Source: Chloroflexota bacterium
Lineage (GTDB): Bacteria > Chloroflexota > Anaerolineae > Anaerolineales > Villigracilaceae
Reading direction: 5' to 3'
Assembly: GCA_016223135.1 (NCBI GenBank)
Contig: JACRPQ010000004.1
Span: 620,001 to 684,000, forward strand
Length of the DNA: 64,000 bases
Part shown: in pieces, positions 1 through 64,000 of the stretch
Layout of the letters: each line of letters begins with the position of its first letter
Position numbering within the stretch: position 1 is the first letter of the stretch
The notes under the pieces: model-generated
The model's input: only the letters and a program-made list of their open reading frames with translations
Databases searched by the model: none
What the model was told of the DNA's origin: nothing
Position numbers and translations under genes: made by a program

Positions 1-45
1 CCTCGGCAGCAACTGGCTGAGATTTCTGAGGAGGAACTTGCCCTC

Positions 46-498
46 ATGAACGGCAACTCAGACCCTCGAATCTCTTATTTGCGCATTCGCTTCAGCCTGA
101 TCATGATTTTCTTCGGCTTCTTTGTGTTCACGGTGGGCGCCAAGCCCGGCTGGTACGGGTGGGACCGCAGTCCGGTGGTTGGCTTCATCCAAATTTCCGT
201 ATTCCTGATCGGCTTGGCAATGATTTGTATTGGGGGATACACAGGCTTGATTACCCTGTGGGGCAAAGAGCCGCGCAGCATCGTCGCGGATATTGGCATG
301 CGGCTGGTCGGCACCGGCTTTGTCATTGCGGTCTTTACCGGCATGGCAGACGTGTTCGGCATGGGTTCGCACCTGCCGCCGATGAGACCCTACTTTGGTC
401 CGTGGCAATCGGGAGGGGTGTTAATTGGTCAGATTGTGATTGCCCTGGGCTTTCTGATGATGATCCCCTATCATCGTTACCTCCGCAATCTGCGCTGA
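46..498 (+). CDS. Small multi-pass membrane protein, function unknown
   Basis: A 150-residue protein with about four hydrophobic segments (roughly residues 13-32, 45-65, 85-105 and 122-142) separated by short polar loops, ending in a basic tail (YHRYLRNLR). It is probably in the cytoplasmic membrane. I recognise no family. The ATG follows GAGGAGG by about ten bases, which supports this start. However, the same frame is open to the left edge of the window and encodes protein-like sequence (PRQQLAEISEEELAL), so the true start could lie upstream and the gene would then be partial here. It converges on the next minus-strand gene with 13 bases between the stops. Confidence 0.6.
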   Translation: MNGNSDPRISYLRIRFSLIMIFFGFFVFTVGAKPGWYGWDRSPVVGFIQISVFLIGLAMICIGGYTGLITLWGKEPRSIVADIGMRLVGTGFVIAVFTGMADVFGMGSHLPPMRPYFGPWQSGGVLIGQIVIALGFLMMIPYHRYLRNLR

Positions 499-511
499 CC
501 AACCTCGCCTC

Positions 512-907
512 TCATGAGGGGCTGTATGCCGTCTGTGGCGTCGGGAGCGGAAGGAACCATCTCACAATCTGCGTGTTCAGCCTCAACAAGCGGTCTCCAA
601 TATATTTTGCCGCCTTCGCGAGCAGCAAAAGCGGTAATGGCTTGCGAATGACAATCAAGACGAGGGTAAACAGAACCAGAAACGCCCCATAAACCAGCGC
701 CCGCAGGGCAAACAGAAAGAGCGAAATCACCAACGCGGGGGGCCAGAACGGAAGCAAAGAAAAAGCCAGCGGATGGTAATCCCGTTTTTGCGGGTCGCCC
801 GCCGGCTTCCGCGCATTGACATAGTACGCATACCCCATGGATAGAAACAATATCAACGAGGTAATGACATACACCCACAGACACACCCGCACAAATTCAT
901 CCCGCAT
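512..907 (-). CDS. Small membrane protein, function unknown
   Basis: A predicted integral membrane protein of 131 residues with hydrophobic stretches near residues 6-25, 50-68 and 70-95, then a basic C-terminal part. No family is recognised. The frame is open upstream to 1102, but that extension translates a dispersed 105-bp repeat and is unlikely to be real. I therefore place the start at the internal ATG (MRDEFVRV), preceded by a weak GGGG. Hydrophobic residues followed by KPLPLLLLAKAAKYIGDRLLR suggest a cytoplasmic amphipathic helix. Function cannot be assigned. Confidence 0.5.
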   Translation of the reverse strand: MRDEFVRVCLWVYVITSLILFLSMGYAYYVNARKPAGDPQKRDYHPLAFSLLPFWPPALVISLFLFALRALVYGAFLVLFTLVLIVIRKPLPLLLLAKAAKYIGDRLLRLNTQIVRWFLPLPTPQTAYSPS

Positions 908-1051
908 AAATACCCCATTCCCTATAGTTGACAGTACGGCGCTGGAAAGCGCCCCATCCATTACGAACGCCCTCAGACGTTCGCTGATCACTGCCTGCCT
1001 TACGCTGTAATTTTGTTTATGGCAATTTTCTCCTCCTGTGTGCAAGTAACA

Positions 1052-1156
1052 TAACCTGAATTCGGGATAAGGCTTTTGAATCGTCCCGAAGGCTTTTGAC
1101 ACAGCAGGTTTGAGTGCAGAATCAGCCTTCGGGACGCTTATCCCGAACTGACGTTA
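1052..1156. repeat. 105-bp nested palindromic repeat (family A), copy 1
   Basis: Begins TAACCTGAATTCGGGATAAG and ends CTTATCCCGAACTGACGTTA, so the ends are imperfect inverted repeats. Inside is a second perfect 12-bp inverted pair, GTCCCGAAGGCT / AGCCTTCGGGAC. Copies of the same element lie at 7467, 12841, 25383 (different core) and 54064. There is no coding capacity, so it is MITE-like or REP-like. The rest of the gap between 907 and 1202 holds no gene I can support. Confidence 0.85.
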
Positions 1157-1201
1157 ACATACATCCCATGTGGTACATGACATCCAGGATGCTAAAATGT
1201 T

Positions 1202-2362
1202 TCAACCGTTTTCAAGGAACCGCTTTACCGTCTCTGTCAGCATGGCGGCGCCAATCGGAAGCGCCCGCTCGTCCAGGTCAAATTTGGGGTGATGGAGTTT
1301 GTACTCCTCGTGTCCAGCCTTCTGCGTGCCGAGTGTGAACATGGCGCCGGGCGCCAGCCGCAGAAATTCCCCAAAATCCTCCGCGCCCAGCGTCTTGCCA
1401 ATTTCATGCACGTTCGCTGCGCCAAGCAATTCCCTTCCCACCGCGCCAATGACCTCGGCAACTCCCTCGTCATTCACCATCGGCGGACCGCCGTACTCAA
1501 AGCGCAGTTCATAATCGCCGCCCATTGCCCGCGCAATCTCGAAAGCCCGTCGAATTTCGACGCGCAATTGCTCGTGCAGTTCGGGGTTGGCATAGCGAAA
1601 CGTCCCGCTGATTTTCACCTCGTCGGGAATCACATTTTCTGTAAACCCGCCGTTGACCACGCCAATGCTGACCACCGCCGGCTCGAACGGGTTAATCCTG
1701 CGCGAGACGATACCATTCAACCCCAGAATGACGTGCGCCAGCAAATGGAACGGATCCACCGTCTGATCGGGATGCGCCCCGTGACCGCCCTTGCCGGTAA
1801 TCACACCGTACCAGTTATCAACGCCGCCCGAACACGGACCGGCGCTGATGCCAATCGTCCCCACCGGCTGCGCCGGGTCCACATGCTGCGCGATGACGTA
1901 ATCCACGCCGTCCATCGCCCCTTCTTCTGCCATGCGCTGCGCGCCGCTTTTGCCATCCTCGTCCGTCGTCTCTTCACAGGGCTGAAACAAAAACCGCACG
2001 CGCCCCGGCAGTTTTTCCTTCGAAAGCATTAACGCCGCCCCAAGCGCCATGGCGGTATGCGCATCGTGTCCGCAGGCGTGCATCGCGCCGGGGATTTGAG
2101 AGGCATACTCGTACTCGTTCTGCTCGAAGATGGGAAGCGCATCCATATCCGCGCGGATGGCGACCACCTTGCCGCCCTCCCCAATTTCTGCAACCACGCC
2201 GCTCTTCCCGACCCCGCGCCGCACCCTGTACCCCATCTTCTCCAACTCCTCCGCCACAATCTTTGCCGTGCGGTGAAGTTCAAAACCGATTTCCGGGTGC
2301 ATGTGAAAATCACGCCGCCACTCGATCAACTCTTCTGAAATTGCATGTGCCTGTTTAAGCAT
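1202..2362 (-). CDS. M20 family amidohydrolase (N-acyl amino acid / hippurate hydrolase type)
   Basis: A 386-residue metallopeptidase-type hydrolase that would cleave an N-acyl or amide bond in the cytoplasm. Signatures of the M20D amidohydrolase family: the metal-binding HACGHDAHTAM near residue 96, the PCEE segment near residue 131, a dimerisation-domain motif GGHGAHPDQTVDP near residue 194, and a C-terminal metal-ligand histidine in KLHHP. Length is normal for the family. It is the last gene of the minus-strand MttB block, about 60 bases after a methyltransferase gene, so it may release a methylated amine from an acyl conjugate; that substrate is an inference. A repeat array fills the upstream gap. 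Confidence 0.9.
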   Translation of the reverse strand: MLKQAHAISEELIEWRRDFHMHPEIGFELHRTAKIVAEELEKMGYRVRRGVGKSGVVAEIGEGGKVVAIRADMDALPIFEQNEYEYASQIPGAMHACGHDAHTAMALGAALMLSKEKLPGRVRFLFQPCEETTDEDGKSGAQRMAEEGAMDGVDYVIAQHVDPAQPVGTIGISAGPCSGGVDNWYGVITGKGGHGAHPDQTVDPFHLLAHVILGLNGIVSRRINPFEPAVVSIGVVNGGFTENVIPDEVKISGTFRYANPELHEQLRVEIRRAFEIARAMGGDYELRFEYGGPPMVNDEGVAEVIGAVGRELLGAANVHEIGKTLGAEDFGEFLRLAPGAMFTLGTQKAGHEEYKLHHPKFDLDERALPIGAAMLTETVKRFLENG

Positions 2363-2381
2363 CGTTTACCTCTCTTCCGAA

Positions 2382-2425
2382 ACTGATTACTGATCACTGA
2401 TTACTGATCACTGGTAACTGGTAAC
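2382..2425. repeat. Short repeat array abutting the MttB stop codon
   Basis: Alternating units of the type CTGATTACTGATCA and CTGGTAACTGGTAAC. The array runs up to and overlaps the first base of the stop codon of the upstream methyltransferase gene. Similar units occur in frame inside ligA (14628) and the molybdopterin oxidoreductase gene (27495). Confidence 0.75.
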
Positions 2426-3837
2426 TACTCCACCAACTCCCTCTCCGCCGCCGCCATGATACGATCCAATTCCGCTTCTTGCTGCGGCTCCAGCGGCGGG
2501 ACGACATGCTCGCGCAAAATCCGCTCCGCTTCGGCAATGGCATAATCCGCCATTTGTTTGCGCCCCAATTTCCCCTCCCATGTTTCCCATGAATTGCGTT
2601 CCGCCAGTTTGGTGAGCGCCAACTCACCCGCCCGCAGATGCTTCATGGTGTGCTTCTGCCCCAAAAAGTTCCGCGTGCCATCCATCACGTTCTGAATGAC
2701 CTCCACCGCCAGATGTTCCGCATCCGCCGACAAGCCTCTCCTCAACCGCAGAATGCTCCCCGCCAGTTCGTTATCCAACGTCATCTGTGCATACGAGCCC
2801 ATAACGCCCGCCTCCATCTCGCCGATGCCGGAGAGTTCGTCCGCGCCTGCCAGGGCAGGGATGGCGGCATTGAGTCCGCGTTCGAAGGCGTTCTGAGCGT
2901 CGAGCGTGTGGGCGTTCGTTGAAAACCCATAAACGTTGACCGAGAACCCGTAAAAATGTCCGAGTTGAACCGTGGCGGCAGAGGCGAGACCCAATTCCAC
3001 GCCTCCCCAAATCAATCCCGTGCGCGGCTCCAGCATTCCCAGCCGTCCGCAATACACAACGCCGCAGCCCGGGTTGACGATCTGCGCCAGCACCAGCAGC
3101 GAAAGCGTTTCCGCGCTTTGCTGCACGAGGCTCCCGGTAATGGTCATGGGGGAGGTTGCGCCGCCGGTGGGGGCGGGCAGATTCGAGCAAATGACGCCTG
3201 CCCGCGCCATCGCCAGAATCGCCGCCGCCGCATGGTCGTGAACGGTCAACGGGCTGACCGGCGAAAGCGACAATGTGAGTTCATGCGGCGGCGTGCCGAC
3301 CACTGCCGCCATCTCCACCGCGTACTGGACCTCCTCCGCAAACTGAATGCCCGGTCCCTGCACCGGCTTGGTGGTATGCGGCAGGGTGTGGCGATACATG
3401 AACAGCGACATCAATTCACCCGGTACATCGCGCGGCGTGAAAAAAGGCGTGACGGTATGACAGTGGGGGAGCGCATCGAGCAGGCGCGCTGCGTCCACCA
3501 CATCCTGTTGTGTGGCGATGCGGCGCGTGCCGCTCTGCGCCTCGAACACATCCCGCGCGCCACCCAGGTTGTGAAAATATAAATTCCCTCCGCCCAATTC
3601 ATTGACCTGCCCGTTGCGCCCGCGAATGACCGGGCGTTTGTTTGCCCGCGCAATGCAATCCATCACAAGGTCGGGCGGAAAACAAACGCGGTTGCCCTTG
3701 AGCGTGCATCCCGCATCGGTCAGGATGTCGAGCGTGGTCTGGTGAGTCCAAATCACCCCCACTTCATGCAATACCCGCAGCGTGGCTTCGTGCATGGCTT
3801 GAATCTCTTCGGCGGATAAAAATTTGAGGAATTTCAT
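2425..3837 (-). CDS. MttB-superfamily methyltransferase, paralog 1
   Basis: A 470-residue member of the trimethylamine methyltransferase (MttB) superfamily, which transfers a methyl group from a quaternary or tertiary amine to a cob(I)alamin protein. The start MKFLKFLSAEEIQ is preferred because AAGGA precedes it by five bases; the longer frame to 3867 reads into a repeat. Family signatures include the N-terminal LSAEEIQAMHEATLRVL, central SNLPAPTGGATSPMT and C-terminal FLGQKHTMKHLRAGE. There is no in-frame amber codon, so it belongs to the non-pyrrolysine branch (glycine betaine, proline betaine or carnitine types). Substrate unknown. It sits between an S9 peptidase and an M20 amidohydrolase gene. 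Confidence 0.88.
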   Translation of the reverse strand: MKFLKFLSAEEIQAMHEATLRVLHEVGVIWTHQTTLDILTDAGCTLKGNRVCFPPDLVMDCIARANKRPVIRGRNGQVNELGGGNLYFHNLGGARDVFEAQSGTRRIATQQDVVDAARLLDALPHCHTVTPFFTPRDVPGELMSLFMYRHTLPHTTKPVQGPGIQFAEEVQYAVEMAAVVGTPPHELTLSLSPVSPLTVHDHAAAAILAMARAGVICSNLPAPTGGATSPMTITGSLVQQSAETLSLLVLAQIVNPGCGVVYCGRLGMLEPRTGLIWGGVELGLASAATVQLGHFYGFSVNVYGFSTNAHTLDAQNAFERGLNAAIPALAGADELSGIGEMEAGVMGSYAQMTLDNELAGSILRLRRGLSADAEHLAVEVIQNVMDGTRNFLGQKHTMKHLRAGELALTKLAERNSWETWEGKLGRKQMADYAIAEAERILREHVVPPLEPQQEAELDRIMAAAERELVE

Positions 3838-3856
3838 GATCATCCTTGATGCGGCA

Positions 3857-3938
3857 TACAGGTACACATGTACACACGTACCTATTTACCTGTGTACCTG
3901 TCTACCTGTCTACCTGTGTACTTGTGTACCTGTGTACA
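3857..3938. repeat. 8-bp tandem array TACACAGG/CCTGTGTA, locus 1
   Basis: A short direct part (TACACATGTACACACG) is followed by inverted units (CCTGTGTA and variants), so the locus can form a hairpin. It lies between an MttB gene and an S9 peptidase gene and runs into the 3' end of the peptidase, encoding its last residues (VHRYTSTQVDR). Confidence 0.85.
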
Positions 3939-5725
3939 TCTTCATCCAAATGCCGCGCCAAAAACTCCACGCGTTTCATTTCGGCGTCCAGCACATTCTC
4001 AATCTTCAGAAAAGCGTGACCTTCCTCTTCATACAGCAAAAAGTCCACGCTCTTGCCAAGTTCCAGAAGTTTATCACGCGCCGCCAGCGAATCGGACGCC
4101 GGACAGCGCGGGTCTCTGCCGCCGCAAATCATCTGCACCGGCGCTTTGACCCTTTCCAAAAAGAAATACGGCGAAGCGTTATACCACCTCTCGTACTGTT
4201 CCTTGGGGTCGCCCATGTTTTCGATGTTCCAATGCTGTAAATCTTCGCGCGAGTCCTCATGCGACTTGAACCAATTTGTGAACGGCACCACCGCCGACCC
4301 CGCGCACCACAACGCCGGGAAGCGCGTCAGACAAACCATCGTCAAATACCCTCCATGACTTCGCCCCGTCAGCGCAATCTTGTTTGCCAGCCCTTCGCGC
4401 AAAAGGTATTGCGCCCCTGCCGCAATGTCATCCGCATCCACGCCGCCCAAATCGAACCGCGCCGCATACTGCCACGCACGCCCGTATCCCGTCGAGCCGC
4501 GATAATTCGGCGCCAGCACCACATAGCCGCGGCTTGCCAAATGCGCCATAAGCGGATTCCACTCGGCGGCGTAATGCCAGTTCGGTCCGCCATGAATCAT
4601 CACCACCGCCGGGGCAGGCATTCGCTTCGAGCGATACAACAACGCCGGCACAGAAGCGCCATCCATGCTTGGATACTCGATTTCCTCCGGCATCACAAAT
4701 TCCGCTTGCCGCAATTCTTCGGGCAGGGAATTCGTCAATTGGATGGACTGCCCCGACTCGAGGTCGAACATCCACAAGTCAGCCGGCTGACGCGGACTGC
4801 TGAACGTCGTCACCGCCCGCTTCGCATCGGACGTGAGCCGGATTCTGCCATGGACGCCTTTTCCCACCTCGAACCTTTTCCTCGCCCCCTCCGCGTCAAG
4901 CGTCTCCACCCAATTGACAGTCCCTTTGCTTTGCGTGTAGGCAAGAGTTGGAAAGGATGCGCCAAGCGAAGCACAGGGCACAAAGGCCGGCATTTGCGAA
5001 TCTCCTTCGCTCCTTGTCACCCACTCGATCTGTCGCGTAGAAAGGTCATACAGCCCAATGTCGAACCAGCCGCCTTCATTGAATTGAAAGGCAAGTTTCC
5101 CGCCCTGCGGCGACCATTGAGGCTCGCCGGCGTTCAGCGGCAGTCGAATGACTTCCCTCGTCTCAAGGTCAACGATGAAAATTCCATAATCCTGCCCGTG
5201 CATTTCACAACTTACCGCAAGGTGTTTCCCATCCGGTGACCACTCCACCTGCCAGGGGGGGTGACCGGTATCCAGCACGAGCTGCGGTTTGCCGCCCTGC
5301 GCCGAAACGACGTATGCGCTGAAGTGTCCTTGTTCGTCGCTGAGAAAAGCCAGTTGACTGCCATCCGGCGACCAGCAGAAGTTGGGCTGCAAGGCGTGAG
5401 AAATGCCGGGCGTCAGGTCGGTGTGTTGATGCGAGGCGAAATCGTACACAACGAGGTGATAACTTTCGCTGCCGTCGGAATCCAGCACATAGGCAAGGCG
5501 GGCGCCATCGGGCGAATAGCGCGGGTTGAATTTACCGCCATTGCCAAAGGTGAGTTGAGTGATATTCCCCTCTCCGATTGCCAGTGGGGAGGGGGATAAC
5601 TCCATCTCATAAATCTGCCATTCGCCGCTTCTATTCCAAGCGAAGGCGAGTTTGGCGTCATGGGGGGAGATGTCGAAGAGAGCATCCACCTGTGGGACGC
5701 GCAGGAGGTGAGTGAGGTTGAGCAT
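3902..5725 (-). CDS. S9 family serine peptidase (DPP IV / acylaminoacyl-peptidase type)
   Basis: A 607-residue two-domain peptidase. The N-terminal ~350 residues carry TolB/WD40-like propeller repeats (for example SPDGARLAYV, SPDGSQLAFLS, SPDGKHLAVS, SPQGGKLAFQ). The C-terminal alpha/beta-hydrolase has the oxyanion motif MIHGGPNWHY, nucleophile serine in GRSHGGYLT, aspartate in GGRDPRCP and histidine in EEGHAF. No signal peptide, so probably cytoplasmic. I start at MLNLTHLL; the upstream extension translates the 8-bp repeat array and is spurious. The last eleven residues also come from a repeat array. Its place between two methyltransferase genes suggests it trims a methylated peptide or conjugate, which is an inference. 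Confidence 0.9.
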   Translation of the reverse strand: MLNLTHLLRVPQVDALFDISPHDAKLAFAWNRSGEWQIYEMELSPSPLAIGEGNITQLTFGNGGKFNPRYSPDGARLAYVLDSDGSESYHLVVYDFASHQHTDLTPGISHALQPNFCWSPDGSQLAFLSDEQGHFSAYVVSAQGGKPQLVLDTGHPPWQVEWSPDGKHLAVSCEMHGQDYGIFIVDLETREVIRLPLNAGEPQWSPQGGKLAFQFNEGGWFDIGLYDLSTRQIEWVTRSEGDSQMPAFVPCASLGASFPTLAYTQSKGTVNWVETLDAEGARKRFEVGKGVHGRIRLTSDAKRAVTTFSSPRQPADLWMFDLESGQSIQLTNSLPEELRQAEFVMPEEIEYPSMDGASVPALLYRSKRMPAPAVVMIHGGPNWHYAAEWNPLMAHLASRGYVVLAPNYRGSTGYGRAWQYAARFDLGGVDADDIAAGAQYLLREGLANKIALTGRSHGGYLTMVCLTRFPALWCAGSAVVPFTNWFKSHEDSREDLQHWNIENMGDPKEQYERWYNASPYFFLERVKAPVQMICGGRDPRCPASDSLAARDKLLELGKSVDFLLYEEEGHAFLKIENVLDAEMKRVEFLARHLDEDVHRYTSTQVDR

Positions 5726-5741
5726 GGGGGTATCTGTAGTT

Positions 5742-5951
5742 AGTACACAGGTACACAGGTACACAGGTACACAGGTACACAGGTACACAGGTATACAGGT
5801 ACACAGGTACACAGGTACACAGGTACACAGGTACACAGGTACACAGGTATACAGGTACACAGGTACACAGGTATACAGGTATACAGGTATACAGGTAAAC
5901 TCGTGGGTACTTGTGTACTTGTGTACCTGTCTACTTGTGTACTTGTTTACG
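5742..5951. repeat. 8-bp tandem array TACACAGG, locus 2 (largest)
   Basis: About nineteen near-perfect TACACAGG units run from 5743 to about 5897, a few as TATACAGG. Reverse-complement units (CTTGTGTA, CCTGTCTA) follow to 5951. Direct then inverted arrangement allows a large hairpin. It fills the gap between the S9 peptidase start and the end of an MttB gene. Length is likely polymorphic. Long frames across it (TQVHRYTG repeats) are artefacts of the 24-base superperiod. Confidence 0.92.
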
Positions 5952-5960
5952 AATGCACAA

Positions 5961-7442
5961 TCACCCCGCAACCGGCGAGAGGTCATGCGCCGGCAGCGTG
6001 CTCATCCCCGCCTTGCGGGCGAGGTCAAGGACAAAGGCGTGGAGTCGCTCCACTTTGGCAGGATCAAGTTTCGGCGGAGTATAGGAAGCGAGCAGTTCCT
6101 TCACGCGGAGTTTGGCGCGTCCGAAGGTATCCAGCCGCCCGGCTTCCTTCCAGACGCGGATCGAGTCGCGGTCAATGACGCTGCTGGGGATGTGCTGTTC
6201 CTTTTTGAACAGTTTCATCGTAATCTTTTGCTTGAGAAAATCGCCGCCCTTGAAATTGATCTCGTTGTCGTAGAAGCCGGTGGCAAGCGTCTCGGTGTGG
6301 ACTTTCATGCCTTCGATCATGCGCTTTGCCATGGCAATGCCTTCCGCATCGATGACCAGTTTTTCGGCGCTCTGGCAAAGCAGGGAATCGAGCATGCCCG
6401 CGCCGGAGATCATGTTGATGCCGCTCAGTGCACCAATCAGCGCCCCCATGCCGCTTTCGAGCCCGGCTTGCATATCGAGGATTTTGGACTCGGTGGTGCC
6501 GAGGTAGGCGTGCGTGGGCAAGCCAAGCGATTTACCGACTTGTGCGTAAGAGGAATCGATCATGGCAGTTTCGACAGCGCCCATCGGCGTGCCGCCTTTG
6601 CGCATGTCGAAGATGGCGGGCGCGCCGCCCCACACGATGGGAGCGCCCGGCTGTGCAAGTTGATGAATGGCGATGCCGGAGAGACATTCCGCCGCATGTT
6701 GGGTGACCGCGCCCAGCAGGGTGACCGGCGCCGCCGCCCCTGCCAGCGGCATGGACACGATTTCAGCGGGGACGCCGGCGCGCGCCAGTGCGATGAGGTT
6801 GCCCGCGCCGAAGTTCGACCAAATCAGCGGCGGCGAAGGGCAGACGTCGAAAACGGCGCGCGGTTTTTCGCGCAGTTGTTCGCGCCCGCCCGCAAAGATG
6901 GCGAGCATTTCGATCATGGCATGGACCGTCTTGTTGGTAAAGGCGCCGGTGACAATCGGCTTTTTGGAATACAGCATCACCAGATACAGGCGGTACAAGT
7001 CGTGCAGGTCTTTGGGAACGTCGTCGCAGACCACCATGGTGGATTGAGCGTCGTATTGCGGAATTTGCTCGGCGACCTTGATGAGGCGGATGAGGTCCGG
7101 CGTTTCGGCGGTCTTATGCTCGAAGGTATCGGGGTCGAGAACGGCGACGCCGGAGGAGCCCGGGTCGAACTGGACTGTGTCGCCGCCGTATTCCACTTTG
7201 GGATTCCCCTCGTAATCGTAGATGTGGAAGGTGGGCGGCACAGTGCGCAGCGCAGTTTCGACAATCTGTTTGGGAATTTTGACGACGAACGTTGCCTCGT
7301 CCACTTGCGCCCCTGCCTCGGCGAGAAGTTTCCGCGCCTCGGCGTTCAATACCTTGATGCCCGGCTTGAGCAGAATTTGATACGCCTCCTCGATGATGCG
7401 CGGAATCAAATCCTCCGACAATAAAGTGAGTTTGGGGCGCAT
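5961..7442 (-). CDS. MttB-superfamily methyltransferase, paralog 2
   Basis: A 493-residue MttB-superfamily protein expected to methylate a corrinoid protein from a methylated amine. It starts MRPKLTLLSEDLIPRIIEEA, and AGGAGGT lies upstream. Central family segments SMPLAGAAAPVTLLGAVT and the glycine-rich SGINMISGAGML are clear. It differs strongly from the other two paralogs in the region that should face the substrate, so different substrates are plausible. No in-frame amber codon, so the non-pyrrolysine type. Dispersed repeats flank it: family A upstream (7467-7568) and the 8-bp array downstream. Confidence 0.88.
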   Translation of the reverse strand: MRPKLTLLSEDLIPRIIEEAYQILLKPGIKVLNAEARKLLAEAGAQVDEATFVVKIPKQIVETALRTVPPTFHIYDYEGNPKVEYGGDTVQFDPGSSGVAVLDPDTFEHKTAETPDLIRLIKVAEQIPQYDAQSTMVVCDDVPKDLHDLYRLYLVMLYSKKPIVTGAFTNKTVHAMIEMLAIFAGGREQLREKPRAVFDVCPSPPLIWSNFGAGNLIALARAGVPAEIVSMPLAGAAAPVTLLGAVTQHAAECLSGIAIHQLAQPGAPIVWGGAPAIFDMRKGGTPMGAVETAMIDSSYAQVGKSLGLPTHAYLGTTESKILDMQAGLESGMGALIGALSGINMISGAGMLDSLLCQSAEKLVIDAEGIAMAKRMIEGMKVHTETLATGFYDNEINFKGGDFLKQKITMKLFKKEQHIPSSVIDRDSIRVWKEAGRLDTFGRAKLRVKELLASYTPPKLDPAKVERLHAFVLDLARKAGMSTLPAHDLSPVAG

Positions 7443-7466
7443 AGGGACCTCCTATAAATCTAAAGC

Positions 7467-7568
7467 GCGTCAGTTCGGGATAACCGTCCCGAAGGCTGAT
7501 TCCGCCTTCGAAACCGCTGTTTCAAGAGCCTTCGGGACGGTTCAAATGCTTATTCCGAATTCCGGTTA
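7467..7568. repeat. Nested palindromic repeat (family A), copy 2
   Basis: Starts near CGTCAGTTCGGGATAA, ends TTATTCCGAATTCCGGTTA, with the internal GTCCCGAAGGCTGATT / AGCCTTCGGGAC pair. About 102 bp. Its right end lies one base from the stop codon of the preceding methyltransferase gene. Confidence 0.85.
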
Positions 7569-7569
7569 T

Positions 7570-9039
7570 CTAACTTTCCACGACGCATACCTCCCTCTCG
7601 ACCGTCTCAATAATTTTTGCCATCTCTTCACTGACCTTCGGGTCGAGCGGATCGGGTTGATGCTCCTGCAAAATGCGCCTTGCCTTGGCGAGCGCCCAAT
7701 CCCGCGCGTCGTCCCGTTTCGTTTCCCATTCGCTGTAGGGGCGGCGATCCATGAACTCGGGCATGAAGAGTTCGCGGGCATGCTTGCGTGTGTGTTTTTG
7801 CGCAAGGAAGTGACCGCCCGGTCCCACGTTGGCGATGGTTTCCAGGGCGAGCGTTTCCTCGTTGACCTCGATGCCCTGCATCATCTTGTGGACAATCGAG
7901 AAGATTTCGCAATCCAGCATCATTTCGGCATACGACCAGATGCGGCTCCCGTGCAGAAACCCGTAGCCGAGCAGCATATCGGACATGACGACGCTTGCCA
8001 TAAAGCTGGAGAGCGCGCCTTCCAGCCCTGCCTGCCAGTTCGGTTCCTTGGCGCCGGTGGCAAACGCGCCCATCGAAAGCGGAATGTTGTAAAAATCTGC
8101 CAGGGCGTTGGTTGCCGCGCCGAAGAGGAAGTCTTCGGGTCCGCCGCCGGTGTAGGCACCGCTCCGCAGGTCGGCGGCGGTTTGGGCGGCGGCGTAAAAG
8201 ACCGGGGCGCCGGGATATGCCAGCTGCAGTAATGCCGTCGCCGCGATGACCTCCGCATTGCCCACCGCCAGATTCCCTGCCAGCGTGGCGGGACCGGTCG
8301 TCAGGCAGGATGCCATCGTCATGAAGCCGGTCGGCACGCCGTGTTCCGCCGCAATCAACGCCGCATCCAGGCTGCCGCCGTCGTGACCGAGCGGGGAGGC
8401 GGTGCATTGCATCAGCGAGAGGACGGGGCGTTTGCGCAGTTCATCCTTGCCGCCGGCGATGAGCGCCGCCATTTCCATTGCGGCTCTCGCCTCGTGAATG
8501 TTGTAAATAGACTCGGTTTGCACATGCTTGGTGGAGTTTTCCCAAATGGTCTTGATTTCGTGCAAGCCGCGCGTTTCGGCGGGTTTATCCTGCGCGGAAA
8601 CGGGCACCCAGTGAAAGCCGACCTCCGGGGTGGCGTCGGCGACGCGGGCGATGTCGCGCACGTCGCGCAGGCTCGAGGTCCGTTTTTGACCCGTTTCGAT
8701 GTCAATCACTTCCACGCCGCAGCCGTCTGTTCCGAGGAAGACGTGATTGCCGTCCAGCGGACAGTCCTGCTGAGGGTCGCGCGCCGCCAGCGTGTAAGCC
8801 GGCGGACATTTCTTCAGCGCCTCTTCGATGACCTGCGGCTTGACTCGCACAACTTTCCGGTTCCAATCAATGTGGGCGCCGTTCGCCTCCCAAATTTCCA
8901 GCGCGCGCGCCGAAGGAAACCGCACGCCGACGTTTTCAATGATCCACAAGGTTGCCTCGTGAATCTTTTGCACCTCCTCTGCGGACAGCACTTCCAGCCG
9001 CAGTTTGGGGTTGCTGATGGATTTGATGTTTTTGGACAT
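7570..9039 (-). CDS. MttB-superfamily methyltransferase, paralog 3
   Basis: A 489-residue MttB-superfamily methyltransferase starting MSKNIKSISNPKLRLEVL, with GGGAGGG about six bases before the ATG. Family segments: LSAEEVQKIHEATLWIIENV at the N-terminus, MASCLTTGPATLAGNLAV in the centre and FLAQKHTRKHARELF near the C-terminus. This last block also occurs in paralog 1, so those two are closer to each other than to paralog 2. No in-frame amber codon. It lies just downstream of the corrinoid-protein gene and is its most likely partner. Confidence 0.9.
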   Translation of the reverse strand: MSKNIKSISNPKLRLEVLSAEEVQKIHEATLWIIENVGVRFPSARALEIWEANGAHIDWNRKVVRVKPQVIEEALKKCPPAYTLAARDPQQDCPLDGNHVFLGTDGCGVEVIDIETGQKRTSSLRDVRDIARVADATPEVGFHWVPVSAQDKPAETRGLHEIKTIWENSTKHVQTESIYNIHEARAAMEMAALIAGGKDELRKRPVLSLMQCTASPLGHDGGSLDAALIAAEHGVPTGFMTMASCLTTGPATLAGNLAVGNAEVIAATALLQLAYPGAPVFYAAAQTAADLRSGAYTGGGPEDFLFGAATNALADFYNIPLSMGAFATGAKEPNWQAGLEGALSSFMASVVMSDMLLGYGFLHGSRIWSYAEMMLDCEIFSIVHKMMQGIEVNEETLALETIANVGPGGHFLAQKHTRKHARELFMPEFMDRRPYSEWETKRDDARDWALAKARRILQEHQPDPLDPKVSEEMAKIIETVEREVCVVES

Positions 9040-9104
9040 AGAGCCCTCCCGAGGCTTATGTCTCTACTCTCTCTTCGTTGGTCGTGCCTGGCAGCCGTTT
9101 TGAG

Positions 9105-9205
9105 TTTTTGGGACTTACGCAGAACCCGGCTTTGATTCACCAATCATCGCTCATCTAGTCAATCTGTTCACAATTCGCGAAGATTAGCGTAGATTAGTGG
9201 ATGAG
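9105..9205. repeat. Degenerate dispersed repeat (GACTTACGCA ... GCGAAGATTAGCG)
   Basis: GGACTTACGCAGAACC is followed by CAATTCGCGAAGATTAGCGT. The same combination occurs at 60301-60414, where both inverted ends are intact; here the right end is missing. A related GCGAAGATTAGCGGATGAG tract is at 40504-40534. It sits between an MttB gene and the corrinoid-protein gene. Confidence 0.65.
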
Positions 9206-9224
9206 AACGCCTTTGTGGTGACAA

Positions 9225-9875
9225 TCATTCCTTGCCAACCAGTTTCTTCGCCAATTGCACCGCGCCGACGGCATCTTCCGATGTGCCGTCTGCCTTGATT
9301 TTTTCCGCCCACTCGCGGGTGATGGGCGCGCCGCCCACCATCACCTTGATGCGCGGACGCAGACCTTCCTTGTCGAGTTCCTCGATGACCTCGCGCTGGC
9401 GGACCATCGTTGTGGTGAGCAGGGCGCTCAAGCCAATGATTTGTGCGTTAATTTCGAGCGCCTTGCCGATGATTTTCTCGGCGGGCTGATCCACGCCCAA
9501 ATCGGTCACCTCGAAGCCGGCCGCGCTCAGCATCGTGCCGACCAGCGTCTTGCCGATTTCGTGAATGTCGCCCTCCACAGTGGCAAGCACCACGCGTCCC
9601 ATCATCTCGCGCGCCTCGCCGAGTTTGAGCAGTTCCGGTTCCAGCACGGCGACGGCGGCTTTCATCGCCTCGCCCGCCATTACCAATTCCGGCAGGAACG
9701 CCTCGCCTTTCCCGAACAGGTCGCCAATGTAATTGACGCCCACCACGAAACCGTTCGTAATGGCGTCCAGCGGCGGGATTCCCAGTTCGATGGATTTTTG
9801 CGCGAGTTCAATGGCGGTTTCCTTTTCGCCGTCAATGATGCTTTGCGCCATCTGTTTGTAGAGTTCCTCGTGCAT
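9225..9875 (-). CDS. Corrinoid (cobalamin-binding) methyl carrier protein, MttC/MtbC type
   Basis: A 216-residue B12-binding protein that carries the methyl group between a substrate methyltransferase and an acceptor. The N-terminal helical cap domain (about residues 1-85) is followed by a Rossmann-like cobalamin domain with the lower-ligand motif GDIHEIGKTL (His105; the usual form is DxHDIG) and GLSALLTTTM. RBS is AGGAGG. It is the only corrinoid protein near three MttB paralogs, so it is probably shared. No RamA-type activase or MtqA/MtvA-type second methyltransferase is visible in the window. Confidence 0.92.
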   Translation of the reverse strand: MHEELYKQMAQSIIDGEKETAIELAQKSIELGIPPLDAITNGFVVGVNYIGDLFGKGEAFLPELVMAGEAMKAAVAVLEPELLKLGEAREMMGRVVLATVEGDIHEIGKTLVGTMLSAAGFEVTDLGVDQPAEKIIGKALEINAQIIGLSALLTTTMVRQREVIEELDKEGLRPRIKVMVGGAPITREWAEKIKADGTSEDAVGAVQLAKKLVGKE

Positions 9876-9896
9876 TGCAATGCCTCCTCGATGAAT

Positions 9897-10637
9897 TTAT
9901 AGACCCAACTGGCTCAACTTTCGGTCGAGCAATTCCTGCGGCACATCCAAGTACGAAACAATCTGCCGCCCAATGTCAACAATATGCTCCTCGGCGCGCT
10001 GTTCGGCGAGAGCCGCATCCTGTGCTTCGATAGCTTCCGCAATGGCGAGATGCTCGCGATACTCCTGGCGAATGCTTTCCTCCAGCGCGTCGGGATGTTC
10101 GAACATTGCCTGATACAGCATCCAATCGGGGAACGAATTCGCCGCCACGCGGTACACGCGGATCAACGTCGAATTTCGGGTTGCCTCGGCAACGGTGGCA
10201 TGAAAATTCACGCTCAATTTGCGGGAGGCGGACATATCAGTGAGACGGGTCAAATTTTTGGATTGACGGACAAGCCGCTTCAATGCCTCGACGTGAGCCT
10301 GCTCGCGGTTCAAAGCCGCCGCCCGGCTGACGGCTTTTTCCAGCAGCAGCCGCGCCGCATAGGACTCGGCAATCTCCTCGGGGCTTGGCTGAGGCACACG
10401 CACCCCGCGATACGGAACGCGTTCCGCCAGACCGGCCGCATCGAGCAAATCCAGCGCCTCGCGGACGGGGGTCATGCTTACCCCCAGTTGCGAGGCGATG
10501 TCTTCCTGCCTGAGCCAGGCGCCGGGCTGATACTGCCCGGAGATGATTTTTTCCAGCAGAACGTCGAAGATGTCTTCTTTGAGCGGTCTTTTTGGGGCAA
10601 GGTCAGCAGTCTCTTTGGTGGGGGAGGGAACGGTCAT
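9897..10637 (-). CDS. GntR family transcriptional regulator with FCD ligand domain
   Basis: A 246-residue regulator. The N-terminal winged helix-turn-helix (about residues 20-90) has typical GntR sequence (LRQEDIASQLGVSMTPVREA). The C-terminal helical FCD domain includes a histidine-rich set (FHATVAEATRNS, YREHLAIAEAIEAQD) normally used to bind a metal and an organic acid. It lies 21 bases upstream of the corrinoid gene in the same direction, so it probably regulates this methyltransferase block. An AT-rich perfect palindrome overlaps its own likely promoter, which suggests autoregulation. Confidence 0.88.
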   Translation of the reverse strand: MTVPSPTKETADLAPKRPLKEDIFDVLLEKIISGQYQPGAWLRQEDIASQLGVSMTPVREALDLLDAAGLAERVPYRGVRVPQPSPEEIAESYAARLLLEKAVSRAAALNREQAHVEALKRLVRQSKNLTRLTDMSASRKLSVNFHATVAEATRNSTLIRVYRVAANSFPDWMLYQAMFEHPDALEESIRQEYREHLAIAEAIEAQDAALAEQRAEEHIVDIGRQIVSYLDVPQELLDRKLSQLGL

Positions 10638-10659
10638 CGGAGCCTCTGGAATTGAGGGG

Positions 10660-10680
10660 ATTATAAATTATATATAATTT
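10660..10680 (-). promoter_or_regulatory. Candidate promoter and operator of the GntR gene
   Basis: On the minus strand a TATAAT hexamer (10665-10660) lies about 23 bases before the GntR ATG. It is preceded immediately by the perfect 16-bp palindrome AAATTATATATAATTT (10665-10680). The overlap of a -10 box with a dyad is what an autoregulated GntR operator would look like. No convincing -35 was found. Confidence 0.45.
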
Positions 10681-10826
10681 TTTGGGCAGGGTTGGGGGAT
10701 AAAGTGGAGGGTGTCGCTGAATTATTCAAGTTGTCACCTAAAGACCTTATTGCACTTTTCTCAATTATTTCAGCAAAATCAGTGCGGTATCTGCCATGTC
10801 CGCTTACAAAGCCGGCTGGAAGCCGT

Positions 10827-12017
10827 CTAGTCCGCTTGAGCGGACTTGGTAGGAATAGCACGGGGGTTAATCCCCGTGCGGCGCTCCTCCCTCAACATCC
10901 ACGCCAGCGGAGAAGCGACCAGTACCAGCCCGGCTGTCATCACCAGCACGGCAGGGAAGCCGTATTGCTCTGCCAGCGGACCGGTCAACAACATGCCCAG
11001 CACGCCGGAAGAGAAGATGAATCCCAAGATCAGTCCCGATGCCAGCGCCATCCCGCCGGAAACGATGCGCTGCGCCAGCACCACCATGATGCTGTGAACT
11101 GACCCCGTGCAGGCGCCCGCCAGCGGAATCAACACATACAGCCACGGCGACCAGCCGATGCGGCTCATGATATAGATGGGAACAGCGGCAAACAGTAACG
11201 CCGCCGACGCCACCTTGCGCTTGGTAAAGCGGTCACCCAAATACCCGCCGATGACGTTTCCCAGCGCCGAACCGCCCATGAATAACCCCGCCATGTTCCC
11301 GTAGGTTTGGGCGCTCAATCCAAAATCCTTGAGATACTTGGGAAAGAAATTAATCATATTCGCCTGCGACCAGGATTGAAGAGTTGCCACCGCTGCCAAT
11401 AGGAGGATGAAACTCCACGCGGCTTGCAGGCGGATTTTTCCATCGTCCCCTTTGACTTTCGGGTGTGGATGGTTTTGTCGCAACTGATAGGCAATCGAAA
11501 GACCAATCGGGATGGAAACAAGGGGCAGAATAATCAGCGCCGGCAATCCCATGCGCGCCAGAATGAAGCCTGTGATGACAGGTCCAATGAAATGACCCAA
11601 CTGTCCCGCCGTAAAGAACAATGAAGTGGCGGTCGTTTCGCGTCCTTGCAAGCGGTGGCGTCCCTGCAGCGTGGCTTGGACGGTGCCGACCGGGTGAAAG
11701 GCAGACGAGCCGAGCGCGGCGACGATCAGGCAGAGCAGCCCCCACGTTCCGGGAATGAAAACGGCTCCTGTGAAGAACACCGTCATCCACAACACGCCGC
11801 CCGCTGCCAGCCAGCGCGGTCCTGCGCGGTCCGACATCCAGCCGAAGAAAGGTTGCGTCAGGGCGGAAACCCATACGTAGATTGCCGAATACAGCGCGAT
11901 CTGCGTTTCGGTCAGCCCCAGGTAGGTGAGCAGGACGGGACGACTGGCGTTGAACACATCTACAATGAAGTGGCTTGCCGCAATGGAAGAAAAGAGGGAG
12001 TCGAAGAGTAAAGGCAT
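10827..12017 (-). CDS. MFS transporter, 12 TM type (Fsr-like)
   Basis: A 396-residue major facilitator with about twelve hydrophobic segments. The MFS signature loop between TM2 and TM3 reads GWMSDRAGPRWLAAGG, and the equivalent second-half loop reads GYLGDRFTKRKVASA. It resembles the fosmidomycin-resistance/CynX-like group, but substrate cannot be told. It is the first gene of the minus-strand MttB block and could import the methylated substrate. The last residues (INPRAIPTKSAQAD) are encoded by a dispersed repeat shared with 25250-25300, so the C-terminus has been rewritten by repeat insertion. No good Shine-Dalgarno before the ATG. Confidence 0.85.
   Translation of the reverse strand: MPLLFDSLFSSIAASHFIVDVFNASRPVLLTYLGLTETQIALYSAIYVWVSALTQPFFGWMSDRAGPRWLAAGGVLWMTVFFTGAVFIPGTWGLLCLIVAALGSSAFHPVGTVQATLQGRHRLQGRETTATSLFFTAGQLGHFIGPVITGFILARMGLPALIILPLVSIPIGLSIAYQLRQNHPHPKVKGDDGKIRLQAAWSFILLLAAVATLQSWSQANMINFFPKYLKDFGLSAQTYGNMAGLFMGGSALGNVIGGYLGDRFTKRKVASAALLFAAVPIYIMSRIGWSPWLYVLIPLAGACTGSVHSIMVVLAQRIVSGGMALASGLILGFIFSSGVLGMLLTGPLAEQYGFPAVLVMTAGLVLVASPLAWMLREERRTGINPRAIPTKSAQAD
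10830..10881. repeat. Dispersed repeat with two palindromes, shared with 25250-25300
   Basis: GTCCGCTTGAGCGGAC (perfect palindrome) then TTGGTAGGAATAGC then CACGGGGGTTAATCCCCGTG. The reverse complement of the same arrangement is at 25250-25300. It overlaps the 3' end of the MFS gene. Confidence 0.75.
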
Positions 12018-12026
12018 GGCGATATG

Positions 12027-12066
12027 ATTTGCGATTTACGATTTACGATTTGCGATTTGTAATTTG
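12027..12066. repeat. Short array GATTTGCGATTTACGATTTACG at the nadD 3' end
   Basis: Five or so units of the form (G)ATTTACG/ATTTGCG. It encodes the last residues of NadD (LQIANRKS) and extends past its stop. Related units (ATTTTCGATTGACGATTG) are in frame in the DUF1786 gene at 51990. Confidence 0.7.
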
Positions 12067-12695
12067 CGATTATTGAGGGAGGTCCCAGGCGGAAGATAGA
12101 GATGATGTTCAAGGATATAGTCGTACACGGCGGGATGGAGATAGTAGCGGAACGGACGCCCGGCGGCGATGCGGATGCGAATCTCGCGCGAGGCAATCTC
12201 CAACAGCGGCGCATCCACATAATGGACCTTGGAGCGGATGCCCGGCAATTGCCTTTCCAACTCCTCCAGGTTTTCCTGCTCGCCGGGGCGGTGCATCACC
12301 CCCACCCAGTGACACGCCTGGAGCAGTTCGCGGGGGCGGCTCCACGTGGGCAGGTCGCGCAGGGAATCACTGCCGATGATGGGGGTGATGTCGGCGTCTG
12401 GGTATTGTTGGGCGATTTGCCTCACGGTGTCCACAGTGTAGTGAGGTCCGGGGCGGTCAAGTTCGATGCGGGAAAGTTCGAAAGCCGGGTTATCCTGAAT
12501 GGCAAGTTGCACCATCGCCAGCCGGTGTTCGACCGGCGTGATGTCCTGCTTCTGTTTGTGAGGCGGGTCGGGGGTGAGTACCCACAGGATGCGGTCCAGG
12601 TTGAGTTGGTCGCAGGCTTCCGAGGCAAGGATGAGATGACCGAGATGCGGCGGGTCGAAGGTACCGCCGAAGAGTCCGAGTTGAGTGCGGGGCAT
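12036..12695 (-). CDS. nadD: Nicotinate-nucleotide adenylyltransferase
   Basis: A 219-residue cytoplasmic enzyme that adenylates nicotinate mononucleotide to deamido-NAD in NAD synthesis. The nucleotidyltransferase HxGH signature is present as LFGGTFDPPHLGHLILA (residues 7-23), with the second ATP-binding element ISxxxxR visible as IASREIRIRIAAGRP. The C-terminal ~12 residues (NNRKLQIANRKS) are encoded by a short repeat array, a lineage-specific extension. No SD is obvious. It is transcribed toward the MFS gene and is separated from the upstream gene by a family A repeat. Confidence 0.93.
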   Translation of the reverse strand: MPRTQLGLFGGTFDPPHLGHLILASEACDQLNLDRILWVLTPDPPHKQKQDITPVEHRLAMVQLAIQDNPAFELSRIELDRPGPHYTVDTVRQIAQQYPDADITPIIGSDSLRDLPTWSRPRELLQACHWVGVMHRPGEQENLEELERQLPGIRSKVHYVDAPLLEIASREIRIRIAAGRPFRYYLHPAVYDYILEHHLYLPPGTSLNNRKLQIANRKS

Positions 12696-12840
12696 GGTTG
12701 AAGTATATCTGTTTTTTTCTCAGTCGTTGTGTCTGGCTTTCTCACCGTAGCGCAGACATTTTTGATGGATTGTCTGAATGGTATACTCATCTTACTCCCT
12801 CATCTTACGCAGTGCGACGCACCCTCTGCGTAACATAAAT

Positions 12841-12945
12841 TAACGTCAGTTCGGGATAAGCGTCCCGAAGGCTGATTCTGCTCTCGAACCCGCTGCGTCA
12901 AAAGCCTTCGGGACGATTCAAAAGCCTTATCCCGAATTCAGGTTA
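12841..12945. repeat. 105-bp nested palindromic repeat (family A), copy 3
   Basis: TAACGTCAGTTCGGGATAAG to CTTATCCCGAATTCAGGTTA, with internal GTCCCGAAGGCTGATT / AAAGCCTTCGGGAC. Same length as copies 1 and 5. It occupies the divergent gap between nadD and an FAD oxidoreductase gene; the remaining ~140 bases should hold both promoters, which I could not place. Confidence 0.88.
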
Positions 12946-12973
12946 AATTACTCCATTTTTTTTCAGGTGATTC

Positions 12974-14137
12974 ATGAACGAGACCTATGATGCCATTGTG
13001 ATTGGAGCGGGGGTGATTGGGGCGAGCGTTGCCTATCACCTCTCAAAGCGCGGGCTGAAGGTGCTGATTCTCGAACGCCGCAGCGTTGGCGCGGGGGCGA
13101 CCGGCGCTTCGAGCGGACTGGTGCGCATGCACTACGATGTGGAGGTGGATTCGGCGCTGGCGTGGGAAAGTTTTCAGTTTTTCCACAGCTGGCGCGAGCG
13201 CATCGGCGGGGAGTGCGGCTTTCACAAAACGGGATTTTTGCAGATTGTCGCGCCGGAAAAGAACGAACACCTGCGCGCCAACGTCGCCATGCACAAGCGG
13301 CTTGGAATTATCACCGATGTCGTCACGGCGGAAGATGTGAAGAAGATTGCCCCGATGCTCAAAACGGACGACTTTGAACTCGCGGCATACGAACCCGAAT
13401 CCGGCTACGCCGACCCGGTGCTGACCACCAATTCCTTTTTGGAGCAGGCAAAGGCGCGCGGCGCAGTCCTCATGCAGAATTGCGAGGTGACGGGAATCCG
13501 CGTCGGCGGAGGGAAGGTGCAGGGTGTGGAGTCAGGCAAAGGGTCGTTCGATGCGCCGATTGTCGTCAATTGCGCGGGGACGTTTGCGGGGCGGGTCGCT
13601 CGTCTGGCAGGAGTCGAAATCCCGCTCGATACGTGGACGCATGATGTGGCGTTCGTGAAGCGTCCGCCGCAGGTGGGGAGGCATCCAACGGTGATTGATG
13701 ATGCGCTGGCGATGTATTTCCGCCCGGAGGGCGAGTTGACGCTGGTGGCGCTGGAAGACGGCAACCGCATGGGCGAGCCGCCCGAAGCGGAGTTGGGACA
13801 GGTGGATAGGGAATTCGTGATGCGCGCCATTGATCGCATCTGCCAACGCGTGGAAGGGATGGAAGCGGGCGCGCTCCATTCGACGCACGTGGGGCGCGAC
13901 GGTCTGACGCCCGACCAGCGCGCCGTGCTTGACCAGGCGGGACCCGCTGGCTTTTATGTTGCCTGCGGTTTCAGCGGCACGGGTTTCAAGTTGTCGCCGG
14001 CGGTGGGTGTGTGCATGAGCGAGTTGATTCTGGATGGGCGGGCGAAGTTGGTGGATATTTCTTCGCTCACCCTCAAGCGGTTTGCGCGCGGCGAGTTTTT
14101 GCGCGGCGAGCATTCCTATGGCGATATTTGGAGATGA
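12974..14137 (+). CDS. FAD-dependent oxidoreductase, DAO family (sarcosine/glycine oxidase type)
   Basis: A 387-residue flavoprotein of the D-amino acid oxidase superfamily. The N-terminal FAD-binding Rossmann motif is GAGVIGASVAYHLSKRG, with the acidic end of the fold in ILERR. SSGLVRMHYD follows, and the C-terminal GFSGTGFKLSPAVG closes the FAD site as in sarcosine oxidase beta and related enzymes. It would oxidise the C-N bond of an N-methyl or primary amino acid; the exact substrate is unknown. It ends seven bases before ligA. Its proximity to the MttB block allows a link to methylated amine catabolism, but orientation differs. Confidence 0.85.
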   Translation: MNETYDAIVIGAGVIGASVAYHLSKRGLKVLILERRSVGAGATGASSGLVRMHYDVEVDSALAWESFQFFHSWRERIGGECGFHKTGFLQIVAPEKNEHLRANVAMHKRLGIITDVVTAEDVKKIAPMLKTDDFELAAYEPESGYADPVLTTNSFLEQAKARGAVLMQNCEVTGIRVGGGKVQGVESGKGSFDAPIVVNCAGTFAGRVARLAGVEIPLDTWTHDVAFVKRPPQVGRHPTVIDDALAMYFRPEGELTLVALEDGNRMGEPPEAELGQVDREFVMRAIDRICQRVEGMEAGALHSTHVGRDGLTPDQRAVLDQAGPAGFYVACGFSGTGFKLSPAVGVCMSELILDGRAKLVDISSLTLKRFARGEFLRGEHSYGDIWR

Positions 14138-16231
<2,094 letters not shown>

Positions 16232-16319
16232 TATGGTAAAATACCGCCCATTCCGACACAAAGGACGCCTTGGGGGAGCACGATGCCTTTGTGAAACTTC
16301 TATTTTTGGAGCATAACCT

Positions 16320-17975
16320 ATGCCTCGTCGTTCTTTGGCTCGTCTCTACAAAGACGAGTTCACCGGCTATTCGCTTGCCAAGTTTCAGCAGGACCTGCTT
16401 GCAGGTCTGACCGTTGCCGCGGTGGCTCTGCCGCTTGCCCTCGCCTTTGGCGTTGCCTCGGGCGCCACCGCCGCGGCGGGTCTCGTCACCGCCATCGTAG
16501 CGGGCTTTGTGATGGGTTTCCTTTCGGGCGCGCCCTATCAAATCAGCGGACCCACCGGCGCCATGTCCGCCGTGCTGATTGTCCTCGCCAACCGTTACGG
16601 GCTGGAGGGCATCTGGGTGGCAGGGCTTTTCTCAGGTCTGCTCCTGCTGCTCATCGGTCTCATGCGGTTGGGGCGCTTCATCGCCTTCATTCCCTCCGCC
16701 GTCATCAGCGGCTTCACCTCGGGCATTGCCCTCATCATCTTCATCGGGCAAATTGACAACTTCCTCGGCGTCAAGACCGAAGCCGCCGAAACCGCCGCGC
16801 AAAAACTGTTCGGCTACTTTCACGGCGGATTCGCGCCCAACCTGCAGGCGGTCATCATCGGCTTATTGGTGATTGGGACGATGGTCTTCTGGCCCCCCAA
16901 ATGGAACGCGCGCTTCCCGGCTTCGCTGCTCGGCATCATCCTTGCCACGCTTCTTTCCTCGACCTTGAACTGGTCGGTGGCAACGATTGGTGAGATTCCC
17001 CGCACGCTCTTCCTCGCCGACCGCCTCAGCCTGACTCACATCCCCTGGACAAACCTGCCGGACTTCATCGCCCCCACGCTGACCATCACTGCCCTCGGCG
17101 CGGTGGAATCTTTGTTGTGCGGCGCGGTTGCATCGAACATGACCGGCATCCGTCTGCAGGCAAATCAGGAACTTATCGCGCAAGGAGTGGGCAACATGCT
17201 CATCCCGTTCTTTGGCGGCGTGCCTGCCACTGCCGCGATTGCGCGTTCCAGCGTGGGCATCAAATCGGGCGGGCAGACGCGCCTGGTCAGCATCGTCCAC
17301 GCGGTGGGACTACTGCTTTCCATGTTTTTGCTCGCTCCCTTCATGGCGCGTATCCCCCTCGCTGCGCTGGCGGGCGTGCTGATGGTGACCGCCGTGCGCA
17401 TGAATGAATGGGACGCCATCCGCTTCATCTTCGGCAAGCGCTTCAAGACGGATATGATTGCCTTTACCATCACCATGCTTGCCACCATCACCCTCGACCT
17501 GACGCAAGCCATCCTTATCGGCTCGTTCCTGGCGGGAGCGGTCTTCCTCAATAAAATTGCCACGCTGGATATCGAAGTGCAGGAAGTGGATGTGGAACGC
17601 CTGCGGCAAAAGGGCATCGAGACGTCCGGCAAATGCCGCCATGTGAAAGTCGCCTTTCTCACCGGTCCGCTTTTCTTTGCGGCGGTGGGACAGTTCAACG
17701 AAGCCTTCCAAAACCTGGGCGATACCCATGCCCTTATCCTCTCCATGCGCGGCGTGCCGCTGATTGACACGGCTGGTTTGGAAGCCATTCACCGCCTCGA
17801 TGAGCGGCTCGAAAAACAGGGCGGCACGCTGATGTTTGCCGGCGTCCATGAAAATGCCTGCGCCATGATGAAGCGCGGCGGACTGGTGGAGCATATCGGC
17901 GAGGAGAACTTCTTCTGGTCCAGCGACCAAGCCATCGTCGAGGCGGAGAGGCGGGGCTGTAAGTTCTGTTCGTGA
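16320..17975 (+). CDS. SulP family anion transporter with STAS domain
   Basis: A 551-residue membrane transporter. It has about ten to twelve membrane segments in residues 20-420, with the family pattern PLALAFGVASG in TM1 and YQISGPTGAMSAVL in TM3, and a cytoplasmic STAS domain at about 440-540 (ALILSMRGVPLIDTAGLEAI). SulP proteins move sulfate, bicarbonate or other anions. Sulfate is attractive here because a sulfur-oxidation locus starts 7.5 kb away, but nothing in the sequence fixes the substrate. The start follows GGAG by eight bases. A strong terminator lies just after the stop. Confidence 0.9.
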   Translation: MPRRSLARLYKDEFTGYSLAKFQQDLLAGLTVAAVALPLALAFGVASGATAAAGLVTAIVAGFVMGFLSGAPYQISGPTGAMSAVLIVLANRYGLEGIWVAGLFSGLLLLLIGLMRLGRFIAFIPSAVISGFTSGIALIIFIGQIDNFLGVKTEAAETAAQKLFGYFHGGFAPNLQAVIIGLLVIGTMVFWPPKWNARFPASLLGIILATLLSSTLNWSVATIGEIPRTLFLADRLSLTHIPWTNLPDFIAPTLTITALGAVESLLCGAVASNMTGIRLQANQELIAQGVGNMLIPFFGGVPATAAIARSSVGIKSGGQTRLVSIVHAVGLLLSMFLLAPFMARIPLAALAGVLMVTAVRMNEWDAIRFIFGKRFKTDMIAFTITMLATITLDLTQAILIGSFLAGAVFLNKIATLDIEVQEVDVERLRQKGIETSGKCRHVKVAFLTGPLFFAAVGQFNEAFQNLGDTHALILSMRGVPLIDTAGLEAIHRLDERLEKQGGTLMFAGVHENACAMMKRGGLVEHIGEENFFWSSDQAIVEAERRGCKFCS

Positions 17976-17985
17976 TAAGATAAAG

Positions 17986-18013
17986 GACAGTCGTCTCGGA
18001 CGGCTGTCTTTTT
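17986..18013 (+). terminator. Rho-independent terminator after the SulP gene
   Basis: A 10-bp stem, GACAGTCGTC / GACGGCTGTC (one G-U pair), with a TCG loop, followed by TTTTT. It lies 11 bases after the stop codon and just before the RBS of the next gene. Confidence 0.85.
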
Positions 18014-18026
18014 GTAAAGGAGCGAT

Positions 18027-19007
18027 ATGTCCAAAGTGTTGAACTGGGGTTTGCTTTCCACGGCGCGCATCAACCGCGCCCTCATCCCGCCTTTGCAGGC
18101 TTCACGACGCAACAAACTGCTGGCGGTGGCTTCGCGCTCGCAGGCGACCGCCGACGCCTACGCCAAGGAAAAGAAAATTCCGCGCGCCTACGGTTCGTAT
18201 GATGCGCTGCTCGCCGACCCCGAAATTGACGTCATCTACAACCCGCTCCCCAATCATCTGCACGCCGAGTGGACGATCAAAGCCGTGCAGGCGGGCAAGC
18301 ACGTGCTGTGCGAAAAACCGCTTGCCCTGAGCGTGGAGGAAGTGGACGCCATCCGCGAGGCGGCGCGCAAACACGGACGTGTCGTTGCTGAGGCGTTCAT
18401 GTACCGTCACCATCCGCAGACGTTGAAAGTGCAGGAAATCGTGCAAAGCGGTTCGCTCGGGACCTTGAAACTGATTCACGGTTCCTTCACCTTTATCCTC
18501 GCCCGCGAGGGCGACGTGCGCCTGAAGCCCGAATGGGGCGGCGGGAGCCTTTGGGACGTGGGCTGTTATCCCATCAGTTATGCGCGTACCGTTGTCGAGG
18601 AGGAGCCGCTGGAGGTGTTTGGCTGGCAGGTCACAGGCCCGACCGGAATCGACGAGACGTTTGCCGGGCAGATACGGTTTGGGAATGGCGTCATCGCGCA
18701 GTTCGATTCGAGTTTCGTCATCCCCTTTCACGCCTTCATGGAAATTGTCGGCAGCGAGGGGACGCTCAACATCCCGCATCCGTTCAAGCCCGGCATTGCC
18801 GAAAAAATCTACCTGACGCGGGGCGAACGGATCGAGACCATTACCATCAAGGGCAGCGAATTGTACAGCGGCGAGGTGGAAGACATGGCGGATGCCATTT
18901 TGCTCGGCAGGACGCCGCGCATTCCGCTGGAAGACAGCCGCGCCAATGTGGCAGCCATCGCCGCGCTGCTTGAGTCGGCGCGGAGCGGCAGACCCGTGCG
19001 CCTGTAA
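18027..19007 (+). CDS. Gfo/Idh/MocA family NAD(P)-dependent oxidoreductase
   Basis: A 326-residue dehydrogenase of the glucose-fructose oxidoreductase/inositol dehydrogenase family. The N-terminal Rossmann domain carries the family marker AGKHVLCEKPLAL (Lys in EKP contacts cofactor and substrate) after PLPNHLHAEW. The C-terminal domain gives GSLWDVGCYPISYAR, the usual substrate-domain signature. RBS is AAAGGAG. Substrate is probably a sugar, polyol or dihydrodiol but cannot be told. It is set apart by a terminator upstream and is followed in the same direction by an oxoamine synthase gene after 60 bases. Confidence 0.9.
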   Translation: MSKVLNWGLLSTARINRALIPPLQASRRNKLLAVASRSQATADAYAKEKKIPRAYGSYDALLADPEIDVIYNPLPNHLHAEWTIKAVQAGKHVLCEKPLALSVEEVDAIREAARKHGRVVAEAFMYRHHPQTLKVQEIVQSGSLGTLKLIHGSFTFILAREGDVRLKPEWGGGSLWDVGCYPISYARTVVEEEPLEVFGWQVTGPTGIDETFAGQIRFGNGVIAQFDSSFVIPFHAFMEIVGSEGTLNIPHPFKPGIAEKIYLTRGERIETITIKGSELYSGEVEDMADAILLGRTPRIPLEDSRANVAAIAALLESARSGRPVRL

Positions 19008-19067
19008 CTGGACAGAACCATCTCCCTCTGCTACACTTCTCCCCATATTTTTTCCGGAGGAATTCGA

Positions 19068-20279
19068 ATGGATGTGCATCACACCGATGACGCTGTAACA
19101 CGCCGCATCAAGGCGTTGACGGAGCGCGTTGCCTATGTGAAGGCAAACGACCTGTATTTTTACAATCAGCCTATCGAGGAGATTTTGCCCGGCATGAAGG
19201 TGCGCGTGAACGGGCGCGAAATGGGAATGTACGCTTCCTACAGTTACCTGGGGTTGATCAATCATCCGCGCATCAACGAAGCCGCCAAACGCGCGGTGGA
19301 CAAGTTCGGCACGGGGACGAACGGTGTGCGTTCCCTGGCAGGGTCGCTCACCCTGCACACCGAACTGGAAGAGACGATTGCAAACTTCAAACATGCCGAA
19401 GCCGCCATCACGTTTTCTTCCGGTTACGCCACCAACCTGACAGTCGTTTCAACCTTGATGGGGCGCGGCGATTACGTCTTCTCGGACAAACTCAACCACG
19501 CCTCCATCGTGGACGGGTGTTTGATGTCTGGCGCGGAATTTCGCCGCTTCCGCCACAACGACATGGAGCATCTCGAAGGCTTGCTTCGCAACGCTCCGCC
19601 GGATGTCGCCAAACTGGTCATCGCCGATTCGGTCTTCAGCATGGACGGCGACATCATTGACCTGCCGAAGATGGTGGAGTTATGCAAAAAGTACAATGCC
19701 TGGCTGATGATTGACGAAGCGCACTCGGTGGGCGTGCTGGGGGAGCGGGGTACGGGCATCGAGGAACATTTCAACATGTACGGCGCGATTGACATCAAGA
19801 TGGGGACGTTGAGCAAGACCATCCCGTCGGTGGGGGGGTATGTCGCCGCCAACAAGGAGATCATCACCTACCTGCGTCATGCCAGCCGCGCTTACATCTT
19901 CTCTGCCGCGCTGCCGCCCGCCCAAGCCGCCGCCGCCAACGAGGCATTCAAAGTCATTCTCGATGAACCCTGGCGCATCGAACGCCTCAACCAGAACACC
20001 AAACAATTCATCGGCGGGTTGAAGAGCATGGGCTTCGACACCATGTTGACCGAGACCGCCATCGTCCCGGTGCTGTGCGGCGACGATAACACCGCCTTTG
20101 CCATGACGCGCGAATGCCAGCACAACGACGTGTTTGTCCTGCCGGTCGTTTCGCCGGCTGTCCCCGAAGGGCTTGCCCGCCTGCGCGCCACCGTCACCGC
20201 CGCCCACGAACCCGACGAAATCGAACGCGCCATGGAAGTCATCGGCGAGGCGGGGAAGAAACTGGGGTTGATCAAATAA
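19068..20279 (+). CDS. Alpha-oxoamine synthase (BioF/KBL/SPT family), PLP-dependent
   Basis: A 403-residue fold-type I PLP enzyme that condenses an acyl-CoA or acyl-ACP with an amino acid. Signatures: FSSGYATNLTVVS, the PLP-stacking and ring-binding region DEAHSVGVLGERGTG, and the Schiff-base lysine Lys250 in MGTLSKTIPSVGGYV. The N-terminal NSYSYLGL-like segment reads YASYSYLGLINHPR. Candidate activities are 8-amino-7-oxononanoate synthase, 2-amino-3-ketobutyrate CoA ligase or serine palmitoyltransferase. There is no biotin or sphingolipid gene beside it to decide. Good RBS (CCGGAGGAAT). Confidence 0.9.
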   Translation: MDVHHTDDAVTRRIKALTERVAYVKANDLYFYNQPIEEILPGMKVRVNGREMGMYASYSYLGLINHPRINEAAKRAVDKFGTGTNGVRSLAGSLTLHTELEETIANFKHAEAAITFSSGYATNLTVVSTLMGRGDYVFSDKLNHASIVDGCLMSGAEFRRFRHNDMEHLEGLLRNAPPDVAKLVIADSVFSMDGDIIDLPKMVELCKKYNAWLMIDEAHSVGVLGERGTGIEEHFNMYGAIDIKMGTLSKTIPSVGGYVAANKEIITYLRHASRAYIFSAALPPAQAAAANEAFKVILDEPWRIERLNQNTKQFIGGLKSMGFDTMLTETAIVPVLCGDDNTAFAMTRECQHNDVFVLPVVSPAVPEGLARLRATVTAAHEPDEIERAMEVIGEAGKKLGLIK

Positions 20280-20460
20280 GGAACAGGCGCCGTCCTTTGA
20301 ACATCGCATAATGCCGTAACCACCGCGACAACCTCCAAAACACGGAAGCGGTCGCGCACTTTTCCCAACTCCGGTTTTTCTGAAACCGTCTCCCCGCTTG
20401 TTGCCTCAAGTCTGGCTTTTGCCAGCCCTGATGGCGTTCCTGTCCAAACCAACAGTTACC

Positions 20461-21684
20461 ATGCGCCTGCGCTTTCAACTCATCATCTTCATGCTTGTCC
20501 GCACCATCCTGAACACCGTACACAGGATGGTGTATCCTTTTTTATCGGTCTTTGCGCGCGGATTGGGCGTTGAAATCACAACCCTCTCCTACGTGGTTAC
20601 TGCCCGTTCGTTCTTCGGAATGTTCGCTCCCCTCTTCGGCACCATTGCCGACCATCGCGGGCGCAAATTTGGGATTTTGGGCGGCATCCTCTTGTTTACT
20701 TTTGGTATGAGCGTCGTTGCGCTTCAACCAAACTTCATCACCTTCAGCCTTGCCGTCCTGTTCGCCATCCTCGGCAAATACCTTTTCGACACATCCATGC
20801 AGGCGTACTTTGGCGACCGCATTCCCTACGAACGGCGCGGCACGGCGCTGGCGGTCACGGAGGCGGCGTGGTCGTTGGCGTTCATTGCGGGAGTTCCGCT
20901 GATGGGGTTGTTGATTGCAGGTTACGGGTGGCATGAACCGTTCCGCTGGCTGGCTGGACTCGGCTTGGTCATGTTCGCAGTCATCTGGCGGATGGTGCCT
21001 CGGGATGAGACATCCCATGCGGAGGCTGCGCTTCAGACTCCGCCCAAGCCTGGGGCGGCAAAAAAAATTCGTGCCGTGCTGACGAATATCCCCGCCTTGG
21101 CAGGGATTTCGATTGCGCTGTGGGCAAGCGCCGCCAACGAACTCGTCAATCTGATCTTCGGCGTATGGCTCGAAGACTCGTTCGGTTTGAAAATCGCCGC
21201 GCTGGCAGGCGCTTCTGCCGTGATCGGACTCTCCGAACTTGGCGGCGAGGGGCTCGTGGCGCTCACCACCGACCGCCTCGGCAAACCGCGGGCGCTCATG
21301 CTGGGGTTGAGCGGCAATGCGCTGGCATCCCTGTTATTGCCTTTCATTGGGCAGACGGAACTCGGCGCGTTGATTGGGCTGTTTCTGTTCTACATCACCT
21401 TCGAATACGTGATGGTCAGCCATATCCCGCTGATGACCGAGGTCATGCCCGAGGCGCGCGCCACCCTGCTTTCTTTCAACCTGACCGGGCACTCTCTCGG
21501 GCGCATGATTGGCGCACTGCTGGCAACGTTCATTTACCAACGCTTCGGTTTTTTCCCCGTAGCGCTGACTGCCATCCTCTTCAATCTTTTTGCCCTGCTG
21601 GCGCTCGGCGAGTTGACACGGCGACTCGTCATCCTGCCGCGCCTGCTGGCGTGGATTCAACGGAGGGAAGGAAGTGAAGCATGA
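20461..21684 (+). CDS. MFS transporter
   Basis: A 407-residue major facilitator with about twelve membrane segments. The TM2-TM3 loop is GTIADHRGRKFGILGG, close to the MFS consensus GxxxDRxGRR. The second-half repeat reads LTTDRLGKPRALMLG. The frame is open to a TTG at 20398 and an ATG at 20431. I chose the ATG at 20461 (MRLRFQLIIFML) because it begins directly at TM1, but no start has a clear Shine-Dalgarno. It overlaps the next gene by four bases (ATGA), so they are translationally coupled. Substrate unknown. Confidence 0.85.
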   Translation: MRLRFQLIIFMLVRTILNTVHRMVYPFLSVFARGLGVEITTLSYVVTARSFFGMFAPLFGTIADHRGRKFGILGGILLFTFGMSVVALQPNFITFSLAVLFAILGKYLFDTSMQAYFGDRIPYERRGTALAVTEAAWSLAFIAGVPLMGLLIAGYGWHEPFRWLAGLGLVMFAVIWRMVPRDETSHAEAALQTPPKPGAAKKIRAVLTNIPALAGISIALWASAANELVNLIFGVWLEDSFGLKIAALAGASAVIGLSELGGEGLVALTTDRLGKPRALMLGLSGNALASLLLPFIGQTELGALIGLFLFYITFEYVMVSHIPLMTEVMPEARATLLSFNLTGHSLGRMIGALLATFIYQRFGFFPVALTAILFNLFALLALGELTRRLVILPRLLAWIQRREGSEA

Positions 21685-22253
21685 ACGTTCTGATGCTGGT
21701 CGTATATGGAATCAGCCTGGCGTACTTTGCCCTGACGCTTTTATGGGTCCTCATCCCTGCCTTCTACGGATTGCCCTCCAAACCGACTCAGCCGGACCGC
21801 ATCCGCAAGGCGCTGCGGCTGGCGGGCTTGAAGCCGGGGGAGGTTCTTTACGACTTGGGCGCCGGCGACGGGCGCGTGTTGTTGATTGCCGCGAAGGAAT
21901 TTGGAGCAAAAGCCGTCGGTCTGGAGGTGGCGCCCGTGCAGGTTGCCTTCGTCTGGCTGAGGATCCTGCTGGGTGGGTTGGGGGAGCGGGTTCAGGTGCG
22001 GTGGGCAAACTATTACCGCGCCGACTTGAGCCAGGCGGACGTGGTTTTCATCTATGCCACGCTGCGAGAGTTGATGAAACTCGCGCCGCATTTGGAGAAA
22101 ACGCTAAAAGCGGGGACAAGGCTGATTTCGATTGCGGCAGACTTCCCTGAGTGGGAACCGTCGCTGTTCGATGAGGAGAGCCTGATTTTTGTCTATGAAA
22201 TGCCGCCCCGTCAGGGCAGTCTGATGACGTATCTGCTCAAGCGGGCGGGTTAA
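21681..22253 (+). CDS. Membrane-anchored SAM-dependent methyltransferase
   Basis: A 190-residue class I methyltransferase. One N-terminal hydrophobic segment (about residues 4-28, MLVVYGISLAYFALTLLWVL) anchors it. The SAM-binding motif I is LYDLGAGDGRVLLIA, followed by an acidic motif at GLEVAP. No substrate-specific part is recognised. It is coupled to the MFS gene by a four-base overlap, and its stop overlaps the convergent DUF2270 gene stop by three bases. Confidence 0.82.
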   Translation: MNVLMLVVYGISLAYFALTLLWVLIPAFYGLPSKPTQPDRIRKALRLAGLKPGEVLYDLGAGDGRVLLIAAKEFGAKAVGLEVAPVQVAFVWLRILLGGLGERVQVRWANYYRADLSQADVVFIYATLRELMKLAPHLEKTLKAGTRLISIAADFPEWEPSLFDEESLIFVYEMPPRQGSLMTYLLKRAG

Positions 22254-23323
22254 GTTTCTTCAGAGAGGGGGTTGAAGCCGCGTCCCAGCACTTCCTGCGC
22301 GGGCGAGACGATGACGAACGCTTGCGGGTCTTCCTTTGCAACGGCTGCTTTGAGGTTATGCACCTCGGTGACGGTCAGCGCGCACATCAGAATGGTGCGT
22401 TCAGCGCCCGTGTACATTCCCTTGCCTGAAACGGCGGTGACGCCGCGTCCCAGGTCGGTGAGGATGCGTTTGGAGACCGTTTCGGCATTGCTGGTAATGA
22501 CCAGCGCCAGCAGTTGCTTGCGGCGGTGACGCGGGGCAAACCAGCCGCGCAATCCTTTGGGTTTTTCCCGCCCGTTGGGGGTGAGCGGGGTAGTCTCCTC
22601 TCCAAACCGCGGCAGGACTTCACCGGTGGCATGGGTCATGGTGACGGTTCCAATGGCAATCAACATCAGGAAACCATAGTAGATTGCGCCGAGCGTAATC
22701 ATCAAATGCCCGGGGATCGGTCCCACGCTGCCGCGCTGGATGAATTCCGCCACGCTGGCGGCAGGCTGAGGAAAGAGATAACTTTTTGCCAGCCAGGAGG
22801 CACCCAGGATGCCGTAGATCCACAAATAATTGCGCCGCAGACGCCTGCCGAACGCCTCCCACATGGAGATGGGGAATTTGGGCATGAGCAGATTTTCCGC
22901 CAGGCTTTCCGCCCATTCCGGCGAGGGATGAAACGGCGGCACGAGCATGGCGGCATAGAAGTCGGTTTCCATCAGGCGGATGCGGTAACTCCACAGTTCG
23001 TAGTAGCGATAGCGCCTTGCCTCCATAAAGAGAAACCAGGTAATCAGCAGCGTATTGAGGATGATGACCCCATGATGGACGGTCGGCTGGCTGAAGGCAA
23101 TGGAAAGCGCCGCGCCGGTGGAAACCACCGCCCAGTTGGTGGTGGTATCCAGCCTTTGCCGCCAGACGTTGGCGCGTTGGATTTCGGCGCGGAAGAAATG
23201 CACCATCGCCGTCACGAACTCGCTGGTCTTCAGGCTGTACCCGCGATACGTCCAGACCGGCTCTTCCGGTTCCTGCTTTGCGGAGGTTTTCCCATTGGGG
23301 GTTGATTTTTTTCCTGTTGGCAT
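22250..23323 (-). CDS. DUF2270 membrane protein fused to a DUF2179-like domain
   Basis: A 357-residue protein. Residues 25-220 match what I know of DUF2270 (RAEIQRANVWRQRLDTTTNW, then WFLFMEARRYRYYELW and several membrane segments). Residues about 265-350 resemble the cytoplasmic DUF2179 domain found at the end of YitT proteins (LVITSNAETVSKRILTDLGR, GKGMYTGAERTILMC). DUF2179 in YitT is a regulatory domain with unknown ligand. The combination is unusual to me. It is four bases upstream of the SLC13 permease gene in the same direction, so the pair probably works together. Confidence 0.75.
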   Translation of the reverse strand: MPTGKKSTPNGKTSAKQEPEEPVWTYRGYSLKTSEFVTAMVHFFRAEIQRANVWRQRLDTTTNWAVVSTGAALSIAFSQPTVHHGVIILNTLLITWFLFMEARRYRYYELWSYRIRLMETDFYAAMLVPPFHPSPEWAESLAENLLMPKFPISMWEAFGRRLRRNYLWIYGILGASWLAKSYLFPQPAASVAEFIQRGSVGPIPGHLMITLGAIYYGFLMLIAIGTVTMTHATGEVLPRFGEETTPLTPNGREKPKGLRGWFAPRHRRKQLLALVITSNAETVSKRILTDLGRGVTAVSGKGMYTGAERTILMCALTVTEVHNLKAAVAKEDPQAFVIVSPAQEVLGRGFNPLSEET

Positions 23324-23327
23324 TGTT

Positions 23328-25127
23328 TTATCCTATCGGTTTGAGGAAGGGTAGAAGAGTCATCAAGACCACAACAAGCAGAACCGTGAGCGGGATGCCG
23401 ACACGGGCGTAATCCCTGAACGTGTAGCCGCCTGCGCCCATCACCATGACATTGACGGCATGTCCCAGCGGAGACATGAACGCCATGGAGGAAGCCACCG
23501 CCACTGCCAGCGCCGCGCTTCTCGGCTCCATCCCGACCTGTTGGGCGGTGGCAATCGCAATCGGAGCAATGACCGTCACCGCCGCCGCGCCGTTGATGAC
23601 CTGGGTCAGCGCAACGGTTAACAGGACAAATCCCGTCAGGAGGGCGAGATGTCCTGAATTCTGAAACACTCTGACGATGCTTTCTGCGAACATGACCGAT
23701 GCGCCTGTCTTATTCAACGCCACGCCGACGGGCAGCATCCCCGCCACGAGGAACAGGCTGCGCCAGTCAATGGCGCGGTACGCCTGATCCATGCTCATGA
23801 CGCCAATCAAGACCATGACCACCGCGCCGCTCAGCATGATTTCCGCAATCAGGGTAGGGAAGAAGACCGCCAGCGCCAGCGTGAGAAACATGACGGAAGC
23901 AGTCACCCAGCCGCGCAGGGTCATCCGCCCCGAAGGAGCGGACTCAGCCAGCAAAATCAACCCTGGCTCTGTTTGCAGCAGGCTCAGGCTTTTTTCCGTT
24001 CCCTGCAGAAGGAGCCCGTCGCCGAACTCCAGCGGCAAATCCGCCAGCCGCGTGCGGATGGAACGTCCGCGCCGCCAGATTGCCAGCACCTTCGCGCCGA
24101 ATTTTTGCTCGAAGCGAATCTCCCGCAGGGTCTGCGAAGCCAGATGCGAACGCGGCGCGATGGCGGCTTCGATTAACTTCACATTAGGCGTGGCAAGATA
24201 ATCCTCCTGCCATTCGCCCGAAGGCAGCACCTCCAGCATATCCTTTAGCGCCTCGGGCAGGCTGTCTTCGGGGCGCGCCACAATCAGCAGAATATCGCCG
24301 CCTTTCAGCATTGTCTTCGCTTCGATGGGCAGGGTGGAACGTCCGCGCTGGATGGCAATTACATTGAGATTGTGTTTTTCGCGCAGTCCGCTCTTTTCCA
24401 GCGTCACGCCGTCGAGACAGCCGCCTTTACAGACCGTCGCCCGCATCAGCCGTTCCGAAAGTTGATAGGTGTTCAGCAAATCAGCGGATTCCTGTCCATC
24501 TTCGTGCCGTTCGGCGGGGGATTGAGCAGGCAATAACTTCCGCCCCCAAAACACCATGTAGAGGATACCTGCAAACGTCAAAGGAATGCCGATGGGCGCA
24601 AACTCGGTCAGGGTGAAGCCCGGCAGGTTCACATCACGAAGAAGCCCGCTGACAACGATGTTTGTCGTGGTCAATAAAGTCGCCATGCCGCCGAGGATTG
24701 TCCCAAACGCCAGCGGCATCAGCAGTTTCGACGAGGAAACCTTCGAGCGCCGCGCCATCCCCGAAATCGAAGGCAGGAGCAAGGACGCGGCGGCGATGTT
24801 ATTCATGAACAGCGAGAGCGTCCCCGCCGCCGTCATGATGCCGAAGATCAACCGCCGCTCGCCGGCGCCGAACAACTTGATGATGGATGTCCCCATCCGT
24901 TCGGTCAAGCCTGAACGGCGCAGTCCCTCCGCCAGCACAAACGCCGCCATCATGATGATGACCGCCTGGCGGCTGAACCCGGAAAACGCTTCCTGCGGAG
25001 TCAAAATTCCGCTCAAGCCCAGCGCCAGCATCAACATCAGCGCGACAATATCCGCCCGCAAAACATTTCCCAGCAGCAGCAATGCTGCAATGCCGAGGAA
25101 CAACAATGTGAGACTCAGTTGTGACAT
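23328..25127 (-). CDS. SLC13/DASS-type permease with TrkA-C (RCK-C) domains
   Basis: A 599-residue transporter of the ArsB/NhaD and SLC13 superfamily. Hydrophobic segments fill residues 1-180 and 395-599. Between them are two RCK-C/TrkA-C domains (about 205-290 and 295-375; for example GGDILLIVARPEDSL and FGDGLLLQGTEKSL). Proteins of this build are usually annotated as sodium-coupled carboxylate or sulfate transporters. A sulfate role would fit the neighbouring sulfur locus but is only a guess. I start at ATG 25127; a TTG two codons earlier is possible. Confidence 0.87.
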   Translation of the reverse strand: MSQLSLTLLFLGIAALLLLGNVLRADIVALMLMLALGLSGILTPQEAFSGFSRQAVIIMMAAFVLAEGLRRSGLTERMGTSIIKLFGAGERRLIFGIMTAAGTLSLFMNNIAAASLLLPSISGMARRSKVSSSKLLMPLAFGTILGGMATLLTTTNIVVSGLLRDVNLPGFTLTEFAPIGIPLTFAGILYMVFWGRKLLPAQSPAERHEDGQESADLLNTYQLSERLMRATVCKGGCLDGVTLEKSGLREKHNLNVIAIQRGRSTLPIEAKTMLKGGDILLIVARPEDSLPEALKDMLEVLPSGEWQEDYLATPNVKLIEAAIAPRSHLASQTLREIRFEQKFGAKVLAIWRRGRSIRTRLADLPLEFGDGLLLQGTEKSLSLLQTEPGLILLAESAPSGRMTLRGWVTASVMFLTLALAVFFPTLIAEIMLSGAVVMVLIGVMSMDQAYRAIDWRSLFLVAGMLPVGVALNKTGASVMFAESIVRVFQNSGHLALLTGFVLLTVALTQVINGAAAVTVIAPIAIATAQQVGMEPRSAALAVAVASSMAFMSPLGHAVNVMVMGAGGYTFRDYARVGIPLTVLLVVVLMTLLPFLKPIG

Positions 25128-25249
25128 GTACAAAAAATTCGCTTTTCCTTTAGGGATGAGAACCCGTCCCTCGACATACTCAGGACGACGCTTCGGGACT
25201 CACCCGAGGCTGATTCTGCTTCGATTCGATTTATCTTCGCTTCACCATC

Positions 25250-25300
25250 GCGCGGGGATGAAACCCCCGCGCTATTCCTACCAAGCCCGCTAAAGCGGAC
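25250..25300. repeat. Dispersed two-palindrome repeat, inverted copy of 10830-10881
   Basis: CGCGGGGATGAAACCCCCGCG then CTATTCCTACCAAG then CCGCTAAAGCGG. It has the same architecture as the copy at the end of the MFS gene. It lies in the 370-base gap between the permease and the molybdopterin oxidoreductase gene, which consists almost wholly of three repeats. Confidence 0.75.
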
Positions 25301-25309
25301 TTGCCGCTT

Positions 25310-25380
25310 GCATGTCATTGCGAAGCAATCCCCTGTTTCAGGAGGAGATTGCTTCGCAAAAAGCGCTCGCAATGACATGC
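25310..25380. repeat. 71-bp inverted-repeat element (CATTGCGA / GAAGCAATC family)
   Basis: Perfect 14-bp terminal inverted repeats GCATGTCATTGCGA / TCGCAATGACATGC and an inner GAAGCAATCCCC / GGAGATTGCTTC pair. A related copy sits at 35598-35688. This is a miniature palindromic element without coding capacity. Confidence 0.85.
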
Positions 25381-25382
25381 TA

Positions 25383-25499
25383 TTTGACGTCAGTTCGGGA
25401 TAAGGGAAACAGCCCGCTTGCTCGACGCTAGAGAGCGTCTTTTACGCAAGGCGTAGTGGACGTTCTCTAACGTCCACCGCTTATCCCGAATTCACGTTA
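25383..25499. repeat. Family A repeat with a replaced core, copy 4
   Basis: Ends GACGTCAGTTCGGGATAAG and CTTATCCCGAATTCACGTTA match the other family A copies. The core instead holds GACGCTAGAGAGCGTC and GGACGTTCTCTAACGTCC hairpins of another family. The right end supplies the TAA stop codon of the molybdopterin oxidoreductase gene. Confidence 0.85.
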
Positions 25500-28481
25500 T
25501 TTGGGTAATTTATACGCCTCTTTGACTGGCTTGAGAGGACGCGAGAGCCAATACGGGCGGCGCGTGCCATCGGGGCTGACCTTGTCCGCCGGGCGCGTCA
25601 TCCCCAGCCACTGACGATAGACCTGCATGGACTTGTTCGTATCCACGAACAGGTCGCCGGCTTTTTCGCCCGGCTCCGCTTTGCTGACCTTGAACACTTT
25701 TTGCAGCCAGCAATGCACGCCGCTAATCGGGTCGGGATGAACAGCATGAGCAAGATTCTGATTCACGCCGACGTTGCTCCACCAGATGCGGCTCGTGTCG
25801 GGGTCGGAGGATTCCCACGCCTGCGCGCCGTGGATGACGCGCATGAGGAAGCCGCCCTTGCCGTCGTCATGGATTTCCACGAGGTTGGAAGAGCCTTTGC
25901 TCACGCCTTTATCTTCCTGCAGACGCCAGCGCCCCAAATGGTGGCTGACGGCAATGACGCCCGGCTTGATGCCTTCCGTCACCCAAACCGTATCCACGAA
26001 GTAGCCGATTTCGGTTTCCACTTTGGCGAGGTCGCCCGTGTCGAGTCCGAGGCGCTGCGCGTCTTCGGGATTCATCCAAATGGGATTCTTGTGCGAAATT
26101 TCATAGAGCCATTTGGCGTTTGCGCTGCGGGTGTGAATCAGCGTCGGCAGGCGGAAGTTGGGGAGCAGAATCATCTCGCCTTTGGAGCGGTCAATCGCAT
26201 CGGGGTGGACGTGGCTCTTGATTGCCCAGGGGACGACGTATTGCTTTTCGCTCCAGCCCCAATCGTGAAGCGTCTGGCTGAAGAATTCGAGTTTCTTGGA
26301 TGGCGTGTCGAAACCGGCTTTGATTTCACCGTCAACGTTGACGCCGATAACCTGATTGTCTTTGATGACGCGGTCGTGTTCGTCAACTTGGTAATTGGTA
26401 GTTGGTAATTGGTCGGCGGAATTGCCATTTACCACTTTACCAATCGCCTTCTCAAACGGAACGTAATTCTCCTTCTTCACCTCAAACACGCCATACTTGC
26501 GCATGTATTCGAGCGGCGTCAATCCTTCTTTCGCGGCGGCTTCGGGCAGACCCGGCACGGAGTTCTCGAAAATCCAGCGGTAGTATTCTTCCACCGTGAT
26601 GATTTCACCAGGGCGGTACGGACTCTCGAACCACTGACGGATGCCAAGCGAGCCGTCGGGGTCCATGCGCGCGGAGAGCTGAATCCAGAATTCGTTTTCT
26701 TCCCACACTTCGCCAGGGTTGGCTTGGTAGGTGAAATCAACCTTGATGCCGGCGCGTTCCATCGCCACGCGGCGCACGGGTTGGCGGAAGGCGATCCACT
26801 GTCCCGCGTGCGTTTCCTGACTCATCAGGTCGTGGCGTTCGGGTCCATGTCCCATCGGCAGGACGTAATCGGCGAACCAGGCGGTCTCGTTCCAGGTGGG
26901 CGTGAGGGCAACATAGCATTTGATTTTCGAGTTTTCATCCTTGAGCGCCTTGAGCCACATGAAACCGTCGGGATTGATCCACATCGGGTTGTAGACGCGG
27001 GTGAAATACACATCAATGTCGCCGCGCCCTTCTTCGAGCATGTGCGGCAAAATGACGGACATCTCGTAATGCGCGAGCGGATACTCGACAGGGTAGTGCA
27101 GTTCGTTCCACGCTTCGGGGGCGGGCGCGCCCTTGAACGGCTTGGGGACGAACTTGTTCCAGTTGGTCATGGATGTGCCGCCCTTGTTACCGATGCTTCC
27201 CGTCAGGACGTTGAGGAAGAACAGGCAGCGCGAGACCTGCCAGCCGCCGAGGTTGCCCACGCTGGCGCTGCGCCAAACGTGCGTTGCGAGTTTCCCTTCG
27301 CAGTTGGCGACGAGGCGCGCGGTCTCTTTGATGCGTTCGATGGGGACCTCGGATTCTTGCGCGGCGCGTTCGAAGGTGTATTCGGCATAGAGGTCTTTGA
27401 GGAGGCGGTCGAAGAGGTCGAAGGTCAAAAGTCGGAGGCGTTGCCCTGAGCCTGTCGAAGGGTCAGATGCAGCGGCGCGAATCTCCGCCGCTAATTGTTC
27501 ACTGTTTACCGATAACTGATTACTGGCTACTGCCTGAAGAGTCTCTTTCCAGTTCACCCATTTCCGCATGAAGTCTTTGTTGTAGAGGTCGTTTTGGATG
27601 AGGTGATTGGCGATGGCAAGCAAGACGGTGTTTTCGCTGCCAGGGTAGGTGGGCAGCCACACGTCGCTCATGGAAGCGGTGTTCGAGAGACGCGGGTCGA
27701 AGGTGATGAGTTTCGCGCCGTCGGTCTTGGCTTCGATGATGCGCTGAGCGTGCGGGTTGAAGTAATGCCCCGTTTCGAGGTGGCTCGAAATGAGCAGGAT
27801 GACTCGCGCATTGGCAAAGTCTGGGCTGGGACGGTCCTGTCCGCACCAGAAGTTGTAACCAGCGCGGGATGACGATGAGCAAACATTGGTGTGGCTGTTG
27901 TGACCGTCCATGCCCCACGTCTGCACGACGCGGTTGGTGTAGCCATCTTCGCCGGGGCGACCGACGTGATAGACGATTCCGTTCGGGCGGCGCAGTTTGC
28001 TTTCGCGCATCTTCTCCGCGATTTCGGTTAACGCCTGTTCCCACGAGATGCGCTCCCATTTGCCTTCGCCGCGCTTGCCGACTCGTTTCAACGGATAAAG
28101 GATGCGTTCAGGGTCATAGACCTGGTTATGAGTCGCGGGTCCTTTGGCGCAGTTGCGTCCGCGCGAGCCAGGGTGGACCGGGTTGCCTTCGAATTTGCGA
28201 ATCTCGTAGGTTTCTTTGTCCACGTACGCGAGCAGTCCGCAAGCGGATTCGCAGTTGAAGCACACGGTCGGCACGAGCGTGTAGCGCCGCGCAACTTTGC
28301 GGGGCCATTCCTTGCCGTCCCATTCCACCCAGTCATCCCACACATCGGGAGGCGGATACTGGCTGATGCGCCCATCGGGGTGGACGACTTCGGTCAGTTT
28401 GATGGGTTTGCGGTCGGAAGCCGCGAATTGCGGGACGGCGGCGCCTGCGGAGGTTTGAGGGACAGATTTGGTTTTGGTCAT
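25497..28481 (-). CDS. soeA: Molybdopterin oxidoreductase, SoeA-like (probable sulfite dehydrogenase catalytic subunit)
   Basis: A 994-residue Mo-bisMGD enzyme of the DMSO-reductase superfamily. The [4Fe-4S] ligands are Cys74, Cys77, Cys81 and Cys111 (CFNCESACG ... NCAKGP). Cys201 in TNVCSSSSRAG is a likely Mo ligand. No twin-arginine signal, so cytoplasmic, as in the SoeABC sulfite dehydrogenase. With the fused Fe-S/NrfD protein encoded two genes upstream it makes a membrane-bound complex. Downstream of an sHdr locus, oxidation of sulfite to sulfate is the best guess; polysulfide or tetrathionate chemistry is possible. Two repeat-encoded segments are in frame: QLPTTNYQ near 26400 and SNQLSVNSEQLA with SDPSTGSGQ near 27444-27532. 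Confidence 0.82.
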   Translation of the reverse strand: MTKTKSVPQTSAGAAVPQFAASDRKPIKLTEVVHPDGRISQYPPPDVWDDWVEWDGKEWPRKVARRYTLVPTVCFNCESACGLLAYVDKETYEIRKFEGNPVHPGSRGRNCAKGPATHNQVYDPERILYPLKRVGKRGEGKWERISWEQALTEIAEKMRESKLRRPNGIVYHVGRPGEDGYTNRVVQTWGMDGHNSHTNVCSSSSRAGYNFWCGQDRPSPDFANARVILLISSHLETGHYFNPHAQRIIEAKTDGAKLITFDPRLSNTASMSDVWLPTYPGSENTVLLAIANHLIQNDLYNKDFMRKWVNWKETLQAVASNQLSVNSEQLAAEIRAAASDPSTGSGQRLRLLTFDLFDRLLKDLYAEYTFERAAQESEVPIERIKETARLVANCEGKLATHVWRSASVGNLGGWQVSRCLFFLNVLTGSIGNKGGTSMTNWNKFVPKPFKGAPAPEAWNELHYPVEYPLAHYEMSVILPHMLEEGRGDIDVYFTRVYNPMWINPDGFMWLKALKDENSKIKCYVALTPTWNETAWFADYVLPMGHGPERHDLMSQETHAGQWIAFRQPVRRVAMERAGIKVDFTYQANPGEVWEENEFWIQLSARMDPDGSLGIRQWFESPYRPGEIITVEEYYRWIFENSVPGLPEAAAKEGLTPLEYMRKYGVFEVKKENYVPFEKAIGKVVNGNSADQLPTTNYQVDEHDRVIKDNQVIGVNVDGEIKAGFDTPSKKLEFFSQTLHDWGWSEKQYVVPWAIKSHVHPDAIDRSKGEMILLPNFRLPTLIHTRSANAKWLYEISHKNPIWMNPEDAQRLGLDTGDLAKVETEIGYFVDTVWVTEGIKPGVIAVSHHLGRWRLQEDKGVSKGSSNLVEIHDDGKGGFLMRVIHGAQAWESSDPDTSRIWWSNVGVNQNLAHAVHPDPISGVHCWLQKVFKVSKAEPGEKAGDLFVDTNKSMQVYRQWLGMTRPADKVSPDGTRRPYWLSRPLKPVKEAYKLPK
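26388..26413. repeat. In-frame TTGGTAATTGGTAGTTGGTA repeat inside soeA
   Basis: Three units of the TTGGTAATT family, translated as the QLPTTNYQ segment. The same family flanks etfA (35560-35717) and lbpA (32567-32629). Confidence 0.75.
27444..27532. repeat. Two in-frame dispersed repeats inside soeA
   Basis: CCCTGAGCCTGTCGAAGGG (27444-27462), a palindromic repeat I recall as widespread in Chloroflexota and some other phyla, and GTTCACTGTTTACCGATAAC-type units (27495-27532) of the family also found in ligA. Together they add about 30 residues to the protein without breaking its frame. Confidence 0.78.
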
Positions 28482-28498
28482 GGATGCTCAATTCGTAA

Positions 28499-29131
28499 TC
28501 ATTGTAAAATGTCAAGCAATGGGCGGTGAAATCCCTGAATAAAAATGAACGCCAACCCGACGATGGTCAAGATTGCGACGCCAGCATACTGAAAGATGAT
28601 TTGAATCCGAAACCATTTTGGATTTCTCATCAACAGTGTTTGCCAGGCTTCGCCAATTTGAGGTTGGAACGTCATCAGCCATAAGGGAAGAGTGAGACCC
28701 AGCCCTACGAAGAACAAAGTCAGCGCGCCATCCAGCGGGGTTGGCGGATTGAAACCGCCGTAGAAAAACGCCAGTCCGATGTAACCGCTGGGGGGCGGCG
28801 TAAGGGCAAGCAGCCAGGGGAGCGCGCCGCTTTTTTGCGGAATGGAACACGCGCCCGCCTGACCTGCCTTTGCCTGCTGGATGGTGGTGTAGAACAAATA
28901 GGCAGCGGCGGCGAGCATGAGCAGTCCCCAAGGCAGGCGAAGACGCGTTCCCAACAGGGAAGCGGCGGCTCCAATCAGCGCAAGAATAAAAATTCGAATG
29001 CTGGCAAACAGCCAAAGCCGCTCCCTGCCCTGCGTGCTGGACCAAATCATCGTTCCGCTGCCGCAGGAGGGATTCAAATTGAACAACACGCCTGCCAGAA
29101 AAGCCAATGGGTAAACTAAAAGTGAAGACAT
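28499..29131 (-). CDS. CcdA/DsbD-like membrane protein
   Basis: A 210-residue protein with six predicted membrane segments. The N-terminal LAGVLFNLNPSCGSGTMIW resembles the first redox-active helix of CcdA/DsbD transmembrane thiol-disulfide carriers and the sulfite exporter-like SafE group. The usual second conserved cysteine of a CcdA pair is not obvious. It lies six bases after the Fe-S/NrfD gene and 17 before soeA, so it is part of the same transcript. It could move reducing equivalents or a sulfur oxyanion across the membrane; this is inference. Confidence 0.6.
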   Translation of the reverse strand: MSSLLVYPLAFLAGVLFNLNPSCGSGTMIWSSTQGRERLWLFASIRIFILALIGAAASLLGTRLRLPWGLLMLAAAAYLFYTTIQQAKAGQAGACSIPQKSGALPWLLALTPPPSGYIGLAFFYGGFNPPTPLDGALTLFFVGLGLTLPLWLMTFQPQIGEAWQTLLMRNPKWFRIQIIFQYAGVAILTIVGLAFIFIQGFHRPLLDILQ

Positions 29132-29137
29132 GGTCGC

Positions 29138-30853
29138 TTACGAATTCGGAATGTATTGCGGCGCCAACACGAAGGCATATTCGTAGAAGAACAAGCCGAC
29201 GGCGGCGCACAACGCGGCAAGGGGCATGGAGGCCGGCAGGAGAATGATCATCGCCAGCGGGAGAAGATGCGCCAAGACGATGCCGCCCCACCAGTAGTGA
29301 TTGCGGAAGCGTCCCTGCGTCATTTCACGGTAGCCCAACAAAGCGACTTCGGATGCGAAGGAGTTGAATCTGCTTGCCAGAGTCAGGAGCAGATTCAACG
29401 CAATGCTGGCAGGGAAGAGGCGGAAGAGCATGTCGCTCAGCGATTCGGGATAGGGGACGAAGAGGTTGAGGACAATGAACGTCCCGCTGGCAACCATCAT
29501 GGATTGGGTGAAGAGTTGGAAGGGCAGAAGCGGACTCTGCCACATGTCGCGCCCTTCGGCTTGACCGAGCAGGAAGGCGGTGTAGATGACGGCAAACAGG
29601 GCGAGCGGGAACGTCAACCACGCGGCAAACGGACGGAGGACTGATGCTGTTTCGAGGGGCAGTATCCCCGCCTGAGCCGCGCCTTCGAGCAGCCACCACA
29701 ATCCGGCAATGGCTGTGAACCCGACGAGGATGAACGCGCCGCGCGCCACCCATGATTTCCACTGCGGGCGGAGCAGGATGCTCAAGAAACGCTTGGGCTG
29801 TGACAGGTCTTTGATCAGCAGGATCACGGTGATGAGCATGAAGACCATCGCAGTGAAACCCGCGGCGAGGAAGGTCAGCGAGTCGAAGGTAAACATGCCG
29901 AGTCCCGCGCCGAGGCTGAGGAGCATGAAGAGTCCGCCAGCGATGTTTTTGGTGACGAGGTAGGCGGGCAGTTCCCAATGCCAGTTGATGCGGTGCTGGG
30001 CGTTGTAGGCGGTCTGTACCATGTGTTCGGCGACGCGCCCGCCGATTTGGATGGGACCGTAGAGCGGGCGTCCCTGTTCGCGCGGGGTGCGGATGGGCGC
30101 GCCCGATTTGGATGTTGGTCTCGATACGGCGGCGGTGGTCGAGTAAGACGAAGTCTGTACCGAGACCCCGCCGCCTACTCGACCAGCGGCGTCTGATCCG
30201 CCGCTGATTACGGGCAATTCATATAACGATGTGTTTTGTTCGGTGACTTTATCCGCCCACATGAACGAATCGTGCGCGGGGGAGGCGGTGGGGTGTAACG
30301 CCCAATCGTTGCCGTTGATGTAGAAGAGTTTGGGAGCCGTCCCCTGTTCGGGCTTGCGGACGGTCGCTTGGGCAGTTGCCAGCTTTCGGCTGATTTCCGA
30401 AGCGGGGTCGTTCAAATCTCCAGCAAGAATGGCATGTTCGGGGCAGACGACGACGCAGGCGGGTTCGAGTCCCACGTCCAACCGATGCGCGCAGAAATGA
30501 CACTTCGCGGCGGTGTTGGTTTCGGGGTCGAGATAAATCGAGTCGTAGGGGCAGGCTTGCATACAGGATTTGCACCCGATGCAAATGGACGGGTCGAACT
30601 CGACGATGCCGTCATCACGCTGATACATGGCAGTGACGGGGCAGATGCGCACGCACGGCGGGTTGGCGCAGTGATTACAGCGCGTCACCTGAAAGCGGCG
30701 GCGCACGTCGGGGTAGGAGCCCGTCTCCACATACTTGACCCACGTGCGATACACGCCCAGCGGCACTTGATTCTCGGACTTGCACGCGGTGGAGCAGGCG
30801 TGACATCCGATGCATTTGCTTTGGTCAATGAGGAAGCCGTAGTTTTGTGTCAT
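29138..30853 (-). CDS. Fused 4x[4Fe-4S] ferredoxin and NrfD-type membrane subunit (SoeB-SoeC-like)
   Basis: A 571-residue fusion. Residues 1-150 hold four [4Fe-4S] motifs (CIGCHACSTAC, CNHCANPPCVRIC, CIGCKSCMQAC, and CHFC with ACVVVC) typical of DmsB/PsrB/SoeB electron-transfer subunits. Residues 270-571 hold eight or more membrane helices of the NrfD/DmsC type that exchange electrons with menaquinone. Fusion of B and C subunits is less common than separate genes. The linker (about residues 222-246, SGGSDAAGRVGGG) is encoded by an inserted GGTCTCGATACG repeat. It is expected to pass electrons from the SoeA-like subunit to the quinone pool. Confidence 0.85.
   Translation of the reverse strand: MTQNYGFLIDQSKCIGCHACSTACKSENQVPLGVYRTWVKYVETGSYPDVRRRFQVTRCNHCANPPCVRICPVTAMYQRDDGIVEFDPSICIGCKSCMQACPYDSIYLDPETNTAAKCHFCAHRLDVGLEPACVVVCPEHAILAGDLNDPASEISRKLATAQATVRKPEQGTAPKLFYINGNDWALHPTASPAHDSFMWADKVTEQNTSLYELPVISGGSDAAGRVGGGVSVQTSSYSTTAAVSRPTSKSGAPIRTPREQGRPLYGPIQIGGRVAEHMVQTAYNAQHRINWHWELPAYLVTKNIAGGLFMLLSLGAGLGMFTFDSLTFLAAGFTAMVFMLITVILLIKDLSQPKRFLSILLRPQWKSWVARGAFILVGFTAIAGLWWLLEGAAQAGILPLETASVLRPFAAWLTFPLALFAVIYTAFLLGQAEGRDMWQSPLLPFQLFTQSMMVASGTFIVLNLFVPYPESLSDMLFRLFPASIALNLLLTLASRFNSFASEVALLGYREMTQGRFRNHYWWGGIVLAHLLPLAMIILLPASMPLAALCAAVGLFFYEYAFVLAPQYIPNS
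30115..30189. repeat. GGTCTCGATACG palindromic repeat (family B) in frame inside the Fe-S/NrfD gene
   Basis: TTGGTCTCGATACGGCGGCG ... CGCCGCCTACTCGACCAGCG, about 75 bp, preserving frame. It encodes a glycine/serine-rich linker between the ferredoxin and membrane domains. Confidence 0.85.
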
Positions 30854-30863
30854 GAAAACCTTT

Positions 30864-30956
30864 TGGTGGTCGAGTAGGCGGCGGGGTCTCGATACGGGTC
30901 TCGGTACGCTTTGCTACTCGACCCTACTCGACCACCGCCGCCGTATCGAGACCACA
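30864..30956. repeat. Family B palindromic repeat between lplA and the Fe-S/NrfD gene
   Basis: GGTGGTCGAGTAGGCGGCGG at the left and CCGCCGCCGTATCGAGACCA at the right form long inverted ends. It begins one base after the lplA stop codon in transcription order. Confidence 0.88.
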
Positions 30957-32042
30957 TTAAGCGGCTTGCGGAGGGGTGACCGCGTTCATAATCGCCGTTG
31001 TGAAATCGGCGGGCGTGACGCCAGGGGATTGGATGTTGAGGCGGTAGTACGCTTCTTCGATTTTGGATTTGAGATTCTCCGGCGTGGCGGAGACCCCGCG
31101 CAACGATTGTTCGAGCGCGCCAACGGCAAAGACGGGCAGCAGGGTGAAGTCGCCAGAGATGGTGACATCGTCAATGCGCCCTTCACGCAGGCGGGCGATG
31201 ACGCGGATCAGTCCGCCCTGCGCCTTGAACGCCGCTTCGACGATGTGGACATCCTGATGGATTTTCACGCCCTGCTGTTTGAGTTGACCCTTCTGGTACA
31301 GCCATTCGTCGGAAGTGAAGCGGGCGTCAATCTCTTTTGCCATGGCTTCCTCTTCGGCTGTCCATTCGCCTTCGTAGATTTCCGCGCCCAGCGCTTCGGA
31401 GACTTTCTTCAGGTACAGGTCTTTGACCATGACGCGGTCGGGGGTGTAACCGAGCTGCTCGGTCATGGTGGTCATGTAGGCTTCGAGCGACTCGAAGATT
31501 TTGTCGCGCATTTTCTCGGAGGGGACTTTCAGCACCTGCGACATGGTCTTCTTGTCGAAGGTGTACATCAGGCTGCCGACGAGAATCTCCGCAATGCCCA
31601 TCTGCGCCGCGCCCGTGCCGCCGATCTTCTTGCCGTTGACGTGGATGTCGTTGATGGGGCGGTAGTTGGCGTTGATGCCCAATTCTTTGTAGGTCTGCAC
31701 GATGGGGTCAATGTAGAGGGCGAAGCGTTCTTCGAGCGAGGCGGGCAGGTCTTCTTTGTGGAAAATCCATTGCGTGAAGAGTTGACCGCTGTCCAAATAC
31801 ACCGCGCCGCCGCCCACTTCGCGGCGATACACGGGCAGGTTATGCGCCGCGCAGTAATCCAAATCCACTTCTTTTTGCAAGTCCTGGTGATAGCCGATGG
31901 ACACATACGGCGCGTTGGGCGAGACGAGAATGATGGTGTTCGGCGTGTCCTGCTTCATGGCATAGCCGACCGCGTGGTAAACGGTCTGCGAACGGAGAGG
32001 CGATACGCCTTCCAAGTAGAGCAAACGGATTTTCTTGGACAT
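30957..32042 (-). CDS. lplA: Lipoate-protein ligase
   Basis: A 361-residue ligase that would attach lipoate to the two LbpA proteins encoded just upstream. The lipoate-binding RREVGGGAVYLDSGQL (about residues 72-87) and catalytic lysine region NDIHVNGKKIGGTGAAQ (about 125-141) match LplA. A C-terminal accessory domain (about 255-345) with GDFTLLPVFAVGALEQSL is present, as in full-length LplA. I start at MSKKIRLLYLEG (RBS GGAG); the extension to 32108 reads a tandem repeat. In sHdr loci a dedicated ligase is common, and its product is required for LbpA function. Confidence 0.9.
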   Translation of the reverse strand: MSKKIRLLYLEGVSPLRSQTVYHAVGYAMKQDTPNTIILVSPNAPYVSIGYHQDLQKEVDLDYCAAHNLPVYRREVGGGAVYLDSGQLFTQWIFHKEDLPASLEERFALYIDPIVQTYKELGINANYRPINDIHVNGKKIGGTGAAQMGIAEILVGSLMYTFDKKTMSQVLKVPSEKMRDKIFESLEAYMTTMTEQLGYTPDRVMVKDLYLKKVSEALGAEIYEGEWTAEEEAMAKEIDARFTSDEWLYQKGQLKQQGVKIHQDVHIVEAAFKAQGGLIRVIARLREGRIDDVTISGDFTLLPVFAVGALEQSLRGVSATPENLKSKIEEAYYRLNIQSPGVTPADFTTAIMNAVTPPQAA

Positions 32043-32067
32043 TGGGGAGACTCCTTTGGATGGGAAA

Positions 32068-32120
32068 TACGTACACAGGTAAACAAGTACACACGTAAAC
32101 AGGTACACACGTATACAGGT
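32068..32120. repeat. 8-bp tandem array, locus 3
   Basis: TACGTACACAGGTAAACAAG and similar units, all in direct orientation, ending on the first base of the lbpA stop codon. Between lbpA and lplA. Confidence 0.82.
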
Positions 32121-32566
32121 CAGTCAATGCACCTCAAACAATTGATCTTCAATTCCTTGATTCTTTCCTTATATCTCTCTACTGCCGCTTCGCCCGTGAC
32201 GAGATGACTGCGTTCCGCTTCGAGATTGGTGGGACGCACCTTGACCAGCCAGCCGCTCCCGTAAGGGTCCTTGTTGGCGAGCAGGATGTTTTCGGCGAAG
32301 CCTTTCTCATTCGTTTCAACAATTTCGCACGAGAACGGCGCGGGGAACGGTCCCACCCATTTGGCGGATTCAATCGTCGCCAGCGCCTTGCCCTGCGCCA
32401 CCTTCTTCCCGACATCCCGAAAACTGATTGCCGCGATCTTGCCGCCGCGCGTCTGCGCCACATCGGTCATGCCGAGCGTGGCAATCCCGCCATCGAAACG
32501 AATCCAAACATCGCGCTCGATGTCGTAATAGAGGTCTTCGGGAATGTCACAGGCGTAGAAGATCAT
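32120..32566 (-). CDS. lbpA: Lipoate-binding protein LbpA, copy 1 (GcvH-like)
   Basis: A 148-residue protein of the GcvH fold with the lipoylation lysine Lys69 in TIESAKWVGPF. The ESAKWVGP pattern and the sHdr context identify the LbpA branch, which serves sulfur oxidation rather than glycine cleavage. No gcvP or gcvT lies nearby. It would carry a sulfur-containing intermediate or electrons on its dihydrolipoyl arm to the sHdr complex. A Shine-Dalgarno is not visible, and the upstream gap is a repeat array. It differs from copy 2 at the N-terminus and around the lysine. Confidence 0.88.
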   Translation of the reverse strand: MIFYACDIPEDLYYDIERDVWIRFDGGIATLGMTDVAQTRGGKIAAISFRDVGKKVAQGKALATIESAKWVGPFPAPFSCEIVETNEKGFAENILLANKDPYGSGWLVKVRPTNLEAERSHLVTGEAAVERYKERIKELKINCLRCID

Positions 32567-32629
32567 TGGTAGATGGTTTGGTGATTGGTAACTGCCATTT
32601 ACTAATTACCAATCTCCAATCTCTGATTA
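32567..32629. repeat. TTGGTAATT-type array between the two lbpA genes
   Basis: Units such as GGTGATTGGTAACTG, CTAATTACCAATC and CCAATCTCTGATTAC fill the gap and overlap the stop codon of lbpA copy 2. The same family is at 35560-35717 and inside soeA. Confidence 0.72.
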
Positions 32630-33064
32630 CTCAAAATTGAGATTCTGCTCTTCCATGAACTTTCGATACGCCTCCACCGCCGCTTCGCCCGTGAGAAGGG
32701 AGGCGGATTCGCCTGCCCAATCGGTTGGCTTGAGTTTGACGAACCAGCCTTCGCCGTAGGGGTCGCTGTTGATGAGCGAGGGATTTGCCCGCGCCGCTTC
32801 GTTCACTTCGACAATTTCGCCTGTGATTGGCGAGGTGACGGGTCCCACCCATTTGCCGCTTTCCAACGTTCCAGCGCTTTTGCCTTTTTGCACGGTGCGC
32901 CCCGCCTCTTTTGGCGTGACGTTGACGATGCCCTTCGCCAAGTTCTGCGCCACGTCGGTGATACCGATCTTCACCGTGCCGTCATCCTGCGGCAGCGCCC
33001 AGGCATGTTTCTCCACCCAGTAGTAGAGATTTTCAGGAATGTTACATCCGCGAACTGTTGCCAT
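32627..33064 (-). CDS. lbpA: Lipoate-binding protein LbpA, copy 2 (GcvH-like)
   Basis: A 145-residue GcvH-fold protein with lipoylation Lys71 in GTLESGKWVGPV. The downstream part NPSLINSDPYGEGWFVKLKP is typical GcvH C-terminal sequence. The start MATVRGCNIPENL has a strong AGGAGA; a longer frame reaches 33097 but lacks one. It precedes copy 1 in transcription. Two LbpA copies in one locus, about 40% alike by eye, suggest two partners or two steps. Confidence 0.88.
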   Translation of the reverse strand: MATVRGCNIPENLYYWVEKHAWALPQDDGTVKIGITDVAQNLAKGIVNVTPKEAGRTVQKGKSAGTLESGKWVGPVTSPITGEIVEVNEAARANPSLINSDPYGEGWFVKLKPTDWAGESASLLTGEAAVEAYRKFMEEQNLNFE

Positions 33065-33079
33065 GTTTATTCTCCTAGT

Positions 33080-33132
33080 TATCCCTCGCCCCTTCACCCC
33101 TCTTCCATTGGGAGAGGGGACGGGGGTGAGGG
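33080..33132. repeat. CCCTCGCCCC ... GGTGAGGG palindromic repeat
   Basis: CCCTCGCCCCTTCACCCCTC followed by GAGAGGGGACGGGGGTGAGG. It encodes the C-terminus of the zinc-finger protein (PLPMEEG) and ends 16 bases before the lbpA start. A related tract (CTCCTTTTAGGAGAGGGGAA) is at 53008-53036. Confidence 0.7.
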
Positions 33133-33405
33133 TAAATTGTGCTCACCTTGCAGGTGATACAGAAGTAGATCGAAAACAACCAGCCGAATTTCGTATTCAT
33201 ATTCTGACACAAAATTCGGGTCGCGGCGCGCTTTCTTTGTGACCTGTTCGTAACTCGCGCCGCACACGGGACAGGTGATCACGTAAAATGTGTGCTTCGT
33301 AAATTCATCCACGCGCACACCGAGCGTATCGCCGTGACTCTCCGCCAAGTGATTGTGGACTTCCGAGCGTTTACCACTAAAATCGCAGTAGGGGCATTTG
33401 AACAT
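33094..33405 (-). CDS. Small C2H2/CxxC zinc-finger protein of the sulfur locus
   Basis: A 103-residue protein with an N-terminal C2H2-like finger (Cys4, Cys7, His18 or His16, and His23: FKCPYCDFSGKRSEVHNHL) and a second CxxC pair in TCPVCGASYEQV. Bacterial C2H2 fingers are uncommon; family and function are not recognised. It sits between the membrane Fe-S oxidoreductase gene and lbpA, in the same direction. It may be regulatory or a metal/sulfur handling factor. The last residues are repeat-encoded, so the original C-terminus was probably shorter or different. Confidence 0.65.
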   Translation of the reverse strand: MFKCPYCDFSGKRSEVHNHLAESHGDTLGVRVDEFTKHTFYVITCPVCGASYEQVTKKARRDPNFVSEYEYEIRLVVFDLLLYHLQGEHNLPSPPSPLPMEEG

Positions 33406-33431
33406 GAGAGTAGAAAGTAGAGAGTTATGGG

Positions 33432-33477
33432 GGACTATTTGACCATTTGACTATTGGACTATCCGACTATTTGACTA
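33432..33477. repeat. GACTATTTGAC-type array over the stop codon of the membrane HdrD-like gene
   Basis: Units GACTATTTGAC, CATTTGACTATTGGAC, TATCCGACTATTTGAC. The array encodes the last residues (SQIVG) and the stop of the gene at 33459-35540. Confidence 0.75.
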
Positions 33478-35540
33478 ACTTCTTCCACGCCGACCGCTTC
33501 CGCCACCAACTGAATGATGTCGCGGACTTCGATCTTGCCTTCGTTGCCCGTCGTCTTGACCGCGTCCGAATACATGACCATGTCCTTGGGGCAGGTGACG
33601 ATGAAGAGCTGTTTCTTTTCGTTTGGATGTCTCTCGAACGTGGTCAACGCTTCCTTGATGCGGTTCTCGGCGGGGCGCTCGCCAGGCGCGACCTTGCCCA
33701 TCCAAATCTGACCGCCGCCCGCGCCGCAGCAGAATGAGTTCTCGCAGTTGCGCGGCATTTCGTGGAATTCCACGCCGAGCAGTTCGAGCAGCTTGCGCGG
33801 AGCGGTGAAGCCGCCGTTGTAGCGACCGAGATAGCACGGGTCGTGGAAGGTGACTTTGTAATGTGAGAGTTTGTTTTTCACCGTCAACTTGCCTTCTTCA
33901 AACAACTTGAGCAAGGTCACGGTGTAATGCTTGACCTCAAATTTTCCGCCGAACTGCGGATACTCGTTCTTGAGCGTGTTGAACGAGTGCGGGTCGGTGG
34001 TGACGATTTGCTTGAACTGCGCTTTGCCGAACGCCGCCATGTTCTGCTCGACCAACTGCTCGAACAAACCTTCTTCGCCCACGCGGCGCACGTCGTTGCC
34101 TGCGTTGGATTCGTTCTGATAGAGAATGCCGAAGTCCAAGCCTGCCTGATGGAAGATGCGCGCCACCATCTTGGTATTCGGGATGACGCGCTCATCGAAC
34201 GAAGCGGTATCGCCGACGAACCACAGAACCTCCACAGGCTCTTCCGTCGCGTTCTTGACGGGGAACTCCATCTCCTTCGCCCAGCGTCCGCGCAGACGTT
34301 TGCCTTTGCCCATCCAGTTTCCGTTGGTCGCGAGAGATTGAAGCGCGTTCTGCACGCCGCTGTCAATCTCGAAGCCGTCAATCAACATGCGGCGGCGGAT
34401 GTCCACGATGTCTGCCATCGGTTCGTTGCCGACAGGACACACGCGGACGCAGGCGTAACAGGTTGTGCAAGACCAAACCGCTTCGGGGGAGATGACGGTC
34501 TCCGTAAGCGGAGCCAGCAGCAGGTCGGGGTGAGAACCGAAGGTCGCTTCCTTGAGGAGATAACGCTTGTTCACCTCCAAAGCCGAAGGGGAGAGCGGTC
34601 GCCCGTAGAAATTCGCAGGGCAGACATCCTGACAGCGGTTGCATTGCACGCAGGCGTAGGCGTCCATGATGCGCGTCCAGGCGAGATCGGTGATGACCTT
34701 CGCGCCAGGGTCATACTTGCGCCCGTCAATGACTTTGAGCGGAATGGCGGGGTCGAGCTGCCCGCGCGGATTCTGTTTGGCAAGACCAAGATTGATGGGC
34801 GCCATGAAAAAGTGCGTATGCTTGCTGCGCGAGAGGTAGGGAATGATGAACATCACCCAGCCGATGCTGATCCACCACGCAACATGCACGCCCGTTTGCG
34901 ACGCGCCGAAGATGGAATTGAGAAAACTGGCGATGGGCATGAACGGGTCGGCGCCTTCGGTGAGACGATACGCCTGACTCATCAAATGCGCGCTGACGTG
35001 CATGATGACGAACACGCCGACAATGAGCGAATCTTTCGCCTGCCCGCCCGCTTTGACTTTGGGATTCAGCAGTACGTTCTCGCGGTAGGCGAGCGCCTTG
35101 TCTTTGACGATGAAGCGGCGCACGAGAAAGACCGTGATGGCGATGAGCAGAAAGCCGCTCATCACATCGGAGATGAGGTTGTAGGCGTTGATGAGGGGGA
35201 CCGTCCAGGCGGGAGGCGAGAGATGTTTGCCGCTGTAGATCAGGTCGAAGTTGGGGACGAGCCCTTCCAGCGCATCCACAAGGTTGACGAAGGCGTAGGT
35301 GATGAGACCGAAGAACAGTCCCATGTGGATTGCGCTGAGGACTTTGCGCGCCTTGAAGATGGTCTGCTGGAACAAAACGGTCACGCCCGCCTTGAGCAGA
35401 CTCGCAGGGATGTTCTTCAACTCCGGCGCGGGTCGTCCCATGCGGATGGTGTCAATGATGGTCTTGAACCCGTGAACTGTGAATCCCGCCGAAACCAGCG
35501 CGAGCAGGATGAAGAGGATTTTTTCAATCGTAGTGAGCAA
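33459..35540 (-). CDS. Membrane HdrD/NarI-type Fe-S oxidoreductase, probable EtfAB:menaquinone oxidoreductase
   Basis: A 693-residue fusion. The N-terminal ~270 residues have about six membrane helices of the NarI/haem b type. Then come two [4Fe-4S] motifs (CVQCNRCQDVCP and CTTCYACVRVCP, about 297-365) and a CCG domain ending NCENSFCCGAGGGQIWMG plus FIVTCPKDM. This order matches the membrane EtfAB:menaquinone oxidoreductase (EMO, DUF224) I know from anaerobic acyl-CoA oxidisers. The adjacent etfBA genes support this. In this locus it would take electrons from sHdr via EtfAB to menaquinone. It starts with TTG after GGGAGGG. Its soluble half closely resembles the fused HdrC-HdrB protein at 38216. 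Confidence 0.82.
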   Translation of the reverse strand: MLTTIEKILFILLALVSAGFTVHGFKTIIDTIRMGRPAPELKNIPASLLKAGVTVLFQQTIFKARKVLSAIHMGLFFGLITYAFVNLVDALEGLVPNFDLIYSGKHLSPPAWTVPLINAYNLISDVMSGFLLIAITVFLVRRFIVKDKALAYRENVLLNPKVKAGGQAKDSLIVGVFVIMHVSAHLMSQAYRLTEGADPFMPIASFLNSIFGASQTGVHVAWWISIGWVMFIIPYLSRSKHTHFFMAPINLGLAKQNPRGQLDPAIPLKVIDGRKYDPGAKVITDLAWTRIMDAYACVQCNRCQDVCPANFYGRPLSPSALEVNKRYLLKEATFGSHPDLLLAPLTETVISPEAVWSCTTCYACVRVCPVGNEPMADIVDIRRRMLIDGFEIDSGVQNALQSLATNGNWMGKGKRLRGRWAKEMEFPVKNATEEPVEVLWFVGDTASFDERVIPNTKMVARIFHQAGLDFGILYQNESNAGNDVRRVGEEGLFEQLVEQNMAAFGKAQFKQIVTTDPHSFNTLKNEYPQFGGKFEVKHYTVTLLKLFEEGKLTVKNKLSHYKVTFHDPCYLGRYNGGFTAPRKLLELLGVEFHEMPRNCENSFCCGAGGGQIWMGKVAPGERPAENRIKEALTTFERHPNEKKQLFIVTCPKDMVMYSDAVKTTGNEGKIEVRDIIQLVAEAVGVEEVSQIVG

Positions 35541-35559
35541 CGCGCCCTCCCGAAGATGG

Positions 35560-35717
35560 TGATTGGTAATTAGAGATTGGTAATTGGTAATTTTGTTTCG
35601 TCATGGCGAGGAGGGTGTTCTTCCCGACGAAGCAATCCCCGCGCAGTGGAGAAGATTGCTTCGCTTTGCTCGCAATGACGGGTGCCGAGCAAATTACCAA
35701 TTACCATTTACCAATTA
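35560..35717. repeat. Nested repeat: TTGGTAATT inverted arrays around a CATGGCGAGG element
   Basis: Outer arms GATTGGTAATTAGAGATTGG and TTACCAATTACCATTTACCA are inverted. Between them lies a palindromic element (GTCATGGCGAGG ... CTCGCAATGACGGG with GAAGCAATCCCC / GAGAAGATTGCTTC) related to 25310-25380. The right arm supplies the etfA stop codon. This is one repeat inserted inside another. Confidence 0.82.
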
Positions 35718-36662
35718 CAAAAGTTCCAACATCGCCTCAGCCACTTCAAACAGATCCGCCGTTGCGCCGTAATGCGCCACGTTGAAGATGGGCGCTTTCT
35801 TGTCGGTGTTGATGGCAATGATCAACTCCGCGCTCTTCATGCCTTCGAGATGTTCAGGCGCGCCGGAGATGCCGAGCATGAGATACAACTTCGGTTTGAC
35901 CTTCAAACCCGACTTGCCCACCTGCCTTGTGCGCGGCAGCCAGCCCGCATCCACTACCGGGCGCGAAGCGGAGACCGCCGCTCCCAGTTTCGCCGCCAAC
36001 TCTTCGGCAAGCTCGATGTTCTCCTTGCCGCCGATGCCGCGCCCCACCGAAACCAGTTTCGTCTGCGCGGTGATGTCCACGTCGCCGCCGGCAGGTTTGA
36101 CCATCTCGATAAACTTCATCTTCAGTCCGCTCAAATCCACGGGCGAAGCGATTTTCTCCGCCGCCGTCGCGCCCTGTCCCGCCTCCGCAGGGAACGAACC
36201 CGCCAAACACGCCACGATTGCCGTCTCCCCTTCGGGCGCGACCTCCGCCGTCAACTTGCCGCCATACGCCTGACAACTCACGACAACGCCGCCCCCTTCG
36301 ACGCGCACGTCCTTCGCATACGCCGCGCACGGAACGCCGAGTCGCGCCGAAAGCCATGCCGCCACGTCCATGCCCGTCACCGTCCAACCGAACAGGACGA
36401 CCCGCGGGGCTTTTTCCTTGACCAGCGCTTCGATGACTTTTCCATACGCTTCGGGATTGAACTGACTCAGCGCCGCGTCGTCCACTTGGATGGTCGAATC
36501 GGACGCGAAGACATTCGCCTCCACCCCGCCTCCGACCACGACGGCGACTGCCTGCCCTCCCAAGGCTTTTGCCAACTCCTTAGCCTTTCCCACCATCTCG
36601 AACGACACATCTGAGAATTTGCCATCCAAATGTTCGGTGATTACGAATACGTCATTACTCAT
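35715..36662 (-). CDS. etfA: Electron transfer flavoprotein, alpha subunit
   Basis: A 315-residue ETF alpha. The C-terminal FAD-binding domain is clear: VSVGRGIGGKENIELAEELA, SRPVVDAGWLPRTRQVGKSG and the family signature LYLMLGISGAPEHLEGMKSA followed by IAINTDKKAPIF. With EtfB it forms the soluble FAD/AMP electron carrier. In this operon the donor is likely the sHdr complex and the acceptor the membrane HdrD-like protein. RBS GAGGAG. Length is normal. Confidence 0.95.
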   Translation of the reverse strand: MSNDVFVITEHLDGKFSDVSFEMVGKAKELAKALGGQAVAVVVGGGVEANVFASDSTIQVDDAALSQFNPEAYGKVIEALVKEKAPRVVLFGWTVTGMDVAAWLSARLGVPCAAYAKDVRVEGGGVVVSCQAYGGKLTAEVAPEGETAIVACLAGSFPAEAGQGATAAEKIASPVDLSGLKMKFIEMVKPAGGDVDITAQTKLVSVGRGIGGKENIELAEELAAKLGAAVSASRPVVDAGWLPRTRQVGKSGLKVKPKLYLMLGISGAPEHLEGMKSAELIIAINTDKKAPIFNVAHYGATADLFEVAEAMLELL

Positions 36663-36748
36663 TTGCGTGTCTCCTCAATTGACTATAGACCATTGACGAT
36701 TGACCATGAGCTTCTATCGTCCATCGACCGTCGTCTATTGTCTGGCGG

Positions 36749-37504
36749 TTACGCCAGTCCCTTGCTCTTCAACAACTCCACAATCTTCGCCGCCACTTCC
36801 TTCGGCGACCCTTCGATCATCTCGGCGTGACCCGTCGCCACAGGCGGAGCCATCTTCTTGAACGCCAACCCCGCTGACGCCTCACCCGTCGGCGCGACCT
36901 TCTCTATCGTCGCCGTTTGCGCCATCTGGCGGACTTTGCTCACGGGCGCATAGCGCGGCGGCTTCGGCGCGGACTGCACACCCGCCACGAAGGGCAGCGT
37001 CACCGAATACTTCATCCCCACCCCGCCAGGGAATTCCTTTGAAACGGTTGCCGTATTGCCGGAGACCTCAATCGCGCTCGTCCCGCCGATGTAGGGCATA
37101 TCCAAATACGCCGCAATCATGGGACCAATCTGCCCGTCAATATCATTCGAAGCCTGCACGCCCGCGAAGACCATATCCGCGCCCATGCCTTTGATGGCTT
37201 CCGCCAGCCATTTGGCTTGTTGATGCGAGTCCGCGGCGGGATCGTCGGCGGTGATTTTCACCACTTTGTCCGCGCCCTTTGCCAGCGCGAGATGAAGCGC
37301 GTTGTCCAACTCCCCGATCAAATCCACGCCGACCACAGTCACCGTCCCGCCGACGGCTTCCTTGATCAACACTGCCTGCTCGATGGAATGCTCGTCCCAC
37401 TCGTTGAGCACGAAATCCACCGAGTCAAAATCCACGTTATTGCCTTTGACGGGCAGGTCATCGGCAATGCTGGGGATGTGTTTGATGGCTACGACTATGT
37501 TCAT
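36749..37504 (-). CDS. etfB: Electron transfer flavoprotein, beta subunit
   Basis: A 251-residue ETF beta starting MNIVVAIKHIPSIADD, with a good AAGGAG. The AMP/FAD-site motif VFAGVQASNDIDGQIGPMIA and the MKYSVTLPFVAGVQ segment are typical. It precedes etfA with an 86-base gap that contains degenerate repeats of the type GGTCGATGGACGATAG. Whether it is of the bifurcating type (which needs FAD in place of AMP) cannot be decided by eye. Confidence 0.95.
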   Translation of the reverse strand: MNIVVAIKHIPSIADDLPVKGNNVDFDSVDFVLNEWDEHSIEQAVLIKEAVGGTVTVVGVDLIGELDNALHLALAKGADKVVKITADDPAADSHQQAKWLAEAIKGMGADMVFAGVQASNDIDGQIGPMIAAYLDMPYIGGTSAIEVSGNTATVSKEFPGGVGMKYSVTLPFVAGVQSAPKPPRYAPVSKVRQMAQTATIEKVAPTGEASAGLAFKKMAPPVATGHAEMIEGSPKEVAAKIVELLKSKGLA

Positions 37505-37537
37505 TCAGAAAATCTCCTTTGTATTTACTCTGTGGGC

Positions 37538-37620
37538 GAGTAGCAGCCCCGCAGGTCGAGTAGAGCGAGCGTTCTTCTCGCTCGTATCGAGACCAAGGGG
37601 CGTTTCGAGACCACTAACAA
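37538..37620. repeat. Family B palindromic repeat between the GIY-YIG gene and etfB
   Basis: GCGAGTAGCAGCCCCGCAGG, GTCGAGTAGAGCGAGCG and CTCGCTCGTATCGAGACCAA form inverted pairs. It lies just downstream of the GIY-YIG gene and upstream of the etfB RBS. Confidence 0.78.
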
Positions 37621-37631
37621 AAAGTATATTT

Positions 37632-37979
37632 TCAGGTTTCCGCTTCACTGCTATCGCTCAGTCCTGCTCGACCAACGAGATATTCTTGCAATTTCTTTTT
37701 ATCGAATTTCTTCTTCGCCAGCGCAGGGAGTAATTCAGGCGTTCCATTGATCAATGCTTCTCTCTTCGCTCTACTCCAATTTTGAACCTGCTTTTCTCGA
37801 TAATAAGCGTCTGCTACTCTTTCGTACTCTTCAGCGTACACAAGTTCTACTGGCAATCGTCTTGATGTATATCGTGCGCCTTTGCCTGATTGATGCTGTG
37901 CGATACGAAGTTCAAGATTCTTTGTCGAGCCGACATAATACGAACCATCCGCACATTTCAGAATATACATCCATGCCAT
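37632..37979 (-). CDS. GIY-YIG nuclease domain protein inserted in the sulfur operon
   Basis: A 115-residue single-domain GIY-YIG protein: MYILKCADGSYYVGSTKNLE carries the Y-x-L/Y-V-G motif, RIAQHQSGKGARYT the conserved arginine/histidine region, and a later glutamate lies in YYREKQVQNWSR. Small proteins of this type (UPF0213/YhbQ-like) are widespread nucleases of unclear role. I start at MAWMYIL; upstream ATGs read into family B repeats. It has no obvious role in sulfur oxidation and is flanked on both sides by family B repeats, so it may be part of a mobile or repeat-borne insertion. Confidence 0.82.
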   Translation of the reverse strand: MAWMYILKCADGSYYVGSTKNLELRIAQHQSGKGARYTSRRLPVELVYAEEYERVADAYYREKQVQNWSRAKREALINGTPELLPALAKKKFDKKKLQEYLVGRAGLSDSSEAET

Positions 37980-38022
37980 ATAAGCTCTTTTTTTTTTCAT
38001 CCGCGCTTGGCAGTCGAGCAGC

Positions 38023-38215
38023 CGCCGTTGGTCGAGTAGGACTTTGTCCGTATCGAGACCAGGCGGCATACCGAGACCACCATTAACCAAAGCAACTCCT
38101 GTTACAAGTTTTTTCCCTGCAAACCGATGGTCTCGATACGGCGGCGATGGTCGAGTAGGGTTGAGTAGCGAAGCGTATCGAAACCCATACCGAGACCCGC
38201 CGCCTACTCGACCAT
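38023..38215. repeat. Composite family B element: two inverted palindromes around a spacer
   Basis: Left unit GTCGAGTAGGACTTTGTCCG ... TACCGAGACCACC, a spacer CATTAACCA ... TTACAAG, then the right unit GGTCTCGATACGGCGGCGAT ... CCGCCTACTCGACCA. The same left unit, ACCA spacer and right unit order recurs at 39527-39666. It starts one base after the stop of the fused HdrC-HdrB gene. Confidence 0.85.
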
Positions 38216-39496
38216 CTACTCACCACGCATTGACCTATCCAACAGCTCCAAAATATCCAGCACATCCACATGTTCATTGCCTGTGGACTTGACCGCGTCC
38301 GTGAAGCGCGAGACTTCAAACGGACAAGCCACTGCCAGCACGTCCGCGCCTGTGGAGGCGGCTTCCATCGCGCGTTTTTCGGAGAGGCGCATGGTGGTGT
38401 GCTTGGCGGTGAACGAGTCCATCCACATGCCGCCGCCACCGCCGCCACAGCAATAACCGTTTTCGCGGTTGCGCTGCATTTCAACCAACTCCACGCCAGG
38501 GATGGCTTCGAGCAGTTTGCGGGGGGCTTCGTATTCGCCGTTGTGGCGTCCGAGATAGCACGGATCGTGATAGGTGATTTTCTTGTTGACGGGGTGTTTG
38601 AGCATGGGCTTGAGTTGGTCAAGATGACGCGCCAGGAAGGTGGTGTAATGAACGACGGGGCGTTCAAAGCCATACTTCGGGTACACGTTCTTGAACGCGT
38701 TCAACTCATGCGGACCCGTGACCACCATCTCCTTCCACTCATACTTGTTGAAGGTTTCGATGTTGTACTCCGCCATCATCTCGAAGAGACCCTTCTCGCC
38801 AGCCAGCCGCTGAGAGTCGGCGTCGTCCTTTTCTTCCTTGCCGAGAATGGCGAAGTCAATGCCGAGCGCGGTGAAGATGCGCGCCGCCGCGCACGCCGCG
38901 TCAATGCCGCGCGGGTGATAGGACGGGTATGAGCCGACATACCACAACACATCCACAGGGCGACCCAAATCCTTGATAATCGGCACAGGCACGCCCGCGG
39001 ACTGAATCCACGCGTCGCGTTTGCGCTGGGGTTGTCCGAGCGGGTTGCCGCTTTTGGCGGTGTTCTCGAACGCCTGTTGTAATTCCGCAGGGACGAACTT
39101 GCCTTCCAAAATCGCCTGCTCGCGCACGGCGGGCATGATCTTGACCATGTTCACTTCTTTGGGACACACCCGCAGACAGTTGGCGCAGGTGGTGCAAAGC
39201 CACAACTCGGGCGCTTCGGTCAAATCCAAGCCTGTTTGGGCGTAGCGATACAACTTGCGCGGACCGTAATTCCCGACCACGTCCACAGGGCAGACGGCGA
39301 CGCACTTGGCGCACTGATAACAATTCGCAAACGATTCCGCGTTGGGGATGGACGCTACCTTCTCGATCAGTTCGGGCGTGTACTCGAAAATCACCCGCTG
39401 TTCGAACATGCGGTTCCAGTGACCCGAAACATCCACGCCGTCCACGATGACGTTTTCTTTTTCGATTGCAATTGCTTTTTCGTATTTTTGTGCCAT
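38216..39496 (-). CDS. Fused HdrC-HdrB (sHdrB3-like) Fe-S protein
   Basis: A 426-residue soluble protein. Two [4Fe-4S] motifs of the HdrC type (CYQCAKCVAVCP at about 59-70 and CTTCANCLRVCP at about 101-112) are followed by an HdrB/HdrD-like CCG domain: HDPCYLGRHNGEYEAPRK, then NGYCCGGGGGGMWMD and ACPFE. From memory, one class of sHdr clusters replaces separate C2 and B2 subunits by one fused protein and adds EtfAB, which fits here. It lacks the NarI part of its relative at 33459. RBS AGGAGA. A likely subunit of the sulfur-oxidising Hdr-like complex. Confidence 0.82.
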   Translation of the reverse strand: MAQKYEKAIAIEKENVIVDGVDVSGHWNRMFEQRVIFEYTPELIEKVASIPNAESFANCYQCAKCVAVCPVDVVGNYGPRKLYRYAQTGLDLTEAPELWLCTTCANCLRVCPKEVNMVKIMPAVREQAILEGKFVPAELQQAFENTAKSGNPLGQPQRKRDAWIQSAGVPVPIIKDLGRPVDVLWYVGSYPSYHPRGIDAACAAARIFTALGIDFAILGKEEKDDADSQRLAGEKGLFEMMAEYNIETFNKYEWKEMVVTGPHELNAFKNVYPKYGFERPVVHYTTFLARHLDQLKPMLKHPVNKKITYHDPCYLGRHNGEYEAPRKLLEAIPGVELVEMQRNRENGYCCGGGGGGMWMDSFTAKHTTMRLSEKRAMEAASTGADVLAVACPFEVSRFTDAVKSTGNEHVDVLDILELLDRSMRGE

Positions 39497-39526
39497 GAAG
39501 GATGGTCTCCTGTTTTATTCCAAATT

Positions 39527-39666
39527 GGTGGTCGAGTAGCGACGAGCGCTTGTTGCGAGGAGCGTATCGAGACCACCAGTAACCACAATAATGCTGATTA
39601 CAAGATTTCGTATGTGTACCCGTTGGTCTCGATACGAGCGGGAGAAGCGCCGCTCTACTCGACCAA
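39527..39666. repeat. Composite family B element, second copy
   Basis: GGTGGTCGAGTAGCGACGAG ... CGTATCGAGACCACC, spacer AGTAACCACAATAATGCTGA ... TTACAAG, then GTTGGTCTCGATACGAGCGG ... CTCTACTCGACCAACGG. The right end encodes the last residues and stop (MPLVE) of the upstream gene. Confidence 0.88.
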
Positions 39667-40452
39667 CGGCATATCTTTTACTTTTGGTAGCCCTAGCAAT
39701 CTCCTCGCCATATTCGGCAGGGTGGGCAGCAGCCCGTTGAACTCGCGGCTCAAGCGCCAGCTTGTCGTGCCGTACAAATAAACGCTGTAGGCGCACGCCA
39801 GAAAAGCGCTGTTGGCAAACGGAGCGCGCTTCGGGTCGTCGGTCAGGGCGGGGGTGAACAAGCCCGTCCCTTCGCCGAACTTGACGCTCATCGCCGTCAC
39901 CGCGCCCACGCGGACGTATCCATCCGCGAGATTGTCGGCAACCAGGTTGTGGATGCTCCCCGCCAGCAGCGGAAGAATGCCCGTGCCGACGGTCGGGTCC
40001 CACAGCCAGCGAGTCCACAGCCAGTGTTGGGAGGGGAAGGCGTTGTGTAAAAGTCCGGTGGCGAGTTCGAGCGCGAGACGGGTGTCGAGGGCGCTCAACT
40101 TTTCGACGAAGGTTGCCACCCGCACGGCAGCGGGAGCGTCGCCGCGCAGTAATGGGTCGAAGAGGGCAAAGTCGCCTTGCGCAAAGTAATTGGTAATGGT
40201 TCGCGCGTTCGCCTTGGTGTGCGCGACAGCGGAAGCGATGTCGGCGAAGGAGGAGGCTAAAGAAGCAGAGTCCGTTTGAAGTCCAAGAAAGAGGCGGGCG
40301 TGACGTTCCGCCAATTCGTCTGCGATGGCAATCACATCCTCAGGCGCAACCTGTCCCAACGCTTCCTGCAACGTCGCTTGCAGTTCGGGATCGTCGGGTC
40401 CCGTCTTTTGTTTGATGATGTGGCTTTGTCGCTGAGGTTGATTCATTAACAT
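39655..40452 (-). CDS. Unknown helical protein of the sHdr locus (position of sHdrH)
   Basis: A 265-residue, mostly helical, alanine-rich protein without cysteine motifs of the Fe-S kind. I recognise no domain. It sits directly after shdrA and before the fused HdrC-HdrB gene, the place where sHdr clusters carry a conserved hypothetical (Hyp/sHdrH). Position, not sequence, suggests this role. Possible features are an N-terminal coiled region (about 20-110) and a hydrophobic C-terminal half (WLWDPTVGTGILPLLAGS). Its final residues MPLVE and stop are encoded by a family B repeat. The start is uncertain by two codons. Confidence 0.6.
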   Translation of the reverse strand: MLMNQPQRQSHIIKQKTGPDDPELQATLQEALGQVAPEDVIAIADELAERHARLFLGLQTDSASLASSFADIASAVAHTKANARTITNYFAQGDFALFDPLLRGDAPAAVRVATFVEKLSALDTRLALELATGLLHNAFPSQHWLWTRWLWDPTVGTGILPLLAGSIHNLVADNLADGYVRVGAVTAMSVKFGEGTGLFTPALTDDPKRAPFANSAFLACAYSVYLYGTTSWRLSREFNGLLPTLPNMARRLLGLPKVKDMPLVE

Positions 40453-40461
40453 CCCAAAAAA

Positions 40462-40535
40462 GATAGTCCGCTAATCCACGCCAATCTCCGCGAACGATTC
40501 AAAAGATTAGCGAAAATTCGCGAAGATTAGCGGAT
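40462..40535. repeat. Dispersed repeat GCTAATCCACGCCAATC / GCGAAGATTAGCGG
   Basis: CCGCTAATCCACGCCAATCT and CGAAAATTCGCGAAGATTAGCGGATGAG form a partial inverted pair. It lies between the gene at 39655 and the shdrA stop. Family shared with 9105 and 60301. Confidence 0.7.
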
Positions 40536-40542
40536 GAGAAAA

Positions 40543-41586
40543 TCACGCCCTCACCAACGCCATCGCGCGCGCCGCCGCGAGACCCGCAGACGAAATCGAG
40601 TCGTTCAAATCGGCAGGACCTGCCGCCGCGCCCGCGACGAAAATGCCAGGCACAGACGTGGCGACCGTATCGAGACCGCCCTCGCCGCCCGCTTCGATGA
40701 AGCCGTATTTGTTCTGCTTCACGCCCATCAGTTGCGCGATGGCGCGCGTGCCTGCGCTCGGCTCCATGCCCACCGAAAGCACGACCAAATCCATCGTCAC
40801 TTCCATGGGGCGGCTCATCGTTGTGTCTTCGCCGCGAATGAGCAGTTGATCGCCCTTCCTCAACACTTCGCTGATGACGCCCTTGACGTAGTTGACCTTG
40901 TGCTGTTCCTGCGCCTTCCAATAAATTTCATTTTCCCAATAGCCGTACATGCGCATGTCAATGTAAAAAATCATCACCTTGCTGTCGGGCAATTGCTCGC
41001 GCAGTTCAATCGCCTGCTTGCTGGCGATGCCGCAGCACACCTTCGAGCAATACTCGTTTCCAATTTGGCGGTCGCGCGAACCGACGCATTGAATGAACGC
41101 AATCTTCTTCGGCGGCTGTCCATTCGACGGGCGCACGACGTTGTGTTCCTTCAACATCTTTTCCAAATCGGTCAACGTGATGACATCGGGGAATGTGTAG
41201 TAGTTGTAGTATTGCGTGGCGCGACCCGGATCGAAATGCTGGAAACCTGTGGCGATGATGATCGAACCGACGTTGAGCGACTCGGCGACCCCGCCCGCTT
41301 CTATCTGGACCTCGAAATTGCCGGCGCTCCCAGACATTCCCTTCACTTCGGCGTTGTACTTCACTTCCACCCGCGCGTGGTTCGTGACCGCAGACGCCAA
41401 CTCCGCCATCGCCTCCGACGCGTCGCGCCAGTGATGGGTGAGTTTGGCGTAACCTTCGCGGTCGGGCGTCCCGCCGAGACGGTCGCGCTTTTCGAGCAGA
41501 ATGACCTCCCCGCCGAGTTCCGCCGCAGACCGCGCCGCTTCAAGTCCCGCAGGTCCGCCGCCGATGACTAATACTTTGTTGGACAT
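40543..41586 (-). CDS. shdrA: sHdrA-like FAD/[4Fe-4S] subunit
   Basis: A 347-residue flavoprotein. The N-terminal FAD Rossmann motif is VIGGGPAGLEAARSAAELGG. The cysteines of the HdrA cluster are at 180, 184 and 185 (YCSKVCCGIASKQA). A second dinucleotide-type region is VVLSVGMEPSAG, and the C-terminal GIFVAGAAAGPADLNDSI closes the FAD site. At about 350 residues it has the short length of the sulfur-oxidising sHdrA, without the extra ferredoxin domains of methanogen HdrA. RBS GGAGGA. The genes before and after (shdrB1 side and fused HdrC-HdrB) confirm the complex. Confidence 0.88.
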   Translation of the reverse strand: MSNKVLVIGGGPAGLEAARSAAELGGEVILLEKRDRLGGTPDREGYAKLTHHWRDASEAMAELASAVTNHARVEVKYNAEVKGMSGSAGNFEVQIEAGGVAESLNVGSIIIATGFQHFDPGRATQYYNYYTFPDVITLTDLEKMLKEHNVVRPSNGQPPKKIAFIQCVGSRDRQIGNEYCSKVCCGIASKQAIELREQLPDSKVMIFYIDMRMYGYWENEIYWKAQEQHKVNYVKGVISEVLRKGDQLLIRGEDTTMSRPMEVTMDLVVLSVGMEPSAGTRAIAQLMGVKQNKYGFIEAGGEGGLDTVATSVPGIFVAGAAAGPADLNDSISSAGLAAARAMALVRA

Positions 41587-41603
41587 GTATGTTCCTCCGT
41601 GCA

Positions 41604-41672
41604 TAGGGGACGTTCCTAACGTTCCTAACGTCCCATGATGTTTGATTGCGCGGCGTTAGGGAACGCCGATTA
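41604..41672. repeat. Hairpin repeats (GACGTT...AACGTC type) at the methyltransferase gene end
   Basis: GGGACGTTCCTAACGTTCC and GGCGTTAGGGAACGCC. In transcription order the methyltransferase stop codon TAA is the start of this element (GCGTAATCGGCGTTCCC). Confidence 0.75.
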
Positions 41673-42458
41673 CGCCTGCGCCGCCAGTGCAACCATGTAA
41701 CGAAAACTATTTCCAATGCGATAACCGCCAGCCATGGTCTTGAAGGGCGCGATGGTTTTCAAGATCACATCGCGGACGGTCGCTTCATCCGTGTGCTGAA
41801 TGGCTCGGATGGCTGGACCCGATGAAAGCAAGCCGCGCAGCGCGGTTTTTTCATCTGGGTATTCCCATGGGCAGTCCACTTTCTTGACTTCGCCCGGGAT
41901 CAAGCCAGCGTCTTTTGCGAGGGCTTCCAAAGCGCCGTCCGCAGAAAGAGCATACGGACCTGGCGCGCCAGCGGGCGGCGGGGGCAGCAGCGAACCCATT
42001 GCCGCAATGTACGCCGCGGATTCGTTTTCTTCGCGCTTGCCAAACACCGCCATGACGACCTTGCCGCTCTTTGAAACGCGGCTCGCTTCGCGCAATGCGT
42101 TGACAGGACTTGCCGCGAATTGAAATGAACTGAAACCCGTCACCAGATCGAACACCTTATCTTCATAAGGCAATTCTTCCATTTCGCCCGCGCGGAAATC
42201 TCCATCGCCGACACGTTCGCGGGCGATCTCCAAAAGCGTTTCCGCCGCGTCCAACCCGCTGACCTTCACGCCGCGTTTGGCAGCCATCTCGCAGAAAATG
42301 CCTGAACCGCAGCCCACGTCCAAGACCGATGCGTTTGCGCCGAGGGCGGTCTCTTCCAGTACGGCGTTGAAGAGCGGAATGGCAACCCCTTCCTGCACCT
42401 CCGCCCAATCTCTGGCGCGTGCGCCCCACATCTGTCCTTGAACACTCGCAGTTCCCAT
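41670..42458 (-). CDS. Class I SAM-dependent methyltransferase inside the shdr cluster
   Basis: A 262-residue methyltransferase of the UbiE/Methyltransf_11 kind. SAM motif I is VLDVGCGSGIFCEMAAKRG, the acidic strand is GLDAAETLL, and motif II/III is YEDKVFDLVTGFSSFQF. RBS AAGGAG. It is placed between shdrB1 and shdrA in the same direction with short gaps. That is not the standard sHdr gene order I recall. It may act on a thiol, on a cofactor, or be unrelated; the substrate cannot be inferred from sequence. Confidence 0.85.
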   Translation of the reverse strand: MGTASVQGQMWGARARDWAEVQEGVAIPLFNAVLEETALGANASVLDVGCGSGIFCEMAAKRGVKVSGLDAAETLLEIARERVGDGDFRAGEMEELPYEDKVFDLVTGFSSFQFAASPVNALREASRVSKSGKVVMAVFGKREENESAAYIAAMGSLLPPPPAGAPGPYALSADGALEALAKDAGLIPGEVKKVDCPWEYPDEKTALRGLLSSGPAIRAIQHTDEATVRDVILKTIAPFKTMAGGYRIGNSFRYMVALAAQA

Positions 42459-42475
42459 TGAAGATTCTCCTTGCG

Positions 42476-42518
42476 TAGGCGGACGTTAGAGAACGTCAAG
42501 TACGCGAAACGCCAATTA
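42476..42518. repeat. Hairpin repeat at the shdrB1 stop codon
   Basis: GGACGTTAGAGAACGTC (perfect GACGTT/AACGTC arms) and GCGAAACGCCAATTACGC. The shdrB1 stop TAA lies inside GCGTAATTGGCGTTTCGC. Confidence 0.75.
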
Positions 42519-43730
42519 CGCGTACACCACCGGCTTATCCGCGTCTTCCCACGTAATGCCGGATTTCTGCCCAGCGCGGATCAATTCAAGATCGCCCTGA
42601 AATTCATCCCAGTATTTCTGCCAGTTGATGCCGAGTTTTTCCAAAAACGGACGCCAATCGGTGGAGTGCCAGTGGAATTGCACCACGCGGAAGGGATGCG
42701 CGCCCATCGCCAGCGCCGCCACTTGCGCATCCGAGAGAACGGGGATGCCCACCTTGCGGTCATGCGCTTTCGCCGCGAATTGACTCTTATCCAGCGTGGT
42801 CACACAGCCCGTATCGTGCGTCACCGTCAGGTCGGGGTTGACTTCGTTCTTCATCGTCTCGATTTTGCGCAGGACGGAGAACGAGCGGGTGAAGTCGCGC
42901 TGAACCAAAACGTGACGAAAGCCGAAGCCGCAGCAATCGAACCAGGTGGAGTAATCCGCGACGTTGATTCCCAGCGCTTCGAGCGTGGCGGTCACGGTGG
43001 CGGTGCGCTGACCGCCGTAGATGTCGGGGTCGTAGATGGCGTCTTCGGCGACGATTTTGTAGTAATGGCAGGCGGGGTGAACGGTGGCGGTAATCATGCT
43101 CATGTCCACCGTTTGCTTTTCCGCGAACTTCTTCCGCATGACGTGAACCCACTCGCTGTAGTGGACGATCTCTTCGGGCAGGACGAGCGGCTTGCCCAGT
43201 TTGTCCAGAATGCGGCGGACTTCATCGCGCAGTTCTTTGTGATGAACCAGCTGCTCGCGGATTTCCTTGTAATGTCCGTAGGACGTGCCGCAATGGATTA
43301 CCGGGAAGTAGCCTGTTTCATAGGCGGCGGCGAAGTTGCGAACCATCACGGCGGCTTGCGCGGCGGCGTTGGAGGTCGCCGAGGCGTAGTAGTTCCAGCC
43401 CGTGCAGGAGGTCTGGTCGGTGGGGTCGAGATAGTCCAATCCAAATTGACGGTGCAGCCAGAAGATGGACGAGGTGTAGCCGGGGATGTGTCCGCATTGC
43501 CCGCAGGATTTGTGATGCCAAGTATGCTCGAGGGGAATTTTCTTCGTGCGTCCGTACTTCGTAGTCACTTCAACGTGATTCTCAGGCATGCGCTGGACGA
43601 TAAGCTCGCCCTTCGCTTCGAGTTCAAACAACGATTCGCGGATGTCGTGAGTGGGCGCAACCTGCGCATCGCGGACAACGGCATGCGATTTTCGTTCAAG
43701 GATTTCTTCGACGGTGGTCATTTCATTCAT
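42516..43730 (-). CDS. shdrB1: sHdrB1-like CCG-domain Fe-S subunit
   Basis: A 404-residue HdrB-type protein. Cysteine groups: CGQCGHIPG, CTGWNYY, HCGTSYGH, HPACHYYK, FDCCGFGFRHV and HDTGCVTTLDKSQ. The last three form the CX(n)CCGX(n)CXXC-like site that holds non-cubane [4Fe-4S] clusters in HdrB. It is longer than methanogen HdrB (about 300 residues), with an added N-terminal segment (residues 1-65). It would bind the sulfur substrate, as HdrB does for heterodisulfide. Start MNEMTTVEEIL after GGAGA. Confidence 0.85.
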   Translation of the reverse strand: MNEMTTVEEILERKSHAVVRDAQVAPTHDIRESLFELEAKGELIVQRMPENHVEVTTKYGRTKKIPLEHTWHHKSCGQCGHIPGYTSSIFWLHRQFGLDYLDPTDQTSCTGWNYYASATSNAAAQAAVMVRNFAAAYETGYFPVIHCGTSYGHYKEIREQLVHHKELRDEVRRILDKLGKPLVLPEEIVHYSEWVHVMRKKFAEKQTVDMSMITATVHPACHYYKIVAEDAIYDPDIYGGQRTATVTATLEALGINVADYSTWFDCCGFGFRHVLVQRDFTRSFSVLRKIETMKNEVNPDLTVTHDTGCVTTLDKSQFAAKAHDRKVGIPVLSDAQVAALAMGAHPFRVVQFHWHSTDWRPFLEKLGINWQKYWDEFQGDLELIRAGQKSGITWEDADKPVVYA

Positions 43731-43799
43731 GGGATTCTCCAGTTTTCAGGATGGAACCAATAAATTCCATGTCGAAAGTCAATGGTCGGCAGATAAACC

Positions 43800-43847
43800 G
43801 ACTTTCAACTTTCAACTTTGGACTTTCGACTTTCAACTTTTGACTCT
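43800..43847. repeat. ACTTTCAACTTTCGACTTT array after the shdrC1 stop
   Basis: GACTTTCAACTTTCAACTTT, GGACTTTCGAC, TTTCAACTTTTGAC. It begins within ten bases of the shdrC1 stop codon. The same unit is in frame inside the DUF1786 gene (52622-52672). Confidence 0.75.
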
Positions 43848-43848
43848 C

Positions 43849-44556
43849 TTATCCTTCTTCCAACTCTTCCTGCATCACATCTGCCAATAACTCATACAGC
43901 CCTTCGTCAATCTCTTTGATGATGTCCATGTTGCCCGTCTCGAACCAGATGGTATAGAGTTCGAGCAGAGTCTTGCGGTTGGTCTTCCACGCCGCATCGG
44001 TGACGCCGCGCAGGGTATCCACAGGGATGGCTTTTCTCCACACGGGCATATTCGCGGAGAACTGTCCCACCCACGGACCCCAGTCGGGGAAGAAGTCGGG
44101 TTGGAGCATATCGGGCGAGACCTGGTTGCCCTTGAGCATGACCTTGTAGATGACACGGCTGTAGCCTTGCAAAACGTCTTTGGTCTCCTGCAAGCCGTTC
44201 TTGACCGCCACTTCGCGCAGGAGGGTCACAAGCCCGCCGGGGTTGTTTCCGCGCGGACAGCGCAGACACGAGAAACACTGCGCGCAGTTCCAGATGTCTT
44301 CGGCGATGATGTCGTACACGCGCTCGATGTCCTCGCGCGCCATCGCTTGGGCAATGACGCGGGGGGAGTAATCGTAGAAGCGCGCCGAGGGGCAGGTCGA
44401 AACGCAGATGCCGCACTCGTAGCATCCGTACAGGAAGTCTTCGTAGCGTGGGTCGTTTTTGACCTCGAAGAAGAGGCGCTCCTTCTCCTCGTATGTCACT
44501 TCGGGGTGGCGGTTTGCCGCCTTGCCTGGATTCCAATTTTCGAGAGTGGTTGGCAT
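43849..44556 (-). CDS. shdrC1: sHdrC1-like ferredoxin subunit
   Basis: A 235-residue HdrC-type protein with two [4Fe-4S] motifs: CYECGICVSTCP (about residues 42-53) and CAQCFSCLRCP (about 91-101), the second followed by RGNNPGGLV. It links the HdrA flavin with HdrB. The remainder is helical. RBS GGAG. shdrC1 then shdrB1 is the standard opening order of sHdr clusters, here preceded by tusA and two dsrE genes. Confidence 0.88.
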   Translation of the reverse strand: MPTTLENWNPGKAANRHPEVTYEEKERLFFEVKNDPRYEDFLYGCYECGICVSTCPSARFYDYSPRVIAQAMAREDIERVYDIIAEDIWNCAQCFSCLRCPRGNNPGGLVTLLREVAVKNGLQETKDVLQGYSRVIYKVMLKGNQVSPDMLQPDFFPDWGPWVGQFSANMPVWRKAIPVDTLRGVTDAAWKTNRKTLLELYTIWFETGNMDIIKEIDEGLYELLADVMQEELEEG

Positions 44557-44566
44557 AACATCTCCG

Positions 44567-44635
44567 CCGCGTAATTGGCGTTCTCTAACGCCTAAAAATG
44601 CGCTAGAGAGCGCATACTACGCTATACTAAAAACC
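44567..44635. repeat. Two hairpin repeats between dsrE and shdrC1
   Basis: GGCGTTCTCTAACGCC and TGCGCTAGAGAGCGCA, each a strong stem, lie head to tail from the dsrE stop to the shdrC1 RBS. Same family as 42476, 41604 and the core of 25383. Confidence 0.78.
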
Positions 44636-45028
44636 GATCACCGCATCCGCGTCGCACGCCATGTCGTTGAACGCCGCGCCGCCGATCATCTCCACGCCTT
44701 CGATCATGTCGTCCATGGTGTAGCCGTGCAGGTCGAGCGAAGGCTGGCAGACGAGAAACCGAACGCCCATTTCCGCCGCCTGTTCGATGAAGAACTTCAA
44801 TTCTTTGCCGCCGCCTCCCTTGCGGGGGATGACGATTTTCTCGCCGTTGCCCTTCGCCACGCATTGCGGACCGTTCATCGTGAAATAGATGGCGACTTCA
44901 TTGTCCATCGCTGCGGCGGCAGTCGCCAAAAAGAACGGCGTTGCCGTCCGTTCGGGGTCTTTCTCGCCGTGCGTTTGAATGTAGAGAATCTTCTTGACAT
45001 CGGGGTCGTTGGTTTTCCAGACGCTCAT
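44627..45028 (-). CDS. DsrE-family sulfur carrier protein, copy 2
   Basis: A 133-residue DsrE/DsrF-like protein. Signatures: ILYIQTHGEKDPERTATPFFLA at the N-terminus, YFTMNGPQCVAKG, and VRFLVCQPSLDLHGYTMDD, in which the cysteine of the CQPSL segment is the likely sulfur-binding residue. A further cysteine is in MACDADAV. I start at MSVWKTND after GGAG; the longer frame reads a tandem repeat. Such proteins pass persulfide sulfur between TusA and the oxidation complex. Confidence 0.85.
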   Translation of the reverse strand: MSVWKTNDPDVKKILYIQTHGEKDPERTATPFFLATAAAAMDNEVAIYFTMNGPQCVAKGNGEKIVIPRKGGGGKELKFFIEQAAEMGVRFLVCQPSLDLHGYTMDDMIEGVEMIGGAAFNDMACDADAVIGF

Positions 45029-45052
45029 GGGTGGGTCTCCGGGGAGAGTAAG

Positions 45053-45134
45053 TATGTACACAAGTACACATGTATACAAGTACACAAGTACACAAGTGAC
45101 CTGTGTACCTGTCTACCTGTGTACTTGTGTACTT
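45053..45134. repeat. 8-bp tandem array, locus 4, direct then inverted
   Basis: Direct units (GTACACAAG, GTATACAAG) run to about 45098, then inverted units (ACCTGTGT, ACCTGTCT, ACTTGTGT). Hairpin-forming. It lies between two dsrE genes and starts a few bases after a stop codon. Confidence 0.85.
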
Positions 45135-45136
45135 CT

Positions 45137-45661
45137 CTATATGAACAACTGCACATCCGCATCCGCGGCATATTCGAGGAAGGTCGCCGCGCCGCCGATT
45201 TCGCATTCCTTGATGAAGTCATCGCGCTTGAAGCCGAACACGTCCATCGTCATCTGGCAGCCAATCATGCGCACATCCAGGTCAATGCACATCTGGCGCA
45301 GTTCTTCGACGGTGGCGACGCCCTTGTTCTCGAAGGTCTGTTTCATCAACGTGGTTGCCAGAGCGTTGAAGCCCGGCACGTTTGCCATAAGCAATTGCGG
45401 GATGGGCCAGTTGATGTTCTGGAAACCTTCGGGACCGAAAGGCATCTTCATCGGCATGGCGGGGTTGCCCAGCGGAGTGACCGTCGCGGTCAGCTTTGGC
45501 TTGAGCAGGGTCAACCCATAGAAGGTGAAGAAAATGCCTACTTCCCAGCCCATCGCGCCGGCGGCGCTGGCAAGGATGAAGGGCGGGTACGCCCAGTCTA
45601 AGGTCCCTTTGGAAGCGATGAGGGCGAGTCGCTTCGGGGCGTTGGGGTCAGATTTGGACAT
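45137..45661 (-). CDS. DsrE2/DsrE3-type sulfur carrier protein, copy 1
   Basis: A 174-residue protein of the DrsE_2 group. The conserved cysteine is in MIGCQMTMDVFGFKRDD near residue 136, followed by GGAATFLEYAADADVQLFI. The N-terminal KRLALIASKGTLDWAYPPFI and MGWEVGIFFTFYG match the family. There are hydrophobic stretches but no certain transmembrane anchor. RBS AGGAGAG. Together with TusA and the second DsrE it forms the sulfur-delivery module of the locus. Confidence 0.88.
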   Translation of the reverse strand: MSKSDPNAPKRLALIASKGTLDWAYPPFILASAAGAMGWEVGIFFTFYGLTLLKPKLTATVTPLGNPAMPMKMPFGPEGFQNINWPIPQLLMANVPGFNALATTLMKQTFENKGVATVEELRQMCIDLDVRMIGCQMTMDVFGFKRDDFIKECEIGGAATFLEYAADADVQLFI

Positions 45662-45683
45662 GGTTCACTCTCCTGAAAATCAA

Positions 45684-45733
45684 AAGCCGCCAGCGGGAAC
45701 GAGAACGGTAAAACCCGTTTCCTCGGGCGGCTT
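45684..45733 (-). terminator. Hairpin after tusA, possible attenuator
   Basis: On the minus strand AAGCCGCC ... GGCGGCTTTTGATTTT encloses a second stem (CGAGGAAACGG / CCGTTCTCG). It lies between tusA and dsrE. It may partly terminate transcription so that tusA is made in excess. Confidence 0.5.
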
Positions 45734-45738
45734 GACGG

Positions 45739-45975
45739 TTATTTTTTCTTCAGATAGAAGACAAACTTGCCGTCTTCCGTGGTGGAACGCAGCAATTCAT
45801 TGCCGGTTTGGCGGCTCCATGCTTCCATGTCTGGCGGAGCGCCGGGGTCGGTGGCAATCATTTTCAAAATTTGCCCCGACTGCAATTCCTTTATTGCCTT
45901 CGTGGTCTTGACGACAGGCAGGGGACAGAGCATTCCCGTGCAGTCCAACACCTGATCTTCTTTAATTACATCCAT
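45739..45975 (-). CDS. tusA: TusA-family sulfur carrier
   Basis: A 78-residue sulfurtransferase-type carrier with the CPxP motif at Cys17 (CTGMLCPLPVV), preceded by a second cysteine at 12. The middle GQILKMIATDPGAPPDMEAW is typical TusA. It has an excellent RBS (AAAGGAGG). As first gene of the sulfur operon it would deliver persulfide sulfur to DsrE and the sHdr complex. Confidence 0.95.
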   Translation of the reverse strand: MDVIKEDQVLDCTGMLCPLPVVKTTKAIKELQSGQILKMIATDPGAPPDMEAWSRQTGNELLRSTTEDGKFVFYLKKK

Positions 45976-46124
45976 TATGCGCCTCCTTTGGGACTCGACT
46001 GCGGCACGCCGCCGCAGGCTGGACGACGCCTCGAATCTTATCGAATTACCGTCCTGCCTGCCATTCCCTGCGCAGGGGATTTTTTCCTCCCCCCTGCGGG
46101 GGATTGGACTATAATCGCCACACC
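45976..46124. promoter_or_regulatory. Divergent promoter region between tusA and the sensor kinase
   Basis: 149 bases separate tusA (minus) and the kinase gene (plus). On the plus strand TATAAT (46110-46115) lies ten bases before the kinase ATG, so its mRNA would be nearly leaderless. GC-rich hairpins CCCTGCGCAGGG and CCCCCTGCGGGGG sit just upstream. For tusA a TAAGAT on the minus strand near 46040 is a weak -10 candidate. No good -35 was seen for either. The NarL-type regulator encoded next door may bind here. Confidence 0.45.
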
Positions 46125-47873
46125 ATGTTCTCGAAACTCGAAACGTTCTTTCATTCGAGCCGCGTTTTCTCCTCTCTTGTCGCCTTTCGCTGGGCTGCGC
46201 TCATCCCGGCGTTGCTGCTTCTTCTCCAGCAAGGGAAAACCGAAGCGTTCCCGTTCCTTCCGCCGCTTTGGGTGTTCCTGATTGTCCTCCTCGCCAACGT
46301 TGTCATCTCCCTCTTCAATCGCATCCTCAACCGCCTGGTGGTGGAACGCCCCTTCTTTATGGGGATTGACCTGCTCTTTTGCGCATTCATCCTGACCGTC
46401 AGCGGCGGCTCCCGCAGCCCGTACTACCTCTATGCGCTTAGCCCGCTGCTGGCGGGCGCGTTCTTCTTTCAAATGCGCGGCGCGCTGGGAACTGCCGCAT
46501 CTTTTACTTTTCTTTATCTTGGGGCGAATTTCATTACCTCCCGATTCAACGGCTTCCAGCCTGTTGAAAGCGTCACGCTAATCACTCAATTGGCGGGCAT
46601 CTGGCTGATTCCTATTCTGTTTGCCTATCCTTCCATTCTGCTAAAGGAAATCAACCGCGCCCGCGATGAACTTGCCGCCGCCCGCGATGAACTTGCTGAA
46701 AAACACGAAAACCTTGCTGGCGCCCACCGTCAATTGCGCGTCATTCACGACCTGACCGTCCTGCTCCAAGCCGCGCCGGACCTCATCTCCGTCCAGCAGC
46801 GGGTGCTTGGCGCGGTGACCACCGGTCTCGGCTTTCGCCGCGCCATTGTGGGAGTGGTGGACCCCGCCCGCGATGAAATGGGCGGTTGGATGTTGTATCC
46901 TGTCAATTCGTCCTTTCCCTCCATCGAGCCGCTTCCGCTCAAAGCCGAAAACGGCGAAGTGTTCAAAGCCCTGATTGAACGCAAGCCCTACACCAGCGGC
47001 GCCGATGGCGAAGTTCTCGTCAAACATTCAGCGTTTAACTCCTGGCTAAAGACCTGCCGCTGGTACGTTTATCCGCTCTCGCTGCGCGAACATGCCGTGG
47101 GGGTTTTGCTGGTGGAATTGGAAAGGGACAAGGAACTGAGCCGGCAGCGCCAGGACGCCGTGACGATGGTGGCGAATCAAGCCGCCCTCGCGCTTGGCAC
47201 GACCATCCTGTGCATTGACCGCGCCCGGCGCCTCGCCGTCGAGACCGAACGCAACCGCATCGCCCGCGACATCCACGATACAGTGGCGCAGTCGCTCTTT
47301 GGCATCGTCTATTCGCTGGATGCCTGCATCACCATGCTCCCCGCACAGGCAGACGAAGTGAAACGGGAACTGATGGACTTGCGCGCCCTGGCTGGCAACG
47401 CTCATGACGAAGTGCGCCGCTCCATCTTTGACCTCTGGCCCTCTACGCTGACGATGGAACTGTTCCAATCCGACTTGCAAAATTACGTCGCCGGTTGCTG
47501 CCGCCCGCGCCCCTTCGAGATTGTTTTCGATCACAACGGAGATTTCGATCATTTACCCTCGGGGCTGCGGCGCACGCTCTACCGCATGGCGCAGGAGGCG
47601 CTGGCAAACTCAGCGCGGCATTCGGGCGCCGCCTCTGCAAAGGTTTGCCTCACAGTGGCAGACGGCGAAGTCTATCTCGTCATCACGGACGAGGGGCGGG
47701 GCTTCGACCCCGAAACGGCGTTGGCGCGCAGCGTCAACCGCGAACATTTTGGTCTGCGCGGCATTCAGGAACGCGCCCGCGCCCTCGGCGGCGATTGCGA
47801 GATTCACAGCCGCCCCGGCGCCGGCGCGCGCATTATGATCAACCTGCCCATCAACGGATATTCTCATGTCTGA
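46125..47873 (+). CDS. Sensor histidine kinase, NarL/DegS type (HisKA_3) with GAF domain
   Basis: A 582-residue membrane sensor. Residues 1-165 carry about five or six membrane helices with few periplasmic loops. A short coiled coil (RARDELAAARDELAEKHENL), a GAF domain (about 205-355), a HisKA_3 dimerisation domain with phospho-acceptor His384 (RIARDIHDTVAQ) and an HATPase_c domain (LANSARHSGA; ITDEGRGFDPE; FGLRGIQERA) follow. The ATG at 46125 is used; a TTG at 46104 lies inside the promoter. It overlaps the response regulator gene by eight bases. It is divergent to tusA, so it may control sulfur oxidation. Confidence 0.92.
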   Translation: MFSKLETFFHSSRVFSSLVAFRWAALIPALLLLLQQGKTEAFPFLPPLWVFLIVLLANVVISLFNRILNRLVVERPFFMGIDLLFCAFILTVSGGSRSPYYLYALSPLLAGAFFFQMRGALGTAASFTFLYLGANFITSRFNGFQPVESVTLITQLAGIWLIPILFAYPSILLKEINRARDELAAARDELAEKHENLAGAHRQLRVIHDLTVLLQAAPDLISVQQRVLGAVTTGLGFRRAIVGVVDPARDEMGGWMLYPVNSSFPSIEPLPLKAENGEVFKALIERKPYTSGADGEVLVKHSAFNSWLKTCRWYVYPLSLREHAVGVLLVELERDKELSRQRQDAVTMVANQAALALGTTILCIDRARRLAVETERNRIARDIHDTVAQSLFGIVYSLDACITMLPAQADEVKRELMDLRALAGNAHDEVRRSIFDLWPSTLTMELFQSDLQNYVAGCCRPRPFEIVFDHNGDFDHLPSGLRRTLYRMAQEALANSARHSGAASAKVCLTVADGEVYLVITDEGRGFDPETALARSVNREHFGLRGIQERARALGGDCEIHSRPGAGARIMINLPINGYSHV

Positions 47874-48519
47874 GCCAATTCGCATCCTCATCGTGGACGA
47901 TCATGCTGTGGTCCGCAAGGGGTTGGCGATGGTCCTTCGTCTGGAACCCAGCCTCGAGGTCGTGGGCGAAGCGCAGAACGGCCGTGAAGGTCTCGAAGCG
48001 GCGGCGCGCCTCCAGCCCGATCTCGTCCTCGTGGATTTGGTCATGCCGGAGATGGACGGTCAGGAAATGGCGCTGGCGTTGCGGAAGTCTCACCCGAACA
48101 TCAAAATCATGATGTTGACAGGGACGGAAGTGGATGACCGCGTGTTCGATCTACTGGCGGCTGGCATCGAAGGCTATGTGTTGAAGAACATCGAGCCGTC
48201 TGAATTGACGGGGGCAATTCGCGCGGTGATGCGCGGGGAAGCGTATTTGCATCCCGACGTGTTGAAGAAAGTGCTGGGACGTGTGCAAGCCGAGACGAAG
48301 AGCGCGCCAGCCGTTGCTTTGACCCCGCGCGAACTGGAAATTCTGGAATGGATGGCAACGCCGCACACCTACCGGCAGATCGCCGCACATTTGAACATCA
48401 GCGAAGAGACGGTGCGCAGTCATGCCAAGAGTGTTCTGGAGAAACTCAAACAACCCAACCGCGCGCAGGCAGTGCTTGCGGCGGTGCGGATGAAATTGAT
48501 TAAGATGGATGCGGGGTAA
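47866..48519 (+). CDS. NarL/LuxR-family response regulator
   Basis: A 217-residue regulator. The receiver domain (1-120) has the acidic pair in IVDDHAVVRKG, phospho-acceptor Asp57 in LVLVDLVMPEMDGQE, and the conserved lysine region VLKNIEPSEL. The LuxR-type DNA-binding domain (about 148-212) reads LTPRELEILEWMATPHTYRQ and ISEETVRSHAKSVLEKL. It is translationally coupled to the kinase and is its cognate partner. Likely targets are its own operon and the divergent sulfur operon. Confidence 0.94.
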   Translation: MSEPIRILIVDDHAVVRKGLAMVLRLEPSLEVVGEAQNGREGLEAAARLQPDLVLVDLVMPEMDGQEMALALRKSHPNIKIMMLTGTEVDDRVFDLLAAGIEGYVLKNIEPSELTGAIRAVMRGEAYLHPDVLKKVLGRVQAETKSAPAVALTPRELEILEWMATPHTYRQIAAHLNISEETVRSHAKSVLEKLKQPNRAQAVLAAVRMKLIKMDAG

Positions 48520-48575
48520 AGAGGATGCGCTGCTTGCTCACTGCTTTGTAAAGCCCCACGCTGGAGCATAGCCTT

Positions 48576-48601
48576 GTAGCGCGACGTTAATGTCGCGCTA
48601 C
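48576..48601. terminator. Bidirectional-type hairpin between the regulator and lipoprotein genes
   Basis: A perfect 10-bp stem GTAGCGCGAC / GTCGCGCTAC with loop GTTAAT, between two convergent genes. There is no long T-run, so termination strength is uncertain; it also resembles the GCGTTA-type hairpin repeats. Confidence 0.55.
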
Positions 48602-48611
48602 TTGCACTCTC

Positions 48612-49217
48612 TTACGGCAAAATCACCCAGGGAACCGTAACCGGCTGATCCGCCTGCGGCACCAAAGCGGCGCGGTCGGCGATATAGACCTGATAGGCGA
48701 CGCCGGGTTGAACGTCAATGGCTACCAGGGCGTGCGATGCACAATCTCCGCTGGGACCACAACCGGTGGCGCCGTAGTGATATTCATCCGGAGCGTTGAT
48801 GAGGCGGGCATAAAACACATACGTGCCGGGCGCCTGCACAGAAAAAGCCACCGGCGGCGAGGTTGGCAAAACAGCCAGTCCGTGCATGCCCGCGGAAAGA
48901 AAGGTGTGGAAGGTCTTGCCGCTGTACACTTCTTGGGCGTAAATGGTGGCGGCAAATCCCGCTCCGCCGCCGCCCATATCCAATTGGGCGGTGATGGTTG
49001 CCAACTCGCCGGTCAGGGTGGGGGTGTTCAGCGGGCGGATGGGCGGAACGTTGGTGGCGGTGAGGAAGTAATTAGGGTCCAAATGAGGGTTGAGCGTGCG
49101 GGTGGGCGGCGGAGGCGTCTCTGTTGGGGGCGCAGACAAGGTAGGGGCTACTGTGCTTGTGGCGCAGCCTGCCAGCAAAAGCATGAATACCACTAAGGTC
49201 GAAAGAAAATTTTTCAT
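48612..49217 (-). CDS. Lipoprotein of unknown function
   Basis: A 201-residue exported protein. A signal peptide (MKNFLSTLVVFMLLLAGC) ends in a lipobox LLAGC, so the mature protein starts at Cys18 and is lipid-anchored outside the membrane. A Ser/Thr/Pro-rich linker (APTLSAPPTETPPPPTRT) follows. The folded part contains a beta-rich segment (YVFYARLINAPDEYHYG, CGPSGDCASHALVAIDV). No family is recognised. The start with the signal peptide is preferred over the frame extension to 49244. It converges with the response regulator gene. Confidence 0.82.
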   Translation of the reverse strand: MKNFLSTLVVFMLLLAGCATSTVAPTLSAPPTETPPPPTRTLNPHLDPNYFLTATNVPPIRPLNTPTLTGELATITAQLDMGGGGAGFAATIYAQEVYSGKTFHTFLSAGMHGLAVLPTSPPVAFSVQAPGTYVFYARLINAPDEYHYGATGCGPSGDCASHALVAIDVQPGVAYQVYIADRAALVPQADQPVTVPWVILP

Positions 49218-49270
49218 GAAAAGGTCTCCAGTAAACGGCGGCAAATATGCACGGCAAGACTGCTTGGGTT

Positions 49271-49314
49271 TAATCCACCGTCAGCGTCTTGGATAGATTT
49301 CGCGGGAAATCGGG
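49271..49314. repeat. 44-bp direct duplication of the glmS 3' end (distal copy)
   Basis: Identical over 44 bases to 49947-49990, which is the last coding part of glmS. It lies 676 bases downstream of the original. The two copies frame a toxin-antitoxin pair. This copy would end the glmS frame with TAA in place of TAG. Confidence 0.93.
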
Positions 49315-49354
49315 CTCGAACCCCTCTCCCGTCTACCACTCTGCCATTCTATCC
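49291..49354 (-). other. tRNA-like remnant joined to the glmS duplicate
   Basis: On the minus strand the segment has tRNA-like parts: GGCAGAGTGGTAGAC resembles a D-arm and GGGGTTCGAGCCC a T-arm. The ends GGATAGA / TCTATCC can pair as a 7-bp acceptor-like stem, although the 3' half of that stem comes from the glmS duplicate. There is no anticodon arm. It is not a functional tRNA by sequence; it may be a recombination scar or an attachment site. Confidence 0.4.
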
Positions 49355-49681
49355 CTCCAATATGGCAATGATCGCTTTTCGAATCTCTCCCAGCTTTTCT
49401 GGCTTCAATGTCCCTTCAATCGAGACGATCAAACCTTCGTTTGCTGTGAATAACTTTGCGGGGCGTGCATAACTTTGAAGCCGTAACATTCCTGATTCAA
49501 AATCAGTCTGGGTAATCACGATTGCCTGTGCGTCTCCATACGGATTACTGGTAATTTGGCATAGAATCCAATCGCTCTTGTTGGCACGTGCCAAAACTAC
49601 AGCAGGGCGCATTTTGCTTTCTGAAAGGTCGGAAAACGGAAAGGGCAAAACTACGACGTCGCCCGCTTTAGGTATGACCAT
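49349..49681 (-). CDS. PemK/MazF-like type II toxin
   Basis: A 110-residue protein of the MazF/PemK growth-inhibitor fold, expected to be an mRNA interferase. Family pattern: GDVVVLPFPFSDLSESKMRPAVVLA at the N-terminus and the middle SDWILCQITSNPY. The C-terminal TLKPEKLGEIRKAIIAIL is also typical. Its gene overlaps the upstream antitoxin gene by 31 bases. The pair lies between two copies of the glmS 3' end, suggesting acquisition as a unit. Confidence 0.87.
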   Translation of the reverse strand: MVIPKAGDVVVLPFPFSDLSESKMRPAVVLARANKSDWILCQITSNPYGDAQAIVITQTDFESGMLRLQSYARPAKLFTANEGLIVSIEGTLKPEKLGEIRKAIIAILEG

Positions 49682-49872
49682 GCTTCATCCTCCTCAGGTC
49701 TCATCCAATCTTCAGCAAGCGCCGCTTCGCTCAACAAGGCTGTTTCAGCAACAGGCAAAGCGGGTTCATCGAGAACCACTACGAGCGCCCGCCGCGTGCC
49801 TTGAAATGAAACAGGTTGGAGGATTTTCACGTTCCCTTTCTCGTCTATAACAGCCTCAACCGTCGTTAGCAT
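49651..49872 (-). CDS. Antitoxin partner of the PemK/MazF-like toxin
   Basis: A 73-residue acidic protein. The N-terminal EAVIDEKGNVKILQPVSFQG resembles a short AbrB/DUF104-type DNA-binding strand pattern, and the C-terminal LSEAALAEDWMRPEEDEAW is a typical disordered toxin-binding tail with tryptophans. RBS AGGAGAG. Position and overlap identify it as the antitoxin; it probably also represses the pair. Confidence 0.82.
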   Translation of the reverse strand: MLTTVEAVIDEKGNVKILQPVSFQGTRRALVVVLDEPALPVAETALLSEAALAEDWMRPEEDEAWSYLKRATS

Positions 49873-49945
49873 GGGTTCTCTCCTTTCTTTCTAAAGCACC
49901 TTTGAAACGACTGATCTATTTTATCATCAATCACTTTTAGATTCC

Positions 49946-51733
49946 CTAATCCACCGTCAGCGTCTTGGATAGATTTCGCGGGAAATCGGGGTCATAGCCT
50001 CTCATCACACTCATGTGATAGGAGAGTAACTGCAATGGCAGGACTCCCAGCAATGCCGCAATTTGCGGGTCGGACTTGGGAAGGACGATGAGATCGTCGG
50101 CGTTGGCGCGCAGGCGCGGGTCGTCTTCGGCGATGACGATGGTTCGCGCCCCGCGCACCTTCACTTCGTTGATGCCGCTGATGATGAGCGGCGTCGCGCT
50201 TCCATCTGACACAAAAATAATGGGGTAGCCCTTGCTCACCGCGGAAAGCGGTCCATGTTTGAACTCGGTGGAAAGCATCCCTTCGCAGTGGGCGTAGGTG
50301 ACCTCCTTCAGTTTCAGCGCGCCTTCGAGCGCGATGGGGTAGGTCGCGCCGTAGCCGAGACAGTACAGGTCGTTCCACTGGTTGATGTCTTCCACAATCG
50401 GCTGGATTTGCGGCTCGACCATCGCCAGGGTTTGTTCCATGAGTTCGGGAATCGCATCCAGCGCACGCGCGTCCTTGCCCGCCATTTTATACGCCAGGTA
50501 CAGGAACGTCACGACCTGGTTGGTAAAGGTCTTCGTGGCGGGGACGCTGATTTCGTAGCCGCAGCACAAGGGGAGACAGAACGAGGCGGCTTTGGTCAAG
50601 GTGGAGCCGACCACGTTCGCCAATCCGAAACATGCCATGCCGCGCGCCTCCGCCGCCTCCAGCGCGTTCAGCACATCTTTGGTCTCGCCCGACTGGCTGA
50701 CGAAAATCCCCACGTCCTCGTGATTCACCGTTGGCGCGTATTGGGCGATGAACTGCGGCGCGAGAATGGGGATGACCGCCCGCCCCGCCAGTTGCGCGAA
50801 ATAGACCGCACCTGCCAGCGCGGCGTGATAACTCGTGCCGCAGCCGATGAAATACAGGTTGCGCGCCTGCTTCATCTTCTCGACCAGCGTTTCCACTTCA
50901 CGGTTGCCGTTCAGCACGTGCAGCAGTTCGCGCGCCGCCTGACTTTGCTCGTGGATTTCCTTCAACATGAAGTGCGGATACCCGCCCTTCTGCACCGCCT
51001 CCATGGACTCCGTCACGGTCTCCGGCTTTCGGTCAATCAGTTTTCCGTCCTTGACCGAGCGCACCTCGACATGATCTGCCCACAAGGTGACGATCTCCCC
51101 ATCCTGCGGGCGGATGACCTGGCGCGTCAACGGCAGGATCGAAGGCAGGTCCGACGAAACGCAGGTGAAGCCCTCGCCGATTCCGACCACCATGCCCGAA
51201 CCTTTTTTGAAAGCGTAGAGTTTATCGTCGTTGGCGCGCCCGATGACAAAGGCATAGTCGCCTTCGAGATCGCCATACGCCAGACGGATGGCGTCAATGA
51301 ACTCATAGCCGCGATTGAGATAACGCTCCACCGCATGGACACACGTCTCGCCGTCGTTTTGCGAACGGACGGTGAGACCCTCGGCGATGAACTGCTCGCG
51401 CAGCTCGGCGTTGTTGACCACGTTGCCGTTGTGCGCGCCAACCAAATCCCCGTCCGAATCAAGATGCGGCTGGGCGTTGACCTGCGACGGCTCGCCAAAG
51501 GTTGCCCAGCGCAGTTGCACGATGCCGCGCTGTCCGCGCATTTCGGCAAAGTTGTATTTTGCCGCCACCTCCTCCACTTTACCCACGTCTTTTCGCAAAT
51601 CAATCTTGTTTCCGTTCAACGTCGCCGCCCCGACCGAGTCGTAGCCGCGGTAGGTGAGGCGCTTCGCCGCCTCGATGAGAATGGGTCCAAGTTCTTCGTC
51701 CTTATTGGTAACGTACCCGAAAATCCCGCACAT
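49946..51733 (-). CDS. glmS: Glutamine-fructose-6-phosphate aminotransferase (isomerizing)
   Basis: A 595-residue enzyme that makes glucosamine-6-phosphate for cell-wall and glycan synthesis. The class II glutamine amidotransferase domain begins with the nucleophile Cys2 (MCGIFGYV) and includes RWATFGEPS and HNGNVVNN. Two SIS domains follow (YFIGCGTSYHAALAGAVYF; YCLGYGATYPIALEGALKLK), and the C-terminus is PDFPRNLSKTLTVD. RBS AGGAGA. No glmS ribozyme core was seen in the ~95-base leader. A minus-strand TATAAT near 51774-51769 is a plausible -10. Its last 44 bases are duplicated downstream. Confidence 0.97.
   Translation of the reverse strand: MCGIFGYVTNKDEELGPILIEAAKRLTYRGYDSVGAATLNGNKIDLRKDVGKVEEVAAKYNFAEMRGQRGIVQLRWATFGEPSQVNAQPHLDSDGDLVGAHNGNVVNNAELREQFIAEGLTVRSQNDGETCVHAVERYLNRGYEFIDAIRLAYGDLEGDYAFVIGRANDDKLYAFKKGSGMVVGIGEGFTCVSSDLPSILPLTRQVIRPQDGEIVTLWADHVEVRSVKDGKLIDRKPETVTESMEAVQKGGYPHFMLKEIHEQSQAARELLHVLNGNREVETLVEKMKQARNLYFIGCGTSYHAALAGAVYFAQLAGRAVIPILAPQFIAQYAPTVNHEDVGIFVSQSGETKDVLNALEAAEARGMACFGLANVVGSTLTKAASFCLPLCCGYEISVPATKTFTNQVVTFLYLAYKMAGKDARALDAIPELMEQTLAMVEPQIQPIVEDINQWNDLYCLGYGATYPIALEGALKLKEVTYAHCEGMLSTEFKHGPLSAVSKGYPIIFVSDGSATPLIISGINEVKVRGARTIVIAEDDPRLRANADDLIVLPKSDPQIAALLGVLPLQLLSYHMSVMRGYDPDFPRNLSKTLTVD
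49947..49990. repeat. 44-bp direct repeat, proximal copy within the glmS 3' end
   Basis: The last 44 bases of the glmS coding region less one base of the stop. Perfect match to 49271-49314. Confidence 0.93.
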
Positions 51734-51829
51734 GAAATGTGTTTCTCCTGATTTGAATTTGTGAGAGGATTATATCTTTGCAAAACTTTCATCATGTAGA
51801 ACGTTCTGCACGATTCAAGCGGAGGTTTG

Positions 51830-52993
51830 TCACGCATCCCAGGGCGTGACACCGCCTCCGCCCGCTTCGCGCAGGGATCCGTGAACGGATTCCGCCAAAT
51901 CGGGCAGAATCTCCGCTGCTGCCGCCAGCAGACCGAAACAGCCCGCAATCATCATATCGCCAAAGGGAGCGGCGAAATAGGGGCGCAGCGATTTACGATT
52001 TTCGATTGACGATTGCCGATTGAACATACTTCGGCGTGGACCTGTCACCACCACATCAAAATCATCTTTTCCAAATTCAAACGCTTCATCGGTGTACATC
52101 AATGCGCCGTGTCCCATATCGTTGAATACATCTTCGTGTTTCAGGGAGGCATCCGCCAGTTTGCGAATCAACATTTCCAGTTTTGACAGGTCAATCTCGC
52201 CGGTGTGATGCTCGAAGACGCCCTCGATGCCTTTCTCGCTCAGTCGAAATGCCAGCGTGTGGAAGTTGCCCACGTTGCAGACAATCTTCTGCTTTGGCTT
52301 TGCCGCCGCAGGATCGAACGTCGCACCTAACACTGCCGCCGGCGCTGTATCCATCACCACCAACGGACAGGGCAAGTCGCGTGCTGAATCTGCTACTGCT
52401 TGCAGACGCGTCATGATGGGAGGAATATCGGAAGAAAGAAAGGCGAAAGCGGCAAGCGAGTTCTTGAGGCGGATGCGTTCATCGAGATAATCGAACCGAA
52501 ACTGACGGTCTGAAACGCCCGGCGGCGCATTGCCATGATCGAACACCGCCACAGCCACCGCCGCCAAATCCTTCAGCGAGACGCCGTAATCAGCAAAGGT
52601 CTTGGCAATCAGCGGAAAGTCAAAGTCCTTCAACTCAAGACTTTCGACTTTCGACTTGAGACTTTCAGCTTCATCTTCCCCAACAATCGTTATCCCCAGC
52701 GCCTCCACTTTATCCAACTCGTCGTTGATGGTCTTCGCTGCGTCGGGCGTCATATAGACGGGAATGCCGGCGCGGGCGTATGCTTCGATTGCCCAGGCGG
52801 AGGGACCGCCTCCCATTTGATGTCCGTGGAGCAGGATCGGGGTCCGTGAAGGAAGCGCCTGCTTGAGGCGGCGGTGAATCATCATGGTAGGCGAAGGTAG
52901 GACGAGTTTGAATCCGTTCTCGAGGTCGAGATTCGAATCGTAGAGAAAAATGTCCTGCGTGCCGGTGCCGATGTCAACCGTTAAGATTTTCAT
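51830..52993 (-). CDS. DUF1786 family protein (actin-like ATPase fold), unknown function
   Basis: A 387-residue protein that matches the DUF1786 pattern I recall: MKILTVDIGTGTQDIFLYD at the N-terminus (an ASKHA phosphate-1-like loop), KLVLPSPTMMIHRRL, GHQMGGGPSAWAIEAYAR, and NVGNFHTLAFRLSEKGIEG near the middle. Function unknown. Two segments are repeat-encoded and in frame: ESLKSKVESLELKDFD (about residues 109-124) and MFNRQSSIENRKSLR (about 323-337). The C-terminus (GGGGVTPWDA) is glycine-rich. Transcribed toward glmS, about 96 bases away. Confidence 0.78.
   Translation of the reverse strand: MKILTVDIGTGTQDIFLYDSNLDLENGFKLVLPSPTMMIHRRLKQALPSRTPILLHGHQMGGGPSAWAIEAYARAGIPVYMTPDAAKTINDELDKVEALGITIVGEDEAESLKSKVESLELKDFDFPLIAKTFADYGVSLKDLAAVAVAVFDHGNAPPGVSDRQFRFDYLDERIRLKNSLAAFAFLSSDIPPIMTRLQAVADSARDLPCPLVVMDTAPAAVLGATFDPAAAKPKQKIVCNVGNFHTLAFRLSEKGIEGVFEHHTGEIDLSKLEMLIRKLADASLKHEDVFNDMGHGALMYTDEAFEFGKDDFDVVVTGPRRSMFNRQSSIENRKSLRPYFAAPFGDMMIAGCFGLLAAAAEILPDLAESVHGSLREAGGGGVTPWDA
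51990..52025. repeat. In-frame GATTTTCGATTGACGATTGC array inside the DUF1786 gene
   Basis: Four GATT(T)xCGATT units encode the FNRQSSIENRKS segment. Same family as 12027-12066 at the nadD end. Confidence 0.75.
52622..52672. repeat. In-frame GACTTTCGACTTTCGACTTG array inside the DUF1786 gene
   Basis: Units of the family at 43800-43847 encode about 15 residues (SLKSKVESLELKDF) without a frameshift. Confidence 0.75.
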
Positions 52994-53037
52994 GCGAAAC
53001 TCCCCCCTCTCCTTTTAGGAGAGGGGAAGGGGTGAGG

Positions 53038-53913
53038 TCAAATTTCGATCCCCAGCCAGCGGCGGATGAGATAGCCAATGCCAAAACTGAATGCCGCCAC
53101 GCTCAGACTCAAGCCTGCCATTTCCAGGAAGCGCGATTTGAACGATTCGCCCTTGGCGACGGAGATGTAGTAATTGAAGGCGGCGATGATGGCGACGGCG
53201 GTGGTCAGCGCGATGGCGAGGTCGGCGTAGAAGTTTTCGGGCATGAGCAGGTAGGGCAGAACGAGCAGCGTGACGGTGATGATGTAGGCAATGCCGGTAT
53301 AAATGGCGGCGCGGGCGGGGTTTTTGTTGGTTTTTTCCGAACGCGTGGAGAGATACTCGCTTGCCGCCATCGAAAGCGAGGCGGCAATTCCCGTGATGAG
53401 ACCGGAAAGGGCGATGAGTTTTCCGTTTTGCAGGGCAAGCGTCAACCCGGCGAGCGCGCCGGTGAGTTCCACCAGCGCGTCGTTGAGTCCCAGCACCACT
53501 GAGCCGGCGTATTGCAGCCGTTCTTCATCCAGCATTTCGAGCAGCCGTTGTTCGTGGAGGTCTTCTTCTTCCTGAATTTGCCGCGCCTCGGGGATGACCC
53601 CCGCAACGGATTCGTAGTTGCCCTGTGCCTTTTCCTCGCCCATTTCCATCAACTTCACGCCAAAGGTGAAGCCCAACACGCGGCTGACCAGATAGTAGAA
53701 CCAGACAGCAAACCAGTTTGGCTGAACGTCCGTCTGGGTGTAGGTTTTCCACCGCTCGAAGTGACGTTTTTCGTCTTCGGCAATCTGGTCGAGAATTTTT
53801 GAGTTTTCGGGCGAATTGATGTGCTTTGCCAGCCGCTTGTAGATGTGATATTCCGTGATTTCAGTTTTCTGGAACAATATCAATTTATTGCGGATGTCTT
53901 CTGTCAATTGCAT
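53038..53913 (-). CDS. VIT1/CCC1-type membrane protein with ferritin-like N-terminal domain
   Basis: A 291-residue protein. The N-terminal ~130 residues are rubrerythrin-like, with metal ligands in FQKTEITEYHIYKRLAKHI and DQIAEDEKRHFERWK (ExxH pattern). The rest is a VIT1/CCC1 membrane domain with about five helices (GSVVLGLNDALVELTGALAG; GIAASLSMAASEYLS). This arrangement is known from the iron/manganese exporter MbfA and related proteins. It probably exports or stores iron or manganese. I start at MQLTEDIRNKL after GGAG; the longer frame passes through a repeat. Confidence 0.88.
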   Translation of the reverse strand: MQLTEDIRNKLILFQKTEITEYHIYKRLAKHINSPENSKILDQIAEDEKRHFERWKTYTQTDVQPNWFAVWFYYLVSRVLGFTFGVKLMEMGEEKAQGNYESVAGVIPEARQIQEEEDLHEQRLLEMLDEERLQYAGSVVLGLNDALVELTGALAGLTLALQNGKLIALSGLITGIAASLSMAASEYLSTRSEKTNKNPARAAIYTGIAYIITVTLLVLPYLLMPENFYADLAIALTTAVAIIAAFNYYISVAKGESFKSRFLEMAGLSLSVAAFSFGIGYLIRRWLGIEI

Positions 53914-53994
53914 GAGGTTCTCCTTGAATGTTTGTTTTCGTATTTTAAGCCATTTTAGACGGAGCGCTGTGCCTGCGCAAAAGTTGACTACTTT

Positions 53995-54248
53995 GACAAT
54001 GTCACATTTCAAAACTTTTACCACAAAGTCCACAAAGGAGCACAAAGGAGAGCAAAATCTAAAAAACCTGAATTCGGGATGAGGCATTTGAACCGTCCCG
54101 AAGGCTCTTGAGACAGCGGTTTTGAGGGCCAAATCAGCCTTCGGGACGCTTATCCCGAACTGACGTTAAAAAGCAAGATTTCTTTCGTGGCGCTTCGTGC
54201 CCTTTGTGGTTTAAAACTTTGGTTTCAGTCTTAATGTGACATTGTCGA
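53995..54248. repeat. Outer inverted repeat enclosing a family A element
   Basis: Perfect 14-bp ends GACAATGTCACATT / AATGTGACATTGTC, with inner arms ACCACAAAG(T)CCACAAAGG and CCCTTTGTGGTTTAAAACTTTGG. The family A element sits between the arms, so it inserted into an older palindromic repeat. The whole 460-base gap between 53913 and 54376 contains no gene I can support. Confidence 0.85.
54064..54168. repeat. 105-bp nested palindromic repeat (family A), copy 5
   Basis: AACCTGAATTCGGGATGAG to CTTATCCCGAACTGACGTTA, with internal GTCCCGAAGGCT / AGCCTTCGGGAC. Nested within the repeat at 53995-54248. Confidence 0.88.
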
Positions 54249-54375
54249 ACTACAGATCATACAGCCGCCAATCCTTGAGCGCGGCGGCACGCTCTTCCCT
54301 CCCCCTAGAATAGGGGAATGGGGTATCATATCAAACACTAACCGCCAATATCAGTCAGATGGAGAGATTCCCTAG

Positions 54376-57300
54376 ATGACCAACCCTGCTCTGGCAGAGG
54401 TGCTTGCCAGTTACGTCCCTCGCTTGATCCAAAAACGAATCGCCGCAAATCCATCGCCGATTGATTCGCCTATTGCCGAAGAGATCCAGGCGGCGGTTCT
54501 TTTTGCCGATATTTCCGGTTTCACGCGTCTGACCGAAAGCCTCGCCGAAAGGGGACCTGCCGGTGTCGAGACCATCGCCAACATTCTCAACGAATACTTT
54601 GGGCAATTGATTGACATCGTCCAGCAATACGGCGGGGATGTGGTCAAATTCGCCGGCGATGCGGTGATTGCTGTCTGGCAAATCATCTCGGACGACGGGA
54701 CGACGAATTCCATTTCACGAGCCGACCAGTGGCAGTGGACGATGCGCGCCGCCGAGTGTGCGCTTGAAATTCGTGAACGGCTTTCCAATTACAGGGTGGA
54801 GAACGAAAACCTGTACCTCAAGCTTGCCATCAGCACCGGCAGCATTACCACAGCGCACGTCGGCGGGGTGTTCAACCGCTGGGAGTTCCTGCTCACGGGC
54901 AACCCGCTGGTGGAAGTGGGCATTGCCAACAGTATCGCCCAGGCGGGCGAAATCCTTGTCACCCCCTCCGCTTGGAAATTGATTCGCAATGACTGCTATG
55001 CCGACGTGGTGGAGTTCGAACTGAAAAACGCCATTGCCCAGGGCGGGCGGCTGAGGGGCTTGGACAAACCCTCCTCCATCTTCCAAAACCCGAAATTGCC
55101 CGTTGTGCCGGATGGCGCGGAAACCCTCCTGCGCCCCTACATTCCCGGCGCCATCATCAACCGCCTGACTGCCGGGCAAAGCGGCTGGATCGCCGAATTG
55201 CGGCGCGCCGCCATCCTCTTCATCAACCTGCCGGATATTGACCAAAGCACCGACCTGGCAGAAGCGCAAAACCTGGCGCGTTTGATTCAACGTTCGGTGT
55301 ACCGCTATGAGGGCAGTATCAACAAAATCAGCGTGGACGATAAAGGCATCACCATCCTTGCTGCGCTGGGACTGCCGCCCTTCGCCCATGAAGATGACCC
55401 GACGCGCGGCGTGCAGGCAGCGTTGATGATACGAAAGGAACTCAATGGGCTGAAGGTGCGCAGTTCCATCGGCGTCACCACGGGGCGCATTTTCTGCGGC
55501 TCGATTGGCAACGACTTGCGCCGTGAATACACCGTCATTGGCAATGCCGTCAACCTTGCCGCCCGTTTGATGGGAGCGGCTGCCCGGCAGGAGGAGTTGA
55601 CTGAAAAAGCCGGCGTTCCCATCCTGTGCGACCGGGTCACATTTGAGGCGGCAAAGGAAGCGGTGGAGTTCGAGCCGCTTCCGCCTCAACACATCAAAGG
55701 ACGCGCCGAGCCGGTGGAAGTCTTCCACCCCATTGAATTGAAAAAGAGCATCATCCGCCCCAAGACGGAGTTGATCGGACGCCAGGAGGAAAAGACAATG
55801 CTCGCCGGCGCATTGCAGGAACTGGCGCGCGGTGAACAACATCAGACCCTCATCCTGCAAGGCGAAGCGGGTATCGGTAAATCACGCTTGTTTGAAGATT
55901 TGGCGCGCCAGGCAGAAGCCCTGAATGTCAACATGTTCATCGGCGGCGGCGACCCCATCGAACGCACGAACTCCTACCATGCCTGGCGTCCCATTTTTTA
56001 CCGTCTCTTTGAAATCGAAGACCTGACAGGCTCGGCGCTGACGGATGAAGCGCGCAGCATTATCGAAAGCCGGGCGCTGGCAAAACTCCAGCAGATTGAC
56101 CCGGACTTGGTCCGTTACTTTCCCCTCTTCGATGTCATCCTGCCGTTTCACGTCCCCGATAACGACCTGACCTCCGCCATGGCGGGTGAAATTCGCAGCA
56201 GCAACATCCGTGAGGTGTTATCGCGCGTACTTGCTCATGCCGCCCAAAAAGCCCCGCTCCTGATTGTGCTGGAGGATTTGCACTGGTTCGACTCGGCTTC
56301 CTGGACGCTGTTGGTGGATGTTCAGCAAAAAGTGCGTCCTCTTTTCCTTGCGCTGAACACCCGCCCCCTCCCGGACCCGCTGCCTGTCCAATTCAAACAA
56401 ATCCTCGAACACCCGCAAACCCGCCTGCTCAAACTGGAGGCGATGATGCTCGACGATGTGGAGGCGCTGGTCTGCCAGCGGCTGGGCGTGAAAGCCATCC
56501 CGCCAGCGATTGGACGCCTGATCCGCGAAAAATCGGAAGGGCATCCCTTCTTTGCGGAGGAACTGGCGTATGCCCTGCGCGATTCGGGGATTCTCGTCAT
56601 CGAAGACCAGGAATGCAAAGTGTCTCCTCATTTTGTCCACTTTGAAGACCTGACCCTGCCCGACACCCTTCAAGCCGCCATCACCAACCGCATTGACAGT
56701 CTCGCCCCCTCCCAGCAATTGACGCTCAAGGTCGCCAGCGTCATTGGGCGCATCTTTACCCTGCGTGTGCTTCAGGCGGTGCATCCCATCGAATCGGACC
56801 GCGCCCTGCTCCCCAATTACATGGAGACGCTCACACGCCTGAGCCTGACGCTGGTTGAATCGGAAGCGCCGGATCTCTCGTACATCTTCAAGCACGCTGT
56901 CACGCAGGAGGTGGCATATAACCTGATGCTGTATTCTCAGCGCAGGCAATTGCACCAGGCGGTAGCGGAATGGATCGAGCAGAACCACGCCGACAACATC
57001 GAATCCTACTATACCCTGTTGGCGCATCACTGGTCGCAAGCCGCCGAAATACCCGATGCTGCGCGGAACGAACGCATCATTGAAAAAGCGGTGACCTACC
57101 TTGGAAAGGCAGGCGAACAGGCAATGCAGAACTTTGCCAACGCCGAGGCAATTCAGTTCTACACCCATGCCTTGGAATGGGACGCAAAACTGCCCAAGCC
57201 CGCCGAAACGGAAGCCGCCCGCCGCTGGCAGATGCGCCGCGCCCACTGGCACAGCCGTCTGGCGCTGGCTCATTACGGGCTGGGTTCCCTGCCTGCCTGC

Positions 57301-58608
57301 GACAAGCACGTGCGCCAAGCCCTGCGCCTGCTGGAAAGCCCTGTGCCGGCTTCAAGTTTCCAGTTTGTGCTGGGGTTGTTTCCGCAGGTGCTTCGTCAGG
57401 TGCTGCATCGTTTCTTCCCTAAACGGTATATCGGCTCTGCAGCGGGACAGGAACGCGAAAAGACCATCGAAGTGGCGCGGCTGTACGAACTGCTTGGGCG
57501 CATCTATTTTTACTCCAACGAGAACCTGCCCATCATCTATACCGCCATCCGCTTTTTGAACGAGGCGGAAAAAGCAGGCACCTCTCCTGAACTTGCCACC
57601 GCCTACTCCAGCATGGCAGTGTTGGCTGGCTTTCTCCAATGGCATCAACTGGCGGAGATGTACGTGGAGCGCGGTCTGGCGGTTGCCGAAGAGGTCAACC
57701 AAATTTCCAACCGCATTACCGTCAGTGTTGTAACCAGCGCCTACCTGCTGACGGTGGGCGAATGGGAGGTGGTGCGCTCCAGAGTGGAAGAAGCCAAAGC
57801 CTTGTGCGAACGCATCGGCGATTACCGTCAGTGGGGCGATTGCATGGGCATGCTGGGTGAGAGCGCCTTCATCGCCGGCGACATGGCATACTCGATGCGC
57901 ATTCAGCAAGAATTGCTGGCAAACGCGCGGCGGAGGCGAAGTCCGCTGCATCAGTGTTGGGGACTGCTTGGGGTCGCAGTGAACAATATTCGGGCGGGGA
58001 ATGAAGCGGAAGCCATTTCCATGCTGGAGGAAGCATTGAATATCCTGGAGGAAACGCCCAATCTCTCCTCCTCCATCGAAACGACCGGTCAACTGGCGCT
58101 GGCGTATTGGGCGAACGGTCAGGATGGCAAGGCGCTTGAGTACGCCAACCGCACTTTGGAAATGGCGATGGGAATTTCGCCCACTGTCTATTCGATGGAT
58201 GTGGGTTATACCGCCATTGCAGACGTGTTCTTTGGATTGTGGGAACGCTCGCTTCAAACCCCCGACGGGAAAGCGGACGCCATTCGATTCAAATACCTCG
58301 CCGAAAAGTCGCTCAAACTTCTGCGCGCCTACAAGAACGTTTTTCCCATCGGCGAGCCGCCCCTGCTGTATTACCGCGGCTGGTATGAATGGCTGAATGG
58401 GAAGCGCACGAACGCCGTGAAATTGTGGACGAAAGGTCTGGAATCGGCGCGGAAGTTCCGCGAGAGATACGAGGAGGGGCTATGTCATCTGCGGCTGGGC
58501 GAGGCGCTTTCCAGCAGGGAGCATCTCGATCACGCGATTCGCATCTTTGGAGAGATGGACGCGATCCCCATGCTGCGGCGGACGCGTGAACTTGCCGATC
58601 GAAGGTAA
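54376..58608 (+). CDS. Soluble adenylyl cyclase-like protein: two class III cyclase domains, ATPase and TPR region
   Basis: A 1410-residue cytoplasmic protein. Two class III cyclase homology domains (about 35-225 and 265-440) precede a P-loop ATPase (Walker A GEAGIGKSRL, Lys502; Walker B-like LLIVLEDLHWFD) and a long TPR-like C-terminal half (about 900-1400). The first cyclase domain has both metal-binding aspartates (Asp45 in ADISGFT, Asp95 in FAGDAV). The second has the transition-state Asn393 and Arg397 (GNAVNLAARL) but lacks the metal pair. One composite active site would therefore form between them, as in mammalian ADCY10. A cAMP product is likely but not proven. No membrane segment. Confidence 0.88.
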   Translation: MTNPALAEVLASYVPRLIQKRIAANPSPIDSPIAEEIQAAVLFADISGFTRLTESLAERGPAGVETIANILNEYFGQLIDIVQQYGGDVVKFAGDAVIAVWQIISDDGTTNSISRADQWQWTMRAAECALEIRERLSNYRVENENLYLKLAISTGSITTAHVGGVFNRWEFLLTGNPLVEVGIANSIAQAGEILVTPSAWKLIRNDCYADVVEFELKNAIAQGGRLRGLDKPSSIFQNPKLPVVPDGAETLLRPYIPGAIINRLTAGQSGWIAELRRAAILFINLPDIDQSTDLAEAQNLARLIQRSVYRYEGSINKISVDDKGITILAALGLPPFAHEDDPTRGVQAALMIRKELNGLKVRSSIGVTTGRIFCGSIGNDLRREYTVIGNAVNLAARLMGAAARQEELTEKAGVPILCDRVTFEAAKEAVEFEPLPPQHIKGRAEPVEVFHPIELKKSIIRPKTELIGRQEEKTMLAGALQELARGEQHQTLILQGEAGIGKSRLFEDLARQAEALNVNMFIGGGDPIERTNSYHAWRPIFYRLFEIEDLTGSALTDEARSIIESRALAKLQQIDPDLVRYFPLFDVILPFHVPDNDLTSAMAGEIRSSNIREVLSRVLAHAAQKAPLLIVLEDLHWFDSASWTLLVDVQQKVRPLFLALNTRPLPDPLPVQFKQILEHPQTRLLKLEAMMLDDVEALVCQRLGVKAIPPAIGRLIREKSEGHPFFAEELAYALRDSGILVIEDQECKVSPHFVHFEDLTLPDTLQAAITNRIDSLAPSQQLTLKVASVIGRIFTLRVLQAVHPIESDRALLPNYMETLTRLSLTLVESEAPDLSYIFKHAVTQEVAYNLMLYSQRRQLHQAVAEWIEQNHADNIESYYTLLAHHWSQAAEIPDAARNERIIEKAVTYLGKAGEQAMQNFANAEAIQFYTHALEWDAKLPKPAETEAARRWQMRRAHWHSRLALAHYGLGSLPACDKHVRQALRLLESPVPASSFQFVLGLFPQVLRQVLHRFFPKRYIGSAAGQEREKTIEVARLYELLGRIYFYSNENLPIIYTAIRFLNEAEKAGTSPELATAYSSMAVLAGFLQWHQLAEMYVERGLAVAEEVNQISNRITVSVVTSAYLLTVGEWEVVRSRVEEAKALCERIGDYRQWGDCMGMLGESAFIAGDMAYSMRIQQELLANARRRRSPLHQCWGLLGVAVNNIRAGNEAEAISMLEEALNILEETPNLSSSIETTGQLALAYWANGQDGKALEYANRTLEMAMGISPTVYSMDVGYTAIADVFFGLWERSLQTPDGKADAIRFKYLAEKSLKLLRAYKNVFPIGEPPLLYYRGWYEWLNGKRTNAVKLWTKGLESARKFRERYEEGLCHLRLGEALSSREHLDHAIRIFGEMDAIPMLRRTRELADRR

Positions 58609-58703
58609 GCCCCGCCGTTTTGACAATCCATCCTGCAAACCAGCCGCGCGGTTCTTCAACAGCGCTGGCGGGATTTTTTTTACCGACCCATTTCGGAGGA
58701 AAC

Positions 58704-60131
58704 ATGACCACGCTCATTAAAACGACAGCAGGGGATTCGATTCCAGGACCGGCGCCTCTGCCTCTGCTCGGACGCTTGCCTCTGCTTCTGCGTTTTGCCT
58801 TTCACCCGCTCGAAACGCTGGAAGATCTGCGCCGCCGCTATGGGAACATCGTGCGGCTGGGATTCGGGAAATATCCTGCGGTTGTCGTCTTCGACCCGGA
58901 ATATAACCGTCAGGTTTTGCGTGACCCCGACTCGTTCTATGCCTACGACGTTGACCTGGTGCCGGTCAAATTCCCCGAAAACAGTTCGGTGCGGGCGGTG
59001 ACGACCGGCATGCCGCTCATGAACGGTCCGCGCCACGACGATCATCGTTCCGCTTTACTGCCCTATTTTCACAAGAAATTCGTCACCTGCTATCACGATG
59101 CCTGCGTGGAAGTAACCCGCCGCCGCACCGCCGGCTGGACGATGGGCGCAGCGCTGGATATGCGCGCCGAGATGGAACGCCTTGCCATGTGGCTGGGGAC
59201 GGTTCCCGTCTTGGGTCTCGACCCGGAGAAGGAGGGCGAAGCCATCGGCAAACAGTTGGAGCGTACCATGAAGACGCTCTTCAACCCGTTTGCGCTTCTG
59301 CTCCCTTATGACATTCCGGGTCTGCCCTTTCACGCGCTGATGAAACATGCCGCCGAAATGGAGCGCGTGGTGCGCGAGGTCATCGCCCGCAAGAAAGCGG
59401 AAGGACTCAACGGCGGCGACATTCTCTCGGTTCTGATTCAAATGCACGAAGAAGATCCCGCGCGTTTGAGCGAGAAAGAATTGATCGGTCACACCACCAC
59501 CATGTTCCGCGGCGGCTACAACCCCAACGGCATGGCGCTCTATTGGACGATCTTCCTGCTCAGCCAGCATCCTGCAGCTTTGCAAAAGGTTCTCGATGAA
59601 TTGGATCAGGCGCTGGGCGGAAACGACCCGACGCCTCAAGCCGTGGAAAAACTGCCCTGGCTGGAGGGCGCCATCAAGGAGGGTATGCGTCTCTTCCCCG
59701 CCGGCACTTGGACCGGACGCCTCGCCATGCGCGATTTCGAACTGGGCGGGCATCCGCTCCCCAAAGGCACGTGGATTGTGATGAGTCCTTACATGGTGCA
59801 TCGCAGCCCTGAAATCTTCCCCGAACCCTACCGCTTCAAGCCGGAACGCTGGCTCACCGAGTATCACTCTGCCTATGAGTTTATGCCGTTCTCGGCGGGA
59901 CCTCGTTACTGTATCGGCACTTCGCTGGGGATGATGCAGTTGAAGATTGCCCTCGCCATGCTGCTCCAGCGCTATTCGTTTTCCCTTCAACCGGGCGCGC
60001 GCGTGGACTGCGCCGGGCTGAACTCCATCCGCCCCAAGAACGGTTTACCGATGCTCGTCCGCGAACGCAGCGGCGTGCCCGCACCTGTACCCTTCGCGGG
60101 CAATATTCACAAGATAGTGCATTTTGATTAA
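58704..60131 (+). CDS. Cytochrome P450 with atypical I-helix
   Basis: A 475-residue haem monooxygenase-type protein. K-helix ExxR is EGMRLFP, the meander motif is PERW in RFKPERWLT, and the haem-binding loop is FSAGPRYCIGTS with proximal Cys403. The oxygen-activation motif of the I-helix, usually [AG]GxxT, reads GGYNPNGMALYW and lacks the acid-threonine pair. That is seen in some peroxygenases and isomerase-type P450s. No membrane anchor, so soluble. The start with GGAGGA is far better than the frame start at 58620. No ferredoxin partner gene is adjacent. Confidence 0.92.
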   Translation: MTTLIKTTAGDSIPGPAPLPLLGRLPLLLRFAFHPLETLEDLRRRYGNIVRLGFGKYPAVVVFDPEYNRQVLRDPDSFYAYDVDLVPVKFPENSSVRAVTTGMPLMNGPRHDDHRSALLPYFHKKFVTCYHDACVEVTRRRTAGWTMGAALDMRAEMERLAMWLGTVPVLGLDPEKEGEAIGKQLERTMKTLFNPFALLLPYDIPGLPFHALMKHAAEMERVVREVIARKKAEGLNGGDILSVLIQMHEEDPARLSEKELIGHTTTMFRGGYNPNGMALYWTIFLLSQHPAALQKVLDELDQALGGNDPTPQAVEKLPWLEGAIKEGMRLFPAGTWTGRLAMRDFELGGHPLPKGTWIVMSPYMVHRSPEIFPEPYRFKPERWLTEYHSAYEFMPFSAGPRYCIGTSLGMMQLKIALAMLLQRYSFSLQPGARVDCAGLNSIRPKNGLPMLVRERSGVPAPVPFAGNIHKIVHFD

Positions 60132-60995
60132 CTCGTGTTACTTGGCAGCGCGAGATTCTTGCCCTGAGCCTATTGGGTATCGCCGTGGTTAAAAACCTTT
60201 TGTACACGGATTACACGGATTTTTTAGTTTTTCTCTAGCCACCCGACACTTTTGCTTTAGGACGCAGATAAACGCTGACTTACGCTGATTTAAGTTCTTG
60301 ACTTACGCAAAACCTGAATTCAATCCACCAAGCTTGGCTGGTCTGCGCTAATTCGTTCAAAATTCGCGAAGATTGGCGTAGATTAGCGGACAAGAAAGCC
60401 ATTTTGCGTAAGTCCAGAAGTTGTTTTTATCTGCGTTTATCTGCGTTTTTCAGCGTCCCGTTTGAAACTGTCAGGTCGCTAGGTTTTTCTCTCTACCGTA
60501 CATTCCTCTCGTGAAAAACCCTAAAGGTCTTTTTGGAAATTCTCAAATTCACGAAGGGAAAGCAGCCTTTAGGATTCCTGTGTACTGATGTTACGCAGTT
60601 TATTCGTACCGTAACATTCATGTCGCCTGAAAACACGAGATAAATCTCGCGCTGCCACGTAAGGTGAGTGATTAGAGGGTCCAATAGGGCGGTTGTGGGG
60701 TTGTGGGAGCGAGGTTGTCAACATGTATAATTGCCGCTGAGCCATTGCACGATGTGTTGTTGATTTGCTGTGGCGCGCAGACCCCCGGACGAATATCACG
60801 GCAACCAAGTGACGATTCAGACGGGGCAAAATGGCGCGGAAAGGCTATACTCGATAACCGCGAAAACTTGCCGCAGAGACGCCGAGAGAGTGCAGAGTTC
60901 CTCATTGTATATCTCCGCGTACTCTGCGGGTCGACGGTAAAATGACCTCTTTGCAGTAACGTCACGGCTATTCAATTCAAAGGAGTTGGAATGAT
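60132..60995. other. 864-base gene-free region made of eroded dispersed repeats
   Basis: Contains TTGTACACGGATTACACGG near 60197, a nested inverted repeat at 60257-60470, a CCTAAAGG / CCTTTAGG pair near 60518-60575, and a CGCAGAGACGCCGAGAG / CTCCGCGTACTCTGCGG pair at 60868-60933. Short frames here translate repeats. The argF promoter should lie at the right end, but I cannot place it. Confidence 0.7.
60257..60470. repeat. Nested inverted repeats in the argF upstream region
   Basis: Outer arms GGACGCAGATAAACGCTGAC and GTTTATCTGCGTTTTTCAGCG; inner arms GACTTACGCAAAACC and TTTTGCGTAAGTCC. The core holds GCGAAGATTGGCGTAGATTAG, which also occurs at 9105. Confidence 0.78.
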
Positions 60996-61919
60996 ATGAA
61001 ACATTTTCTTGCAGTATCCGATCTCTCCTCCGCTGAAGTTCAAGACCTGCTCGACCTGGCTGTAAAGTTGAAGGAGGAATATTTCAAGAAGGGCAACCCG
61101 CCCTATTTCAAGGGCAAGGTACTGGGGATGATTTTTCAAAAGCCCAGCCTGCGGACGCGCGTTTCCTTTGATATGGCAATGCGTCACTGCGGCGGCGACG
61201 CGCTCTACCTCTCGCCGAATGAAATCGGGCTCGGCAAGCGCGAAGCCATCTCGGATATTGCCCGCGTATTGTCGGGATATGTCCACGCCCTGATGGCGCG
61301 GGTGTTCGACCATGCCCATGTTTTGGAACTGGCGAAATGGTCCGAAATTCCCGTCATCAACGGCTTGAGCGATTACAATCATCCCTGCCAGGCAATGGCG
61401 GATGCGCTCACCATTCAGGAAAAATTCGGCAAAACAAAAGGCTTAAACGTCACGTTTGTGGGCGACGGCAACAACGTGGCGGTTTCGCTCATGCATGTGG
61501 CGGCGAAACTGGGCTGGAACTTTACGATTGCCAATCCCGAAGGCTACGACCTCGCGCCCAAAGCCGTTGAAATTGCGCAGGAGATTGCCAAAGAAACCGG
61601 CAGCAAACTGACCTTCCTGCGCGACCCGCACGAGGCGGTGAAAGGCGCGCACGTCATCTACACCGATACGTGGACCTCGATGGGGCAGGAGGAAGAAGCC
61701 GCCAAACGCGAAAAGGTCTTCCCGCCGTATCAGGTCAATGCGCAGTTGGTCAGCGAAGCGGATAAGGACGTAATCGTCATGCACTGCCTGCCGGCGCACC
61801 GCAATCAGGAATTGACCGACGATGTGGCGGACGGTCCGCATTCGGTCATCTTCCCGCAGGCGCATAACCGCCTCCACGCGCAAAAGGCAATTTTGGCAAG
61901 ACTCTTCGGAGTGATGTGA
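60996..61919 (+). CDS. argF: Ornithine carbamoyltransferase
   Basis: A 307-residue enzyme that joins ornithine and carbamoyl phosphate to citrulline in arginine synthesis. The carbamoyl-phosphate loop reads [13 protein letters not shown] (the common form is STRTR). [14 protein letters not shown] and the ornithine-binding [11 protein letters not shown] are intact. Strong RBS (AAGGAG) 10 bases before the ATG; a two-codon start-stop (ATGATATGA) overlaps the start. It is followed by ornithine aminotransferase in the same direction, so the pair may instead work in ornithine/arginine breakdown. Confidence 0.94.
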
Positions 61920-62009
61920 TCACAGCCGTGAAGTGCACAAAAGGCTTATTTTCTCCGTTGATTTTCCTTTGTGTCTTTCATGGTGAAAAAAAATAAACAG
62001 GTGAAATAA

Positions 62010-63212
62010 ATGAATACAAAAGATTTTATAACATTGGAAGAACAGTACGGCGCGCACAACTACCATCCGCTCGATGTGGTCATCGAACGCGCGGAGGGAG
62101 TGTGGGTCTATGACGTGGAAGGGAAGAGGTACCTCGACTGTCTCTCCTCCTATTCGGCGGTCAATCAGGGACACGTTCACCCGCAGATTCTCGCGGCTTT
62201 GCTCGAACAGGCAAAGCGGGTCACACTGACCTCCCGCGCTTTCCGCAACGACCAATTGCCGCTTCTTTACAAAGAACTTTCCGACATGACCGGCTACGAA
62301 ATGTCCCTGCCGATGAACAGCGGCGCTGAGGCGGTCGAGACGGCGGTCAAACTGGCGCGCAAGTGGGCATATCAGGTCAAGGGTGTGCCGCGTCATCAGG
62401 CGGAAATCATCGTGGCGGAGGGAAACTTTCACGGGCGCACGGTCACCATCATCTCGTTTTCCACTGAGCCTTCCTATCGCAATGACTTCGGTCCGTTCAC
62501 GCCCGGCTTTGTGACCGTGAAATACGGCGACGCCGAAGCAATTGAAAAGGCAATCACTCCCAATACGGCGGCGGTGCTGCTCGAACCGATTCAAGGCGAA
62601 GCGGGCGTCATCGTCCCGCCGGCAGGATATTTGAAGAAGGTGGCGGAGATTTGCAAGCGGAACAACGTGCTTTTCATCGCGGATGAGATTCAAACGGGTC
62701 TGGCGCGGACGGGGAAACTGTTCGCCTCGCAGCATGAGGACGTTCGCCCGGATGTGATGATTGTGGGCAAGGCATTGAGCGGCGGCTTTTACCCGGTCTC
62801 GGCGGTGCTGGCAGACCGCGATGTGCTCGGCTTGTTCCAGCCCGGCGAACACGGCTCCACTTTTGGCGGCAATCCGCTGGGGGCGGCGGTGGCGCGTGCG
62901 GCGCTGCGCGTGATCCGCGAAGAGAAATTGGCGGAGCGCGCCCAGCAGTTGGGCAATTACTTCATGGAGCAGTTGGCGGAGATGCCCAGCCCGCACGTCA
63001 AAGAGGTGCGTGGAAAGGGACTGCTGATTGGCGTGGAGTTGAAGCCGGAAGCCGGAGGCGCGCGCCGCTTCTGCGAGGCGCTGCAGACCAAAGGCATCCT
63101 CGCCAAAGAGACGCACGAACACGTCATCCGTTTTGCGCCGCCGCTGGTGATTGATAAGGAAACCATAGATTGGGCGCTGCCGTCCATTCGTGAAGTGTTG
63201 AATATGAAATAA
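62010..63212 (+). CDS. rocD: Ornithine aminotransferase
   Basis: A 400-residue class III aminotransferase converting ornithine to glutamate semialdehyde. PLP-site sequence: [18 protein letters not shown], the long loop [27 protein letters not shown] and the Schiff-base lysine in [16 protein letters not shown]. The N-terminus [20 protein letters not shown] and [17 protein letters not shown] are typical of RocD. Cytoplasmic. It lies 90 bases after argF, in a gap holding TTTTCTTTGTG-type repeat debris, and is followed by a hairpin and an alanine dehydrogenase gene. Confidence 0.94.
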
Positions 63213-63219
63213 CAGCAGA

Positions 63220-63250
63220 CTTCCGAAGCCTTCAAGACTTCGGAAGTTTC
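63220..63250 (+). terminator. Hairpin after rocD
   Basis: A perfect 10-bp stem ACTTCCGAAG / CTTCGGAAGT with a nine-base loop, followed by only two more T. A weak terminator or processing site. The RBS of the next gene begins six bases later. Confidence 0.55.
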
Positions 63251-63265
63251 ATGTGGAGGTGATTC

Positions 63266-64000
63266 ATGAACATAGGCATTCCGAAAGAAAGGCGTCCCTT
63301 TGAGTTTCGGGTGGGGTTGTCCCCGGCCGGGGTGGCGATTCTGACTCAGAAGGGGCATCAGGTATACGTCGAGCATGAAGCGGGTGTGGGCGCCGGCTTC
63401 AGCGATTTGGAATATGAAAAAGCCGGGGCGCGTCTCGTCTATTCGGCGGATGAAGTCTTCGGGCGCGCCGATTTATTGCTCAAGGTTGCCCGTCCCACCA
63501 AAGAGGAAATCGAATGGCAGCGTCCTGGCACAACGATTGCCGGGCTGCTGCATCTTGCCTCCACACAGCGCAATAAGATTGACCTGCTGCTGGAGAAGAA
63601 GATTACCTCGGTGGCGTATGAACAAATTCAACTGGCGGATAACTCCCTGCCGGTCCTGCGTCCCTTCAGCGAGATCGGCGGAAGCATGTGCGCCACGATT
63701 GCGGCGCGCTTCCTGCAAAACAACCGCGGCGGCAAAGGGATTCTGCTGGGCGGCGTGCCCGGCGTGCCGCCCGCCGAGGTGGTGATTTTGGGCAGCGGCG
63801 TGGTGGCGACCTATGCCACCCGTGCCTTCCTGGGGCTGGGCGCACATGTGACAGTGATTAGCAACGACCTGGCAGGCTTACAGCGTTTGCACGAATGCTT
63901 CCCCGGCATCGTCACGATGATGTCGTCCGAGCGCAACATCGAAAAGGCGACCGCCTTTGCCGATGTGGTGGTGGGCGCCGTGCTGGTGCCGGGTCAGCGT
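63266..64000 (+). CDS. ald: Alanine dehydrogenase, 5' part (cut by the window end)
   Basis: The frame from ATG 63266 stays open to the window edge (245 codons seen). It starts MNIGIPKERRPFEFRVGLSP, as in alanine dehydrogenase/transhydrogenase, with EHEAGVGAGFSD and the substrate-domain LLKVARPTKEEIE. The NAD-binding loop reads VVILGSGVVATYATRAFLGL. It would interconvert alanine and pyruvate with NAD. RBS GGAGG seven bases before the ATG. The GGVPGVPPAEV segment before the NAD fold is typical. The 3' third of the gene lies outside the window. Confidence 0.9.
   Translation, partial: MNIGIPKERRPFEFRVGLSPAGVAILTQKGHQVYVEHEAGVGAGFSDLEYEKAGARLVYSADEVFGRADLLLKVARPTKEEIEWQRPGTTIAGLLHLASTQRNKIDLLLEKKITSVAYEQIQLADNSLPVLRPFSEIGGSMCATIAARFLQNNRGGKGILLGGVPGVPPAEVVILGSGVVATYATRAFLGLGAHVTVISNDLAGLQRLHECFPGIVTMMSSERNIEKATAFADVVVGAVLVPGQR

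Follow-up and report, generated by a model that had tools for sequence, protein, structure and literature searches.

At issue is where the electrons go in sulfur oxidation by sHdr complexes. Earlier papers, in their accessible portions, already link sHdr genes to etfAB and to a membrane-spanning protein resembling HdrC, and a 2019 proposal leads from Hdr to the respiratory chain, possibly via ETF; the core idea of an ETF exit for sHdr is not new. The present analysis concerns the window, the whole 64-kb stretch of DNA from an uncultured Chloroflexota bacterium, and adds a separate EMO clade, its HdrABC and hydrogenase contexts, an EtfB clade with its recognition loop, and a second EMO and EtfAB in the same genome. 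A term search that covered few subscription papers found no text joining EMO ligands, type II sHdr and hydrogenase-HdrABC, and we do not claim absence from print. EtfAB and EMO are probably (at roughly 0.65) the dedicated electron exit of the type II sHdr sulfur-oxidising complex. If true, such an ETF-EMO branch would bring sHdr electrons onto menaquinone without NAD.

Gene content and conserved order of the cluster

The genes lie on the minus strand in the order DsrE2, DsrE, sHdrC1, B1, A, H, B3, EtfB, EtfA, EMO, Zn finger, two LbpA and sLpl:

45137..45661, minus, DsrE2-type sulfurtransferase
44627..45085, minus, DsrE-type sulfurtransferase
43849..44556, minus, sHdrC1
42516..43730, minus, sHdrB1
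40543..41604, minus, sHdrA, a short flavoprotein
39655..40452, minus, sHdr-cluster H protein, without a match in Pfam or NCBIfam at the thresholds applied
38216..39496, minus, sHdrB3, HdrC-HdrB fusion and soluble paralogue of EMO
36749..37504, minus, EtfB, Pfam ETF, Hdr-type recognition loop PRYAPVSKVRQ
35715..36662, minus, EtfA, Pfam ETF_alpha
33459..35540, minus, EMO, 693 aa, EtfD-like membrane protein with 5 TM-like segments, haem b ligands and two cubane sites; soluble part with a D1-less CCG1 and a CCG2 with Asp653
33094..33405, minus, small Zn-finger-like protein, kept between EMO and LbpA in relatives
32627..33097, minus, LbpA 1, GcvH-like lipoate-binding protein
32120..32566, minus, LbpA 2
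30957..32108, minus, sLpl(AB)-type lipoate:protein ligase

The genes shdrC1, B1, A, H and B3 form one syntenic cluster with etfAB inside it. All genes named for type II sHdr (shdrC1B1AHB3 with etfAB) are thus clustered in the window, together with LbpA and sLpl (PMC11582611). In its accessible text the type II definition names etfAB and not EMO (PMC11582611), whereas in the window EMO follows EtfA and belongs to a clade of its own. The original prediction placed the membrane protein behind etfB-etfA; all three ORFs were found there on the minus strand, with ETF and ETF_alpha domains above the Pfam cut-off. It also saw no acyl-CoA dehydrogenase (ACAD) nearby, and five probes from the same genome found none in the 64-kb window, the nearest PF00441 match on the contig lying about 530 kb off. 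The gap between B3 and EtfB measures 711 bp and contains a GIY-YIG ORF, so a single transcript cannot be taken as given. Next to the cluster is a gene for a Mo enzyme that weakly resembles thiosulfate/polysulfide reductases.

The order sHdrA-H-B3-EtfB-EtfA-EMO-Zn finger-LbpA-sLpl is the same in 5/5 long-flank relatives from three families, two of which (L183 and L185) have one additional LbpA each. With the Zn finger left out of the comparison, it recurs in other phyla; examples are L076 from Alicyclobacillus tolerans and L059 from a Calditrichaeota MAG. Sulfobacillus harzensis has LbpA and sLpl, then EtfB-EtfA-EMO, and its EMO shows the same signature as the window EMO. The Sulfobacillus hdr gene cluster II is syntenous and includes etfAB and a long HdrC with 6 TM helices and CCG domains; a ligand analysis or a link to HdrABC-hydrogenase was not found in the accessible text of that account (PMC4378227). 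In the part of the Thermomicrobium roseum report available, trd_0160-0142 resembles the window cluster in comprising hdrABC, etfAB, LbpA (three copies) and DsrE, and shows a mean 45-fold increase under nutrient limitation; the membrane acceptor is unnamed there (PMC6776052).

Among 301 genomes of the phylum, 18/18 with a short sHdrA carry an sHdr-type EMO, on the same contig in 15 and on another in three (G179, G216 and G220, the last a fragment); G184, whose sHdrA-like matches are long HdrA, was excluded from this count. A B3 of 95% identity lies on a 3.3-kb contig of G262, where no etf was recognised.

Fold and ligands of EMO and B3

The putative start of EMO is TTG, which is plausible, with GGGAGG just 5' of it. 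The protein matched the Pfam models Fer4 and CCG, the second alone of its two CCG domains scoring, and no NarI Pfam model. Its predicted fold (pLDDT 85.5) resembles mycobacterial EtfD (9ojn; TM 0.82, E 3e-35), and the match to NarI is weak (E 0.35-0.47). The original prediction of a NarI/HdrD fusion holds for the layout. Fold, TM-like segments and Pfam matches together give the arrangement of the EtfD/EMO family, a 5-TM haem b domain with two Fer4 and two CCG domains. The bis-His haem ligands and eight cubane cysteines are in place: His78/His241 of EtfD correspond to H72/H243, and Arg137/Arg306 are also present, the equivalents of H78 and R137 having been assigned by motif and conservation because the 9ojn alignment covers nothing before residue 102 and fits loosely in that region. 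Missing haem and quinone ligands in the NarI part had been named beforehand as evidence against the original prediction; the haem histidines are conserved in 47/47 and 49/49 D-type EMOs (the clade described below) where readable, and all eight cubane cysteines in 49/49.

The window EMO shares fold, haem and cubane ligands, four D2 cysteines and His583 with mycobacterial EtfD and the beta-oxidation EMO. It differs at the D1 site, where C503, C538, C581 and C584 are replaced by D, N, D and S, and at D2 ligand C712, which is Asp653; the long C-terminal tail of EtfD is also missing. The menaquinone-stacking pair Phe85/Phe230 is Leu/Ile in the window EMO and in the seven nearest relatives read, which counts against the quinone-exit reading. 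The expected layout of an EtfAB:menaquinone oxidoreductase is therefore present in fold and in haem and cubane ligands, but in a sister clade without D1 and not in the EtfD/ACAD type. DgcB, of dimethylglycine catabolism, has lost the D1 cysteines too, according to the available text (PMC13083937).

The best solved relative of B3 by sequence is likewise EtfD (E 3e-57). The idea that D1 loss is common to B3 and EMO was weakened, as 10/26 B3 retain two or three of the four D1 cysteines.

The D-type EMO clade and its EtfAB

A separate clade holds 49/133 EMOs read, the window EMO included, in which all four D1 ligands are lost and Asp replaces one D2 cysteine; it stays when the diagnostic columns are blanked (SH-aLRT 98). 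With the window left out, Hdr genes stand near 38/48 of these D-type EMOs and 0/84 of the others (Fisher 3e-24), the sHdr label in these neighbour counts requiring an LbpA match. Consistent linkage to ACAD had been set down as a point against the original prediction; ACAD genes were near 0/48 D-type and 11/84 other EMOs (Fisher 0.007), with the same counts above 100 bits and 0 versus 12 at E 1e-9. Flank length varies between loci, and in loci of at least 10 kb the counts were 24/32 versus 0/66 for Hdr and 0/32 versus 11/66 for ACAD. One relative (L182) has an AidB/ACAD-like ORF (96 bits) at a distance of about 12 kb on the upstream side of its EMO.

These proportions describe a chosen sample. 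The named loci were the best 80 of at least 591 matches and were collected with two peptides, one of which includes the Asp typical of the clade and thereby enriches the sample in D-type EMOs; the phylum loci were 40 chosen stretches, mainly higher-scoring listed matches and not a random draw. The ligand table took 66/80 named loci and left out 14 with a short or split EMO frame (L106, L113, L115, L117, L118, L121-L124, L127, L128, L132, L135 and L137), of which L106 has an HdrABC-type context and the remaining 13 have no Hdr genes; the G220 fragment (L054) was also too short for it.

The expectation that this EMO would occur only in sHdr-bearing relatives failed. HdrABC genes adjoin 10/49 D-type EMOs, eight of these with MvhD/MvhG, one of the 49 has B3 only, and 10/49 have ETF genes only and no Hdr, so clade membership is no proof of an Hdr donor. 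Four of the ETF-only loci carry a TMADH/DgcA-type flavoenzyme, and one lies at the end of a contig and includes a fragment of B3; short sHdrA was missing in 7/8 searched genomes with such a locus. In two loci with a TMADH-type flavoenzyme (L085 and L089), EMO falls in the same clade as the window EMO, but EtfB has a different recognition loop and lies outside the Hdr side of the tree, and B3 was not found there.

The best solved relative of EtfAB by sequence is the ETF of 1o94, the partner of trimethylamine dehydrogenase, an enzyme whose donor site to ETF is a [4Fe-4S] cluster. In an EtfB tree without pieces below 150 aa, mostly from 5-kb loci, Hdr-context EtfBs fall on one side of a branch with support of 100 (36 versus 29 sequences). 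One loop residue is V or I in 36/38 Hdr-linked sequences and Leu in none, and Leu (7), Phe (2) or Met (2) in 11 ACAD-linked ones. The loop Leu of ACAD partners, Leu195 in human ETF, is Val in the window EtfB. Hdr-linked EtfBs form a clade of their own, in which the recognition loop is changed.

Proposed electron route and alternatives

In the route that we favour, electrons freed as protein-bound sulfane sulfur is oxidised would leave via the sHdrA/C1 Fe-S chain to B3, from which EtfAB would accept them and pass them to the soluble half of EMO, a relative of B3. Within EMO, if its wiring follows that of the homologue EtfD, they would enter at a single D2-type non-cubane cluster, cross two cubanes and then haem b, and end on menaquinone. 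Synthesis of menaquinone by the futalosine route was discarded, as PF02621 gave nothing in the genome and menB was found above cut-off instead. The chain originally predicted, sHdr to EtfAB to EMO to menaquinone, keeps its quinone end, which fits the comparative tests (18/18 genomes; ACAD at 0/48 loci). Its first step is revised, since B3, the soluble EMO paralogue, is likelier than sHdrA to be the direct EtfAB partner.

A different donor for the same exit, either LbpA dihydrolipoamide via an unnamed flavoprotein or sHdrA directly, with B3 merely structural or catalytic, is rather unlikely. LbpA adjoins EMO in sHdr-locus gene orders (though LbpA is part of the sHdr label), the D1 site is partly kept in some B3, and the originally predicted sHdrA route remains compatible with the data. 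B3, however, accompanies EtfBA-EMO in sHdr and HdrABC contexts alike, and in the latter neither LbpA nor short sHdrA turned up; B3, not LbpA, is therefore the common element. Bifurcation or confurcation by EtfAB, with some sHdr electrons going to EMO/menaquinone and others to NAD or a low-potential carrier, is unlikely. Bifurcating members are known in both the HdrA and ETF families (PMC6085437), and in one published sHdr model, as far as its text is accessible, two of four electrons may reach NAD via lipoamide (PMC6067878). The short sHdrA, however, has 353 aa and no Fer4 match, whereas the long HdrA of L050 has 687 aa with Fer4 domains. The closest solved EtfAB, the trimethylamine dehydrogenase partner, is also presumably non-bifurcating.

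Reverse flow from menaquinol through EMO, EtfAB and B3, with Hdr then reducing a disulfide or sulfur, is very unlikely. Gene content does not fix the direction, and both the adjoining Mo enzyme and the HdrABC genes beside the same block would suit it, but Hyphomicrobium genetics, in the accessible text, make sHdr with LbpA an oxidation system (PMC10332631), and menaquinol to low-potential sulfur couples would be uphill, requiring a driving force of which none is visible. It is highly improbable that EtfAB and EMO serve ordinary beta-oxidation and only happen to lie in this cluster, although the genome has five PF00441 matches, a D1-less EMO with Cys at 712 (L126) lies near an ACAD, and the EtfD homologue FadF, D1-less too, is tied to Bacillus beta-oxidation in the text available (PMC13083937). 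Against this, ACAD genes were found at 0/48 D-type loci, and the genome carries a second EtfAB beside an ACAD (L039) and a second, EtfD-type EMO (L038), the two kinds being set apart by EtfB loop and tree. In view of context, loop and this within-genome pairing, we reject an ordinary beta-oxidation ETF.

Beyond the sHdr exit, we tentatively suggest that B3-EtfB-EtfA-EMO may be a portable quinone-output module of Hdr-type complexes, common to sHdr and [NiFe]-hydrogenase-HdrABC in several phyla. The block also adjoins HdrABC genes, in most cases with hydrogenase genes. EtfAB could shuttle between homologous docking partners, B3 (soluble) and EMO (membrane), each with a D2-type non-cubane cluster and with Glu (B3) or Asp (EMO) at the EtfD Cys712 site. 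If true, B3-EtfAB-EMO would be a general plug from Hdr complexes to respiration. About five residues distinguish the two kinds of EMO and allow genomes to be grouped according to the probable donor of the electrons.

Gene cluster and membrane protein

Type II sHdr clusters are described in the relevant passages of PMC11582611 as shdrC1B1AHB3 with etfAB. The window (C3:620001-684000; source genome 3.8 Mb, 98% complete) carries this gene set and is therefore of the published type. Four of its genes concern the proposed electron exit from sHdr through B3, EtfAB and EMO to menaquinone:

33459-35540, minus strand, EMO, a membrane EtfD-like protein
35715-36662, minus strand, EtfA
36749-37504, minus strand, EtfB
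38216-39496, minus strand, sHdrB3 (B3)

The minus-strand order is DsrE2, DsrE, sHdrC1, sHdrB1, a methyltransferase ORF, sHdrA, H, sHdrB3, a GIY-YIG ORF, EtfB, EtfA, EMO, a small Zn-finger ORF, two LbpA, and sLpl, followed on the same strand by an Fe-S/NrfD fusion, a membrane protein, and a molybdopterin enzyme. The closest named record among the matches listed is an Anaerolineales MAG (L058; EMO identity 88%). The Zn-finger-like protein (103 aa, 33094-33405) is conserved in L058 and in all five relatives with long flanks (L182-L186); neither the methyltransferase ORF (41670-42458) nor the GIY-YIG ORF (37632-38090) was seen in those five. Tandem repeats of 7-24 bp lie within or border several intergenic gaps (32069-32120, 33432-33477, 35557-35592, 43799-43845, and 45056-45132).

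The genes after sLpl (25497-30853) encode a Mo-bisMGD oxidoreductase (994 aa), the Fe-S/NrfD fusion, and the small membrane protein; genes resembling the first two again adjoin sHdr in L058, L060, and L069. Top named relatives of the oxidoreductase are thiosulfate/tetrathionate reductase types, with every score under the cut-off. SoeABC is cytoplasmic and oxidizes sulfite, and a similar role for this candidate would be a guess.

The top solved relative of the window EMO is M. smegmatis EtfD (9ojn; E 2e-72), and its AlphaFold2 model (pLDDT 85.5) has a TM of 0.82 against 9ojn. EtfD metal and haem ligand positions, taken from passages of PMC13083937, were mapped onto the sequence. Arg142, Arg302, and all eight cubane cysteines are retained. 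At the non-cubane site D2, cysteines 569, 604, 605, and 650 and His518 are retained, and EtfD ligand C712 is Asp653. The D1 positions are Asp444, Asn479, Asp516, and Ser519; D1 cysteines are also missing from FadF and DgcB, according to the same passages. Missing haem and quinone ligands would have spoken against the original prediction. The haem ligands are retained (His72 and His243). The Phe pair that stacks on menaquinone in EtfD is Leu79 and Ile232 in the window EMO and the seven nearest relatives read, so its quinone site is less certain than its haem. Menaquinone itself is likely in the window genome, judging from a menB match of 439 bits.

Two kinds of EMO and their distribution

The EMO sample contained 133 distinct genes, with named loci drawn from the best 80 of 591 matches; one search peptide carried the clade's own Asp, which enriches D-type genes. 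Forty-nine are D-type (D1-less, Asp at 712), 82 are EtfD-type (C503 present), and two are D1-less with Cys at 712. C584 is missing from five of the 82 EtfD-type proteins, one of which also lacks C581. All D-type EMOs fall on one side of a branch (SH-aLRT 99), and the split stays when diagnostic columns are blanked (SH-aLRT 98). Within this clade, the menaquinone-stacking Phe is present in 36/49 at the first position and 35/49 at the second.

D-type EMOs occur beside sHdr (28), HdrABC (10), B3 only (1), or ETF only (10). Eight of the HdrABC contexts include MvhD/MvhG, and two have only long HdrA and B3. With the window left out, Hdr genes are near 38/48 D-type loci versus 0/84 other EMOs. Consistent linkage to acyl-CoA dehydrogenases (ACADs), which would have spoken against the original prediction, was not seen: ACADs are near 0/48 D-type loci versus 11/84 other EMOs, and a looser threshold (E 1e-9) left D-type at zero and added one to the others. 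G018 carries an AidB/ACAD-like ORF (L182:627-2084, plus strand) some 12 kb upstream of its EMO.

An sHdrA search (E 1e-60) of 301 genomes of the phylum matched 19, and 18 remained after G184 was dropped for its long HdrA. This EMO had been expected only in sHdr-bearing relatives. All 18 genomes with short sHdrA do carry the sHdr-type EMO, but the HdrABC and ETF-only contexts (10/49 each) run against exclusivity. EMO is on the sHdrA contig in 15 of the 18 and on a different contig in G179, G216, and G220; that of G220 is a 59% identical fragment adjoining LbpA. In the window's family, 7/17 genomes have both sHdrA and EMO. Among the ten without sHdrA, the top EMO match (best per genome only) is EtfD-type in eight (L025-L028, L030-L033); G072 has the HdrABC type instead, and G064 the sHdr type, on a contig that begins about 0.5 kb ahead of B3.

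EtfB, B3, and the HdrABC block

Hdr-linked EtfB proteins have a recognition loop that begins PRY(A/V/I)(P/A/V)(V/I). The sixth residue is V/I in 36/38 rows, with one gene entered twice (as L011 and L058), and never Leu; it is Leu in seven, Phe in two, and Met in two of 11 ACAD-linked EtfB, and Leu in 3/3 TMADH-type-linked EtfB. In the EtfB tree, Hdr-linked rows and L062, L075, L094, and L095 lie on one side of a branch at 100 (36 rows; L029 and L053 are one gene). L062 (Mesorhizobium norvegicum) and L075 (a Pseudomonadota MAG) carry EtfBA-EMO of the sHdr-type clade beside an NAD-binding dehydrogenase, a GMC oxidoreductase, and amidohydrolases. Both fall within the sHdr group of the EtfB tree, yet a search of their two genomes found no sHdrA, which argues against a strict rule.

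The top solved relative of B3 is EtfD (E 3e-57), ahead of HdrC and HdrB. Of the 386 residues aligned between B3 and EMO of the window, 143 are shared. Among 26 B3 compared, His583 is present in all, C584 in none, C503 and C538 in ten, and Glu at 712 in 25; the exception, L094, has an end that reads differently. B3 forms its own clade with sHdr-linked (14 rows) and HdrABC-linked branches (12 rows, three without Mvh genes in the locus), and HdrABC-linked EMOs likewise form one branch (11 rows, including L094). From this kinship and the matching context branches, we infer that EtfAB may dock on B3 as well as on EMO.

G018, G028, G080, L087, and L105 have the gene order B3, EtfB, EtfA, EMO, (HdrC), HdrB, long HdrA, MvhD, and MvhG. 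Four places were examined for a [NiFe] large subunit: it lies past MvhG in G080 and G028 (RICGVC, DPCFGC, PF00374) and in L105 (PF00374), and none was seen in G072. Block variants occur in MAGs of Opitutaceae (L092), Solibacteraceae and Terriglobia (L096, L100), Bacteroidetes (L097), and Ignavibacteria (L106). Searches of the HdrABC-type loci found neither LbpA nor short sHdrA. In G080, EMO and HdrC are separated by histidine-kinase and response-regulator genes. A Cache-domain sensor kinase, a hybrid kinase, and a response regulator lie within the B3-EtfBA-EMO/HdrABC-hydrogenase cluster of L050 (5110-8813, minus strand).

Relation to published systems

Passages of earlier papers already describe etfBA in group III hdr-like clusters (PMC6067878), etfAB with a long 6-TM HdrC in Sulfobacillus, compared with Desulfobacterium autotrophicum (PMC4378227), HdrF as a TM-CCG fusion adjoining etfAB (PMC2702500), and ETF as a possible exit in T. 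roseum (PMC6776052). The present result thus refines a known system. Beyond those four papers' passages, it adds a separate EMO clade with a ligand signature, an EtfB loop class, and a block common to sHdr and hydrogenase-HdrABC.

Two PF00766 matches occur in the window genome: the cluster EtfA and a second EtfA, which is paired with an EtfB and lies 2 kb from an ACAD (L039). Its second EMO is EtfD-type and isolated on another contig (C12; L038). A similar split is seen in Sulfobacillus harzensis, where a single D-type EMO belongs to the sHdr cluster and two EtfD-kind EMOs, one of them lacking C584, are encoded elsewhere.
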